A stretch of DNA of 64,000 nucleotides from Gracilaria domingensis. Taxonomy: Eukaryota > Rhodophyta > Florideophyceae > Gracilariales > Gracilariaceae. Below, one piece after another: positions 1-64,000 of this stretch. Within the stretch, counting starts at the first letter, position 1. Every line of letters begins with the position of its first letter. The position numbers and the translations under genes were made by a program. The notes under the pieces were generated by a model. That model saw only the letters and a list, made by a program, of their open reading frames with translations. It ran no database searches and was not told where the DNA came from. The stretch is taken from the NCBI GenBank assembly GCA_022539475.1, contig VCMS01000309.1:17478-81477 (forward strand), in the 5' to 3' direction.

Positions 1-704
1 GCATGAGCTGGTTACGTCGTGCCAAAATGGCAGATCCTGCAAACTGAAATGTCTCTGCCATCGCCTTCCACTACTCTTCACCATACTCAGTCCAGATACC
101 CCCATCCACCTGTATCCCTATTCTTGGTACAATCCCTTGCAGGTCGCACCTTATCAAGAACACCCCATAACGCCTGTCCTCCAACCCCCATGGCTCCACC
201 GTATCAAACATAACATGTCTACAGACTCATTCTTCATAAGTGGCTTCTACACTTTATAGAACGTTATTCGGCGCGCAAAACCCAACTCCATTCGCTTTTC
301 ATCTATGGCAATCCGAGTGAAGCTATAAGGAACCCGTTCACGTCATTTAGAAGCCAAAAATGATGACTTCTTTTCATCCTGTATTCAAGCTCCCCGTAAC
401 TCGTACTTTACAACTACTTACAACTCAGGTTCACGAAATCAGTTTCATTATTGTACACGTTGCTACTCTCTCCACTACTTTTCAATAAACATCATCACAC
501 TTTGTGGCTTGTCTCTCATACAAGCCCTTATCATTCATCAGTACAATCACATAGTATACATTTCGCTCAACTTTCACAAAGTGAAGATGTTCCCGTTCTG
601 CGCTTCCCAACCGTTCGTTACTTTAAGTTCACTCTTTACCCCAGCAGTTCTCCGCCCCATCTTCCATTCTCTATCGTCACACAAAAACAATCGAACACCT
701 TGCA
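1..704. other. Non-genic stretch at the left edge
   Basis: Only short open frames with no recognisable motif are seen. I find no repeat structure or RNA gene. Confidence 0.4.
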
Positions 705-1625
705 ATGAACTCGAGTCCGGAACTGCCTCCGTCTCACGCCTCCGATCCCAGGATACCTGACGTCCCTCAGGCCGATCTCCCACCCGAAAGACTCGGGCTT
801 ATTGTTGGAAGGGGTATAGGTACCATCTGTCAAACCGAAGAAGATACGGTCTTTCCCACACGAATCTGCAGCATGGGCTGCTCCTCTCATCTTCTGATGT
901 ACGATACAGTTGCGGAAGAACGAACCCCTGGAGACCGTAATCTCAGGCTTGCCTTATTCGCTCAGAGAGAATCTCGTTTTCTTCAGAAATGGAGACATCA
1001 TACCATGTGCTCTTTGAAGCTCGGTTGACAAATGTTCAAAAGTTTGTCCTATACGTGTTGGTTTTCCCCTCAAGAAAGCAGAACTCCCGCAGGATGGTGT
1101 CACTCCTCAAAGTCCGATGGTCCTCAGTCGCCAACAGGAAAAGTGGGCCTCAACGTTGCAGACAGGTTTAAGTCTATGAGGTCTCACTGCGGGGATGTCG
1201 ACGAAGACACATTTCTCGTAAGCTATATGAAGAAGCTCGTGTGTATGCATCGTTCACATCGTCGGGCTCAGGAAGTTTCATTCCTTATGACGTAGTCGCT
1301 ACGGAGTGCAAGTACGTGTGCTCACAATAATGAAAGAGCTGTTTGAAGAAGTTTTTCGCTTAGACAGCTACTACTTTCAACCTGTAAAGACCGTTGGGCG
1401 ATCGATTTCTTGCATATGGGAAAACTCTCGTTGGGCTTTCTACTTCTTCTCCGACTTTCAGTTAGAAACGCGTACTTCTACGACCTTTCCTGCCAAGAAA
1501 GAAACATCGTAGGCCGTGACCCGGCTCCTTTTCATACGAACTACGTCAACGTTGTTAAGGAAAAGTTATCCCCTCCCCATTCCCCCAGCTTTGAGGTTAG
1601 AACACATGACTTTTCGGTGTTGTAA
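705..1625 (+). pseudogene. Possible decayed or spliced gene, unrecognised
   Basis: An ATG at 705 opens a 107-codon frame ended by TGA at 1026-1028. The same frame resumes at once and stays open to 1295. Two other frames give protein-like stretches that fit between these pieces: frame 989-1171, and a frame containing KLYEEARVYASFTSSGSG around 1220-1325. A further frame runs to 1625. The frame switching suggests either a gene with small introns or a decayed pseudogene. No domain is recognised. Composition (balanced, few repeats) is more protein-like than the flanking AT-rich DNA, but this could be chance. Confidence 0.25.
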
Positions 1626-2222
1626 ACCTTTTAGAGATAGTCAAACATAAGAGTTGCCTTTATCGAAATGACCTGTTCCTATTACATTACTTATATTGTT
1701 CGTCCTTCTGTGGTTCAAATATGCCCCTTGAAATCCTACATCCTTTATCACTAATACCTGGCTAAGTTTTTGCTAGATGGAAAAGGGTCATTCCACATCA
1801 TTAAAGTGCACGATACTACTAACAAAACAAGTACAAAATTGTGATATTTCTGAAAAACTAAGCCTTTGCAATACTTGGGTCACCCGTATAAAGTAAAGTA
1901 AACCTTTTATGGGGCTTCAACCCTTAATGGAGGTTGTTTTACTCTTCTTGATTTCTAAGCTCATGTTGAAGATATTCATAGTTTTCTTTACCCACTTGAA
2001 CCCGTACATATAATTTATGACTAAATCATCCTTTCTTTACTGCAAATCAATGCAACAGCTTCTCGTCGTAGTAACTTTTTAAAACAGTGCTACAATACCC
2101 GTATATGGTCGTTCTTAGACTATTTTTATACTACGAAACACCTTGTGAACATCAATCACATCCTTCTCATTCGTATACCCACACCCATTTGCAAAACGAA
2201 CCCTTTCGAAAGCTTTCAAAAC
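1626..2222. other. AT-rich intergenic stretch upstream of the HAD gene
   Basis: There is no open frame of note. It presumably contains the promoter of the HAD gene starting at 2223, but no element can be assigned with confidence. Confidence 0.4.
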
Positions 2223-3095
2223 ATGTATAACTCAGAAGTTAGAGCCCAAGAAGTAACTCCTCAGCAGCTGGCTAACGAAATATTCGAAAATGGCTACGCC
2301 GTGATTAGTGATATTGACGGTACTCTGAAAAGAGCTGGGGAGAACATTCCGGCCGAAACAGTCAAATGCATGAAGTACATCAACGCACGCGTTGGTTTCG
2401 GAATTGCTACTGGGCGAGATATAGAGGATGCCGAGAGTTTCATGGAGCACCTGGGTGGCTACACTTTTGGCATCTCTGGAAACCAATGCGCACGGGTGAG
2501 ATTATCCAATGGTACCGAAATTGATCAGGACCTTGACAGGGAAGGCTACGAAAGATGTGCAGCCGAACTTGAGAGACTTGTACTCTCCTTAAATGAATCG
2601 CACGGACTTCACGAAGAGCGTCAACAAGCAGTTGTGAGCACTAGAAAAGACAGTGGACTCCCGAACTTCACGTACAATGGACTGTCGAAGTGGAAAACAG
2701 AAGTTAACTCCGGTATTTCAAAAGTGTTGACATACTTTCCGAACCTGGTTGCGTACCCTCAGGATGAAAACTGTGACATAGGGGACATTCGTTTCACGAA
2801 AAACACTGGGGCGCTAGCCTTGGTTGAAAACGACCCCCAGTTCGACACACATTTAATCTTTGCTTTCGGGAATGCTTCCAATGATGGCCCTCTTTATGAA
2901 ATGGCAACCCTGGCAGTTCATGTGAAGGGAGACGACCATCCAGCAGGGGTAACATATCTTGTTGATGGGGTGGAGGACGTGCATGAGACCATCAGAAGGG
3001 TGGCAGAACTGTACGGGTACAGAAAATGCAAGTGTCAAAGGTTTAGAAATGCTCTTGGAATTTGTTTCAAGTGCTACGATGCCTGTAATACTTAG
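2223..3095 (+). CDS. HAD-superfamily (type IIB-like) phosphatase
   Basis: The 290-aa protein has the haloacid-dehalogenase signatures in order. Motif I is DIDGT at residues 30-34, with nucleophile D30 and general acid/base D32. Motif II is ATGRD, with T63. A motif III lysine (K193, FTKNTG) follows, then motif IV, FGNASNDGP at about 215-223. The cap-containing middle and the terminal segment (AVHV...A...YLVDGVEDV) recall trehalose-6-phosphate and sucrose phosphatases of the Cof/SPP type, so a phospho-sugar phosphatase role is inferred; the substrate is unknown. Motif IV has N217 where many members have Asp, but the later N220-D221 pair is kept. The ATG at 2223 is chosen because the frame further upstream opens only with GTG, and it aligns with an internal Met of the paralogue. 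The gene is single-exon and faces its paralogue tail to tail. Confidence 0.8.
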   Translation: MYNSEVRAQEVTPQQLANEIFENGYAVISDIDGTLKRAGENIPAETVKCMKYINARVGFGIATGRDIEDAESFMEHLGGYTFGISGNQCARVRLSNGTEIDQDLDREGYERCAAELERLVLSLNESHGLHEERQQAVVSTRKDSGLPNFTYNGLSKWKTEVNSGISKVLTYFPNLVAYPQDENCDIGDIRFTKNTGALALVENDPQFDTHLIFAFGNASNDGPLYEMATLAVHVKGDDHPAGVTYLVDGVEDVHETIRRVAELYGYRKCKCQRFRNALGICFKCYDACNT

Positions 3096-3115
3096 CTAGG
3101 ATATGAGATCTTAGT

Positions 3116-3121
3116 AATAAA
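3116..3121 (+). terminator. Polyadenylation signal AATAAA of the HAD gene
   Basis: A canonical AATAAA hexamer lies about 20 bases after the TAG stop at 3093-3095, inside the 59-bp gap between two convergent genes. The convergent gene has only a near-match (CATAAA) on the other strand. Confidence 0.5.
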
Positions 3122-3154
3122 AGTGTCGTATATATCTCAATACCCTTTTATGAT

Positions 3155-4063
3155 TCATGATTCATGGTGGTTTTTATCGTGCTGCTTTTCCTCGTAGCCG
3201 TACAACAGAGCCACCAGCATAATTGTCGAATGTACATCCTCCACGCTTTCGAACAGGTTGTGTACTCCACCCGGGATACAATCTTCTTTGACGTGAACGC
3301 CGTACACGCCTACCTCATGCAACGGCCCGTCGCTCAAAGCACTTCCGAACGTCACGACGTCATCCGTATCAATAAATCTCGGTTCATTATCCACAAGATT
3401 TGCTCCTCCGCTTCCTTTTGTGTATCGCTTGTCCACAATTTCGCAACTTTTATCGCCGGGATAGATAACAAACGCATCCATCTTCTGCAACAGGTCCCCA
3501 ATAGCAGAATCCACTTCTTCTCTGCACTGCCACAGTTTCTTGTACACGAAATTGGGAAGGCCACTATCACTTCTGGTCTCCACGAACCCCTTCTCATCAT
3601 CATTCACAATACCTTGCCTCCTATTCAAATCCCTTGCCAGGAACAGTAGTCCGTCAACAGTGTGGTCAAGGGTGTGATCATTGAATGCACCCTTAATTTC
3701 CCTCTCGTCAGAGAAACGCAGGAAAGCTCCATGATTCGCCGAGACACCAAACTTATAGTCTCCGAGTCCTTCCATTTTCCCCTCCACGTCGCCCACATCA
3801 CCCCCTGTGACAAGTCCGAAACCAACACGTTCGTCAATGAACTTCATACACTTCACAACTTCTTCTGGAATTGACTCTCCTTCTCTTCTCAACGTTCCAT
3901 CAACGGAACTTAATATACCGTAACCATTGGCATATATGAACTTAGACAAGGTATTGGGTGAAATTTCGGCCAAGTCTCTCTGTTCCTCTGCCATTTTTCC
4001 TGATACAGTTACCATACTGCCACAAGTACCGCATAGACAGCTGTATAGACTTCTCAGTTTCAT
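3155..4063 (-). CDS. HAD-like paralogue lacking the catalytic nucleophile (probable pseudoenzyme)
   Basis: The 302-aa protein aligns along its length with the HAD gene at 2223-3095; shared blocks include KCMKFIDERVGFG, DSGLPNF and SVEDVH. In motif I the paralogue's D-I-D-G-T is S53-V54-D55-G-T here, so the nucleophilic aspartate is Ser. Motif II TGRD has become TGGD (86-89), and motif IV has changed to FGSALSDGP. By HAD chemistry the first Asp forms the phospho-enzyme, so catalysis should be lost or greatly weakened; the frame is nevertheless intact. The start may be the first ATG (4063) or Met24 (3994), which aligns with the paralogue's start. A tandem inverted duplication followed by divergence is inferred. 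Confidence 0.75.
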   Translation of the reverse strand: MKLRSLYSCLCGTCGSMVTVSGKMAEEQRDLAEISPNTLSKFIYANGYGILSSVDGTLRREGESIPEEVVKCMKFIDERVGFGLVTGGDVGDVEGKMEGLGDYKFGVSANHGAFLRFSDEREIKGAFNDHTLDHTVDGLLFLARDLNRRQGIVNDDEKGFVETRSDSGLPNFVYKKLWQCREEVDSAIGDLLQKMDAFVIYPGDKSCEIVDKRYTKGSGGANLVDNEPRFIDTDDVVTFGSALSDGPLHEVGVYGVHVKEDCIPGGVHNLFESVEDVHSTIMLVALLYGYEEKQHDKNHHES

Positions 4064-4103
4064 ACTTTTCTTAAAAGCAACCTTAAGTGCAGTTTCAGAA
4101 ATG

Positions 4104-5603
4104 TTAGGACGCTACATGTTCAATTGCGAATTGCACAGTCCCAATCAGTTGGCTCTCCTTCAACACTTCTGTCACTTCTGCAGGATCCACGTCTGCCGGC
4201 GTCACCCCCTCAACATCTTCAATTAGAATGGCGACCACACTAACTATAGAGTGTATCTTGTCTGCAAACATCATCCTTCGCATGGTACTCGTCGACTCAT
4301 TGAGGTACGAAGCAACACATAACAATTCCTTCATCCCAATGGGCCTCCCATCTCTTCGTATCAGCAGATTGCAACGCCAAAACCTGGCTAATCGCTTCCA
4401 CTTCTGTGCACCAGTCGCTGCCAAATATTGTATAGCTTTCAGACGATGCAAACCATCTACAATGAAGCACTTCTTCCTTAGGCGTCCCTTGTCAGCATCC
4501 CTCTCTCCCGTAGTAGCATCTTGTAAGGCCACCACTGGAGAACCCATCGACTGCAATATCCCCCGCTCCTCCATACTCTTCACAAGGGCTTCAACGTGGC
4601 GTTTACTTACTCCACGGAGTAAATTGGGCGGAGTGTCCACCAGAGTGATGTTAACAGTAACAACAACCATCCGGTAGTGATTGAGGTTCACCTTTGGTAC
4701 CTTCTGACGAATTCGTCTGTACGTCTTGCTCCGAGTAGGTGTCCCTTGTGTTCCAGACCGCTCGCCAGAAACACTTGAACGTGCCATTCTTGCGGACAGA
4801 AACAAAACGTCATCGTCCTGCTGCTCCGCAGTTTCTGGTGCAGTTTGGGGTACAGATGGACCAGCTCCTTGTGTGGATTGCGCATCCGCGTCTGGAAGGG
4901 GACCTTTCATGATCTCATCTTCCTCCTCTTGCACAGCCGTCCCCTGCTGAACCGTCTGTTTCGACGCAGAAGATCCCCTTGTGTCGACGGTCTGATTCAT
5001 TGCAGCAGATGCCCTTTTCGACGCAGTGGGCTCCGTAGCGGAGATAGACTTTGTTTGACCTGTCCGCTTCGTAGCTGGGGATGATATTGTCTCCTTAGTC
5101 CGCTTCGCAACAGACGATGGACCGGCCCGCGGAGGTGCTACTGATGCGCTACCTCTCGGTGTTGATGAACTTCGAATTGGCTCCGTGCGGCTTGTCGGCG
5201 TCATCGCTTCACTCATAGCGCTCACCGTTCGTCGCTTGGAGGCCGGAATGCTGGCTGCCACTGGTTCCATCATTTTCTCATCCCAAGGAGCGGCCGTCCG
5301 GAGATCCTGGATATATTGTGGAAGATCCAGGCCCTCCGCCCGGTAAGGGTAGAACGTCTGACCGCTTCGACTGATGAGAATATTATGAACCACCACAAGA
5401 CCTGGGTCCAATTGCTTCCCGTGCAACTCGCGGCGTAGAACACTTCCAATTCCATGCAACAACGCTTCCCCGACTATCACCTTTCCTTCATTCTCAATAT
5501 CCATCTGCAGCGAAACCCGCATTCCACCTTGCAATAATCGAGTGCTCCGCTGAGTGCGAGGAGTAACGCTTTGCGTACGCTTTCGAACACGAGTTGGCTT
5601 CAT
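4104..5603 (-). CDS. ParB/sulfiredoxin-fold (ParB-like) domain protein
   Basis: The 499-aa protein opens with a basic N-terminus and a roughly 100-residue ordered segment. A long low-complexity linker rich in Ser, Thr, Ala and Lys follows (about 115-300), with an acidic patch near 226-231. The C-terminal third resembles the ParB N-terminal nuclease-like domain: VNITLVD then LLRGVSKRHVEALVKSMEERG (about 318-348) matches the start of such domains, and IVDGLHRLKA (381-390) matches the ParB box with its conserved Gly and Arg. In bacteria this fold binds CTP (ParB), cuts DNA or acts as sulfiredoxin. Here the role is unknown. The protein starts at a clear ATG (5603). Its stop lies only 40 bp upstream of the HAD paralogue's start on the same strand. 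It could be a domesticated mobile-element protein. Confidence 0.65.
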   Translation of the reverse strand: MKPTRVRKRTQSVTPRTQRSTRLLQGGMRVSLQMDIENEGKVIVGEALLHGIGSVLRRELHGKQLDPGLVVVHNILISRSGQTFYPYRAEGLDLPQYIQDLRTAAPWDEKMMEPVAASIPASKRRTVSAMSEAMTPTSRTEPIRSSSTPRGSASVAPPRAGPSSVAKRTKETISSPATKRTGQTKSISATEPTASKRASAAMNQTVDTRGSSASKQTVQQGTAVQEEEDEIMKGPLPDADAQSTQGAGPSVPQTAPETAEQQDDDVLFLSARMARSSVSGERSGTQGTPTRSKTYRRIRQKVPKVNLNHYRMVVVTVNITLVDTPPNLLRGVSKRHVEALVKSMEERGILQSMGSPVVALQDATTGERDADKGRLRKKCFIVDGLHRLKAIQYLAATGAQKWKRLARFWRCNLLIRRDGRPIGMKELLCVASYLNESTSTMRRMMFADKIHSIVSVVAILIEDVEGVTPADVDPAEVTEVLKESQLIGTVQFAIEHVAS

Positions 5604-6012
5604 GTTGAACAGCTATTGCAGTGAAAGGTGTATATCAACAATACGCTCGCTCTGGACGATACCAGAACGGATGCGAGCCTTTTAAATGGCGACTTACGCT
5701 GGGCACCCCCGCTTTCGGCAGCTCCTCCCAGCGCACTGCCAGTCTCGTCCGTGTCCTGTCCGTGGCCGCTCGCACGCTGATTGTACGCTTTAGAGTCGTG
5801 GAGTTCACGCAATGATGACTCACGTGAGCAATGGTCGCGCTGTCTAATCGTGATCTTCAAATGCTTTGCATAGTAGTCAAGAGTACACTCATTCACTTCC
5901 ATGTAGAGCCTACTCCCGCAAATACACGTGGACAGCGGCGCCAACGTACCGGCGGCCGGGTGTACCGAAATCACTGCGGGGCGGCGTGTTTTGGGAGATC
6001 CCGGGAAGGCGC
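5604..6012. other. Intergenic, upstream of the ParB-like gene
   Basis: A 124-codon minus-strand frame (5600-5974) touches the ParB-like start, but it shows no domain and is likely leader or promoter DNA. Confidence 0.35.
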
Positions 6013-6560
6013 CGGAATGTGGCCAGAACGTGCCCGCGGGCGGGAGGGGTCGGTCGTGTTAGGGTACCTACCCTAACACGACCGGACCCCCCGCCCGCGG
6101 GCATAAATCGCACATTTTCAAAAATCGTCCAAACGTGCGGGGGGGGGGGGGGGTACCCCACGCCGACCCCCCCGCCCGGGCATAAAATCACACATTTTTC
6201 AAAAAATCGTCCAAAACGTGCCCGCGGGCGGGGGGGTCCGGTCGTGTTAGGGTAGGTACCCTAACACGACCGACCCCCCCCCCCGCCCGCGGGCATAAAA
6301 TCGCACATTTTAAAATCGCAAATTTTTCAAAAAAACGTCCAGAACGTGCCCGCGGGCGGAGGGGGTCGGTCGTGTTAGGGTAGCTACCCTAACACGACCG
6401 ACCCCCCCGCCCGCGGGCATAAAATCGCACCTTTTTCAAAAAATCGTCCAAAACGTGCCCGCGGGCGGGGGGGTCCGGTCGTGTTAGGGTAGCTACCCTA
6501 ACACGACCGACCCCCCCCCCCCCTCCGCCCGCGGGCACGTTCTGGCCACATTCTGGCACC
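6013..6560. repeat. Array of five long GC-rich palindromes bracketed by inverted copies of one flank
   Basis: Near-perfect palindromes of about 73-82 bp lie at 6031-6103, 6219-6295, 6347-6419 and 6456-6537. A degenerate one with its centre deleted lies at about 6136-6183. Each runs from TGCCCGCGGGCGG through a G tract and CGTGTTAGGGTA to a symmetric centre. They are separated by AT-rich spacers of the type ATAAAATCGCACATTTT. The array is bracketed by GGAATGTGGCCAGAACG on the left (6014-6030) and its reverse complement on the right (about 6538-6554). This fits tandem head-to-head terminal repeats of a transposon. The downstream transposase frame reads through the right part. Confidence 0.85.
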
Positions 6561-9532
6561 CTCCGGAGACCTTCGAAAGCACTCCTCCCGGCTCTTCCGG
6601 CAGTGATTTCGCTGCACACGCCGTGCACATATATCAAACTAGAGAAAACTAGCGCTTCACACCCACTTGATCCGCGACTTTTGGCACAATACGCGACCTT
6701 TGCAATAGCTCCGAATCGCGACGTGGCCGACATCAGAGCGACTACCTGGGCAACCCAAGTCTCTGAATCTTCTCCGCTTACCAATACAGTGGAAAACCTT
6801 GGCTTTCTACTGGGACCGAATGCTGGAGAAGCGAAGACATGTTGGATGATGGGGTATTTGGGTCGTCCCAGCTTAAGTGCCTTAGAAGACGAATCGAAGT
6901 GTTCAAGAGTCGGAACGAAACCGCCTCTCACGAGGGCCGAATTCACCAGAGTTATCCTTGTCTTTTCTGGGAAGTATGTAATAGAGTGCTCATCCAGTGT
7001 TTCTTTCACGAGACTGAGGAAAGAAGGAAGGGCCTGTTCACCAATTTGATCAAGAATCGACCTTGTGTCCCTACTTGAGAACATCTCTCTAACAGCAGTC
7101 CATGTTTTTGAACTGGACATACTTGAAACACAATGTTGAAGAGCTCGTAAAGTGAAAGAACGCCCTCTCATTGCAAACTGAGGAAGCTGTGTGGAAGTTC
7201 CTGGTAAACCTGGATTACGCTGGTAAGGGGTATTGCCATTCCATTGCTTTCTAACATGTCCGTGCTCAATGGAGCGAATAGTCTCCTCCACAGCCGTTGC
7301 TGTTCTTCTGGACGTCTTTTTGTAGTGTCTTTTAAATAGCAGGTGTGCATGTTCGTATATGCCTGCGTCGTAGTACTTGATACTTCCCAGACGGCGAATA
7401 TCGTCCACGAGATGATCGAGAAGATGAAACTTCAGAGTTCCCAGTCTGGAGGGATGAAAATCCGCCAGAGTCTTTGTTGCGGAACGCTTGAAGGCTTCAA
7501 TCTCCGAACTAAGACACAGGAGAGAGCTTTCAGTCCAATACGGGTCACGATTGTATCTGAATAAGGTCGAGAGCAAGTCCGAGTACTGAGAGAAAACGGT
7601 TGTGATTGGGGCAACGTCCTGTCCTCCACAGCATATGTCAAAGAATGCTCCTATGGAGGGAAAGACCATTCCAAGTGCTTTGTAGTTTTTGGCCTCCAGC
7701 ATTCCACGGAGACCGTCTTTCGTGAAGATACCATTCAAAGATTTGCCTTTCTCCTGCGTGGAGAAATCGATATGTAAACCTTTGGCAGGAGAATCGCGTT
7801 CTATGGCAGCTAGAATTGCGTTTGCATGGTTGAGGAGTTGGGTGCGTATCGTTCGAAATGAACGCGATGCAGATGTTCCTAATGTGGTGCACAGGGTGTC
7901 TGACTGCAGTCTCTCGATTGTGGCCGTTTTTATCAACTTTGAGATGCCGAGATGCAAGTTGTGTAATGGTTCGAATGAGAACAGACTGTATGGAGACAAT
8001 CCCGGGATCATTCCAAGGCTTACGGAAGTTTCGAGGAACGAAGGAATGAGAGATATGGAATTTGAACGCATCAGAGTATCCGCTTGAGATCTCCTCTCCC
8101 TCGCACGACGTGGACGTCTTTCCGCCTCGTCTTTTTGTGCATGTTGCAAGATAGCTGTGTATGTCTTTCGGATGCGTTTCGTGTGCTTTTGAGAACGTCC
8201 GTTGAATGAGGTGGGAATAGGACTGCATAAAGATGAGCGAGGGGCTTTGCATCTATGACACGGGATTTCCGTTTTGGTCCCATGAAGAATGGACAGAATG
8301 TCCTTAGCCTCAGGAATATCCGCACAATAACTTGCAAGCAGAGGATGGCACACTCGACTTAGTTTGTCTTCGCCGATGAACTGAAAACCTTTCGGCGTGA
8401 GATCTAGAATGGGCTCCAGGACTTGACGAAGAGATTCTTGAAGGATTTGCATCCTGGACTCGCGTAGAGACTTGCTAGAAACAAATGGCATTGCGTCTGC
8501 TTCAGATGCGGAAACCTCGATCAGTGTGGTTGGGAAGTATGCCACTACTGTGAGGTCATCACGGATACACTTACGGCGAAGCTGGTCGGAGAAGTTGAGA
8601 AATATGAGGTGAAGAGGATAGGCGGTAACCGATGTTTGCTTTAGAGTTGTTGAAGACTTATCGGTGTATACCTGCAGAAGACCTACGAAAGATTCACTGT
8701 AACTTATTTCTTGGGAGTACCACACTATTCTACTATCCAAAGAGCCCATGACCATTTCCTTAAGTTTTGAGGTGGCGGCTCTTGCGAGAGAGCCGGACAT
8801 GGGGTGAGATATTTTCGTGGAGTGGGTCTGAGGTATAGGGTGGAAGAATGAGTTTTCGTTGTTAGCCAACTGGAGCTGTTTCACAAGTGTCTGAACGGGG
8901 TCTCTCGTGTAGAGGGTGGCGCTGAACTTACATCCTTCTGGCGAGACAGTTCTGCGATTGAAACCGTCCTTTGAGGCGTATCGTTCGAAAATGGCCTTCT
9001 TCAGTTCTGTACAGCGCTTGGAACTTGTTATGGTCTCGTTGAATCGCTTTTGCGAGAATCGCGGGTCCTGAAGTAGCCCAATTAGCTCGTCAGCCTCACG
9101 ATGACCAAGGTTGGAAGCTACTGAAGCCAGACAAACCGTGAGATAATCCATATGCAAATCACCGAGGGCCTCCTCAGAAGGCACTGGGCGGGAACTGCTT
9201 CCGTGTTCTCGCTCTAATGACGCGGGAGCCGGGGAAGGAGAAACACAATGCGAAGTGTCCGGAATGGGAGGGGCGCACGGAGTGGGGTCGACGATGTCCT
9301 CGGACACTGGAGGCTCGGGAAGGCGACAAGGGGCAGTGACCGTTTCGGAAGATGCGGGCGCGGGTGCGGAAAGCTTGAGACGCTTGCTTCTCCGAATGGG
9401 CCGGCTATTGTCGTCTTCCAGCGCTGCTTTCAGACAAAACGGGCAATGGTTGACATGCTGTTGAAGGGATAAGACTCCTCGGCGAGTAACGAAGGGGCAC
9501 CCACGCTTCTTATGTGTACAGTAGTAGACCAT
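6389..9532 (-). CDS. Plavaka-like (CACTA-related) transposase
   Basis: The frame is intact for about 1047 codons. The N-terminus has a zinc-finger-like C5-x6-C12-x13-H26-x3-C30 segment, followed by a basic stretch and a Pro/Ser-rich linker. The core resembles Plavaka transposases of fungi and algae: VYTDKSS starting the catalytic region, a CHRC knuckle (LHGTKTEIPCHRCKAP), FEPLHNLHLGISK (where relatives have D.LHQ..KG), and a terminal DFHPSRLGTLKFHLLDH then YDAGIYEHAHLLFKRHYK. Such proteins move DNA by a DDE mechanism. The ATG at 9532 is preferred because the frame upstream opens only with TTG. The last ~70 codons are read through the palindrome array, so the C-terminus is Gly/Arg-rich and probably not native. 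Activity cannot be judged. Confidence 0.7.
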   Translation of the reverse strand: MVYYCTHKKRGCPFVTRRGVLSLQQHVNHCPFCLKAALEDDNSRPIRRSKRLKLSAPAPASSETVTAPCRLPEPPVSEDIVDPTPCAPPIPDTSHCVSPSPAPASLEREHGSSSRPVPSEEALGDLHMDYLTVCLASVASNLGHREADELIGLLQDPRFSQKRFNETITSSKRCTELKKAIFERYASKDGFNRRTVSPEGCKFSATLYTRDPVQTLVKQLQLANNENSFFHPIPQTHSTKISHPMSGSLARAATSKLKEMVMGSLDSRIVWYSQEISYSESFVGLLQVYTDKSSTTLKQTSVTAYPLHLIFLNFSDQLRRKCIRDDLTVVAYFPTTLIEVSASEADAMPFVSSKSLRESRMQILQESLRQVLEPILDLTPKGFQFIGEDKLSRVCHPLLASYCADIPEAKDILSILHGTKTEIPCHRCKAPRSSLCSPIPTSFNGRSQKHTKRIRKTYTAILQHAQKDEAERRPRRARERRSQADTLMRSNSISLIPSFLETSVSLGMIPGLSPYSLFSFEPLHNLHLGISKLIKTATIERLQSDTLCTTLGTSASRSFRTIRTQLLNHANAILAAIERDSPAKGLHIDFSTQEKGKSLNGIFTKDGLRGMLEAKNYKALGMVFPSIGAFFDICCGGQDVAPITTVFSQYSDLLSTLFRYNRDPYWTESSLLCLSSEIEAFKRSATKTLADFHPSRLGTLKFHLLDHLVDDIRRLGSIKYYDAGIYEHAHLLFKRHYKKTSRRTATAVEETIRSIEHGHVRKQWNGNTPYQRNPGLPGTSTQLPQFAMRGRSFTLRALQHCVSSMSSSKTWTAVREMFSSRDTRSILDQIGEQALPSFLSLVKETLDEHSITYFPEKTRITLVNSALVRGGFVPTLEHFDSSSKALKLGRPKYPIIQHVFASPAFGPSRKPRFSTVLVSGEDSETWVAQVVALMSATSRFGAIAKVAYCAKSRGSSGCEALVFSSLIYVHGVCSEITAGRAGRSAFEGLRRVPECGQNVPAGGGGGGVGRVRVATLTRPDPPARGHVLDDFLKKVRFYARGRGGRSC

Positions 9533-9895
9533 GGGAAGAAGAACTGAACGAGAAACGACGACAAAGACTGCAAGGGAAGGGCGTCCGAAGGGTGAAGGAG
9601 GTCGAGCGACAGTCAATATCGACGTCTTGCTCAGAACGGAGAATATATTTTGAGTTTAAATCACGTGCTTTCGTTCAAAAAGGAACGTAGGTACACGTCG
9701 ACCTCAACACAAGGGTGTACTTCTCGTATTATCTACCACTGGTTATAAACCTGTGGTTTCCCAACGTTGTACGCTGTACACTTGTCCAATCTCGCACAGA
9801 AAAATAAATCTCTTCCCTTCGCCGCCGCCGCCGCGCCTCCGACGTCCGAACTTCCGTTACCGTCGTGAGCCATGCCATCGATATCATCGCGTTAT
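9533..9895. other. Leader region of the transposase gene
   Basis: No gene is seen. It holds a CCGCCGCCGCCGCG tract near 9821-9834 and leads into a chain of inverted repeats. Confidence 0.35.
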
Positions 9896-9977
9896 ACTCC
9901 GCTCCGTCGTACTTTTTCCCGCCCTCCACTTTATGGAGGCTCCATAAAGTAGAGGGCGGAAGAAAGTAGGACGGAGT
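9896..9977. repeat. Long inverted repeat (hairpin), arms about 40 bp
   Basis: The left arm (9896-9938) reads ACTCCGCTCCGTCGTACTTT onward to CTTTATGGAG. The right arm reverses it (CTCCATAAAG to ACGGAGT) with a few mismatches and almost no loop. It is MITE-like or a foldback end. Confidence 0.8.
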
Positions 9978-10229
9978 CATCCGTATCTCAGGGATGTTTT
10001 CCGTGCAGTCTTTTCGTACGTTCTCCCATATCCTTCCACGTATCTTTGCTCTAAACTAACCAATCCTCACCGCGTTTCTTCGCGCTCTGCGACATGGAAA
10101 CGGCAGGAAATAAGCTAATCACCCTCAACTTCTTCTATTTGTTCAAGATATAGAACGAGTTGAAGGGTGAAAACGGGAACCCGGTAACCCAAACCGACGA
10201 CTGTAAGTACGCGACCAATAGTTCATTTC

Positions 10230-10314
10230 GTTGCGCCATAGGCTCTAGCTTCGCGTCTTGCGCTGCTTTTCAAAAGTAGCGCAAGACTCGAGAAGCTAAA
10301 GCCTATGGCGCAAC
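10230..10314. repeat. Long inverted repeat (hairpin), arms about 41 bp
   Basis: GTTGCGCCATAGGCT at the left end pairs with AGCCTATGGCGCAAC at the right. The centre is GCTGCTTTTC/AAAAGTAGC. A few mismatches interrupt the arms. Confidence 0.85.
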
Positions 10315-10351
10315 AAACCAAGTTGGTTTCTCGGCGATCTTGGATCTCTGC

Positions 10352-10689
10352 CTGTTCGGGATAGGCGATTCTGGTACTTGGTTGAGACATAGGTTTCTGT
10401 CTCGTTTATCGCATCTTGCGGTATGTTTGCTGCATGGGCATTCTCGGTGTCGTTGCTTGTGAGTTCTTGCTTCGAGACCTTTCGCGTTTTACGATGAATG
10501 GATTGCTGGTAATCTAACCGATCACTTTCCTTCTTCTTCTTCCTTTTGCGAGTTACTAGGTCCCTCGACTTTTCTAGCGCAACGTTTCTGTTTTGCTTTA
10601 TCAATGGTACGTTCCATCGCAATTCAAATGTTTCCAACGGAGCATTGACTAACTTATGGATACTTTCTGCTTGCGTATACAGGTAAACG
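10352..10689. repeat. Direct repeat, copy 1 (about 338 bp)
   Basis: Begins CTGTTCGGGATAGGCGATTC and ends with an ACAGGTAAA box. It is about 85-90% identical by eye to 10766-11094. On the minus strand copy 1 has a 132-codon Lys/Arg-rich frame (10296-10694), and copy 2 keeps a shorter one. The protein resembles nothing I know and may be fortuitous. Confidence 0.85.
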
Positions 10690-10758
10690 ACCAATTTTAT
10701 TTCATCTCTCCAGATCCATCATCGATCTTGAGAGACAAAATGAAATTGGTCGTTTACC
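10682..10758. repeat. Inverted repeat between the two direct-repeat copies
   Basis: GGTAAACGACCAATTTTATT on the left pairs with its inverse ending CGTTTACC at 10758. Arms are about 27 bp around a 20-bp loop. Confidence 0.85.
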
Positions 10759-10765
10759 TTTCTGA

Positions 10766-11094
10766 CTGTTCGGGATAGGCGATTCTGGTACTTGTTTGGG
10801 ATATAGGCTAGATTCTCGTTTATCGCGTCTTGCGGTATGTTTGCTGCATGGGCATTCTCGGTGTCCTTGCTTGTGAGTTCTCGCTTCGACACCTTTCGCG
10901 GTTTACGATGATATGGTGGGCTGGTAATCTAACCGATCCCTTTCCTGCTTCTTCTTCCGTTTGCGAGTTACCAGGTCCCTCGACTTTTCTAGCGCAACGT
11001 TTCTGTTTTGTTTTATCAATGGTACGTTCCATCGCATTTAAAATGTATCTAACGGATCATTGACTAACTTATGGATACTTTCTACAGGTAAATG
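10766..11094. repeat. Direct repeat, copy 2 (about 329 bp)
   Basis: Second copy of the unit at 10352-10689, with scattered substitutions and small indels. It ends in the same ACAGGTAAA box, after which the two copies diverge. Confidence 0.85.
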
Positions 11095-11133
11095 ACTTTT
11101 GATGCGGACGTAGCTCACGAGTTGCAGGTGCAG

Positions 11134-11287
11134 GTTCCTCAAGTAGGGAACCATGCATCTGGGCATGGTTCCCTACATGAGGAACGGAGAGGATGAGGCG
11201 CTTCGCGCCTCATCCTCTCGGAGTGCGTATGTGTTCTACCGATCCAGCACTATGGTGGAGGTGCAGTCTGCGGCATCTGCCGCAGAT
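11134..11287. repeat. Three adjacent hairpins
   Basis: Three inverted repeats follow one another. The first is 11134-11156 with 11163-11185 (GTTCCTCAAGTAGGGAACCA, one mismatch). The second is 11187-11201 with 11205-11219 (GAGAGGATGAGGCGC, perfect, 3-nt loop). The third is 11267-11275 with 11278-11286 (TCTGCGGCA). Confidence 0.85.
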
Positions 11288-11713
11288 TGCGTCTACACCC
11301 GATCCATTATGGGGAAATGGTACATGTAATATAGCGAAGTAGTGGTTAGCAAAAGCGGTCGATAGAAGAATAGATACGAATAAAACGGTATGATTTCATA
11401 ATGGGCATCATCTGTACTAGCACTAGTATTCCATGCGTTGCAGGGTATCATTCCGCAGAAGGTATCGTGTAATGTGCACCTTAATGGAAACTGAACCTAG
11501 ACTTCGCGAAATACAGTTCAGGTAGCCCTCGACTAAAGAACTAGCACGAGTGGAAAACCCCCCAGTATTTACTGCACAGAGATTCTGGACGACCCAAGCA
11601 ATTATCTGCAAATTTTGAAATAATTGATCTCGATATTTTTTCAAAAAATTTACTGGACGACCCTTGCCAATTTCTGGACGACCCTCGCCAAAAACTAGCA
11701 TCTGCAAGAGACC
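11288..11713. other. Spacer with a repeated CTGGACGACCC motif
   Basis: No gene is seen. The 11-mer CTGGACGACCC occurs three times between about 11576 and 11690, the last two followed by TTGCCAA/TCGCCAA. Confidence 0.4.
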
Positions 11714-12625
11714 TTGGCAAGGAAAGCCGGAAGTCCGGAAGAAAAGTTAGTGAAAAGAGACCGTGCTGTTACGGCAGACCCGACTTCGGGAGATCTCAGT
11801 GGAGCATCGAGTGATAGAGCCGTTGAAAACACGGAGGAAACCGCCGATATGGCGAGCCGACACGCCACGGTAAGTGGGAAGCAGCACAACGCTGCACAGG
11901 CGCGCACATTGCGCCAAGTGTCTGGCTTCGCCGGCGATCCACCTCCAGTGGAGGACAACAGCGCACGCGCCGGGCACGTGCTTGCTGTAAAGCTTGCAGA
12001 CGCCGAAAACGGAAATTCCGAATTCGAATCGGCAGCGCACAGCCGTGCAACGGCGCAGGCCTTACCACCAGCAGTGAGTGGCGAGACGGCGCCACGGCGC
12101 GCACAGCAGCACCACTCGCTGGCGCACCGCAAGGCGGACCGTTCACCCTCACGACGGGGGATCCCGCCGGAACGCCGGAAGCTCGCTGTTCGAGAAGACC
12201 AAAGTAAGGTCAGAGCCCGACAACACGGGGAGGAAAGCCAGAAATCTGGAAGCCTGAATGTCAGGAACACACAATTCTCACCGGGACCACCTGGCGTACA
12301 GAACGCACTGGCGTCAGGACGGAAGCCGTTTGGCAGCGACGCTCACGACTGGAAAGAAATCAACGACACCCCAGAAGATGGCACAATAACGGAACCGCAC
12401 ACTGAGCGGCGTGTCCTCGACAGGGAGTACGTTATGGACCGTCTGATTAGTCACGGCTACGCCTCTGATGAAGAGCTATTGTGTCGAGTCCTTTGGTACG
12501 GCTGTTCTTCTTCGAAGGATACACATGAGCCTATCGAGCATCTTCCTCGCTTTAAGGTCCTACAGTACCACCGTCGCACACGGACACCGATACCGGCTAG
12601 GCTAGACAGAGCCCAAGTGGGTTGA
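11714..12625 (+). pseudogene. Element A: 3' end of Ty3/gypsy pol with C-terminal chromodomain
   Basis: An open frame of about 300 codons without an ATG start, so it is the tail of a longer polyprotein. Most of it is a charged, low-complexity linker. The last ~75 residues are a chromodomain: REYVMDRLISHG, CRVLWYGCSSSKDTHEPIE, then HLPRFKVLQYHRR. The order (charged linker, chromodomain, stop) matches element B, whose tail at 25215-25502 aligns with it (EDGTI/DDGTV, EPIEHLPR/EPVEHLPR, both ending Q..VG). In chromoviruses the chromodomain is the integrase targeting module. Everything upstream (gag, RT, most of IN) is missing from this copy, so the element is 5'-truncated. Confidence 0.75.
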
Positions 12626-12647
12626 CCACCCACTACTTGTGAGTTAT

Positions 12648-12949
12648 GCCGTCGCGGATGGAATATGCCGCTTCACGCGGATGAAAATACATCATGCAAA
12701 ACGTGCCGCTTCATGCGGATGCAACGACGTTGATACTAACAAGCCGCCCTAGGCGGATGCTACTGAAAATCAGCGATATGTCGCTCTATGCGGACAGTCA
12801 CTGTCTGAGTAGACGAGCCGCGAAACGCGGAAGCCACTTACTGCGGAGAAGAAGATGAAGAAGAAAGAAGCCTAGGAAGAAGGAGAAGAAGCCACGATAC
12901 TGGAAGGAAGATTAAGAAGTTTTACCGCTACAGCCGCTTCGGCGGAAAG
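12648..12949. repeat. Periodic array of short hairpins after pol of element A
   Basis: A 17-nt unit of the type GCCGCTTCACGCGGATG (stem CCGC/GCGG, variable loop) starts at 12667, 12705, 12743, 12780 and 12817, a strict 37-38 bp spacing. A shorter copy precedes at 12648 and a further one lies at 12933. The stem is kept while the loop varies. The spacers are not alike. Confidence 0.7.
12840..12925 (+). other. Purine-rich tract of element A
   Basis: A GA-rich run (GAAGAAGATGAAGAAGAAAG and onward) lies between the pol stop and the antisense gene. Element B has a matching tract at 25665-25810. Polypurine tracts prime plus-strand synthesis in LTR elements, but the usual position is against the 3' LTR, so this role is uncertain. 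Confidence 0.3.
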
Positions 12950-13142
12950 TTACACCTCTCTTGTGGGCCATTCGCAACAACCCCGAACGAGGTTTTGCCC
13001 ACTGAGAAGGCGGAGAGCAAGAAGAAAAGTTTGGGCCAAGCCATCAAGGCTGAAAAAGTTTACCTCTAACTACTGAGTCGACCCTCATCATCGGGGTCTA
13101 TAACGGACCATGGTAGCCCGCCAGGGATCGCGAGACGGGGAA

Positions 13143-14947
13143 TTACGCGCCGGACGGCCCAGCACCTGGGATACCCCCACTATCGGGAGCCCCGGAGAAG
13201 CGCTGTGCCGCTATCGCTTGCAATTCCGACTCGTCGGTCACCGTATCGGGAACGGCCACTCCCACGCTTCGAAGGAAGTCGCGAATGACCGCCGCTCGCG
13301 GAGTGAGAGAAGAACTGCCGCCCCCGGCGGATGCTACGTCCTGAGCACACGGGCCGGTCGGAGCGGGAGCCGCTACAGCAGGTGGGACCACAACCACGAC
13401 GTCGTCGTCGTCGCCCAAAGCTTCGGGCTCTGGTTCGTCCTCCACGCCCTCTGGGCTTCCCTCATCCATGGGGTTACCTCCCTCGGCAGGGTCATCACCG
13501 TCATCGTCGACGTATACGAACCCACGCTAGTGCCTTTCCGGGATATGACGCTCCTCTCGGCGGCGACCAGCCGCCTCAGCGGGACCAATTATCTCCCAAA
13601 TCCATGGGTCAAATATACTAAGTCGCCGGCATTGACGTTCGGTCCCGGAGAACGGTCCGACTGCCGACGAACCCCGTCGGAAACCTGACTACCAGGCACC
13701 TCATTCTAGTCAATCTGGTCAATGACGTCCACCAACTCGGTGGCTTCGCGCGCATTGCGGACGGAGTCGAGCACATCCGAGAGGTTCAGAGCTCGGATCG
13801 CTCGCCGGATGAGCTCTGGGATGAACCAAACTCGGTACGAATCAAAGGCCTCGATGAGGAGGAAAGCTGCGACACGGATGGTCCATTCTGTTGTCAGAAT
13901 GCTCCACAAGCCGCGAGGCGGATCGTTCATGAAATACGAGCCTATGTACGTGAGGCAGGGCGGTAACTCCACATGACACTCTCGTGGGACTTCGACCGCA
14001 GGCCAGAATGACGGCAGCGGCAGGTATCGTCCAGTATGGGAGTGACGCGCGATGCGCTCGACCTCCGTGCACTGGTACGGCACCAGCTCCCCGAAGCGGG
14101 AACGTCATTTCCTCTCGAATCGGAGGCCTTCATGAAACTGAGACCGTGCAGGACGGCGAAGGAACCGGAACTCGGCACGAAGAATGGGCCGCGCCCACAG
14201 GATCAACTCCTGCTGCGGCTGAACGGTGTCCGAGTATCGGTCAATTTCGTCCAACGCGTTGGCTAGATGGTCGACGTAGCCGACCTCGACGAAAGTTCGG
14301 TAACGTGCAACGTCATACAGGTACTGTGCCGGCAACGGATGTTCGTTCGGAGCTCGGAAGTGTCGCGCGTACCCAATGCGGGCCATCTCATTCCGAGCGA
14401 ATTGTCTGGTCTCGTTTCGACCCACGAACAGACAACTCGGGGTGACCGCAACGCGGGCGATCCAGTCCCATGAACGGGTAACGTCAGCAGGAAGCCCACC
14501 AGGGAGTTGACCGTCGACAGCGTACGAGTCGACGAGCTCGGTATCCCGAACGGCCTCGGCGTCAAGCCAGGGAGCCTGGGCGAAAAGGAAACTGTGCCGG
14601 TGCGGATCCCGGATGCGTAACGCGCCAGCGGTAGGCCATCCACCCAGCGTAGCTAGCATCTTGGCGTTGAACCAATCCCATACGGGCGCGGGACCAGCCT
14701 GAGCTGGAGCATGATCCTGTCCGGAAGAACCCTGCTGAGAGACAGCCGCCGACTGCGGAAGAGGTACAGACCGGAACGGCGTGTTGGAAACTTGCATGCG
14801 TGCCGTCGAGGACGGAGGGCCGTTCGGTGTGTTGGAAATCGCGGGAGGGCTCGTGATGGCGAGGTTCGCTATTGATACCGGAGGTGTTGGTGGCTCCGAA
14901 CAGTTCTCGGCAAACCCATCTTGGAAGATTTCCTTATATACCTCCAT
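13143..14947 (-). pseudogene. Element A: antisense accessory gene between pol and 3' LTR
   Basis: Runs opposite to pol. The ATG at 14947 opens 280 codons to a TGA at 14105-14107. The same frame continues as clear coding to a stop at 13706-13708, ending PELIRRAIRALN...REATELVDVIDQID. Past that stop the frame continues with DRSPGP...AGDLVY (about 13657-13613). A frame slip then leads to FDPWIWEIIGPAEAA (from about 13613). After a stop at 13527-13529 the frame continues to an acidic, Pro/Ala-rich linker and RAAVIRDFLRSVG near 13298-13260, ending at 13143. These blocks align with element C (PELIR...QID) and element B (DRSPG, DPW, RAAVI). No known domain is recognised. It is a decayed copy of a protein of about 600 residues. 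Confidence 0.7.
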
Positions 14948-15004
14948 CGCGAGGCGTATCGAGCCGACGGAGTGGTTGTCTCAGCCTGAGAAGGGGGAGA
15001 TGTA

Positions 15005-15855
15005 AAGCAAAAAGCCGTTTGTGAGGATACAGTGAGGTGTTTTTCATAGTTTGTTGATCCGTTACCGGCTTCGACACCTCATGTTAGGAGAGGCTACTGT
15101 AGTAGTGGCTATATTTTGGGGTATGCCTAGGAAGGGTTGTGTTTCTGCACACGTGTGCTGAGTTGGCCCGATACCGGGTGCGCCGTGGCAAGCCCGCCAC
15201 GGTTTCGTACGTGTAGGATGTTGGCCGGCAGCGCTGGATAGTTAGATATTTCTAGTTGATATTTTCAAGTGCCCTATATAGGTGGCGGCACTTGCCACCA
15301 CCTGACGGGAAGTAAACCTCAAGGAGGCTTCTGGCTCTGACTTTCTTGCCGCCTGTGAACGGTCTTCGTCTCCAATCGGGCAAGCCGCCGCAATTCCGGG
15401 CTAGTCATCCGACCTCTACCACTGAGGAGTTCTAGACCTTCATCAGGGCACCTTTTGTTGTTTCTTTGTTATTATTTCCGTCATACGGCTCTCGTTTCTC
15501 TGCCCTGTTATACAGGTTTTTGCCCACTAGTATCGGGACTTATTCCCGTTTATCACGAGCTAGTGCTCCGCAGTGCGGCTCGTTTGCTGATCCCCTGTTG
15601 CTCCCTACTGTTAGGCTGGATATCTCCACTCGCTGTGGCTCGCCGGAACAACCGGATATCTACGCCGATTCTTCCCCTTCACCTCTGACTACACGCTCAG
15701 ATCGGGACCACCCGGACTTACACCCGGCATTGCCCTGGCTCTATCAGAGGGTTCCACTGCTTCATCTACCCCTATAAAGAGCAGATTTCGAACACCCTGT
15801 CGGTGCGCTTTCCGCGACGCGGCTCTTGTTTGCCCATTCGTGGGATTGCACCACA
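15005..15855 (+). repeat. Element A: 3' LTR (left end approximate)
   Basis: The right end is set by TGGGATTGCACCACA (15841-15855), nearly identical to the ends of LTR D (28633-28647) and LTR B (17468-17483). The GGGAAGTAAAC box near 15309 is shared with LTR B and in part with C and D. A TATATA motif lies at 15275-15280. No primer binding site follows, as expected for a 3' LTR. The left boundary is not resolved. Confidence 0.6.
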
Positions 15856-16889
15856 TGAATTTAAAATTATTGCTTTTGGACCTCCCTTCAAATTCTAGAA
15901 TTGCCGTCACAGGGATATTAGTATACGCGGCGATGCCGGAGAATGATGACACACATTATGAATAACTGGAGAGGTTGACCCCTTCATGGGTGTACTACAT
16001 ATTAGAAATAGTAGTTATAATGTGCACAACATAGCCGGTGAGTCACACACGTGTGGGAAATCTGCACCCATTCTTTGGGGGTATTTAGAGATTTATCGTA
16101 GAATATCTAATAGCCCTTTTCAAATAAAGAGTTTTCGCTTTAGAGCTAAACCGTTGTTTCCAGAGTGTTACCACATTTTGAAATAAGGTTCAAGCTTATA
16201 ACGTGTACAAGTAAGGCCAAGAAGGAAGGACACTTCATGTTTTTTGTGTGCCAATTCTGTATGAAAGCCTATCTTTCATACAAAATCGAGTGGTGTGTTC
16301 TATAAAAAGAACATTGTGTGCACGGTGCGCACAATTCTTTCTTGTTCATGCAGTTAAGTAGCGTCGAATAGCTCTCTTATTTGTTCAAAGCAAGCCAACT
16401 ATGCGCGACGTACTTTGCTGACTGTATGAAAATGACTGCTGTCAAACGGCGGATTTAAAACAAACAGAAAAGACGCTAAGCGTCTCGCGTATGCTTTTGG
16501 CTGCGCTGCAAAAGCTATGAAAAAATTAACAAATTGTGATCGGAAGCTGCTTGTTAGCAGCTAAGATCAGTACGACCGTCGTCAGAGATCGCGGTTATGC
16601 CGCTCTCGGGTCTTGACATTCTGCTATGATGGCCACGCAGAAGATGATTACTAGCCAAAACAATTTAAGATTCGCCAGCTATACGCCTTGAATTCACCGC
16701 TAATGCGGTGCCTGTGCAAACTTTAGTAATGCCTTGTATAAGCTTAGCCTTTAAACCGTCGGCTGGGAAGCGCACTGTTGTTTCCTTTCTTGGTTTGAAA
16801 TAAGCCCATATTTTAACGTTTTGCTGTATTCTACTTAAACAGCGCGTTGCCGCAAATCGTCTCTTAGTTCAAAAAGAGAGTGATTATTC
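15856..16889. other. Stretch between elements A and B
   Basis: No gene is recognised. Part of this may belong to a longer 5' LTR of element B; short inverted motifs occur around 16480-16620. Confidence 0.35.
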
Positions 16890-17483
16890 CTTGTTTAAAA
16901 AGGGCTAATGGACCATTCTTACAGTGGGTCAACCGGCTACACTACTTACCCGGTTGATCGCAACCCCGTTCTGGGGAAGTAAACGGAACAACCGAGTGTT
17001 CGGCTCTAACTTTCCACCCTAAGTGTGTAGTAAACTCCTTGCGGAGAGCTCGTACCTTGTGAAGGGACCGTTATCCGCCTCGCGGCATCTCTAACACCAC
17101 TACCGCTATTGCGTGTTCATTTTGTGTGAGTGTTTGTTCTTTTTTGCCCTTGTCATGCAGTTACTGCTACATTGCATACCGGTGCCGACCGTTCTTCGCA
17201 CGACCAGCCGCCTGGCTTTTTACCGCTACTGCGTGTCATCGCCACTCTCGTGAGAGTATTCTACTCGCCATTGTGACGTCGTTACCCACAGTCTCGTGAT
17301 CTCTACCGCAGGACGCGTCTTCTTTGTTTTTCGCTCTCTCCTTTTTCGGGAAGGGTTGACTCCGGAGTTACGCCCGGCCTAGCCGTGTCATCCCGTCAGG
17401 GCGCTCTACTGCTGTGCAGCTATATAAGACGGAGCTCTGAACCGCCTTTGCGTGTCATCCTCATCGCTGGGTTTTGCGCCACA
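16890..17483 (+). repeat. Element B: 5' LTR (left end approximate)
   Basis: Ends TGGGTTTTGCGCCACA (17468-17483), matching LTR ends A and D. It shares the GGGGAAGTAAAC...GGCTCTAACTTTC box (about 16974-17015) with LTR A at the same distance from the end. A TATATAAG motif at 17421-17428 may be the element promoter. The LTR could extend further left. Confidence 0.6.
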
Positions 17484-17486
17484 AGT

Positions 17487-17504
17487 TGGTCTCCCGACTT
17501 AGAA
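17487..17504 (+). promoter_or_regulatory. Element B: candidate primer binding site
   Basis: TGGTCTCCCGACTTAGAA starts 3 bases after the LTR end. A TGG start fits pairing with the CCA end of a tRNA. The rest lacks the usual T-arm complement, so the primer is uncertain. Confidence 0.35.
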
Positions 17505-17922
17505 GTCGTGTCGTTCAGCAATCTGGTTCTCTCATAAATTCCCGGTTTGCTGGTTCGTTCTGTCTCGTGGAGATTCGCTACACAGTGTTATTGGAAAGCG
17601 AAACCGACCTGACGCCGTGTCGGTATCGTTTTCCCCATTTTGGGTTGTTGTTTGGACAAGGTATACTACCGGTGGCACTACCTATTACCGTAGTGTGAGG
17701 TTCCCGTCGATACGGTTGTTGTCACCCCGTTTGGGTTGTTTAATTTTCCCAGCAAACTGGTCAAACTGCCCTAATTTTGCATACGGCTGTTCCCTTTGGA
17801 ACGGTTTGTTCGTCCGACTTCTCGGTTGATTTCACTCGTGTGAGGACGTTACACTCATTCGAGGTTAGTTTGGATGGTCGTTCGTTTGTTCCCATCTTTC
17901 TGATTTTGTTTCGTCGCAGACG

Positions 17923-19395
17923 ATGGTCTCTGGCAAACGAACGAGCCCTTCGAAGGCTCTCTCGGTTGGTGCAGAGTTGCCTCCGCGTCCGCGGTGTGTG
18001 CCCGAACCCCTTGAGGGAGAAGGAACGAAACCCGGAAGCCGGAAGCAAGCAAAGAAGTTGTCTGATGCCCCAGTGGGGGGCACTTCATCTACTACTTTGG
18101 AGGTCCATGCTCCCGTTGTTGCGGCTAAAGAGGCACTCTTCGTGGAACTAGAGGCTCAAATACGTACACTTGAGGCCCAGACGGCAGTCATGAGAAGTTC
18201 TCATGCTGCCCTCACGACTGAGGTCGATACACTTCGTTTGAAGGTAGACGCTGCCCTCAACGTAGTTGTTTCTGAAGGTCTACGTATATTACGGAAAGAT
18301 ATCAACGCCCTCTTGGAGGTTCTTCAAGGATATCCCGCATTCACAGAGGAGGTTGACAGGAAATTCATTCGGATTCTTCGCCGTCTTGAGACGTTGGAAG
18401 CCCCCATCCGCGAGGATGATGGCGCCGCTGCCGCACTTGCGGGAGGTTCTCGTCGGACACGTGACCGAAAGTCCGAGAAGAATCGCCCTAAGAAGAGGAA
18501 TGTTTACAAATATGACTCGGAATCATCACAGTCGTCTGTTGTTTCAAACCGTTCAGAGGGTGCGTCATAGTCGAGCTCGTCAAGTGACGGTGAGCGCCGT
18601 GCTCGCTCTACGCGTTCGCGGAGCTCTACGTCCATCTATGGTGTTGCCAGTACCCGTAAACGGGGTAGGAAGCACTCAGGTTTGAAAGAATTGGAACCGA
18701 CGAATCTTTTGTTTGAAAGGTTGCTATCTTACCGGTATTACCGTTTGGAAGATTCTAGTTTGAATAGAACGCCCCATGGCACGGGTGAGGTAAAGAACTG
18801 CATCAAGCGCATGTCCTTAACCTTTCGCAACCAGTTGTTTACTGGTGAGGATCCCATTCTGGTGCTTGACTTTCTTTCACGCTTCGTATCGGAGGCTGAC
18901 ATCCTCGGAATGAGTGAGGGACAATCTTATGTCGCACTACCGTATTTTCTACGTGTACAAGCTGAAGATCAGGTCAACTCTGTAAGAGCTTCATTCCAGG
19001 CCTCGGAAGGAAGGGTTACCTGCTGGTCTGAAGCCGTGCAGTATTTGTTGCGCTCGTATGCGACAAACACCTCTATCGAGGAAGCTGTTACCGCGTTGCG
19101 GGAGACGAAACAGCGCCCGAAGGAATCGGAGACCGAGTACTCGGTACGCCTGAATAAGGCACTCCACTTTTGTAGCAACGTTTACTCGTCTAACGAGCGC
19201 TGTACACTCTTTATCAACGGATTGAATCCGGCTATTCGTACTCTGGTTTCCAAGCGACGGGAGGACCGGAAGAACACTACCTATCTGGAGTTAGTGAAGT
19301 ACGCGAAGGCGGAGGGAGAGGCCTTGCACAGACGCACCGGATACCGGGTTTCAATCAAGGCGTTGCACCTCGAAGGAGGGTCTTCATCAACTTAA
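17923..19395 (+). pseudogene. Element B: gag (capsid-like) gene with one in-frame stop
   Basis: The ATG at 17923 opens a frame that is clean to a single TAG at 18568-18570 and then open again to 19395, about 490 codons in all. The N-terminal part is charged and has a predicted coiled coil (about 60-140, heptad-like LEAQIRTLEAQ), then an Arg/Ser-rich stretch. The second part (FTGEDPILVLDFLSRFV, then an alpha-helical region with FINGLNPAIRTLV) is typical of Ty3/gypsy Gag capsid domains. A short spacer follows before the nucleocapsid frame at 19616. With the one stop the copy would make only the N-terminal part unless read through. Confidence 0.75.
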
Positions 19396-19615
19396 CTGCT
19401 ACCGCCGGGCTTTTCTGGCAACGATTTGGATAACTTACACCTCATACAGGCGGACGTTGTGTCTATCTGGAGTACGGAGTTGCCTTCTATCATCAGAAGT
19501 CTCGTCGATAACGGATGATGCGGTGCTGTGCGCAAACCATCCCCACGTTCGCGGTCCTCAAGTACCGTATTCAGGAAGTCGTTACCAGTGATCTAGTTGT
19601 GTAAACCCGCGAAAA

Positions 19616-20008
19616 ATGAATTTTCAAGACCCACGGAGTTCCGGAAGACCACCTCTGATCTGCTTCACGTGTTACAACCACGGTCATGCAGCTCCGAACT
19701 GCAACCTCAGGATAACGGAAATTCCCACGGTTGTGGCAAATTGTGAAGCGCTGACCTCCGCCGAACAGGCGTCAGTGCCGGTAACCGCATATCTGCGTGC
19801 GAAAGCTGAGTACCCCCGTAGGGTGTCTGCCGCAGAACTTGCTGCGTTACTGCACTCTAGTTCGACCCGGGTCAATGTTTCACCCGCTCAGGCCGTGGCC
19901 GCAACCGCTGCTGCGGGTAGTTCTGTCGCCGTTCTACAGGAATCTGTGAAGATCACTGCTGCACAGGACGCCACTCCCATTAGAACGGATGGAACTCAGT
20001 TAAACTGA
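19616..20008 (+). pseudogene. Element B: nucleocapsid zinc-knuckle segment
   Basis: A 130-codon frame carries one CCHC zinc knuckle, CFTCYNHGHAAPNC (C-x2-C-x4-H-x4-C), near residue 23, followed by an Ala/Ser/Thr-rich tail. It lies between capsid and protease, the usual Gag order. It is separated from the capsid frame by about 220 bp containing stops, so this junction is decayed. Confidence 0.7.
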
Positions 20009-20157
20009 GAATGGAAGTCTCCAATGGAGAGGCGCGCAAGTTGAGGTCTACGGCGCCTGAGGCGTCACCGCCTCGCTCCCCTGTTAGAATCCTTTCGAGG
20101 AAACGGACCGTCTGAGATGTATGCTTTACCACCATTGGTGTGTTGCGTCGCCCCTGA

Positions 20158-20598
20158 ATGCGGTTCAGGAACAACCGGATCCCGGATCTAGCCATGGTCA
20201 CGGCCAAGCGAAACTACAAGCTATTCGCTGACCTTGACCTGCCTACCCAATATTTGGTGCGTCACTTGTCCATCCTGGATACAGCTGCAGGCCTCAACTT
20301 TTTTGTTCAGTCGTTGCTACCACTGGAAATCCGTTGTCGAGGTCGTAAAGGATGTGTCATGGACGTGGCAGATGCGAATAATAACCCGTTACAAACGGCT
20401 GGAATGGTCTCACTGCTTGTCAGGATTCGTAACTGCATCGAGCAGGTGGAATTCATCGTCTGCAAGACGCTCGCTGCCCCTGTCATTTTAGGGTGTGTTT
20501 TCTGCGACAGATATGTCGAAGCCATTCGACCGCGTGCGCGTGAAGTGGAAATGGAAGATGGTTCGGTTGTACCGATTGTTCGTCGCTCATTGCGCTGA
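20158..20598 (+). pseudogene. Element B: aspartic protease
   Basis: A 146-codon frame has the retropepsin layout: the active-site-like LDTAAGLNF near residue 41 (D-T-A where D-T/S-G is usual), a hydrophobic strand LLVRIRN, and the second signature APVILGCVFCDRYV near residue 106 (ILG-C-F/D). The Gly to Ala change in D-T-G is seen in some Ty3/gypsy proteases. It sits between the zinc knuckle and the RT, as in Ty3/gypsy pol. Confidence 0.65.
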
Positions 20599-21195
20599 GC
20601 GTCCGCTAACCTGGTACCACTACCCGCTCCTCTACAGGATTCCTCACCTCCGAAGGAGTCGCCGAAGCTCCACGTAGCGCCTGCAATTTCTATTCCGCTG
20701 GGATCCCAGGATTGGGTTGATTTTACAACTGCTCCGCGTGGTTTGCGCGTTGTTCAACCCTTGAACTCTTTATACGACAAGTATCAGGTCGCGTTGGCTA
20801 ACGAAGTTGTTCAAATCAACAGCGAGCACCCTTTTCGTTATGTTGGCCAACTTTGGCAAGAAGCCCCAGTATCTGGTGAAGAACCAAGTAATTGGTACTG
20901 TCTTACCGCACCCTAGATCACTGATCCCCACAAAGGTGACTGCCGCCGAGATGCTCTGGATTGCTGAAGAACGCAGTGGTGGGCTTCACCCTAAGGAAGG
21001 GGAGGGAGACTCGTCGTGCTCATTTCGTCGAACCCGTCTCCGACGGTTGAAGACACGAATGACTGGGAAGTTAGGATCGTTCCTACGAGTTATGACAAGG
21101 TTGACCATATCAAGGAGTTGGAGGAATTGAATCTCGGTCATGTACCGGTTTCACAGCGTGGGAAGTGGCGCAACATGTTGTGAGAGATTACATCA

Positions 21196-23435
21196 ATGTG
21201 GGATGGTTCCCTCGGAGAGGTTTCAACTATGAAACACCGCATTGACCTCCTGCCGGCGACGAATCTGATTGCTCAGCACCCTTACAGGGCAGGCCCGAAA
21301 GCACGGGAAGAGGAAGAGTTTCAGATCAACAAAATGCTTCGCGCTGGCGTGATAGAACCGACTCAGTCGCCGTGGGCATCTCCAGTTGTACTGGCTCCGA
21401 AACCCGATGGTTCCTGGCGCTTTTGTATCCACTATCGTCGCTTGAACGATGTCACCGTCAAGGACGTGTACCCTATACCTCGTATGCACGAGTATATCGA
21501 CTGGCTTGGCGATGCTACCGTGTTCTCTACTTTGGATGAAAACTGGGGTTACTGGCAATTACCAGTTAGACCGGAAGACCGTAAAAAGACCGCGTTCACC
21601 TTTCATTGAGAACTACACCGCTTTAAGCGTATGCCGTTCGGGTTAACGAACGCCCCCGCTACGTTTCAGCGTGCTCTGGACATTTTGTTGGCTCGCTTTA
21701 AATGGCCGAGTTGCTTGGTATACCTCGATGACATCGTCGTCTTTTCCAACAGTTTGGGCGGTCACCTCGAACATGTTCGCGAGATAATGACCGCTTTGCG
21801 GGATGCGGGAATCACTCTCAAGTTGAGAAAGTGTGAGTTTTTCACTGACTCAGTGAAATATCTCGGCCATGTTATACGTCCAGGACAGCTGCTGATCGAA
21901 GAAGCTCGCACGAAGTCCCTCAAAGAGGCGAAGCACTCCACCACACAGACAGATCTACGCTTCTTTCTGGGACTCTGCGACGTCTATAGAGGGTTCATTT
22001 CTCGCTTTGCGAACATCGCGGGACCGCTCAACGAACTCCTGAAGAAGGAACAACCGCCGAAATTGGGACCACTTAGCCCCATGCAAGTGGAGGCATTCAA
22101 CTCTCTTAAAGAGGCTGTTACCACGATACCCGTGTTGGCACTACCGAAGAACGAGTTGCAGTACACCGTGGATACGGACGCGAGTGATTTCGAGATTGGC
22201 TGCGCACTCTTTCAGACAATGCCCGAAGGGGAAAGCAAACCAATCGGATATTGGTCACGCACGCTCAATGTGCATACACGCAACTACTCAGTGTCCGAGA
22301 AAGAGTGTCTCGCCATGGTCTGGGCTTTGCAGACGTTACGATTATATATTATGGTTGTACACTTTACCGTCCATACGGATCATTCCGCATTGCGTTGGTT
22401 AATGTCAGCCGCGGAACCTTCCGGACATTTAATGCGTAGGCGTCTTCGGCTTGCAGAATTTGATTATGAAGTTACCTACAAAAATTGTTCGCTTAACGCA
22501 CAGGCGGATGCTCTTTCAAGTTTGCGAAAGGAAGGCGAAGCATTACCCGTCGATGACGATGATGAAGATATACCCTGTTTCCTCATTGAGGAGGGTGATG
22601 AGAACTATGACATTTTGTCGGAAGACATTTGTGATGATTTGATCGTCGCAGGCGGTGAAGATCCGGAATCGGGTACATTCGTCCCCATTTCTCCAGAGGA
22701 GATGGTGAGAGAACAACAGGCTGACACGTTATGTACGAGGATACGCGCCCAGATTAATGGCAGTGCGAAGATCCCCTTTGGGGTAAACTCACAAGACCAC
22801 CTCGTCAGAGTGGTTCGTTCTAACCCACAGAAGATGCTTCTTCACTCCTTACAAGTAAGGGTACTGCACCTCTCGCATCACTCGCGGATGGCTGCCGATC
22901 GGGGTGCTAAACGGTTATACACGACACTACGTCTGAATTTCTCCTGGCCCGCGTTAGCGTTGGACTGCTACACCACGGTGAACTCGTACACACATTGTGC
23001 TCGCGAGCGAGTGAAGCAGCGTCGCCATGCGAAGAAACTAACGTTATTCCCGCAAGGAAGCCGTTGGAGTTTATTGCCATCGATATACTCGGTGAGTTCT
23101 TGCGCACTTCCCGAGGTAATCGGTTCTTACTTGTCATTACGGACAGATTCTCAATGTTAGTCCAGACAGTTCCGTTAAAGAATATCACAGCACGCAAAGT
23201 TGCGGAGGCATTTGTTAGCCACTGGGCAATGGTCTACGGTCCGCCGGTTAACCTCCTTTCGGATAATGAGCCGCAGCTCACTGCGAAATTCTTCCAGGAT
23301 ATGTGCCGGATACTCGACGTGAAGAATCTCTTCAAGACGACATATCATCCCCAATGCAATGGCCAAGTCGAACGGTTTACCCCGACAATGCTCTCCGTGT
23401 TGCGGGCTAATACTGTTGAACACCCAAAGACATGA
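21196..23435 (+). pseudogene. Element B: reverse transcriptase, RNase H and integrase core
   Basis: RT motifs in order: VVLAPKPDGSWRFCIHYRRLN, STLDENWGYWQ, a TGA at 21607-21609, then MPFGLTNAPATFQRALD and the catalytic YLDDIVVFS near 21720. RNase H follows: VDTDASDFEIG, YSVSEKECLAMVWAL and HTDHSALRWL. The integrase part has an H-H-C-C-like segment (VRVLHLSHHSRM, then decayed), a frame slip near 23060, then IDILGEF, LLSDNEPQ and GQVERF, which carry the D, D, E residues. The frame is broken by the TGA, the frame slip and a stop at 23435. The order RT-RH-IN plus the later chromodomain identifies a Ty3/gypsy chromovirus-type element. Confidence 0.85.
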
Positions 23436-23708
23436 GATCTCTACACGGTAAGTCACTGTGTCGTATGCGTACAATGCGCAGGTTCACAGAATAACTGGGT
23501 TGTCACCGTTTGAGCTCGTGGTCTAACGGACACCCTCGCCAATTGCGGTTCAACCCTCAGCTAAGCTGGATACGTTACCGTCTGTACGGAATCATTACCT
23601 GCAATGGAAACAGTGGTTATCCGCAATGGTACCTGCTGCCAGGTCGTCAATGGCGAAAGCACAACAAGCTTACAAGCAGAGCTTTGACGCCCGCTACCGC
23701 CACTGAAG

Positions 23709-24425
23709 GTGGGAGACCTGGACTTTGTCAGGAAAGAAAATTATAACTCTGAGAAAGAGAAGCGTCACAAGATTTCACCCATCGCCGATGGTCCATACCG
23801 CGTTATCAGCGTGAATCAGGACACATTCGTACTGGAAGTTGGTGATGCTCATGAGCGTTTTTCCCGCGATCGCGTTGTACAGGGACCAACCTTTCGTACA
23901 GAAGTCGTTTCGGATGCACAGCAGGAAGCTGGACAGGCAGAAAACCGAGGAACCTCGTCGCAGAACCCTACACGCACTGCGGGTCTCCGTCACCCAACAC
24001 ATGGTCTCGCAGATGTACCGATTATATCCTCGCAAACCGAGGTATTGGAACATACACTGCTGGGGAAATCGCGTTTCACGGCGTGCATTACAGCGTCAAC
24101 AGACGTGATGACTGCCCTGCATAGCGCTCCACCTAAGGAGGGGAAGGGCAGATCAAGCGTTGTCGCAGAGAGTGATTCACCGGTGTCGCTACCGTCGGAG
24201 CACCGTGGTACACAGAAAAGTAGTGAAAAAGATACAGAGTGGCCTCAGGACACCGTCGAAGACGCAGATGCTTCGGACACCACTGTCAGTGGGAAGGATC
24301 TCCCGTTGCCGCTTATGGAAGTCGCGAAGGACGCGCAGCAGTCGGCCGCTGTCGCGCAGAACTCTGCGGAGGATATACAACCTTCCGCTAAGGATCGCGA
24401 CCTTTCAGAAGAACACCGCACGTAA
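23709..24425 (+). pseudogene. Element B: integrase C-terminal GPY-type domain and charged linker
   Basis: Begins in the integrase C-terminus (LDFVRKENY, HKISPIADGPYRVISV, then FVLEVG...ERFSRDRVV), which is the GPY/F module of Ty3/gypsy integrases. It then passes into a Ser/Glu/Asp-rich linker. The low-complexity coding continues in another frame to about 24770. It connects to the chromodomain frame at 25215. Confidence 0.7.
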
Positions 24426-25214
24426 CGAACGCACTCGATGCTGTCCCAAGATACTGGTAATACTAACCCATACAGAGAATTGTCGCAGGAACACGCGCCC
24501 ACCGTCGCACGGACGCACAACGCGGAGCATGCTCTTTTTCGCGAAGTTCCATCGGCAAGGCCGGAAGGTGATCAAGAACACCGTACTTCTCGGCAGAGCA
24601 AGGCTACAGAAAAGATGAATACTGTACCACGGAGTACTACGGATGCACAGTCGCCCCAAACTGTCGCTGACTACCGCCGCACACCGCCTTTGCAGACGCG
24701 CACAAAGGAAGTCACGGCTGATCTTGGTACTAACGACGACAGAGCAGGAGAGATAGAAGACGGTGGCTGAAGCGAAGATCAAGCACCCCGGTTGCCGTAG
24801 TGGTGCAGTAGACCGTTGCACCCAACCGTGGGGAAGTCGCAAATCGCATTTCATGACGTTTTGCGAAGTAATGACGGCACACCCTTCGTTGGAGATACGG
24901 ATTACGGCCCTGATTTAGGGATACCGCACACTGCAACCGCAGGAGCGCTTGTGTACTAAAAATCGAGTGGCGCGCAGCGCGCGCCACACAGTGGGCCAAT
25001 CATAGCGCGTGGCACCACCACCGCGAAACGTCGCTTGCGGTTGTGAACAATCCGCCTCCGCGTCCGATTTAACCTTCAGGATCGGGAAGCACCGCAGGAA
25101 CTAGCCGTTCGCAGACCCGCCGAAGCGGCGAAGCTGATTTAGAAAGCGCAGAAACGGGAAGCGAACACTCAGCAGAGGACAAGTCTACCGCCAAGGGCGT
25201 CAGGAGAAACGCAC

Positions 25215-25502
25215 AGCACCGCTATTGACGATGGTACGGTATCGCCGCGGCGCGCTGACGACCCTTCGCAGAAAGAGCTCGAGCGGGGCGTATACTCGAA
25301 AGAGTTCGTCGTCGATCACATCGTGGGGCACAGTGGGAACCCAAAGGGGAGTGTTCAGTACCAGGCACGCTGGTATGGCTATCCGCCTTCGCGGGATTCA
25401 GATGAGCCCGTGGAGCACCTACCCCGATCGAAGATCGTGCAGTACTACCGTCGCACTAACACGGCGTTGCCGGTTAACCTATACCAGGCAATGGTCGGTT
25501 AA
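25215..25502 (+). pseudogene. Element B: C-terminal chromodomain
   Basis: In the frame ending TAA at 25500-25502 the protein reads DDGTV..., VYSKEFVVDHIVGH, VQYQARWYGYPPSRDSDEPVE and HLPRSKIVQYYRR. This is a chromodomain with the aromatic residues of the fold (Y/F at the start, W-x-G-Y) and the terminal helix. It aligns with the tail of element A and, in its last part, with element C. It is the 3' end of pol. Confidence 0.8.
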
Positions 25503-25664
25503 CACACTTCGTTGGAGACTGAGGCTTGCCGCGTGGCGCGCACAAACGGTCCCACGAACTACGACCCTCCTCAGAGGAGATCTGTGACCTCTAGAGAAGT
25601 AATATACCGCTACTCGCGTAACGAAGACATACTCTGTGAATTGGAGAGTTGATGTTCGAACAGT

Positions 25665-25810
25665 TATGCCCTCAAAAAAAGGAGAAGTTAAGATTCACTC
25701 GTAAGAGGAAGAAGACTTTATGAAGAGGAAGATGAATCCATAAGAGGAAGCAGCACTCGTAAAAAGAAGATCACCCGGGAGGGGAGAAGTTAAGAAGTAT
25801 ACACCTTGAC
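25665..25810 (+). other. Purine-rich tract of element B
   Basis: GA-rich repeats (AAGAGGAAGAAGAC, GGAGAAGTTAAGA twice) lie between pol and the antisense gene, as in element A. Confidence 0.3.
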
Positions 25811-25954
25811 GGAAGGGAAGAATTCTTGAGATCAAGAGAAGTTCACAGTTTTACTGGTCGTTGTTACTAGGTTGTGGCTCGCTAGTCCAGCACACAACGG
25901 CCACGTTATTGGGTATCAGCTAGGAAGGACCTCTTGGATGGAAAGCTGCACGAG

Positions 25955-26659
25955 TTACTCGGATTCCTGCTGGTCCTTCGCGCTCGCAAGCTGCGCTACC
26001 AGTGCGTCGCGCATCTGCGAGACGTCGCCAGGTGCCGCGTCGGAGAGACCAGCGTCGCTGAGAAACTGAGCAATCACTGCAGCCCGTGCTTCGTTGGATA
26101 ATCCCGCGTTCACGACTTCCTTCGGCGTAGCCGACGCCACCATCGCAGACGAAGCGACAGTCTCCGCTGTAGTTGGAACCGCCACAGGCGTTAGAACTGG
26201 AGCTACAACGGGCTCGGGAATCGCTAGAGGCGCAGAAGGAACATTCACTAGAGTCGCGAAGACCGCGTTAGCACCCGCCTGGAGACCTGGCACTGCTGAA
26301 GCAGATACTGCCCCCTCCACCGGAGCTGCCGCGAAGTCTTCGTCGCCGTACTCGTCACCTTCATCTGGAGCGTCATCAACCATGATGTTTTGGTCCCCAA
26401 TAGGTTGGAAGAACTCATCAGTTATGTTGAAGCCCGTAGAGTGCCCCGGAGAGATGAATCGCTCGGCATTCCGAAGAAGTCCCGCCTCGGCGTTGGTAAT
26501 CGGCACCCGTGTCCAGGGGTCGTAATAGATGTAATCCCCCGACAGTGGGGACCTGCGACCCGGAGACCGATCAATAGCGGAATCGCCTTCGTCCCGCGCG
26601 TTTTGCGAAAGAGGAATCTGGCTCCAGTCGACTCCATCAATCACTTGCAAGAGGCACAT
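25955..26659 (-). pseudogene. Element B: antisense accessory gene, 5'-truncated
   Basis: A 234-codon frame opposite to pol. It starts at the region matching QID of copies A and C (LLQVIDGVDW) and then has DRSPGRRSPLSGDYIYYDPW and AEAGLLRNAERFISPGH. These align with copy A (DRSPGP, GDLVY, DPW, AEA). An acidic stretch (DDAPDEGDEYGDED) and an Ala/Val/Pro linker lead to RAAVIAQFLSDAGL...MRDALVAQL near the C-terminus, matching copy A. The first ~400 residues found in A and C are absent: the element ends about 40 bp further on, where host kinase DNA begins, and the 3' LTR is also missing. The present ATG is probably an internal Met. Confidence 0.65.
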
Positions 26660-26717
26660 AAAGCACAGAAGAGAGTGTTGCGATTTGGCTGAGTACCTCT
26701 ATCGACCCATATCCCGC

Positions 26718-28932
26718 TCACCTTGAGAAATACGTGTGTTCAGCCGCCTGTCTTTGTTGAATAGTAAATACGATGTTTGAAGAGAAAACCACATAGACGC
26801 AGAATGGTATTCCAATAAAGGCACCTCCCCAGTCGTACAAGTAACAAGTATCTTTGGAGGTTGTTCCCGTATTTACTAGATGTAAATCACCATGGACCAC
26901 AGTTACTCGGAAACTATGGGAGAAAGCTCGGCGCACAGCTCTTTAACCACAACTCTTACTCCCAATAGACCTTTCGAAAATATTGATCTGCGGGACGAGA
27001 GTGGTATTTCGATCGATGTCAAACTTCCTGCCACCCAGGCCATGTCCAAACTGTGAAGACTACAGTTTTCTAACTCAGTGATGTTCTTCATTGACTCGAA
27101 CTGTATATCTGCCAAGTCATTCACTATAGCTACAGGATCAGGAGTCCTGCTGCGATATTTTCTTCTATTGATCTGTAACTATGTGTTAGTTTCAAGATCA
27201 ACACCAAAGAGATTACGTACAGCGTCTGAGAACGACGAAGTCAGCGCGGTGAGTTTGACCTCAGCTAAATCTTCTCGGACGGTTTCGGCAAAAACGACCT
27301 CTCTGTTTTCGTTTACGTCCGACAGGCTTCCTTCGTCTACGTAACACTTGAGAACACCACAGTCAGAAGTGCTGCGAAGGTGAACGACAGGAATGCTTAC
27401 AGTCAATCCCCTTTTTTTCAGATGTGAGTGACCCAGCCCAAGGTTTTAGCGTACCACCCTCTACGGCGCCATGGACAATGTGACATTACGTCCTTTCCTG
27501 TTTTATCATTTGACACCGCTGCAATTTTGTGTGCAACACATATCTCGTTGAGAAAGCTACTGGACTCTCGAAGACAAAACCATTTCAGATTATCTGGATA
27601 AGTGTCTTGCTTCCCACAGAAGTCCATAAGAAAAATTGGTTCATCGATTCCCAATCCGTCGAAGCTGTGAAGCAAACCCGATTCTAGGGGTCTTTGACGA
27701 AGAAGCTCTTCATGTACCAGCGACGCGTCCGTGCACGTAGCACTTGACGTTATGAGGTGCATCCCCTATGGGAGTCTTCAACCGCTGGTTACTTTAGTCT
27801 TAATTAGCACCCGTAGAGAGGCGTGCATGGCCCAAGGCCCTTGACTGGGCGTGGAGACGTGGAGGTGGATGGCTAGTGCACAAATGGGGTATTTTGGGGA
27901 ATATTTTAGTTTGTCTTTTTTTTAGCACCCTGACAGTGGAGTTGCGTACGTGTACAGCCCGTACGGGTGTGCCCTACTGCAGTCAGTCAACCGGCCCTGC
28001 ATCTGGGGTACTTAGAGGAGCAGCGGCGGCTGAACACCACCTGATGGTAAAGTAACCAAGCCTCTCCTTCGAGAACTGCCACTCGGATCAGAGGGCACTT
28101 GAGACTGATCTCGAGTGTGGTCTCTAGCCGCTACTGCTCTTGCCGGTGTACTACTCCGCCCGGAGGTTCATCTCAAGAGGTATAAGTACGCTTACTTTCC
28201 TTGGGACGCCTAAGGAATCTGTATATACCATGCGGTATTGACATCCATTATTACTATTAATTCCTGATTGCAAGACAGATCCCCGCCCCAGTATTGGGTT
28301 CTTTCTTTGATCTTTCTCATTCCTTTCTCTGACATCGAGCCTGTTGCCTGCGTGTGCACGGCCCGCGTCTCCTCTTGGGAGTATCTCTTTTTCCCTTGCT
28401 TTTTGGGCTACGCCTCCTCCCGGAGTGTCTGGCTCAGCCTTTTCAGGTATTTCTCGCTCCTACACGGTTCTCGGCTGGTGATTCTCTTGATATTGGACTT
28501 TCCGCATTCATCTCTGTATGTTTCTTTCAGTAGACTACTGGTCTTACATCCAGGTCCCTGGTGTCAACAGAGGCTCGTCCACCGAGTTCAGGGAGCAGGA
28601 CTTCGAACATCCTGTGCGTGTTTCAACCGTCCTGGGTTTGCACCACAGAAGGCAGTTAGCACATACAGCTCAAGACCAAGTTGCTTCTTTACGCATTGCT
28701 TAATGTGTTCTGGGTTGACTTCCTAAGGCATTTGCCCTTCTTCACCAAACTCAACATCCGATATTGCGACGATGGGCAAACCGTACCTCGAACCTTGCTC
28801 CTGCATAAGAATCATCTGTCTCTCAGTTTCAAGAATGACTAAATGCGTATTTCTTTTTGCTGGGCCTTCCAATGACAACTCCGAGTTGGAAACAAGCGCA
28901 TTCTTTATTGAAGTAAAAATGTATTCCAGCAA
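26718..28932 (-). pseudogene. Aminoglycoside-phosphotransferase-like kinase gene (copy 2), split by solo LTR D
   Basis: Read from 28932 down. An N-terminal Nudix-like segment (THLVILETERQMILMQEQ, then PEHIKQCVKKQLGL after a TAG) runs up to the LTR edge at 28648. After the LTR come DEPIFLMDF and PWRRRGWYAKTLGWV, then after a one-base slip LKKRGLTVSIPVVHLR and FAETVREDLAEVKL. A likely 48-bp intron (GTACGT to ACTAAC to CAG, about 27143-27190) joins FSDA to INRRKYRSR. The C-lobe keeps the catalytic HGDLHLVN and YDWGGAFIG motifs. This is the APH/choline-kinase fold with a Nudix-like N-terminus. The LTR, slip and stop mark it as a pseudogene, although the active-site residues survive. Neighbour 29106-30340 is its paralogue. 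Confidence 0.6.
27830..28647 (+). repeat. Solo LTR D inside the kinase gene (left end approximate)
   Basis: Ends TGGGTTTGCACCACA (28633-28647), matching LTR A with one mismatch. It shares GGTATTTTGGGG (about 27888) and other blocks with LTR A, and contains a TATAAGTA motif at 28181. No primer binding site or retroelement gene is attached, and kinase-coding sequence resumes on both sides, so it is a solo LTR. A target-site duplication could not be identified by eye. Confidence 0.65.
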
Positions 28933-29105
28933 AGACTGGAAAGCGTAAACGGCACTTTGGGGCTCCAGAACATCACCCGCATCGTATTGATTAAGTTCTG
29001 CCTAAAGCAGCTCGAGATCAACGAGAGGGCGAGCTAATGAGCAGGCACTTTCAAATCCCTTCTTCGTCAAGTACATCTCTTTCCACATTCCAAAGTATAA
29101 ATCTT

Positions 29106-30340
29106 TCACCGATTCATCATCACACACATCAAGCCCAAGTTCAGGTAAGTAAGATAGTCAATGAGTGGGTGACCGATGTAAGCTCGCGACCAGTGGAGAA
29201 TAGAATGCTGAGATGTAGAACTCTGGCCGCTGTACATGTTCTCTCTAGCATAGTTTCCATGAACAAGAACATTCAGGAATTCACGAGATGCAAGGGTTAT
29301 GCAGCATTCTTCCACTACGTTAACTCGCCCCTACAAACACAGTAAACAAGAAGACAATGGACGAAGAGCAGGGTGCCCAAAGGTATCGTAATATGAAGCT
29401 AATACCCACGACAAAGAGTGATCTTGAAGTCCTTGCTTCTGTAAATCACCAATTAGGTCGAAAGACGCGAATTGGAACTTAGCAAGGGTCCTAACTGGAG
29501 GTGAATTATTGCCTTCATAAAGCGACAGGGAACCTCTTTGCAGCAATACGCTTTTGTTGTGGTCTGTTGCAATCAATTTCGGTACAAGATAGTACGCTGT
29601 GATACCTAACAGTTTAACCACAAGCTTAGTCTCGCATGATTCAGATAAAGAGAATTTCACAAAGATACTTGAATATTTCTCTTCCCATGTTCCAACTGAA
29701 CTCCCACGAACTCGAAAGATAGCATATTTCCATGTGTTTGAAATTTGTTGGAACCGTACTTGCGTGCTATACCACCGGTCGGAAACCAAGAGTGAGCACA
29801 CTGAGCTCCTTTCTTGCTGAAACCAATCATGTCTGCGCCACGGAAACACATCCTGGGGCTCAATGCTGCCAAAGCCTTCCAACTGAAGATGGTTTGCCCT
29901 TTGAACGATAACGAATTTTGAATGGAACGATTTCCACATCTCTCTCCTCACGTCATTCCATCCAACCCAACAAAAGCCGACCCGAAAGCGCACCGGGTCT
30001 TAGTAGACGTCAAACACCAGGACGATATCAGCGTGCGAGAGTGAATTATCTGGATGTGCCCAAACAAGTTTGCGGGCATAACGACATAATGACAAAGATT
30101 TCAAGGCCAAGGCACAGATATCATCCGTTTGCTGCGACCAGGAGTCAATCCAAGGACCACTCCGATCTTTGCAGATTTCTAATTTAGGGAGCTCAAAGCC
30201 GTCTCGGGTTTCTTTCGCCAGAATGTGGGCTTTACCAGTATCATGAACTAGCAAGCGAAAAACATGCGAATGTTATCCTGCATCTGTCCTGTCCGGCTCC
30301 ATCGTGTTGTTCACTTACGAGATGTCAAGCCAGCTTCGAG
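29106..30340 (-). pseudogene. Aminoglycoside-phosphotransferase-like kinase gene (copy 1), intron-containing, active site altered
   Basis: Read from about 30340 down. Exon 1 may end before GTAAGT (about 30313). The next exon starts after TTTTTCGCTTGCTAG and reads VHDTGKAHILAKETRDGFELP, a Nudix-like domain. A single TAA lies at 30000-30002 in an otherwise open frame. Then come PWRRHDWF, IFRVRGSSVG, VKFSLSESCETKLVVK and LVPKLIATD. A likely 74-bp intron ends TTGTTTACTGTGTTTGTAG at 29331. The C-lobe has LVHGNYARENMY and LHWSRAYIGHPLIDYL. The family motif H-G-D-x-H-x-x-N is H-G-N-Y-A-x-x-N here, and D-W is H-W, so the catalytic and metal-binding acids are both lost. It could be a pseudogene or a pseudokinase; the TAA favours a pseudogene. 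Confidence 0.6.
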
Positions 30341-30474
30341 GATCGGAAACTCACTTCATTACAGCGAGAGAAAGACCTACTAAGGGGGTGCCTACACTGA
30401 GACATGTACAAATATTCAACTGTCCTTGAATGAATGAATGAGGGCTCTGTTTGTTGGAATTCAAATCGGCGCTG

Positions 30475-31321
30475 TCACAGCAGGGCCGCGTTTGCACCCT
30501 GTGGAATAGCAAGGCGCAGACGATTGACAGCTATCGCTGTGAGCTGTAGAACCGTTCCCTCAAGGCGCAACATCAGTTTGTGGTACTCCGTGATGGGGTT
30601 TGAGCCCCTGGTGCCACTGGTATATTCAGCTAGCCTACGACAGAAGTCTCTCACCGAGAATCCCGCTCCGCTATGAACGTCAAAGCCAATGGCCACAAAT
30701 TGCACGTGGTCAGTTTTGCAAATGCTGCCGTAATTTCTGGTTTTGGCAGCTTCGGCGTTACTCGCGGTACTTCCTGTGATTTGGGATGCTACTGTGGTAT
30801 AGATCGAGGTGCTGGGACTAACCAAAGTAACATCTAGACCCACAGGCTTACTATGAAACCGAATATCATCAATCAGCAAATCCAGTCTCCATTGCTGTTT
30901 TTCATCGAGACGGTCTTGCGATGGGAACTACCACTCTCGGGCAACATAGAGGCAAAAAGAAGGTTGCTTCAGGAAATGCAAACAAAGCATCTGTAAGCGC
31001 GGTATGACGCCGTGTTGCCCCTAGTCCCACGGAACAAACCATTGCACGGTATCCTAAAGCATCTACTGTACTAACGTTCGTGTAGTTTGCACGAGCACAG
31101 GCAGGGCGAGGAGTACCACAGAACATTTTCTCTCCAAACCGTAAGTCGATCATGGTTTTCAATATTTCAGAGGATGTGGAAGGGTTAATTCTCGGATCTA
31201 AAAAAGATGTAAAGCATGGCGAGGCTTCTGTAGTCGAGATCCATTTGAGTCTAGCATGATAGAGCTTACTCACGGTGTTTTTTGTCAACATAGGTGTTTC
31301 TTTGGCTCCCTCACGGTCCAC
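30475..31321 (-). pseudogene. Non-LTR-type retroelement, C-terminal part (zinc-binding and endonuclease-like)
   Basis: Two adjacent frames (31321-30902 and 30879-30475). The first has FLDPRINPSTSSEI, a Cys/His set (CGTPRPACARANY, DALGYRAMVCS, ATRRHTALTDAL) and ends in a region where relatives read RP-D. The second has IRFHSKPVGLDVTLVSP and later AKTRNYGSI and AIGFDVHSGAG. This layout (GGLGL segment, C..C..H..C knuckle, RH, then a D-V-T strand and K..Y) is that of a restriction-like-endonuclease C-terminus in some non-LTR retrotransposons. It is the downstream continuation of the RT at 34000-35570, cut off by a DNA transposon. Confidence 0.6.
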
Positions 31322-31956
31322 AATAACATTATGGTACAGATGCTGAAGTTCATAAACGCGCCAATTCTCTTCCGCCCTGGCATTAAGCGCATCAAACGTG
31401 AACTCCGGTTAGAGACCGTAATCTATGTGTATACAGTTTGCCAATTGCGCAAATTTGATGAGCTGGGTTGGTACGCAACTGACGGTTTGCAATTAAGGCT
31501 GAATTTCGCCGTTAATGAGTGACCATGCTGCCATATATGATGATATATACTCTTCTGAATGGGCGAATTTTGGAAAAGGCTGTATTTGGGACATTCTCCC
31601 GCCGATTCCCCTATAACCGAAACACCTCCATCCCAGCCCATTGCTATTCTCCAACACCAATCATAGCTCCCACAATACAAACAAACGACTGCGAAATATG
31701 ATTGCGAGTTGCAGTGAACAAGTCTCGAGCTTTTATCTGCCCATATTGACGCTTCCTTTCCCATAATCCCAGGCAGAACTATCTGTCATTAGCTTTTCAA
31801 TCCAATTCCTATATGTGCCAATTTTTTCTTAGTACTCCAATATCTTTTCAATGGCAATTACATGTCAAATTTTTTGGCTTGCCATCTCTCAATAGAAATT
31901 CAACATGTTACCGTTTTCTTCAATTAACGGAGTTCCTAAAGGATTCTTCTTGAAAC

Positions 31957-33870
31957 GTGAATGAAATCTCAATGACAGAAGCACTCCAGTATTTCCGCCG
32001 GGGAATGCCACCCTCGATGCGTCGGCAAGCTGCTCTTCACAAGAAGCGCGTTGCCAAGCAACAGCAGCAGGCTTCAAATCGCAATGCGGCTCTTGAACTG
32101 CTACGAAAAGGACGTGGTGTTCGCGACGTAGCCCGACAAACATGGAGTTCCTAGCGATGACACAATACGAAAGTACAGAGCATTAAACCGCTACATCACC
32201 TTCAAACGAACTGAAAACCGAGAGCAAGCAAAGATTGCTGCTGAACCATAGTAGCATGTTGAATCATTCTTTGCAGTCTTAGAGAATATTGAAAAGCAAA
32301 AACCGGGAATCCTAACCAATCCCAACCCTATTTTGGAACATGGACGAGACCAGTATTGACAATATTCTTGGAAAGTCAGTAAAGGTTGTCTCATCTTCTG
32401 CAACCAGGAATGGCGGAGCACGAGCCGTCAAATCAACTTGCGGTGTATCCAAACACATCACTTGTATTATTGCCGCTTCTGCAGCAGGCCGCATTGCACT
32501 GCCCTACTTCACTATAGCGGGAAAACGCAACTCCAATGATTGGTGGAGCCCTGTCGAAGGATCTTTCTTTGCACCTCCGACAGGTACTATTGCGAGGTTT
32601 ACGAAGCCAGGTTCGTTTCCACCAGAGGGGGTCAAAAAAGTATCAGACAATGGATCTATGGAGGGTCCCCTGATGCCTTCATTTGTGAAACATATCGGAA
32701 ACACGGCGAAGTTATAGCTCAAAAAAAACCGCTCATACTTTCTCTTCCTTGATAGTCATTCTTCGCGTAAGGACCGAGAATCGGTGGATTAATGCAGACA
32801 ACGCAATATGGAAGATGCAATCAATGCTGCAAACACATCTCATTTCTTACAGCCCACAGGGCCCGTGACCAAAACATAAACCAGTGCTTTCAGACGGTCA
32901 TGAGAGAAGCGAGGGATGAATTCTGTTGCCAGGGAATAATGACCAAGGTGAACTACAACTTAGCTTGTGCTGTCTATGCACATGGGGCGATCACCGAAGA
33001 TGACGTTAAGCAAGCCTTCAAAAAGCAGGGGTGCTTCCGCTCCAGCGCAATTTTCCGGACCAATTCAAAACCTACAAGGACAAAGCTCGGGAGTACGTTA
33101 AAAAGGAAGAAGTGAAACTGAAATATGCAGGCGAAAACAGCACTGTAATTTCCGTTCAGCAGCGTAAGAGCGGTAAGAGCACATATACAGAATTAGCCAA
33201 TGTGTTTGAGAACGAAAAGGGCTACTCGGAAAAGATCAAATCTCTGTCAACAAACTTGAAAGAGACCGAGACAGTCAATTCTATTTTGATGAATCATATC
33301 GCCAAACCAGGATTTCGCAGTGGAGTCTATAACGTTGAAAACACAGAACCAAGAGTTCTTTTTGACGCTGGGCAGGTGGCGCAGTCGGTAACTCATGGGG
33401 AGAAGCTGCGCAAGCGCAAGCAGAAAGAGACGGAGGCAGTTAGAATGCAACAGAAGAAGGCAAATGCAACGTTGAGAAGAGCCAAAGAAATGATTGAAGC
33501 CCGGTCAAAGGCTGAAAAAGCCGCCGCTGAGCGCATAAGGAAGCGTACAGAAGAGCATAAACGTCGTGAAAAGGAACGACAGAGAAAGCGTATGCAGCTT
33601 GTCAAGCGTAAGCGAGACCTTCAATCCGCTTCTGAGCAAAGGAAACGGGTTACAGAGGCGCGCAAGTTTTTGGTTTTGTTGGGGAAGAAAACGGCTTTGG
33701 TTGCTCACGAACAGCTTGCTCGTAGCAAATCAAGCTCCGGAAAGAGAGCGAAGGTTGGCGTTAAAACATATCAGTTCGTTGCATTAGTCGTGGTGGAGCT
33801 TGTCGACAAGCGGTTGAGGCAGGACTCTGTGAGCCAATTTATTCCACATAATGCCATAACTTTCGGTTGA
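31957..33870 (+). pseudogene. Pogo/DDE_1-like transposase inserted in the retroelement
   Basis: Several frames in order read as one decayed transposase. First, a helix-turn-helix-like start (NAALELLRKGRGVRDVARQ, SSDDTIRKYRAL). Then MDETSIDNILGKS near 32340, the first catalytic Asp context of DDE_1 proteins, and AASAAGRIALPYFTIAGK. Then YFLFLDSHSSRK near 32745, the second Asp, and NTSHFLQPTGP near 32830, the region of the third acid. Then MTKVNYNLACAVYAHGAITEDDVKQAFKKQGCF and a Lys/Arg-rich coiled-coil tail (33350-33640). At least three frame changes or stops break it. It lies on the opposite strand to the retroelement and splits it. Terminal inverted repeats were not resolved. Confidence 0.65.
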
Positions 33871-33989
33871 CGGCTTGGTCGGCCGAGACAGTGTTGGTTG
33901 GCGCCTCGATTCAAATTTAGACTGTCAGCGAGATTGAGCACCTTGCTGGAATCGTCTGATGGAGACAAATTATAAGAGCCCTTCATGAG

Positions 33990-35570
33990 AATAAAAAGAC
34001 CCGTGAGTTATTGACTTGCTTCTATATCTTCGTTAATTGTCCAGAATACGGCTGGTCGGAAGGGTATGCGGAAGACCGCATCCATCTTGCCATTGAGAGT
34101 CCTAGCCCACAATTGCTGAACGGAAGGCATGCTCGTTTCTCTCCTCGCTCGGAGATCTCTCTGTGAATCTGTGTGAACACTCTTCGCTGTTAGACATCGA
34201 ATTCGTGGACTTCAACCTTGGTTAAATGCAGCGGGGTTGTTCGCAAGGTATATGTCATGTTACAGGCCCCAGCGCAAAATCTAAGGAGCGTGAGTGACAT
34301 CTGAGGATCATTCAAGGATATTAGCTTGGAGCACACCCTGAGATGCTTTTCCCGGCGAGAATGCAGCAAAGATTCAATATTAGTTCCGTGTCCGATGTAG
34401 GAACCGAACACTTCAACCGCTTCACATACATTTACTGCTGCAGAAAAGTTGGGTATTGATGGGATCCTCCACCACCAGGCAAACGTTTATTCAAATTAGG
34501 AGCGTAACCTACTTTGGCGCCTTCAGAGCTAAAGGCGTGGATAAAATCTGGTGCTGAGTTCTTTCCTATAACAACATTGCCATCGTCGGAGTAAAACAAA
34601 TTTTGAACAGGTTTGAGTTGGTCTTGCAGCTTAAGGATTATGGAATGTAGTGTGAGTGCAAAGAGAAGCGGGCTCAAAATGTCCGCCTCTTGCGTCGCAG
34701 TTCTACTTTTGATGATGAATTCGCCGAAGCGCAGAGGAATCGGTTTTTGGTAGCAGCAATGCACGAAGCGCGCTATTTCATGGCAGTGTTCAATGGTTTC
34801 CGTAAGTATGAGTTTTTGATTTACTGCATGAAACGCATTTCGTGCATCAATTCTCAGCAGCATCATGTCTTCTCTTCGCATTTTGTTTGTAACGGTTTGT
34901 AATATATGCACGATAGCCTCATTGCCACAGGAAGTGCCTACACCTAGTTGGCGGAGATATGATTGGATTCCGGGGCTTTGTGAGACAATAGCCGCCACAT
35001 TCGTGCAAAGAATCGGCGCCAAACTAAACCAATTGCCAACGGCCGCAGTTTGTGTGAACCTGGTTTCTCAATGCCAGTAAGATTTCCAATTGCAAAACAT
35101 TGACTGGTGATTGCCGGGAGCTTTCCCGCGATGACACTGTTCACGAAAAGGGTCACTTGGGTCATAATCGGGTGGTCGGGTGGCTGATCTTCTGGTGTTG
35201 AAGCAAGGTATTTAAAGAATATGGGCCTCATTCCATCCGGTCCTGGAGCCGAAGATTTGGAAATGTTTTGCAATGTCCTTGTGACAAATGCCTCTTCTAT
35301 CACGAACGGAGGTCGAAGCTCGGATTGTGGAATTGGTGATATACACAGTGATGGTGCAGGGTGTAGGTCTGACAGTGAGCGAGCAGATTGGTGCAAGGGT
35401 GAAACTGGCTGTGATTGTGACTCCAATATTTGACATACTTTGGTGTATTCTCCGTTTAAGAATGATTTTCTGCCTCTGCGTTGTTTATTTGGCGCATTCC
35501 GTGAGTTTGGGGGATGACGGAGGTGAGCTATACGAGCTTGGCCCAGGAGAGTATTCCACTCTCCTGACAA
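33990..35570 (-). pseudogene. Non-LTR-type reverse transcriptase, N-terminal and RT parts
   Basis: From 35570: an N-terminal segment, then SAPGPDGMRPIFFKYL, LTGIEKPGSHKLRPLAIG (fingers) and, after a frame change near 34950-35020, MMLLRIDARNAFHAVNQ, QEADILSPLLFALTLHS and the catalytic FYSDDGNVVIG (about 34582-34593; YSDD for YADD). After another slip: FGSYIGHGTNIESLL, LLRFCAGACNMTYTLRTTP and a GLGLS segment near 34090. These are the RT palm and thumb-like regions of non-LTR elements with a restriction-like endonuclease. The frame is broken at least three times. Continuation is at 30475-31321 beyond the inserted transposon. Confidence 0.7.
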
Positions 35571-37225
35571 AGCCAGTTGGATACGCCTCTTCAGGCAACG
35601 ATGGAGATAGGGTCGGTTGCGGTTCCTGGGTTCACCACGACCGTCTCTTCTAACACAAGTTTCGGGACTGCGAAAAGCCGGTTGAGGCAGTGCAATTTTA
35701 GCGCAATGGTGCGAGCAGAATTCAAGTTATGAAGCAGGTGGTACAAAAGCTCAATTTAATTGAAGAGAATGGAGCGAGGTAGATATTCCACTGTTGGTAC
35801 GAAAATATTTAGGATTGTGGAGATAGAAAGGCAGTCTCCTAAGTGAAGGGAATATCAACTTGGAAAATGTTGAGGAACGGAATTTCTACTTTTATGAATT
35901 GAGCAGCGAGAGTGCCCATGATCTGGATTATATTATTATTAGTCTTAGGATTCTAATTTTCAGGCTTTGCATAATGTGGATTAGAACAAAATCCGTTATA
36001 TATAATCAAAATCAATGGACTCAAGCTTGGTTTCCAGAAGTTTTTATTTTGCTTGGATACAAAGCTCTCGGGAAAATTATGAATGGAGGCGAGAATGAGA
36101 AGAAGAACATGTATGCTACTACCCGGCCGCTAGCCGAAAATATTTCTATGATCTGAAGATGTGTACTATAACTTGCATTTTGCATTGATATATTTCTCCA
36201 TGTCATATTTAAACTTTGTCCAAAAAGCAAAATCTGTGAGGGTCGAAGCTATATCAATCAATGGTTTAATATATTTCGTGGCAACGCAATGTGGGACAGG
36301 TAATTGCAGAAAACTATATAATTATTTGTTAGATATGATAAGTCGTTCTATGAAGTGTATGGTACTGGTAATGACAGGAAGCATTTGAGCACAAAATGAA
36401 GTGTTCTTTGCCCGCCAATGACACGAAACAGGAGAGAAGTTTGGGAATAGTATAAAAGAAAAGCTATTAGAGCAGATAGCTAACTTCTCTATCATCATCT
36501 TCTCATCATTATCAACTATCAGTAAAGAAACTTAGATCCAATTCGTTCGCGAAGCGGAGCGGGAGACCGCGCAGCATTTGCGCTGCGACTACTAAAAGGA
36601 CGTTAAAGAACTACGCAGTACCTTGCGCGTACATGAGTTTGACATTAACCTGTCCTGGAAGTGGAATCGACAGTTTTGGTCGGAAACAGCTCTACCGAGA
36701 GCCGGAGTCGAGGGTTACATCTGTGAGAATAGTCTAGTTCCGTCGGGAACCAGAACTATAAGACATCTACTGCTGGACTGTATTGTCTGGTAGTAAATTT
36801 ATTGGACCAAAGTACGAGAAATATCGACAGTGGAAACGGGAAAAAACGATAACCGGAACAACGAGAGCAAAAGGAACCACCACAGACAAGACGGAGAGAC
36901 GGGGAGCCAAGTAGAATGGACTTCGTGAGACAGAGTCACGCCCGCACAAGGCTAACCCAACGGTTGGGTAGTGCGGACGCTTTGCCGACTTACACAAGAC
37001 GAGCCCAGACGAGGGACTGTGTGAGTAGCAGGCAGCGTTGGGGGACGGTGAGACCAGGCTGCCAAAGTGGGAGAGTGAGGGAGGTTGAGGCTTTGGGGGG
37101 AAGGTTGAGACGGAAAGGGCAAGAAGAGATGAGGAGTGAATGTGGGTGGAGGTCGTCGAAGGGGAAGTGGTCTGGCCGGAGTTGAGTCGGAGGCGACTGT
37201 TCCGGCCCTTTTATGCACAACTGCA
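35571..37225. other. Gene-poor stretch, possible LTR remnant
   Basis: No gene is recognised. A TATAAAAG motif near 36453 and several short hairpins at 36550-36750 (CGCAGCATTTGCGCTGCG, GTTCCGTCGGGAAC) hint at an LTR or MITE remnant. 36990-37190 is strongly purine-skewed. Confidence 0.3.
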
Positions 37226-37254
37226 CCGTCGATTCCAGGCAAGAATCGACGGTA
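37226..37254. repeat. Short perfect inverted repeat
   Basis: ACCGTCGATTC (37226-37236) is inverted at 37244-37254 with a 7-nt loop. Confidence 0.6.
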
Positions 37255-39049
37255 CGGTTGGCTTGGCCAATGGCTGAGTTGTATGTACCGTACTAGCCTA
37301 AAAGAGGGGTAGATGGTAGATACTTTTAGCGCATATGCTGCTACAGGGGTCGCCTAAGCAACGCGGTACACAGCGTGGAATGCACTTGTACTTGCGCAAG
37401 CGCGGGGGCCTCCTGTGGGTGACCACGAATTTGGCAATTGACAGCCGATGAGGTCGGGTGGTCAGCGTTGGAGCGTTCTCAGCCGCTTAAGTAGACAATT
37501 TCATGTCGCCCAGCTTGTAGTGCAGGGCACCCTGACCACGGGCAAAGTAGATTCTGCGTTGAAAACTAACTAAAGCTAAGATAGGATTAACTACAATAAA
37601 CCATTTTTAAACTATATTCTATATCCCAGCTGCGTTCGGCACAACGCAGCAGTGTAGGCTAGTACACCTGTCACGTGTACCGTTTGCCTGGCGATAAATC
37701 TTTCATTTAAAGCGATTTACAAAATGCTCTAGAGGTTTCCGATGCTCTTTGGGGACAGAAGTGTCTCGTAGTAAAGATATCCGGATTTTCACCTTTGGAA
37801 AACTATGGTTTGAACAGCTTGTAAACCGACCTGTAAAACGTCGAAACGTCACTATGAGCGTGTCAAAACTATGGGATCATGGTCCGTGCGGTCTATCTTC
37901 TTTTCTTATTCAGTCGCATATTCAAAATCTTTCCACGCTTTCTTTGTGAGAACGGATCTTTCTCATCATGATAACCAGACGTGCGGAGAAAGAGAAATTC
38001 AAAAGGCTTCTAAACGGCAGAAGATAAAAACGTTCAGAGTCCAAAAAGGGGGTCAAATGAAGCCATTTATCAGCGGAAAGGTATAGAACGTTCATCAACT
38101 AAGCTGGCATGCACCGATCTTTTTATGCGGTCCTATTGAGTATAGTGTATGGTTCTTTCGTTCATCGAATGGACTAAGGTTCAGCGACTAATGGCAGCCT
38201 CGGATGCAGGGTGTCCTACCAGAAGTACAATGTTTCATTTCTTTGAGGACTCACCGTTGTACGCATTTTGCTAACCACTTCTTTCCTTCCGAGTGAAAAA
38301 AATTAAAGAAGTAGTTCGAGAAACTAGTGGCGGTCTCGGATGCCGGTTGTGTTACAAGGGGTTCAACTTTGGACTTCTTTCAAAACTCGCCCTCGTACGC
38401 GTATTTTTAAGCATTTATTCTCTCCCAGTGGAAAGAATGGCACTAAAGAATTTAAAGTGAACAAGGATGTAAGTAACGATCTCAAAAACTTTTAAGGCAA
38501 TCGATAAATAAAATTTAAATATGTTCCCATTCTGAACGTTCAATAACATAAAAATATTGTCTTACTAGTATCGCTTAGTACTTCAATATTTCTCTTGAGA
38601 CATTTCGAGTGGTTAATATTCACTAGTGCATTGAAATCTTTTTGCGGCTTTCAGCCAGTAGTTTAATCATAGCAGAACTATTACTTTGCATGTCGCAATT
38701 TTCTTTTTTTTGAAAATGTTGTAATATCTTCACTACAATTGAAACTATTTCTACTGAGACCTACCATCTCAATATCCATCTCACTATTCTTCGTTAGCTC
38801 TTCAAAAGCTTTCTGTATCATTTCAATATTTCAAATTCTGGGCAAATTGCGCCATATATTTTTGGTAATATATGAGGCACCCAATAGGACTGAATCACTT
38901 CGCTCTAAAGAAGAATCATATGCAGTCCTTTTCGGTAGCCTATCGGCGCATACTGGCTTCCCTCCCAAACCGCTACAAACAAAGGAAATACTTCTAAGAA
39001 TCTTCTGTATTCCTGAATTGTATAACGGAAACGGAAGGCCTGCACTGAC
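37255..39049. other. AT-rich stretch without a recognised gene
   Basis: Two segments (about 38160-38290 and 38315-38410) look like diverged copies of one another: CGGTCTCGGATGCCGGTTGT against GCAGCCTCGGATGCAGGGTG, each followed by an ACTCACC/ACTCGCC...GTACGC block. Nothing else is recognised. Confidence 0.3.
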
Positions 39050-39871
39050 TTACTGGAGGTTCCATTCCGGCTGAGGTTGTGGTTCCGCCTTAAATTGCAC
39101 CACGTGCAAATTCTGACTAAACAGGGCTAGAACGGTGGCCTTCTGCATTCGCCATGATTTCTCATAACCCGGGTCCCTGATAAAAATTGAATTTCTGAAC
39201 AGGGTACTCGAAGGGTGATATAAGAGCGTCATCTCTTCCTCGGAGAAACGAAGGAAAGGAAAGGGGGGCACGTAAAGACTTGCTCCCGGAAAAGGCGTGG
39301 ACACTAAACCAAAACATGTAAGATCACCAAAAAAATGCAGGTCTACCTTTGGAATCTTATCCTTTTCGCAAATTCTTGAACGCTTGAGATTGAATCGAGA
39401 AGGGTTGTAATTAATAAGACCTTTGATCTTCTCTATGTGCAATTCTTCACCAGAAGGCCCATAGTTGTATCTATAGCATTTGGGACAGAAGGATACCGTA
39501 ACGATGTTTCCGCACAACACATGTTTCCACTCTTGAAGCAAAGAACAAGAAGTTTCCTTCCTGAACAAAGAAAAAAGAATTTCCCATTTCTGGACACTTT
39601 CTTTATCTAAAGTAAGAAGAGCGAAACACGCCTCGCATGACGCTGCTTCACATACCGATCGAATATTGAAGAACCGCCCAACTACAGTTCGAATATGACC
39701 CGCAACTGGCGGCTGTCCAATAGCGCTAGTGGAACTCATGAAGGTTGATACCCGAAGAGCTCTCGAGAAGTGGATCGAAGGGATGGATAACGAGATTTCT
39801 TCGCAATTGCCACACGGCTGGGTTGCCACAAAACTCGACAATGAGTATTTTGTGAGGCTCCGAGCTCTCAT
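39050..39871 (-). CDS. Unrecognised single-exon gene, possible zinc-binding protein
   Basis: The 273-codon frame starts at a true ATG (39871) and is unbroken. The protein has three Cys pairs of the C-x2-C type (CGNC near residue 20, CEAC near 80, CPKC near 128) plus scattered single Cys. There is no signal peptide or long membrane segment. The remainder is mixed alpha/beta in composition, with an aromatic- and Pro-rich C-terminal third (PFPGASLYVPPFPFLRF). I do not recognise the family. It could be a lineage-specific gene or the remains of a transposon gene; no repeats adjoin it. Confidence 0.45.
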   Translation of the reverse strand: MRARSLTKYSLSSFVATQPCGNCEEISLSIPSIHFSRALRVSTFMSSTSAIGQPPVAGHIRTVVGRFFNIRSVCEAASCEACFALLTLDKESVQKWEILFSLFRKETSCSLLQEWKHVLCGNIVTVSFCPKCYRYNYGPSGEELHIEKIKGLINYNPSRFNLKRSRICEKDKIPKVDLHFFGDLTCFGLVSTPFPGASLYVPPFPFLRFSEEEMTLLYHPSSTLFRNSIFIRDPGYEKSWRMQKATVLALFSQNLHVVQFKAEPQPQPEWNLQ

Positions 39872-40550
39872 GTGGTCCGAATCCCTGAAGCGCGTATCTC
39901 AAAATTCCCGATTACGACGGCCATTGACGAGACTAAACAAATTAACTGCGATAAATAAATAATAATTAAAATTTGAACTTATTGGGTTACTAATAATTGT
40001 ATCGTATATTGAACTTTCTGGCAAAAATATTGTGGACATGAGTCATGTACGAAATATACACATTTTGAACAGAAGCTTGCTGCTTCACAACCAAATGATG
40101 CCGTCGAATCGATTGCTCGCAAAATCGACTAGAAATCCTGATTAAAGAGGTAGAAGGAGAATGATATCCTGGAATCACTGGTTGTTGCCCAAAACTTTGT
40201 GCTTGGCGTTGTCCCCGGACGTGGTATTGTTGAACTATCAAAGGGTACCACTATAAGAATTTTTTTCAAAACTGTGAACGTAACTTGAAGGCGATTGGAT
40301 GTTTTAGATCCTCGTATTACATTCATTAAGCCATCCGCGCGACCTCCATTTTGGCACCGTGCATATTAAATTATCAATTTTTTCAGTTTTGTGAATGTCG
40401 TATGAGGTGTGAGATAGTACGCGAGAGCGTCTACTCAATAGAATGTCCGGGAACGGTAGTGTGGATCTGCGGCACTCGTAGTGTAAAGCCGTGTGAGCGG
40501 CCGAGTCGGAAAAGACGGTCGTTGAAGGTGCGGAGTAGCTCACGGCACTC
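39872..40550. other. Intergenic stretch left of element C
   Basis: No gene is recognised. It includes the flank beyond the end of LTR C. Confidence 0.3.
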
Positions 40551-40854
40551 TGTGGTGAAACCGAGTACGGAAACACGCGCATCCCAAAAAGGTACCACGC
40601 GCCTAGCCAGAGAGCCGGTGCAACGGTAGTGATATTGCTGCAGAAGAGCTTGTGCAGGTCTCAGACAAGCTGAGTTCCTACTACGACTTAGGATCCGTGC
40701 CACGGGAAACTAGACGAAGTGCCTAGTAGGAAGCACCTTGGTTTACTGTCTTGGGAGCTAGCGCTGACCTTGCGAAAATAAATATCTAGTTTGGCGCCGC
40801 CACACACGTGTACGACTTACCGACTACAGGGCACTAGCTGCCACTGGCATACAC
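40551..40854 (-). repeat. Element C: 3' LTR (inner end approximate)
   Basis: On the minus strand it ends CTCGGTTTCACCACA at 40551, close to the CACCACA ends of LTRs A and D. Its AGTAAACCAAGGTGCTTC box (about 40728-40745) matches AGTAAACCTCAAGGAGGCTTC of LTR A. It lies where the 3' LTR of element C should be, just past the antisense gene. It is shorter than A, so it may be internally deleted. Confidence 0.5.
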
Positions 40855-43064
40855 GTGCACTACCACTACTATGTCTACTACAACAACAGCATCCGACTAG
40901 CGGCTTTCCTTTCAACATCACCACTGCAACCGTCACGGCTCAGTATCTTACAGACCCCCTTCTTAGCTTGTTGCCCGTCCTCGGGCGACCTCCCGTCTGA
41001 AACGTTCGAATCCGTTTTCGGTGTCTATTTGATACAATGCAAAAAGCGCTTATCTTCCTCCTTCCTCGCTCCACTTCATACTGTCTCTCTTCAACTCACC
41101 GTCCGTAATGGTGCCATACCTTCTCTTGATCCCTTCCGGTTCCCTCGTGTCACCACGCTACACGTCGGAGAGCATTGGGTCAGTCCTGATGCGGAGTTCG
41201 ATCATCGCCGTATCCCGGGCATCGTTCCTTTCTCCCGTCGTTGCGTATGCATTCCGTATCCGGTCGATGAGTATGTTGACCTCAACGGCGAATGGTGTGA
41301 CGCCAATCGTTTCTCCGCGATACTGGTTCGTCCGACTGTCGCGTATCTCACCGGCAACAGGCGTCTTCGCGATGACTCTTGGGAGGCCCGTTGCGGACAT
41401 TTGCGCATCCATATTGACGAAGGTACTCGCATTAACGCCGTGCACTCCGATATCGGTATTCCAGTCGACATGCCGTTGATACGGTGCCCGCAAGAGCGTG
41501 AGTACCAACACTCACTAGCAGTCATCCTTCGCCGCCTGCAGGAACAGTACGCCGATCAACCCCACACGGCCTCCTTCCTCCACAAGACCACGATCTTCTC
41601 GGTCTCATCGCGTTGCCGCTAAAGTTCGATAAGTTTTATCTTATCGCCGACCGCGGCCGGTGGGGTGACGATATTGGCGACGAAGCGCGCATCCGAACTG
41701 GACATTATTTCTTCTTCGGCTGGCACAATCAGGAATTTCATGTCCTACTAGGTCGCAGTAGTACTGCGTCCGAAACGGCAGGGACTGTATTTAGAGGTCC
41801 CTGTACGGGAGCAGATATTCACCGTCTCCCGGTATCTATGCGTGCCGACGCCATCGATTGCGGCTTACTATACGGAAGCCATCGTCACCGACGATCGGAT
41901 GGCCTTCCTCGTCCGCACCGTACTCAAGGTAGAGTGGGCTGTATTGGTCTGTTTTTCCTTTCCGTAGGCTGCTAGGTACGGGCTCCCGATGCATTTGAAG
42001 TTCCATGACTGGCGTCCTGCCATGGATCCGGATCTCGAAGCTCCGGCATGGCGGCTGATGCGACTTCCATGCGAACTAGTTCGCTTCATTCGTGGCCTCG
42101 GGGTACGGAACATCGTGAAGGGAACCGACTTCGGAGCAAGGGAGGTCGACGCACTCCTTGACTACGTGGTGCAGATTGATTGGGAGAAGACAGCGGGACC
42201 TGGATACCTTTGGTAAGACTACGATGCTGACTCAGTTCCCGGCATTCCCCGTCATCCGGCGAAGCACGAAGATGGGAAGAAATACCGAAACGACCCTTCA
42301 TTCCTACCGCAATCGGAGTGGATGGATGCAACCCGCGATCGAGCGCCTCATTACTTTCCGCAAGAGGCTGGTTTCATTAAAAAATGTCTCCCGTGTGGCT
42401 ACATTGTTCAACCGGAAGCGGTAGAGAAACAAGACGAGGAGACGCCAGCTATAGAAATCGTTTTGGCTGGGACTCCGACTCCAGTTCCTGCTCCTCGGTA
42501 CACCGTGTCACGGCGTGTCGCGTGCTCCTCTATTGAACCGGAGATGGACACGGCGCTGCGTCACGTCCACGAAAGGTTCGTCACCACTGCTGCGCTTGAT
42601 CTCACCGAGGATGGAGTTCATCTCTCACAGGAGTTGTACGCCGCCTACCGTTCGCTCAACGATCGGTGCGTTGCGGTGGGGGCGCATACGTCGGATATTA
42701 TGTCCGAAGCGCTGAAACGTGCGTCCGGTTTGGTCGAGTACGCAAGCGTTGGCAGCACAACATGAGCCGACTAGATCTCTTCCGCGCAGCGGTGGTTACT
42801 CACTTTCAGAACATTGTTTCTGTATCACAGAGAAGCGCAGAGACCGTTGTCGCGGAGGCCACAAACTCGTTCAGCGTAGAACCGACGGACGCAGGTTCCC
42901 TCCTTAGGCGCCTTCGCCGCATCCGGGATGCGCTAGTAGCAGAAGATCAGGCCACAATTCAAAGTGCAGAAACGGGTGCGGGACCAAGTCCGGATGAAGA
43001 CAGAACGAACGCTCCTGCAGCCCACGAAGAGGATAAAATAATACCTAGTAAAGAGGCTCAATAG
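40855..43064 (+). pseudogene. Element C: antisense accessory gene between pol and 3' LTR
   Basis: Runs opposite to the element's pol (minus strand). A 255-codon frame (40855-41622) has no clear ATG start. It contains VDEYVDLNGEW and VRPTVAYLTGNRRLRDDSWEARCGHLRI, which align with VDSYAVDG and VTPSCLFVGRNETRQFARNEMA of copy A. After frame changes near 41620 and 41900, the frame 41989-42216 has PCELVRFIRGLGV...AREVDALLDYVVQIDW, aligning with the PELIR...QID block of copy A. A TAA at 42214 is followed in the same frame by 42217-42765 (YFPQEAGFIKK and onward). The last frame (to 43064) contains LFRAAVVTHFQNI, like RAAVI..FL of A and B. It is the longest surviving N-terminal half of the family. Confidence 0.65.
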
Positions 43065-43760
43065 GTCCGGTGCCGAGCCTAAAGCGTAACGTACGTACGT
43101 CTAAAGAACCGGGAGGATGGCTTGCGGAGAGCAACGGTATGTCCAGTGAGCAGCAATGTTACTCAAATACACAGTTTGATTTTTCGGAGAGCTTGAGAGC
43201 TGCCATGCATGTGCGCGCGCTTACAAACCGATACGGTAATAAGTAATACGCGTAGATCGTGGACGCCGGCTCTCAAAAATTTCTAAGTCTTTTGAGCACG
43301 CCGGGGTGCAAATCGCGTGTTTTCAGCCTCTGAAACGGCTTCGTTTCCGAGATATCGTGCAAACAAGTAATCGCCGCTTTTGACCCTTCGCGGAGTAGTA
43401 TTTTCACAACAAATACTTTGATTATTCTTGTAAGTAGCCTCTGGCGCTTGCAGGCGCTCCCTGCCGTATACGGGCCTAGAGAGCATGCGCCCATGGTGTT
43501 GTCGCCCTCCATGGCGTGGCGCGTCTCTGCTGGGCGAACTGCGTGCACCGCGTCCTTGCTGGACGCTCCACTGCGTGCTGCGCATTGCGCAAAGTGCTCA
43601 AGTGCCTTCCAGGTGCTTTGTTCTTCCATCCGCATCCGTATTCGGACCATTCCCGAGTGTTCGCGTTGCATTTTTTGCTTCGTGTGTTGAATCAGTAAGC
43701 CGAGAGGGAAAAGGCTTTGTTATAAAGAAGCAATGTAAATCTGACACTTCGTTCCAACCT
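43065..43760. other. Element C: spacer between antisense gene and pol end
   Basis: Equivalent to the pol to antisense-gene spacer in A and B. It has no gene I can support, and short inverted motifs (GGCGCTTGCAGGCGC) near 43440-43460. Confidence 0.3.
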
Positions 43761-43779
43761 GTTTTGAGAGGGTAAATTC

Positions 43780-46075
43780 CCGCTTCGAAGCTTCTTGCTT
43801 CCGAGTTGTTCGGCGTTTAGTACCCCCTTTCTTAGGTTGGGATGCGTCCTCGCGAGGCATTCGACGGAAGTACTTTCCGCAAAGTTGTGGGAGATGTTCG
43901 GCCTCGGTTCCCATGTAGACTTCTTGAAACCGTACTACTTCACTCGAACGAGCTCTTCACCGTCTTCGGCTGTACCGTGGCCGGTGATCTTCTCCACGAC
44001 CCATTCTTCTCCGTCTCCGGGGGAGTAGAAGCCGTGGTCAAGTGAGATGTAGACGGAGTCTCGTGTGCGGCCACCGGCGTTTGGGAGGTACTGTCTTCAA
44101 CAAGAGTGGATCCTTCCGGCGGCGGTGTAGACCTGGCCTCGGAGTGTGGCGCTTCTAAGTGAACGTTCGGTTCCACATTGGCTTTACCATCATTGGAGGT
44201 ATCAACTGAGTTCTCCCGCTCCTCGGAAACAGGAGGGGTGGCCGATACGGGACTAGCTTCCGTGACGGAGCCCGGGGCCGCACCCTTTTCCGAAATGGGA
44301 GCGGACGCCACCCTCACACGGTCAATACTGACAATGTTGTGTAACCCGTCAATATTCAGTGCGACGATAGTGTCGGTAACATGAACGACCTTATACGGGC
44401 CTTCTGAAGCCGGCAACGATTTCTTGATGATATCCTCGTGTTCGATACAGTTCTTCTTCCAAGGCGGAGCGTCGAAGTAAACCATATTCACTTCCTTAAA
44501 GGTTTTAAGTGTACCGTATCCAGGAATCAAGGGATGCTTTGTAGCGCTCCTGTGCACTGCCTAATTTGGTGTAGGCCAGCTTGATTAGTTCTGATATGCG
44601 GGCACGTGTTACGCGACGGGTCTCTGCTGTTGTCAGGTGGAGAGAGACTGTTTCTGGGAGATCTGACGTTGGTTCGTCGAGCACAATTCTGGGCGGGTGC
44701 CGCGTGACGGGGAGTTCGAAAGGAGTTAATCGGGTCGAACGGTGAACTTGTGGGTTGTATCCGTACACCAACGGTCGGACTAGCTTGTCCCAGTCTTTCT
44801 GGTGTTCAGATGCAAAGTGCCGCAAGCGGGTTTCTAAAACCTTATTAAACCTTTCGGCTTGTCCCTTCGTCTGCGGGTGATACGCCGTTGTGAGAACGTG
44901 CGTAATACCAAAGTCGGCAGTGAGAGACTGGAAACACTTGGCGACGAACTGCAGGCCGTTGTCAGTGAGTAGATAGGTAGGAATGCCGTAAGGGTACACT
45001 CAGTTCCCGAGAAAGGCGATCGCGATATCAGTCGCCATTGTCTCCGACAGCGGTATGGCTCTAGTGAGTTTTGTGAAGCGGTCTGTTATCACCAGTATGT
45101 ACTTCTTTCCGCGTCCGATTTTCGGCAAAGGACCTAATATATCCATAGCTATGAACTCAAAAGAGCCCGTTGCCGGGAACAACTTCAAGCGCTTCTGGTT
45201 CTTGAAGTGGGTTTCGCGGACTGCTCGGCACGGTTGACACGTAGAAACGGTCTCAAGCACATGCTGTGACATGAAGGGCCAATAAAAATCGCGACGCAGG
45301 GTATAGTACGTCTTGATCGCGCCTGGGTGTCCAGCCAAACGTTGGAAATGAGCCAGTTCGAGAACTCTTTCCCGTAGGGACTCCAGTACCACTCTCTGTA
45401 CAGCTCGGTCAATCGGCGAGATTCTGCGCAGTATCTCAGAACGGTTGTAATCAGACTGGGACTTAGGGTCTCCCACGGATTCGGCTTTTGCATTGCATTG
45501 CAGAAGGGATCTTTCGCCTGAGCGGCAAGGAACTCCCCGACCGTTATAGGAGTGGAGTCCGGTTGTCCCGGGATGGTTGTGAATACATCTAGCGGCTCCC
45601 CGTCGTCGGTGATCGCAGGCCAGTTGATCAAGGCGTTCTCTATGATTTCACAAGTACATCTGCGACGGCCTATTCCGTGTCGGTATCTATCTCATTCACT
45701 AGTAGGCAAGGAATCTCATCCTCCAAAGGTGTTTCTTCTTTTTCGTTAGTTAGCATCAGCGAAACTGCATCGGCAGGGAGATGCTTAATACCGGATCGGT
45801 ATTGCACCTCGAAGTCAAACTCGGCAAGGAGTAGGCGCCATCTTGCAAGCCTTCTCGTATCATCGGTTATATTGAGGAGCCGAGGCAAATCGTTGTGATC
45901 TGTTCGAACAACAAACCTTTGCCCTTCCATGTATGTTCTAAGGAGAAGAATGCTCCATACTTTTGCAAGACATTCCCGTTCAGTGGCACTGTAGTTCCTT
46001 TCCGGGGCGGTCAGCGAACGGCTCCAATATCCAATGGCGCGGTAATCTTTTTCATCTTCTTGCTGCTGAATTCAG
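43780..46075 (-). pseudogene. Element C: Ty3/gypsy RNase H, integrase and chromodomain remnant
   Basis: From 46075: RNase H (IGYWSRSLTAPERNYSATE, ECLAKVW, RTDHNDLPRLL), then an acidic linker. The integrase has HFQRLAGHPGAIKTYYTLRRDF and CQPC of the zinc-binding domain, AMDILGPL, a TGA at 45000-45002 where relatives have Trp before VYPYGIP, LLTDNGLQF and GQAERFN (D, D, E). The GPY module (EGPYKVVHV, VSIDRVRV) and a Ser/Thr/Pro linker follow, then EAEHLPQLCGKYFRR, the last part of a chromodomain. The chromodomain start is lost. RT, protease and gag are missing beyond the palindrome at 46094. It belongs to the same broad family as elements A and B but is more diverged. Confidence 0.75.
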
Positions 46076-46093
46076 GTTTTTTTTTTTACGGAT

Positions 46094-46135
46094 AGACCGG
46101 ATGCACTCTGCTTCGAAGCAGAGTGCATCCGGTCT
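46094..46135. repeat. Perfect 42-bp palindrome
   Basis: AGACCGGATGCACTCTGCTTC is followed directly by its reverse complement with no loop. It sits at the point where element C breaks off inside pol. Confidence 0.9.
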
Positions 46136-46654
46136 AACCGTCGCAAGCCTCCGTCTCCAAGATGTACGGTTTTCGCGTCTGTGTTCTCTTTTTGCTAATT
46201 TGTTGCACTAGAACACCATGATCGGACGAAATAAGTCAAAAAATCTGCAAAAATTGCGTACAGGGCTATGTGCAACCAAGTAATTTCAATTTTTTGTATG
46301 CGGCGCTTTCATGTACTAGAGCTCTTTCTGCGCTCAAAGCAAAACAATTGACGTACGCCGCCACTGCTACTACATGTTCACGAAATGAAAGTCTCGTCCG
46401 TACTATTTTACGTCAGAGGAAACCATGCTGTCATGACCACCTGTGCCGCCGTATTTAGGGTGGCAAATTTCTGCAAATTCTGTAGGTTTGACATCATTAC
46501 TACAACTACCTAGTACAAAATTCACGTACTGGAAGCCGCGTGCATCTCGCCATTCTCGCGTAATGACGTCAACATGACCTTAATCCTACTTCGCAACTTC
46601 GAAGAGTACACCGCCACTTCCTTTTCCTATACGCGCATCTGCGAAAGAGAGTCA
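46136..46654. other. Non-genic stretch
   Basis: No gene or clear repeat is recognised. Confidence 0.35.
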
Positions 46655-46884
46655 GGCCATGATCTCGGCTATAAACTCCGGTGATCGCGGTCCGGTCCGC
46701 GTTCTGAACACGGTGCACGGGCCACCACACGTGTACATTGGCTGACCGGTATGCTCAGACCACCGACATTGCCATGGCGCTTGCCAAGTGTAGGAACGAT
46801 CGTTAAATTTTGTAGGCTGTCCTACACGTGTCATGGCTTGTGCATGCACCGCGGTCAGCTGGGTTTATAGCCGAGATCATGGCC
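46655..46884. mobile_element. MITE-like element with about 37-bp terminal inverted repeats
   Basis: Starts GGCCATGATCTCGGCTATAA and ends with the inverse (TTATAGCCGAGATCATGGCC). The arms stay similar inward to CGCGGT. It is about 230 bp and has no coding capacity. Confidence 0.75.
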
Positions 46885-46942
46885 ATGATCTCGGCTTTGA
46901 ACTCCGCTGACTGGCGTCCAGTCCGCGGTCTGAACACGGCGC
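46881..46942. repeat. Truncated second copy of the MITE end
   Basis: The first ~62 bp of the MITE are repeated directly after it (GGCCATGATCTCGGCTTTGA to TCTGAACACGG). The junction forms a 28-bp palindrome at 46868-46896. Confidence 0.7.
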
Positions 46943-47747
46943 ATCTTGCAATGAAGCAACAGTAGCTGCGAGTTAAGAAGAAGTACATAAAGTAAAAATA
47001 TAAAACTCAGAAAAACTAGGCAGGTCATATTAACCAGTTAATACCGTACTTTTATGTTTAACACTTCATGGACGCCCTGATTATGTTGTACAAGGAATGA
47101 TTTCAAATTCATAATATTCGGATACGGTTATAAACCTCTTTTTTTCAGCTTCAATTCTTTTTCTACGCTGGAATCTGGCCCCATACCCTGTTTGATCATT
47201 CTCAGAGCTTATACATGTAAATTCTTCAAATGGTTCTCAGTGTATTTTAAAACTGTCCTAAGCGGACTCGATAGAGAACGTTTTATATACACCCAGTGAC
47301 CGCAGTAGACGTTGCGCACTCTATTTGAGGTAGCGAAAAATTAGCGAGGTCTACAATAAATGATGTGAGCCACAATAATTTCGTTACCACACTATAAACC
47401 GTACAAAAGCATATAATGTGAGCCACATTGTTTAATATAGACGCAAATGATGTGGGTTAGTTATGACATTATGCCACGATAAAAGTCAATGTTTTGAATC
47501 ATTTGACTTCCTTAATGGAGTATAATGAGTCTGGAGATGATATTTGAATAAGAATGCAAAAGTTTGTTAACTTTGAATTGATACATACTAAAAATATGTC
47601 GTTTTCGAAGCATTGGTTGCTGTCTTAGGGTCATATGGATCTAGATACACTGATTTGATCCTTCTCTGGAATATTTCTGCTCATTCTTGTCACAAGATTC
47701 ACCTTTTCCTTTCTCGGATTCAGGAAAACAGGGAAGCATTGAACAAT
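46943..47747. other. AT-rich stretch without genes
   Basis: No gene is recognised. A diverged ATGTGAGCCACA motif recurs near 47363 and 47417. Confidence 0.35.
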
Positions 47748-48866
47748 TCAAAGAGTTTGTATGCGAACTACACTGGTTAATGTCCACCGCATTGGCCTCC
47801 TGACCTTCTTGCACGCACGATTGCCTTCTTTCTCACTTGAGCTGTTTTGATCTTTCATTCGTTTCTTATTATTTGGGTATTCTTTGCGAACTTTCACCCT
47901 CTGATCAGCTCTGGAGGACGTATCAGAGACCCTCTTGCCAAGGGTAACTTTCTTCTCAGCGGCTTTGGATCTGTTTCGAGATTTCTGAATGGGTGCAGTA
48001 TCGGAAGAAATATCATCATTACACCTTCCTTCGTTCTTGTTAATCTCTGGAATAGATGTAGATCTCTCATAACTTTCAGAATCGGAAGCATTCATTATTT
48101 CGAAGTTGCAACTTTTTTTCTCCGCTCTCTTCTCCTTTGCAGTCATTTTAGGCCTCTTTGAATCAGATCCAGGAGTACTAGATATGTCATCATTACGGTC
48201 ACACTTTGAACGACGCACAGTGCTTTGGACGATCAATCGCTGCGCAACAGCCGCCGATCAGCAGGAGTTCATCTTCGTATTCTTCTAATTACGTCTCTAT
48301 TTCGTTCTCGACGAATGGTCATCGGTGCTTACTGCATTTATCTTAGTTGGGATAGCTTTTACGTTGTCAACCTCTTTCTGGGAGCCATTCTGGTGAGAGA
48401 CTTTGCTTCTTTTCTTGGCATTTCGATGTGCAAACTCATTTCTGAGCTTTTGAATGATGCACTTCATCGCTCCCCAATCTCCTTCGGTGTGCGACAAAAG
48501 TTTGTGCTTCTCGTTAACTTCTTTCACAATCCTATCAAGTGCTTGCTCGAATGCGTTCTGGCCAGTGCTGTTTTTGATGCATCGAAAGCTTCTTCGACCA
48601 ACATGTTTGGAGAAGAGATTGCAATTGCGCAGCTTCCTTCCAACTGTGTTAAGCATAGCAACAGAATATCGGGTAGGAGTGAAAGGGAACTTAAGGCGGT
48701 AATGCGCTTCGTTATTTCCCAAGCTTTCATTAGAGTCTTCTATTGATTTCTTCATAGACTTTCCGGTGCTGAAAGAACTCGAATCCTGTGACGAAGTTCG
48801 GAATGGGGGTTGGGGAGGACAATGGCCCCGTTGATGACAACCATTTCTAAGTAGATAGGAACTCAT
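47748..48866 (-). pseudogene. Charged accessory ORF, probably the same family as 58079-59360
   Basis: A 189-codon frame with a true ATG (48866) ends TAG at 48297-48299. After two more stops the same frame reopens (48236-47748) with a Lys/Ser/Asp-rich protein (RNDDISSTPGSDSKRPK, SSDTAPIQKSRNRSK). The first part has a helical region ending TEGDWGAMKCIIQKLRNEFAHRNAKK. This resembles SEDYWARDFFLQEVFKVDKKYKKAMK of the ORF at 58079 in spacing of E-D-W, F and K-K. Both are then followed by low-complexity charged tails. Function unknown. Divergently placed to the frame at 50030, as the 58079 ORF is to a tnp2 transposase. Confidence 0.35.
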
Positions 48867-50029
48867 GCGAAGGTTTGGTTAATACTTGCTCTAGATCTTG
48901 TGCTGGTACTGAGATTCACTTACCGCATTCACTGTTTCGAAGGTGCTTTCTAAACCTGAAGATAAGGAAGGCACCGCTTTCAGCAGTCTTCGTGAACAAA
49001 ATGGAACTTGGCGAACAAGCGGAAGTTCGAGGTGAAAGGAAACATCATCACATCCTGAAGCAACTTATCTACCTAAACAAACATGCGTGACAAACCAAAA
49101 TTGAACATAATGATTTACGTCACACTTTCAGGACCTGGGAACCTGTACTACTACCACATCTTTTCCGTGACTTCGGGTCTCATATCACGCAATACGATCG
49201 GTGGGACGGATACCTACAACTTGTCATTGAAATCCAAGATTACACGTTTTCATACTCATCTGTTCATGATTAATTCAGCTATCGATGCCGTGGTTTACAT
49301 GGACAGAAGTCCGGGATATGGTTTCCTTGCTTATTATCAACTCTCAACCAGCCTGTTATACTTGGTTACAGTGATATCTTGTCGTCAGCACACTGCTGAG
49401 CAAAACGCCACATGAGATGGAAATATCACGTCGATCACGACGCAGAAAGAACAATGAAGGCAAGATTGACAGCTGTCTTTCTCTTCGTCAACGACACATG
49501 AGACCAGTAACTTTGCCGCCATTTTCTAGACCACTCGCTGTGCTCAGTAACACATTTCTCGCTCTAAGTAGCCCTCTCTCCTTTTCTGTTGCCACGATGA
49601 CGAATATGGTTCTCTCATCACCTCAGTCTTGATCCATCTTCATGAGATGATCATCAGCATCTTCAACTCTTCTTTCATGGAAATCTCATGACACGACTGT
49701 CTTCAGTGCATCTCCGGTGAGGTTAAGCAATCTGAAGTTTACGTTTTCATCTCGTTCCCGCAGGTTCTGACGCTTTCAAATTGCTCTACTTCAACCGCAA
49801 GAACTTCAGACCCTGAAAACGTCATATTTTCTTGGCCCATTTCTGGTTATACGAAATACCTGCAAGTAAAACTTGCGTGCGTGCGCAAATCTCATCCGTA
49901 CCTCTTCCTCCGAATTGAAAGGAAAAGTATTCCCAAGAAGTTGCCACAATCTTGAGCTCTCTTCCTGTTTTTGGAAAGGATTGTACCATCATCAAACCTA
50001 ATCTTTTCTGACAAGTCGGAGAATTAGAA
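48867..50029. other. Stretch between the divergent frames
   Basis: Only short frames without recognisable motifs. A run of CATCATGAGATG-like motifs near 49640-49690 looks slightly repetitive. Confidence 0.3.
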
Positions 50030-50716
50030 ATGACTGTCCTAGGATATGTGTGTCATCCGAACTACAAATTTGATTTTGTCTCCGCTCGACTGGTTTCAAG
50101 GCAAACAGCAATGCAGCACAGATCTAGAGCGCAGGCCCGCATAGAAGGTGAAGAGAATAATGTATTTCTTCCACTCCCGTTTCGCATCGTAATTGAGGCT
50201 CAACCCAGCGCATTGTTCAACGGTCTCGACGAGAAAAATAGCTGCGATTCTCCAGATCCGAAGTCCAGGGATAGTTATGCATCCAATTCGTCTGTTCAAG
50301 TTTCATATCCGTCTACTGCCACAGAGATTCAGGATAATGCAGCACGTGAGTTATCGAATGTATCGCAAGAAGCCATCACATCTTCGCCGACAGATGTGCA
50401 TAGCCCATTGTCATCAGATCCATCTCCTCATAATTAAAATACCGAATCTGTCGAAACTTTCAGCTTTCAGGAAGAAATGGATGACGAAAGTACGACAGAA
50501 CACAACAACACCGAAATCGTCAGTGATAACGCCAATAATGACTCTTATCTTGTCAGTTCTACTAATCTTTTCACTTCCTCCGATCCAAGGTTCTCTGCAT
50601 TCATGGACAGGCATGCAAGCATTCTCGGGCTTGGAATTAAGCACGCAGCCACGGATGCCCTTTTGGATGACCTTATCAAAGATGCCACGTCCTCGGATCC
50701 CGTAGAACTACGTTAA
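50030..50716 (+). pseudogene. Ser/Asn/Asp-rich frame with one stop, unrecognised
   Basis: The ATG at 50030 opens 135 codons to TAA (50435-50437). The same frame continues NTESVETFSFQEEMDDESTTE to 50716. Composition is polar and low complexity, then FSAFMDRHASILGLG and ALLDDLIKDATSSD. It could be the N-terminus of a transposase gene diverging from the ORF at 47748-48866, but no catalytic part follows. Low confidence. Confidence 0.3.
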
Positions 50717-52584
50717 TCCAGCGACGCCGCCGTTCGAAAAGCGTTGCTACGCACATCTGGATTACTGACAACCGAGCATCCTGCCTGTCCAGCCAAGAAT
50801 CTGTGAAAACGAAATTTACTTCCCTTCTCATGAAAACTTCATGCTATGATTGTTCCGTTACTTGATACTTCTCAGAGTGATCCATAGTACGGATCAATGT
50901 GCTGCACATCAGAAACGTATCGCTTTCTGTGCACCTCCGTGCTAAACGTATTACGAAAACAACACAAAGTTTTTGAAAACCTTCTTTCAAGCAAGATGTA
51001 TGACCTTTCAAAGTCAGTATTACAATTTTCTTTCGAAAACTGTAACCTTTATAGCTGCAAAACTCAAAATATCTGATCTCGAGCTCTTGGCGGCAGATCA
51101 GCTTTAAGTATACTCTCTTTCTTGTAATCTTGACTTATTGCGCCATATTGTACAACAAAGGAAACAAAATCCAATCATTACACTGTGCCGTTTTTCTTCT
51201 CTTTGACATTCTTCCAGAACTATCTTGCCAATATTTTCAGTCAAAGAACGATTCGCAAACCTCGTTGATCACAAACTACCGTGCGCTGCGTCTCCTGTCC
51301 ATTCAACGCAGTGAACTGCTGATGTCTATAGCCAAAACGGTTATACATGCCTGAGAACCAAAGCCATACGAGCTCCAACGGCAGCAATTTGTCGTCCAGA
51401 GCAAAAGGTGGTCATCCCAAGAAATGGTGGATGAATCAGAACTTCGAACTTAGACCTTTATCACTACCAAACGGTGAAGATGGTCCTATGTCGTAGGCCT
51501 GCAAGACGTGCAATTACAATTAGAGATCCGCCAGACTTAACTCGTCACGGTTTGGCGAGCACCTTCTTATCTGCGATGGAATTGACATTGAAACGAAGCA
51601 GCGATTATTAGAGGAGAACCGACTTAAGGAGCGTTATCATGAAATGGGTTCGAAGTCTAGTGGTTTTGGGCATAAACTGACCCCAGTCGAAATATGAGAT
51701 ATAGTTTGGATACAACTGTGATATAAAACGTATGATATATTTCGGATATAATTCACCGACGTTTCTGGGATATTATTTAGATATAGATTTGATACAAAAT
51801 AGATAAAGTTGTATTAACTACCAGATATATGCTTGAACCTTAGCCGAGACGTTTTTGATAAATCTGTCGCATACATTTAAGATGAGAACGATTAAGTATT
51901 GATATGATTGAGGTGCAATTAAGTTCCCAAAGATGGTCTGTTTGTGGGGTTCAGCTCAATACGTTAGATGAGCATCCAGTCCTACTCACTATACGCAAGA
52001 TAAAATCTTGATACCGGTTTTCAATGAAATGATGTGCTTTATGTATGATACTGCTACAGCATACACCCTGAACAATCCCATAACTGGAGAGTAGTAGTGC
52101 CATGTGAGAATCCCTCAAATGCGGGGCAACACATGACAGCACACGTTGAGATGAGCGACCGTGCTCATGACGTTCCCGCGAGGTGCCTGTCAACTGACAC
52201 GGCCCCATGCGAAACGTCCACAGCAGCGATGTCCTCTCTGACAGCTGTTCCATATCGTGCCACATCATCAGCTGAGCGCGCCGGTACAGCAAGCTTCTGT
52301 GAGAATCGCTTGGTGTAAACCTCGTTCGGCGCTCAAGCTCAGCACCCAGTATCTGTGCAAATGACAGGAGTCGCTGTGACCTTCTAGGCTTGGGAGGGTC
52401 GCACAAACATATCAGAGTTGCACTACATATTCACCCAGGCGCGACATGAAGCCAAACACAGCGACAAACGACCCCGAGTGGCTGCTGCTGAGCCCTCTCA
52501 GTTGCAAAGCCATCAGGCTCCAATACAGGCAAGGTACTGCAGTTGATACCGCGGGCGGGACGGGGGAATAATGCCATCGGTTAT
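50717..52584. other. Gene-poor stretch
   Basis: No supported gene. 51680-51860 is AT-rich with repeated GGATATA/GATATA words. Confidence 0.3.
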
Positions 52585-52860
52585 GTGATCAGTGGGCCCA
52601 TTTTTATCCATGCGGACCGTAAAACTGCCCGCGGAGCAACGTTAGAGGGCTTTTCTGTACGTGGCGGTGTCCTTTCTGTCGTTCTAGCGGAGAGATCGCC
52701 TCGGAATGATACAGGTGATCAGTGGACCCATTTCCCCACGTGCAGACTGTTAGAATGTCTGCGGCGCACGGATCGAAGGTTTTGGTGCACGACGCCCTGT
52801 CCTGGTCTGTCATGGTAGCCGAAAGCACGCCTCGGAGTGATAGGGAGGTAGAGATCAAAG
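52585..52860. repeat. Diverged tandem repeat, period about 130 bp
   Basis: GTGATCAGTGGGCCCATTT at 52585 recurs as GTGATCAGTGGACCCATTT at 52715, each followed by a related GCGGACCGTAAAACTGCC / GCAGACTGTTAGAATGTC block. TCGGAATGATACAGG (52701) recurs as TCGGAGTGATAGGG near 52834, so about two and a bit units are present. Confidence 0.55.
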
Positions 52861-52974
52861 CCCCCCAAGACATTCGGGTGCTGAGCAAATGTATTACGGT
52901 AAATGTGAAGAGGAAAGAATGACTTCGAAGAATAAAAGCCAGAACACATCGGCGCGATGACTTTCATATTCAAT

Positions 52975-54708
52975 GCAGGCAGCCATCGGAAAAGTAGATG
53001 CCAAAAATTCTCAAGTGGCTATGTTCGGAAGTGGGGTGTATTTCACGTATAGTAGCCGCCAGCGACTACTACCGTCTTTTTAAGCCGTCGGGCTCCTGTT
53101 GCCCTCAGTAGGTGTGTAGAAAAGTTCCAAACCATGAAATAGCGAGTTATATACATCACATTGCCCGCTATAGACACCATCGATGAACCGCTTCGACCCA
53201 ACCTGATTCACTGAGGAGTTAGAAGACCCAGATCGTATCCCTTACCGTAATTCACGTCCGAGGCAGCTCCATGTCGTATTCTTCTGACAAAACCTTGCGC
53301 GGGAGCTTTCTTCGTAGCGTGATACGATTACCCATGTCTTTTGAAGCGGAGCAGTTTCGTTATACGACAGTTCATTAAGGCCAGAGGGTCACAACACGGC
53401 AAAACGATGCGGATACACCACGTTGAACTTGAAAGAAACCATCAGTGATACACTCAGTCCGGACGTGCTTCATTGAAGAGGTTGTAATATGGAACCGCAG
53501 CATACCTTTTACCGTAATTCAACCGCAGTTTAGGCTCTCAGAGTATAACCCTGAAGTATCCGTGCCTGGCCTTCTCCGGAGCCTCGACCTTGCTTAAAGG
53601 GAAGACGTTTAGGCAACTCGGTAGGCAAAAGGAGCCTTCGCTTGCCAGCAAGACCGTTACTCGCCGCATAGTGGCACGATACGCGGGGCTCACCGTAACG
53701 CACTATGCCAGTGGTTACCATAGGAAGCATACAGAATGTTCGGATGTTGTGCAGGGAACTACTCACAATTATGTCTCTACTTGCATTACGCAGGAGCGGT
53801 ACGGTTCATAGCCACGGTTGTTGTCTCTGTCGGCTACGGAAGGCAGAGGTGGTGTCGAAAGGCTTCCGTGGGGGCGGAAACTCCTGGGGTTCTGCTTCTT
53901 TGCAGCTTATCTGCAAACTCCGTATGTACCGGAGGCAGTACGTGAGCAGGGGAAGTACGTTTTCTCAATCAGAACCAGGATTCGTTGATGGCGTTGCGAT
54001 TGTCCGTGTTGTTCACGGATGCATGCAAACAGAACCAGGCATAGTGTTTACGCCCACCATGAACCAGAAACTCAAGTAACGATTTTGAGAAGGGCCATGA
54101 GTGCAAAAGATGTGAAGGACGTTGAGGCGGAGTACTCAAATGAAACCGATACGACTTAGTTCTGTGATGCATGGTATATGGCGATTCATGAACACGAAGG
54201 CGGTAAATCGTGCAGAGCCATTACTGCGAGTTTCTCTTCACTCACCCATTGCATGGACATGTTTCTCTGCCTTTCTTCTTCCTATTTCCGTTCCATTGTT
54301 CCCTCCAACCTCTCTCCTTCGTCTCTCCTTCTCATCAAATGGGGTCAGTCAACTGTTCGTCTCCGACGGTCCCTTGGCCCTATAGTTAAGAAAAGCAGGG
54401 CTGCAGGGAGCACTAGCCTCTTAAGATGTCAAAGGCCAGAACGAATGGTTAGTGGCTGGCGAAGGATGAGGTGAGAACGCTCAGACATCCGAAACTTCTT
54501 CCCCTTTCACTTGAATGGTCAAGAGTGTTCCTGTTTTCGTTCGTACGCGAAGTTGAAATGAAGCAGTGGAGAAGCGTATATACACGTGTTCTCGTGTGCT
54601 TCCTGTACTGCCAAAACCACACGCGTTCTTTTCGCAGCTTGTTCGAGGGCGACATTAGCACACGGCACGTGTGAGGAAGTACTTGAGAGATGGATCTAAC
54701 TGAAACTG
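52975..54708. other. Gene-poor stretch right of the tandem repeat
   Basis: No gene is supported. Short ORFs here have no motif. GTATCCCTTACCGTAATTCA and CATACCTTTTACCGTAATTCA (about 53236 and 53501) mark a weak duplication. Confidence 0.3.
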
Positions 54709-57700
54709 CTAGCAGCATCCGCGAATGGCCACTGATTCATCTTCAAAAACGAACCTCTGATAATCATCGAGGAAAAAGCGAACACCCGCATGGTCAAAGA
54801 ATCCTATTTTGCGATCCACACATGAGAGAGGTTCGAACGTTTTGAACTTGTGAGACACACTTCCCTTCCTTGTTTTAGAGTTAAGCTTCGTAAACACGGT
54901 CTCATTTCTTTTGTTAAAGTGCAAACCATTTTGCCATTCAACCAAAACGAACTTGAGTACAACAATCTCTTCATCTCTGTTTAGTGATTCAGTGGAGACT
55001 TCGACCTTATAGATATCAAGAATGCTCCCGTAGTGTGTATCAGTTACGTTGTCATCATGTTCTGCAGCATAGTTGGCAGCAATCCAATGGCTTTGCCGAG
55101 CTTTGCATCCTTTCCTCGACTGATGCCTATTTCTCTTCTGGAACCTTGATTGCACTTCTACTGCAATGCGGTGCGTTTCATCCAACAGTTCGGCTCGTTC
55201 ATACGATTGCACACGAACAATGTTTGAAGCTATTATGTTTGGCCCAAGGCTCGCTGCTACGCGTTCACGAAGACCGGTAGGGATGCTATCGCATGGTAGT
55301 GCTTTCCCAGATCCATTCAAAGCCCACAAGTTGTCCTCACCCCATGGTGAAAGTTTGTGACCAGCCTTCGACGTGAATGAGATTCTTGCGATTGGTGTAT
55401 CAGATGATTCATTCCTGTCTGAATTCTCACTATCATGATTAACTTCGAAGGACCGATCATGAACAATGATGTCTGTGACTTTTGAGCTGGAGTTAGGCTC
55501 ATAATCATGTCCCGAATTCTTCCGTACACCCCCTAGAAGCATTCTAGTTCCAAACCGATGGAGAAATTCATTCAAGATATTTGTCTCCAGTAGATTGGGT
55601 GATTTCGCGTATCGAACTAAGTCTCCAATAACGCGCTCTGTCAGAAACTGCGAAACATTAAGTAGGGGCCCGTTTTCCCTCAACATTTGGGGCAGATGAA
55701 GAAACACATGAGATGTCGGTGTAAAGACGAAAGCATGATGGTCGTCGACAAAGAATACCTTTGTGTAGAGCGCATGAAATTTTTGAACCAACGAGGTTAA
55801 TATCCCTATGCTACTCGTCCGCGGAGTGGGATCAAGGACGATGAAAAGGACTTTGCGGAGCATGATCCATAGCTGCAGCATGTTACGTTTGCAGTTTGAC
55901 TGAGAAAGAATTGGTACAGCATAGAACATCGCAAATGTCTTCAACGTTTCGGCCTTGTAGGTCGACAAATGATCAAGGGCGAGCGGAAAACGACCCCAGT
56001 CGGTAGGAAAGCCAGATGAGCATTCGGCCAAAGAGCTATTGATTATAGTTATTTCATCCTCCGATACCACAAACGAAGAACTGTCACAAAGCTTATCGTG
56101 AATTCCAAACGTTAACCGTGTCATAATGGACACCAACCCAATGAAACATAAGTGCATAGTATCATAAGGGAAGGAGTTCACGAAGTCAGGGAGGATGCCG
56201 GAAATTAATGGCCTTCGTTTTATTCCCGTTTCTTTTGCTGCCAGACGACGGGCATGATCTGTAGAACAACTCTCAAGCTTGTTCCAGGCAGCTCTAATGC
56301 TGGCATTCGATCGCGGTTTTGGACACTCGGTGTTAATCCATCCATAGCAGTTCACGTCTCGAATTGCAAGCTTACGACTTCTGTGACTTCCATTTGGCAT
56401 CAGTACAGACCCGGTGGTTCTTTTTTCACAGTATCGACAACACAGCTTCCCCTTATGACCGACAAACCCACCAAGTTTTGTAGCAGCTGGCCAATCCGCC
56501 GTCACAAAAACAACAAATGCAAAAACCCGTCTTACCATACCATCCCAACACATCATATCTATTCCATGCTCTAGTTGCTGCAAATCGTCATATATTGGGC
56601 GAAAGAAAGTCTCAAACAGATCACCATGATGTGTGCCAGGTACGATGGCTGGAACTAGAACATTGCATGTCCTGAAACGGTACGAAACGTCCAGATTTAA
56701 CACGGTGAGAGTTATAGGCCAGCATGATCGTATGATAGGCGAATTTCGTTTCCCAATTTCAACACCGTCCGTGCTCAATGTGAGAAAGATAAACAGTTGT
56801 TTCTCGTTATCCCATGAGCGAAGCCTCTCGTTATGTTCTCGAACGAATGACTCTCCTTGAAAATAGTCATAAATGTTTCCATCTGGTTCAGAGACTATTG
56901 CTTCCTGAGCTCTGCGACATCCGTCGACGAGTTGATGAAACGATTTGTATTCTATACACATTGCCTGAAGAAGATGCGAGGGTTTGAGGTAAAGAAACCT
57001 TCTGGCTGTCCCGAGCCTTTTGTCACAGCCGCTGACCACACATTTTACTTCATTCCGATAAGGACCGCTGGCTGCCATATGGCCCTCCGGGCATGCTCTT
57101 AACGAATGAAACTGAACACCAGTTCTTCTCACTATATAATGCTTCAGAGTATCGTACGTCATTTGTCGTTCGCCATGTGCTAAGTTAATGATCTTTCTGC
57201 AGTCCACACGAGAGCATAAGCTGTGTTGGAGAACATCAAAAAGAAGTACCAATTGTCTTGCTTCGCTCTCCAGGCGCGGGGTACGACCAAAAATAGTTTC
57301 TCGGATTACTACCGACTGCTCCAAGTCTTGAGCATAACAGAGGTTGGCATCATCCAAGGTAAAGTCCAATAAGTCAGCAACGTTTGAATACTTCTGGAGC
57401 TGAACTGAAGTACGTGGGAGTACAGGAGTTTGAATCGGTGGGATTGATGTGCTGATCGGCGGTAGATCAAGATTCATTCCATTGGAGCTTCTAGGACGAA
57501 GTTGTTGCTACAATGGAATCTTTCGTCGCTTTCGAGGTCTTTCACAGCTCTCCGGTGAAGCTGGAGAGAGAGAAGTAATTTCTGCAGTGACATCATCGTC
57601 TTCGAATACTTCTGAAATCAAGTCATTGCCTTCCAACGAGAACGTATCTTCGTCATGAGTACGTGGTGATCTTAACTGAGAGGAGCCGGGAATCGAAGAT

Positions 57701-57714
57701 GCAGGCGTATTCAT
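54709..57714 (-). pseudogene. tnp2-type (EnSpm/CACTA) transposase, one early in-frame stop
   Basis: The ATG at 57714 opens 68 codons to TAG (57508-57510). The same frame continues QQLRPRSSNG and stays open to 54709. From the next ATG (57477) the protein is 922 aa. It carries the tnp2 core: LTLSTDGVEIGKRNSPIIRS, LVPAIVPGTHHGDLF, VVFVTADWPAATKLGGFVGHKG and the CCRYCEKR knuckle, then SFPYDTMHLCFIGLV (D-x-MH motif). An N-terminal CPEGH...C...C segment looks zinc-binding. A polar linker and a C-terminal segment (VLVEWQNGLHF, DHAGVRFFLDD) close it. Either 57477 is the real start, with an untranslated leader, or TAG is a nonsense mutation. Divergent from the accessory ORF at 58079. Confidence 0.8.
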
Positions 57715-58078
57715 GAGCACTGGATTATGTATTCCAAGAGTTCAGGAGTAAGCGTAGCTTAAACGGAGAGACGGGTTCACGAAATGGACATCAGATCCGC
57801 GTTTCAAATTCAATGTAGACATATATCATGTATATTATAGGTTTGACCTGAAGACATATTTGCGGAGAAGTATTTTTCTGAATCCGTGGCACGCGCGACG
57901 AAAAAGAAAGCGAAAAGTATCCCCACATTTCCTTTCGCTCAAGCACAACATCTCCATACCATCATCAGTGGTTCTGTCCCCTTAAGGTCATGGAGAAACA
58001 TATATCATAAGCCTTGTAAACTCAGCTTCGAAGGATCCAGAACCTTATCCTGCGTATTCTTTCTTCCACCAGTGCAGA

Positions 58079-59360
58079 ATGCCGCATCCTCCTCAAGGAC
58101 CTTCACAGCGATCGGCAAGAGCGATAGCTTCAGGTGAAGTCAGGATCCACAAGAACGCCGGAGACCTGGCGTATCCATGCGCCTCGCTTCGTCGCCGTAA
58201 AGACGGCTCAGGGAGCCAACGCCCAGCCGCAGAGGTATTCAACCGGGCTCATGCAGCATGGAAGAACCAACCGTATGATGATTCAAACGTGATCATTACG
58301 AAAGCGAGGGCGCGAAGAATTCGCCTTCGAATCCGCAAAACGCTATATAGTGGAGGTTCCGAAGACGACTGGGCCATTGAGAAAGGGAAGTTCACCTACG
58401 CGGAGGCTGACACTCGGTTTCACAGAGAGATGCACGGTCTCCGTAGGAAGCTTAATGCAACCTTTAGCTTTTTGCAAATGTCGGAGGACTACTGGGCCGC
58501 GATTTCTTCCTCCAGGAGGTGTTCAAAGTTGACAAAAAGTATAAGAAGGCAATGAAGACCTGGGTGCACCCGAGAAACCGAAAAGGTGGAAGATGTGCAG
58601 AACCTACAGCACCGCACGTCAACGATGAAGGGAAATCCGATGATGTATCCACCAGTGACACATCCATACAACAACCGAAGACTAACAGGAAGAAGAAGTA
58701 CAACTCATTATCAAACCGAGATGGACCTGCGAATGATTTGAATGAAGGGACCCTGTTGAAGAACACCTCGATGTTACCCGAAAGTTCAGATGAGAGCTCT
58801 AGTGCGATCGAGTCCCGCACGACATCCCGTGCCAAGAACCGAACCACTGCGCGTCTAGGAATGGATATGGGAAGCAGGCCACGTAAGGAAAAGCGTTATC
58901 AACATTTCGTTCAAGGATCCAAAGATGTCGAAATATCCCAGGCACATCGCATGAAAACAAAAACTTCGAAAGTGATTACGGAGAGCGATGAGAATAACTC
59001 CTCGTTTGTGAGTGAAACTGAGAATGAGATAACTTTGTGGTGCCGAGTGGAAAGAAGAGACAGCGAAAAATGTCAAAGACTGTGACGGAAAGCGGTACCG
59101 GTAAGAAGCGTGAACGAAACACCCAAAGTAAGCAAATGTCGTCTCCAAAGAAACGAAAGCTTGATTCTGCCACGAAGTGTACGTTGAGCGGCTGTACCCT
59201 TACCGGAGATACAGCCCATAATTGCCTTGTTTGTCGCACTCCAATGCACAATATATGTGGTATGCGGGTCCTTGGTGAGGCACACATTGAAGGATTGCAC
59301 CTTTGTTCTCTGAAGTGCCTTGTTCGTCGTATGCGTCAGATGAATCAGTCCGAATGTTAA
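58079..59360 (+). pseudogene. Accessory ORF of the tnp2 element, C-terminal Cys/His-rich domain
   Basis: The ATG at 58079 starts a basic protein with ITKARARRIRLRIRKTL and SEDYW. A one-base slip near 58497 moves to the frame RDFFLQEVFKVDKKYKKAMKTW. A Ser/Lys/Asn-rich tail follows, and a second slip near 59033 leads to KKRQRKMSKTV and a zinc-binding end: C-T-L-S-G-C, HNCLVCRTPMHNICG and LCSLKC. Joined, it would be about 427 residues. The Cys/His pattern resembles transposon-borne zinc ribbon or PHD-like ends, function unknown. The intergenic gap to the transposase start is 364 bp, so the two probably share a bidirectional promoter within one EnSpm-like element. Small introns could replace the slips. 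Confidence 0.5.
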
Positions 59361-60641
59361 GAAAGGGTCATGTCCGGTGGGCTATATGTTGAGGAGGACC
59401 TATTCCCCAGACATTGAGGAAGCATTGTTAATCAAGCTGAACCATATATGTTTCCGCCCTCTTGAAAGCAAACTTGCGATGATAGCGCAACCTCGTAGAT
59501 TGTTTCACTCTCTGAAAGTAGCTTTGTAAGCACAGATAGTGCCGAATAAAGATCAAAACATCTCCTGAACTGCACTTAAATGTGTCATTATTAGTATCTA
59601 AGTCGCAAGGGATGATACGTTTGTGCACATCTCTTTGCCACCACAAGTGATACTACGAACAAAATGTTGATCGCGAACCATGTTCTCTCTTAATGCATGA
59701 ATTTAAATCCCTTCTCGTGAAGATGGGCATCCATTCTCCTCTACCCGAGTTTCGAATGTTCATCATGTTCTGGATCTTAACATCTCACAATGCAAACATG
59801 CCAAGGAATACAATCGTCAATGTCGACATTGCAGTGAACAGACGATCGAAGTAGCCATCACGTATCAAGCAGAGTGGGTTTTGTAGTGTTCACCCTGAGT
59901 CAGTGAGTCGTTTGTCTCAAACGAGAACATTGCGGCGAGTAGTAACAAACTCTTTCGGTGAAACCTTCAGGGCAGAAAATGATGAAACATATGAATAGTA
60001 GCTGAATAACAAAAGCGTACTGAATCACAGCGTTAGGTTTTTCGAAAGAAGATATCCTCGAAATGATATTCTTTTGGGGATCCGTTTGGTTACATAAGGC
60101 GTTTGTGCGCGATGACAGAGACAAACAACATCTTACGGAGACATTTTCCGTGCCAAAGGAGCGATGAACGTGATATAAGATGAGGAACAAAGCGTTGCAA
60201 GGGCTGTTTAGATTGCCATCGTTGTGTATGCCTCGGTTCTCAGGGGCGGAAGAGGAGGGTGATGTAGGAGGGAGGGGCATGAGTGGATCGTCTTCATGCA
60301 TGGCGATGAGAGGTACGATGCTGAATCTTTGTATCGTGGGTCGCTGCGTGCCACCAGACCACCTGAGCGCGCTCGACACGCAGAGTCATTCTTCCCCCGA
60401 ATATAAGACTGCATGCAGTGCACACGACAAAAAAAGGGCTGTCTTCTCTCCCCGAATTCTATTGGTTGCACTGGATTGCAAACGATAGCTTGTCAAAATA
60501 AAATGTCCGCCACACGTCAAAACTTGTGCAGTCAATCACTTTGGGTCATGCCGCGCTTGGTTGCGGCATGAACGAAACAAAAAAACGAGAGAGATTCTCC
60601 CACAGGTGTGGTACCGTCTTCATCGACAAAAATCTTCGGTC
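59361..60641. other. Gene-poor stretch
   Basis: No gene is supported. A GCCGCGCTTGGTTGCGGCATG hairpin lies near 60549-60570. Confidence 0.3.
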
Positions 60642-61433
60642 ATGTCTCCATCAGAGAGCGAAGAGCAGAGTGAGCAGACAGAGCAAGCCACACATACAGA
60701 GAAAACCGTACAAACGGATTACAGAAGACTAGAGATTCCTTCAGGTATCGGGTTTCCTCTGAAACATGTGCTTGTTCCACGGTGTGCTTCCGTTCTTTTT
60801 GTGAAGGGTTCCTCCTCGAACGAAGATGTGGAGAAAAAAGATATTGAGATTCGGCATGTTATATCTTGTGAACGAAATAATGTTGCACGATTGAGTTCTA
60901 ATACTCCAGGCGGGTCCGTTCGAAAGGCGAAATGGAGAAAAAGCAAGACCAATCGTGTGAGAGAAAACGAAAAAAATCGACAACGATATCGACAGAAGAA
61001 AAGCAACGAATCGTCAGAACAAAGAGAGGACAGGCTCGCCAAACGTCGAAGGAAATATGCGCAACAGATAATCATGGAAGAAAGACCTATGCCAAAAGGT
61101 GAACATAGTGATTCTCATTCTGTGTCATCAAACAGTTCTTTGTCAGATTCAAGCTCATTGTATACATTCTCAGATGTCGACAGGGCTTCATCGTCCTCTG
61201 ACACGGTAAGCAGTTTGTCCACAGGTCGATCTTCCATCTCAGAGGCCGAACTGACTGCTCTAAGTTCTGATTTGGCTGTACAAGGATGCTCAGAGTACAA
61301 GTATGAGATTCATACAGAAACAAAGTTAGTGAAGACCTATACACATATTCTGGTGCCAGCGCCAAACGTTGATGACAGCTTCTCTGAATTGCTAATCCAG
61401 AATTGGTCTGACAGGGCCAGGTGTCGACACTGA
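60642..61433 (+). CDS. Unrecognised charged, Ser-rich protein with a basic helical region
   Basis: From the ATG at 60642 the frame is 263 codons. The first 20 residues are Glu/Ser-rich. A possibly folded part follows (RRLEIPSGIGFPLKHVLVPR), then a basic, helical region with NRVRENEKNRQRYRQKKS and REDRLAKRRRKYAQQ. Similar R-x-R...A-x-R-R repeats occur at the start of some transposon proteins. A long Ser-rich acidic tail (SDSHSVSSNSSLSDSSSLYT) ends with HTETKLVKTYTHILVP. It could bind DNA through the basic region. It may be a third gene of the tnp2 element to its left or an independent gene. No stops break the frame. Confidence 0.45.
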   Translation: MSPSESEEQSEQTEQATHTEKTVQTDYRRLEIPSGIGFPLKHVLVPRCASVLFVKGSSSNEDVEKKDIEIRHVISCERNNVARLSSNTPGGSVRKAKWRKSKTNRVRENEKNRQRYRQKKSNESSEQREDRLAKRRRKYAQQIIMEERPMPKGEHSDSHSVSSNSSLSDSSSLYTFSDVDRASSSSDTVSSLSTGRSSISEAELTALSSDLAVQGCSEYKYEIHTETKLVKTYTHILVPAPNVDDSFSELLIQNWSDRARCRH

Positions 61434-63019
61434 ACCCTCTGAGACCGTGACAATTCTCTGGCGACAAATAGGATGCTCTGGGAAGATGAGTTTTGTTTTG
61501 TCTGCATCATGAAGAGATCTGTCGTCATCCTAATTGTGGTCATAAGCCGAAAAGGTAGTTTTGTCAATTCCTCAATAGTTATTGGACTTTGAAGGTAACG
61601 ATACTGCTAAACTATCATTCTATCATCGTTGTATGAGGATTGTAACGTATGGTAGGTCACGAATCTTGCAGGGGGATATGTGGCGCTTTGGGCGGTATTC
61701 AACGATCATTGCAGCGAGGTGCTCGACGCGGTGGTGCACGCGTTTGTCCTCCGTAACTCTTTTTCCGATGAACGCCAAAACATGTCCGTGTTTCTTTGAT
61801 GTAAAGAGCGGTTGCGAGAGAAAGTAGCATTTCTGGAAGCCGGAGTTCGCAATACCAGAGTTGGCAATACTAGTGCTTAACGACCACGTGTCCATAATGA
61901 CGGCAGTTTGATCTTTTAACCGCTCTCTGTTCGTTACCAACATGCAAGACAGTCGCGCCGTGCTCATCTGTGACGACGGCTCGGACCTCACTTTGACTGC
62001 CTCGCCCGGAGTATGAGATGCACACGAGCTGAATCGCGTGTACAAGGCAGGCGCCATTATTAGAAATGGCCAAATGCATCTCTCTTTGAGCGTGAAAAGG
62101 CCCAAATTGTTTCAAGGATGCCGATACAGCTTCGAAGCCGTGAGAATGGTCCCAGGTGACCTGGAGAATGACGGTACTGCTACTCTGAGCGGCATTAAAT
62201 ATCGGTCGGTGATCTCAAATGTGCCGGTCATTGCCGCGGTACGACACGACGGTGGGCTTGCGAAACTATTTGGGGGAGATGGGACATGGAGAGGGCGAGA
62301 GGGGCGTAGGGGGTGAAGGAGTATTGCAGCGACGTTTGGGGTGGGGAAACTGTGTGCAAGGGCGCCGATTGGAGGAAGGCGACTGTACGGAGAAAGCTGA
62401 GAGGGTGGCGATCAACATGGCTAAGACGTTCGATAAGAAGCGTCGTTATCGTGGGAAGTATCGGAATTCAGAAACGACCGATCATTTGGGACGCCTCTGT
62501 GCGGCTGCGCTGCAGTGGGGTTGGGTCACATGAGTGGCAGGTTCGGAGTGGCGGCGCAGCGCAGTTGCAGCGTGGCCACGGAGTTGGTGAGGCGGAGAGA
62601 ACGAGGGCGTGATGGCAGTGGTGGTGATGGTGGCGGCGGCGGCGGCAGCAACAGGACCGAAGGACGAGGGCGCGCGAGGTAGAAGTGAATGGAGCCAGGT
62701 TGGGGCGCGCATCAAAAGCAGAATGCTGCGGGTGGAGCAGATGCTCGGGTCCGCTACAGGCCGCTCTTCTGCGGCGCGCGCTGCTGCGCCGATTGCACAA
62801 CAACTGTGCAACAAACGAGCGCGTGCCACGTGCCCTGGCTGCCACTCGCTTTTCTTTTCGAGGATTTGGTCAGGTGCGTCATCTGCGAAACGCCGCATCG
62901 CTGTAGTGCGGGGCCGAATAGCGCTCGGTATGATCTGCGTACGCATTCACTTCTCCGTTTTCCGCCGAGTCGCTGCTCTTTGTGGCATACAGCTGCCCGT
63001 GAGTGGGCTCTGAATGGTC
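61434..63019. other. Stretch turning GC-rich, no supported gene
   Basis: Minus-strand frames at 61623-62115 look protein-like in parts (HAIQLVCISYSGRG, VVTDEHGATVLHVG) but switch frame and match nothing I know. A GGTGGCGGCGGCGGCGGCAG tract lies at about 62629-62649. Confidence 0.3.
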
Positions 63020-63230
63020 TAAACGACGCCTGCACGCTCTGGACAGAAAACTTGCAATCTATGGACGCACACGCCAGCATGTGACCAAACGGATGAAAGC
63101 TGACGCACGACAGATTGTTGCGATGCAATTGGCGGAGTAGAAAACGGTGCCCCAAGAAAAGAGACTGTAGCTGATTAACGTCCCGCGGTGGCTCCGTGAA
63201 GTTGGCGTGAGCGACAAGCGCAAGCACGCC
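63020..63230 (-). pseudogene. WD40-repeat-like fragment
   Basis: A minus-strand frame has HRNNLSCVSFHPFGHMLACAS and then IDCKFSVQS (about 63023-63125). It resembles a WD repeat of the ARPC1 type (S/T-V-x-W/F-H-P-N, L-A-x-x-S-x-D-x-K). Nearby frames up to 63850 contain further WD-like bits (VLAAHEDVLHV, VVASHNRR) in different frames. It is probably the remains of a WD40 gene, or chance. Confidence 0.25.
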
Positions 63231-64000
63231 ACTGAGAAAGTGGCGAGGAGCGGCGTTACGACGCTCGGTGAAACGAGTAAATGACGTAGCAATACGAGTT
63301 GGTACTCACGGCTGTCTGCGACTAACGCGGGTGAATGGACAGATTCCACGTGCTGTACGTGGAGGTAGAGTACGCCTTGGCCACCGGCAACCTCGCCTGA
63401 GGTCATGTTTTGGGTGGTACGGAAAGCGGAAGGAACACAAGCGCGCTGGAGGCAGGCGTCTGCTCGGAGCCGTCGGTTATGAGAAGCAACCACGCGCTGG
63501 GCGTCATGCCAAAAGCGGCGAGCGACCCGCACGTTGTTGAAGACGGTGAGCGGACGGAAGCGGCACGGGAAGCAGTCTATTGCTGCGGCGGAAAAGGAAA
63601 GGGGAGATCTCGATGGAGAGCGCCATGACGTGCAGCACGTCCTCATGCGCGGCAAGCACGTTGAGGAGGGACAGCGGTGAGTAGCGCGGCGCGCCTGGCA
63701 TGTGAGCGGACGGCAGCACCAGGTGCGTGGCCAGCGGCACGAAGAGCACCGGCGGCGGGGGCGAGACCTTCGCTGCGGCGTGGCGGCTACGGCGACGCGT
63801 GGCGTCAAAAAGGGGTAGGCCGCGTTGCGCGTGCGGGCGTGTGATCACAGGCGCACATTAATGCGCTGCAGGATTAATACAGTACGCGGCCTGTACGCTG
63901 CCACGTGGTGCAATTTTTACGTGGAGCGGAGTGGCGCGGTGAGAAGAGTTGTTATGTGCAACGGGGAGGGGCGCAGCGCCGCTAGACGAAAATCAGGTCG
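63231..64000. other. GC-rich right edge
   Basis: Overlapping frames typical of high GC content. Apart from possible WD-like bits nothing is supported. Confidence 0.3.

Follow-up and report, generated by a model that had tools for sequence, protein, structure and literature searches.

A stretch of 64,000 nucleotides from contig 309 of the 77.9-Mb, 680-contig genome of the red alga Gracilaria domingensis (hereafter the window) raises the question of whether three diverged Ty3/gypsy elements, A, B and C, carry a common gene on the strand opposite to pol and, if so, what such a gene would do for them. The sequence-only reading of the window had placed antisense genes between the pol end and the 3′ LTR at 13143–14947, 25955–26659 and 40855–43064. 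Open frames exist at all three places, but none is intact: the B frame covers one third of the gene, and the C frame opens mechanically within an LTR (40408–40952). Read from their sequences, all three derive from a single element-borne gene of which they are broken copies, such that what was first seen were the remains of larger genes. The features of the three elements in the window are as follows.

11724..12625, + strand: element A pol 3′ end (blastn to the intact A copy L069)
12149–12622, + strand: element A pol chromodomain-like tail (tblastn of the L069 chromodomain tail, 66% identity; Pfam Chromo in L069 pol)
13146..14944, − strand: element A antisense gene, broken copy of a 610-aa frame (tblastn and genome copies)
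14990..15000, + strand: element A polypurine tract (sequence; junction likewise in L010 and L022)
15001..15856, + strand: putative start of the element A 3′ LTR, TGTAAAG..., with an open outer end (sequence; aligns with L010 as far as an N gap)
15928..16102, + strand: putative element B 5′ LTR piece (78% match to L070 9–182)
17923..19395, + strand: element B gag region, two frames (ORFs; the A gag region matches window B at 53%)
21184..25502, + strand: element B pol, broken, with RT/RNase H and integrase (ORFs, Pfam, tblastn)
25191–25499, + strand: element B pol chromodomain-like tail (tblastn)
25958..26659, − strand: element B antisense gene, residues 488–721 of 721 (81% identity to L033)
40408..40952, − strand: element C 3′ LTR (86.7% to the proven 555-bp LTR of the contig 37 copy)
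40953..40962, − strand: element C polypurine tract (match to the PPT/LTR junction pattern, 2 mismatches, 0 expected)
41161..42806, + strand: element C antisense gene, broken, residues 3–545 (tblastn, 51–57% to the L056 and L052 proteins; genome copies)
43905..46065, − strand: element C pol 3′ part, broken, with RNase H end, integrase and chromodomain-like tail (Pfam, tblastn)

Element A is present as its 3′ end only (11724 to about 15856), in the order pol tail with chromodomain-like end, antisense gene, polypurine tract (PPT) and LTR, where the PPT/LTR boundary is placed by analogy with the proven junction of a C copy and is thus putative. Its antisense gene aligns to residues 1–598 of the intact A protein (14944–13146, minus strand; residues 1–445 at 91.9% and residues 442–598 at 84.9% by tblastn) and is interrupted by stop codons in frame and by a shift of frame. 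Element B begins here with an LTR piece near 15928 and continues through gag and pol as far as 26659, the point at which the similarity to the intact B copies L070 and L072 ends; it retains only the C-terminal third of the antisense gene (residues 488–721), and the N-terminal part and the 3′ LTR are missing. The piece at 15928–16102 is read as part of the 5′ LTR since, with the PPT junction set by L033, the matching part of L070 (9–182) falls on the LTR side. Element C is oriented opposite to A and B and comprises the 3′ LTR, PPT, antisense gene and 3′ part of pol. Its antisense gene is broken and aligns to residues 3–545 (41161–42806, plus strand), and the common start of three intact C proteins, MPQ, lies later than the mechanical frame start in the LTR. 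Gag was assigned by position throughout, with zero Pfam matches over the cut-off in three gag-region frames.

The window also contains remnants and frames of other kinds. To the left of element A, a 322-bp direct repeat (10347–10668 and 10761–11083) is 91% identical, with starts 414 bp apart, and at 5957–6620 G/C-rich blocks that contain C runs and G runs form nested repeats, both inverted and direct. Two large minus-strand frames match transposases, namely a 1075-aa frame at 6389–9616 (Plavaka transposase, E 5.9e-18) and a 922-aa frame at 54709–57477 (Transposase_21 (tnp2), E 6e-12, plus DUF1258). A broken reverse transcriptase at 34432–35726 (minus strand) appears by eye to be of the non-LTR type, its frame at 34432–35067 giving a weak RVT_1 match below the cut-off (E 1.6e-5), and two neighbouring frames at 2145–3095 (plus strand) and 3155–4063 (minus strand) both match the HAD-like Hydrolase_3 (E 1.1e-11 and 2e-4).

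Elsewhere in the genome the antisense gene is intact, with a single open frame per copy of about 610 residues in A, 721 and 651 residues in two B types, and 628–827 residues in C. Genome searches that used the window's three frames as queries returned at least 138 A matches (138 of 930 candidates scored), at least 162 B matches and at least 151 C matches, many of the short C rows covering the N-terminus or LTR only. Over the matched stretch, 88 of the 138 A matches listed are stop-free, as counted by eye. A fourth group, D, with frames of 660 residues, emerged with a homologue query whose 73 rows are partly of the A and B types, D itself being placed by protein match. At C16:341630–343411 and C69:381425–383206, an A-type and a C-type antisense match lie divergently about 0.7 kb apart on both contigs, and these pairs may stem from the duplication of a single stretch in which two elements are neighbours.

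The C copy on contig 37 is a complete, recently inserted element that carries the antisense gene. Its two 555-bp LTRs (136336–136890 and 146304–146858) are identical and flanked on both sides by a 5-bp GTTTG target duplication, and between them lie a gag region, pol with a chromodomain-like tail that narrowly misses the Pfam cut-off, and an antisense frame of 628 residues. Counted inwards from the LTR junction, this frame opens at about 60 nt and its shared ATG follows at about 200 nt. The LTR pair is proven in this one C copy, the PPT being recognized by sequence, and the A and B pairs were not recovered.

The antisense gene occupies a defined place beside pol. In the four copies followed at length (L069, L071, L072 and L073), it lies tail to tail with pol at 0.4–0.7 kb from the pol end, an order shared by A, B, the second B type (B2) and C; in a fifth copy (L070), an N gap and then another element follow beyond the antisense gene. 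The chromodomain end of pol is found in the convergent place at 19 of 20 B loci, a set that includes the locus in the window, and the sole exception is the copy with the N gap. For A, at least 102 of 150 pol ends have a tail-to-tail antisense partner among the matches listed, 91 of these 102 at a distance of 1400–1500 bp from the matched antisense stretch, while 41 of the 138 A antisense matches are without a pol end among those listed and four neighbouring pairs among those listed are in another arrangement; seven rows from the homologue query that gave D supplemented the A list. In a census of integrases, C-like members (at or below 64.5 bits) have an antisense match in the convergent place in at least 14 of 21 cases, with none among the matches listed in the other 7, compared with at least 1 of 129 above 64.5 bits. 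This census drew on 101 of the 151 C rows, 43 of the 138 A rows (one twice) and 44 of the 162 B rows, with none from D; the C rows left out are mostly short N-terminal or LTR-only, and the omitted antisense rows on the census contigs revealed no further convergent match by eye. As to intact copies that lack the frame, which would count against the sequence-only reading, 48 of the 150 A pol ends have no partner among the matches listed (138 of 930 candidates scored); the A and C-like census lists being incomplete, loss of the gene in some copies is possible.

The elements that bear the gene group together by reverse transcriptase. The RT sequences of A, B, B2, C and the element beyond the L070 gap fall on one side of a branch with 100/100 support, the other side of which is formed by five other Ty3 elements of the genome; these five have no antisense gene among the matches listed, and an antisense gene of its own was not seen in the element beyond the gap. 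Pfam places RT, RNase H, H2C2 and core integrase in Ty3 order in L069 and L071 pol, and the chromodomain PF00385 exceeds its cut-off at the pol C-terminus of A (L069), B (L072) and B2 (L073), the C pol end (L071) reaching 24.7 bits against a cut-off of 25.1. Because pol ends in a chromodomain, the elements are, by domain content, chromoviruses and not members of Tat/Retand.

Although strongly diverged, the antisense proteins form one family. A, B and relatives from outside the genome share an alignable core of some 350 residues with the motifs RT.GE, L(R/K)AEFR, ER..R...G, ELPP, YD..RLW, SPGR and DPW, not all of which are invariant. Comparison of the A/B and C profiles with hhalign aligned 210 columns at a probability of 96.9% (E 1.5e-10), whereas 60 column-shuffled and one reversed C profile reached at most 0.1%. 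By profile, the A/B and C antisense proteins are homologous far beyond chance. The proposal that three elements carry real, homologous antisense frames between the pol end and the 3′ LTR is thereby borne out, and the A/C and A/B core motifs from which it had been drawn lie inside the aligned regions; the C-terminal RAAVV..F of C falls outside the significant profile alignment and is unsupported.

Outside G. domingensis, a relative in Gracilariopsis chorda reaches 66–70% to A in the best A match, and one in Agarophyton chilense is at 35% to the G. chorda protein; the A. chilense protein P0009 reaches 43% at most among 85 scored places of the genome. Seven further relatives come from protein sets without a named organism. 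No relative of C was found at E≤0.01 in a set of 5.8 billion proteins, so C is known here from this genome alone.

We asked of the antisense frame itself whether its codons are maintained. Between diverged copies, differences at third codon positions outnumber those at second positions by a factor of 1.4 to 3, the excess being smallest in the most distant pairs. Since NG86 dS is saturated in these pairs (undefined, or from 1.8 up to more than 3), the analysis relied solely on this third-position excess and on the ratio of replacement to silent variants (N/S) in recent copies. Fifteen distinct recent A copies have 9, 6 and 25 variants at the three codon positions, corresponding to 14 replacement and 26 silent codon variants and an N/S of 0.18 of random expectation. 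For 17 distinct recent B copies the variants number 41, 22 and 79, with 60 replacement and 69 silent codon variants and an N/S of 0.30 of random expectation. The broken A copy of the window gives 0.21 against L010. These ratios refer to an expectation in which all base changes are weighted alike, and the recent copies were picked by protein similarity to the window query, which introduces a mild bias toward few replacements. As read from the codons, the antisense frame is under purifying selection, even when near-identical copies are compared. A chance open reading frame is ruled out by the codon-position pattern, the shuffle control and the recent-copy N/S. Together, profile homology, the RT tree and the recent-copy N/S uphold the view of an element-borne protein kept for long in diverged elements.

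The same data bear on the idea that the antisense RNA is what matters, through dsRNA, silencing or interference, with the reading frame incidental. Complementarity to the genomic RNA does follow from the arrangement, and excerpts of PMC7264820 put the idea forward for plant elements, but with the codon-position pattern, an N/S of 0.18–0.30 in the antisense frame and intact frames of ~600–800 aa in many copies, we regard it as very improbable.

In a second alternative the protein, instead of regulating transcription, would counter a host defence such as silencing, or aid particle or cell-to-cell transfer, as a fast-evolving arms-race gene. The low identity of the antisense protein is in keeping with this: A and the B types share 38–42% (tblastn), compared with 72–78% for RT, and A and C share 22–30%, compared with 64% for RT. 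However, gag diverges almost as fast (50–53% between A and the B types, 26% between A and C), such that no special acceleration of the antisense gene is needed and its divergence fits a gene inherited together with the element. In addition, the recent-copy N/S lies well below 1, so no broad positive selection is seen, and the protein is without a membrane segment. We therefore consider this alternative unlikely, though it is the strongest of those weighed.

None of 14 antisense proteins contains a hydrophobic or membrane segment, their maximum 19-residue hydropathy being 1.09–1.66. A retroviral Env-like third gene was rejected, given the opposite strand and the lack of a transmembrane segment. 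The C-terminal tail is acidic in most members and weakly so in some (L052, net −4), and A and B lack a simple NLS pattern, as do 8 of 9 homologues, whereas three C proteins have one (KRLR). The core is mostly helical in two weak AlphaFold2 models (pLDDT 57.9 and 59.2; pTM 0.49 and 0.61), the first of which has no fold match in the PDB or BFVD at E≤0.001 and the second none in the PDB or VIA; the models are too weak for the claim of a new fold.

Searches of Pfam (E≤10), PHROGs and PDB sequences yielded just weak scattered matches that we read as chance, the best antisense match in the initial Pfam scan of the window frames being 0.0016, below the cut-off. TRP28 (PF04195) has 0 matches at E≤1 in the six-frame genome and none at E≤10 in hmmscans of 11 and 4 family members, leaving a TRP28 kinship unsupported. 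The family thus matches no protein family found and appears, on these comparisons, to be new.

These searches also weigh on two proposals for where the gene came from. A captured host gene that still performs a host-like job would have a precedent in plant elements, for which transduction is described in the available parts of PMC7264820, but no Pfam domain is recognized in the protein and repeated element copies dominate among the matches listed, and we give this proposal hardly any credence, although these lists leave room for a single-copy host relative. An independent mobile or viral gene, inserted once in an ancestor and hitch-hiking since, would be consistent with the failure to find a relative among known element proteins. 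Set against this, no terminal inverted repeats surround the gene in A and C copies, where short imperfect inverted pairs occur solely inside the antisense gene or its spacer; there are zero transposase or viral family matches and, in a scan with profile A2 only, no relative in viral contigs; and selection acts in the element copies. As an account of the present gene we judge such hitch-hiking improbable, although an insertion of this kind may describe the origin of the gene.

The reading that we prefer, and to which we give even chances, is that a chromodomain Ty3/gypsy clade carries an antisense third gene, with a promoter on the LTR side, a trans-acting accessory or regulatory product and a switch based on transcript interference. 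The third gene itself is shown: it lies on the opposite strand, between the pol end and the PPT of the 3′ LTR, in a family that spans element groups A, two B types, C and, by protein match, D. Transcription would start from a promoter right beside the 3′ LTR, either a TATA-like box or the LTR U3 itself. Inside the LTR junction, TATATA is found at 63 nt in A and TATTTAA at 65 nt in B, and these boxes are candidate promoters between PPT and coding region; no such box was found in L056, the sole C copy with its junction located. As the box in A overlaps the opening codons of the frame, translation there may start further downstream. Antisense transcription would then run against the genomic RNA; with about 2 kb of complementarity between the two transcripts, synthesis of either should hinder that of the other. 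The product would be a soluble, mainly helical protein, often with an acidic tail, that acts in trans in the element's own cycle, its accessory or regulatory role being suggested by position and selection. Conceivably, the interference itself serves as a switch between accessory protein and genomic RNA. Such a gene would operate much as HBZ does in deltaretroviruses, or gene 23 in the maize element Grande, with no kinship to either implied.

A more specific proposal, which we put forward tentatively as a possibility somewhat short of even, is that a red-algal chromovirus lineage gained a dedicated antisense gene once, long ago, with its own TATA promoter between the PPT and the ORF and a new protein family that controls a switch from genomic RNA to accessory-protein expression and back, an HBZ-like strategy evolved independently outside retroviruses and plant Tat elements. 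Given the relatives from protein sets without a named organism, the lineage with the antisense gene is perhaps wider than the red algae.

With HBZ of HTLV-1 and other deltaretroviral antisense genes, the algal gene shares its antisense orientation; no kinship is claimed. HBZ is smaller than the algal antisense protein, which has no recognized domain. The HTLV antisense promoter sits inside the 3′ LTR, according to the available excerpts of PMC7264820 and PMC11963269. In other respects the algal elements resemble chromoviruses, with a gag position, RT, RNase H, integrase, C-terminal chromodomain, PPT, LTRs and a 5-bp target duplication, and chromoviruses are known from red algae, as stated in the accessible portion of PMC3605345.

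The closest arrangement is that of the plant aORFs (Retand, Grande gene 23 and RIRE2), which in the excerpted text of PMC7264820 and PMC11963269 are antisense, lie between pol and the 3′ LTR and have a role reported as unknown. Like the Tat/Retand aORF-3R, the algal gene is antisense to gag-pol and lies between pol and the 3′ LTR, and the correspondence in place drawn by the sequence-only reading thus holds (PMC7264820, in the part available). Kinship with the plant Tat/Retand genes is not supported: in the excerpts of PMC11963269 the Retand lineage is non-chromoviral and 97% of its clusters encode TRP28 (PF04195), whereas the algal pol carries a chromodomain and the searches for TRP28 gave no match. 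The algal protein is either unrelated to the plant aORF proteins or diverged past recognition. Boty of Botrytis cinerea also has an antisense gene, brtn, between pol and the 3′ LTR (PMC7264820, same excerpts), and brtn and Grande gene 23 are likened to the algal gene by position alone. The antisense position was therefore already known from plants and a fungus, while the protein family and the chromovirus setting appear to be new, the open-licence literature searched describing, in the parts available, no such third gene for an element that is red-algal or has a chromodomain. Plants, a fungus and retroviruses all have antisense genes next to the 3′ LTR, with a transposon role reported as unknown in the excerpts of PMC7264820, and the algal gene adds a large example, intact in many copies and under measurable selection, in a chromodomain lineage. 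If such genes were acquired repeatedly at this one place, that would speak for a regulatory value of the place as such, next to the 3′ LTR and convergent with the genomic RNA.
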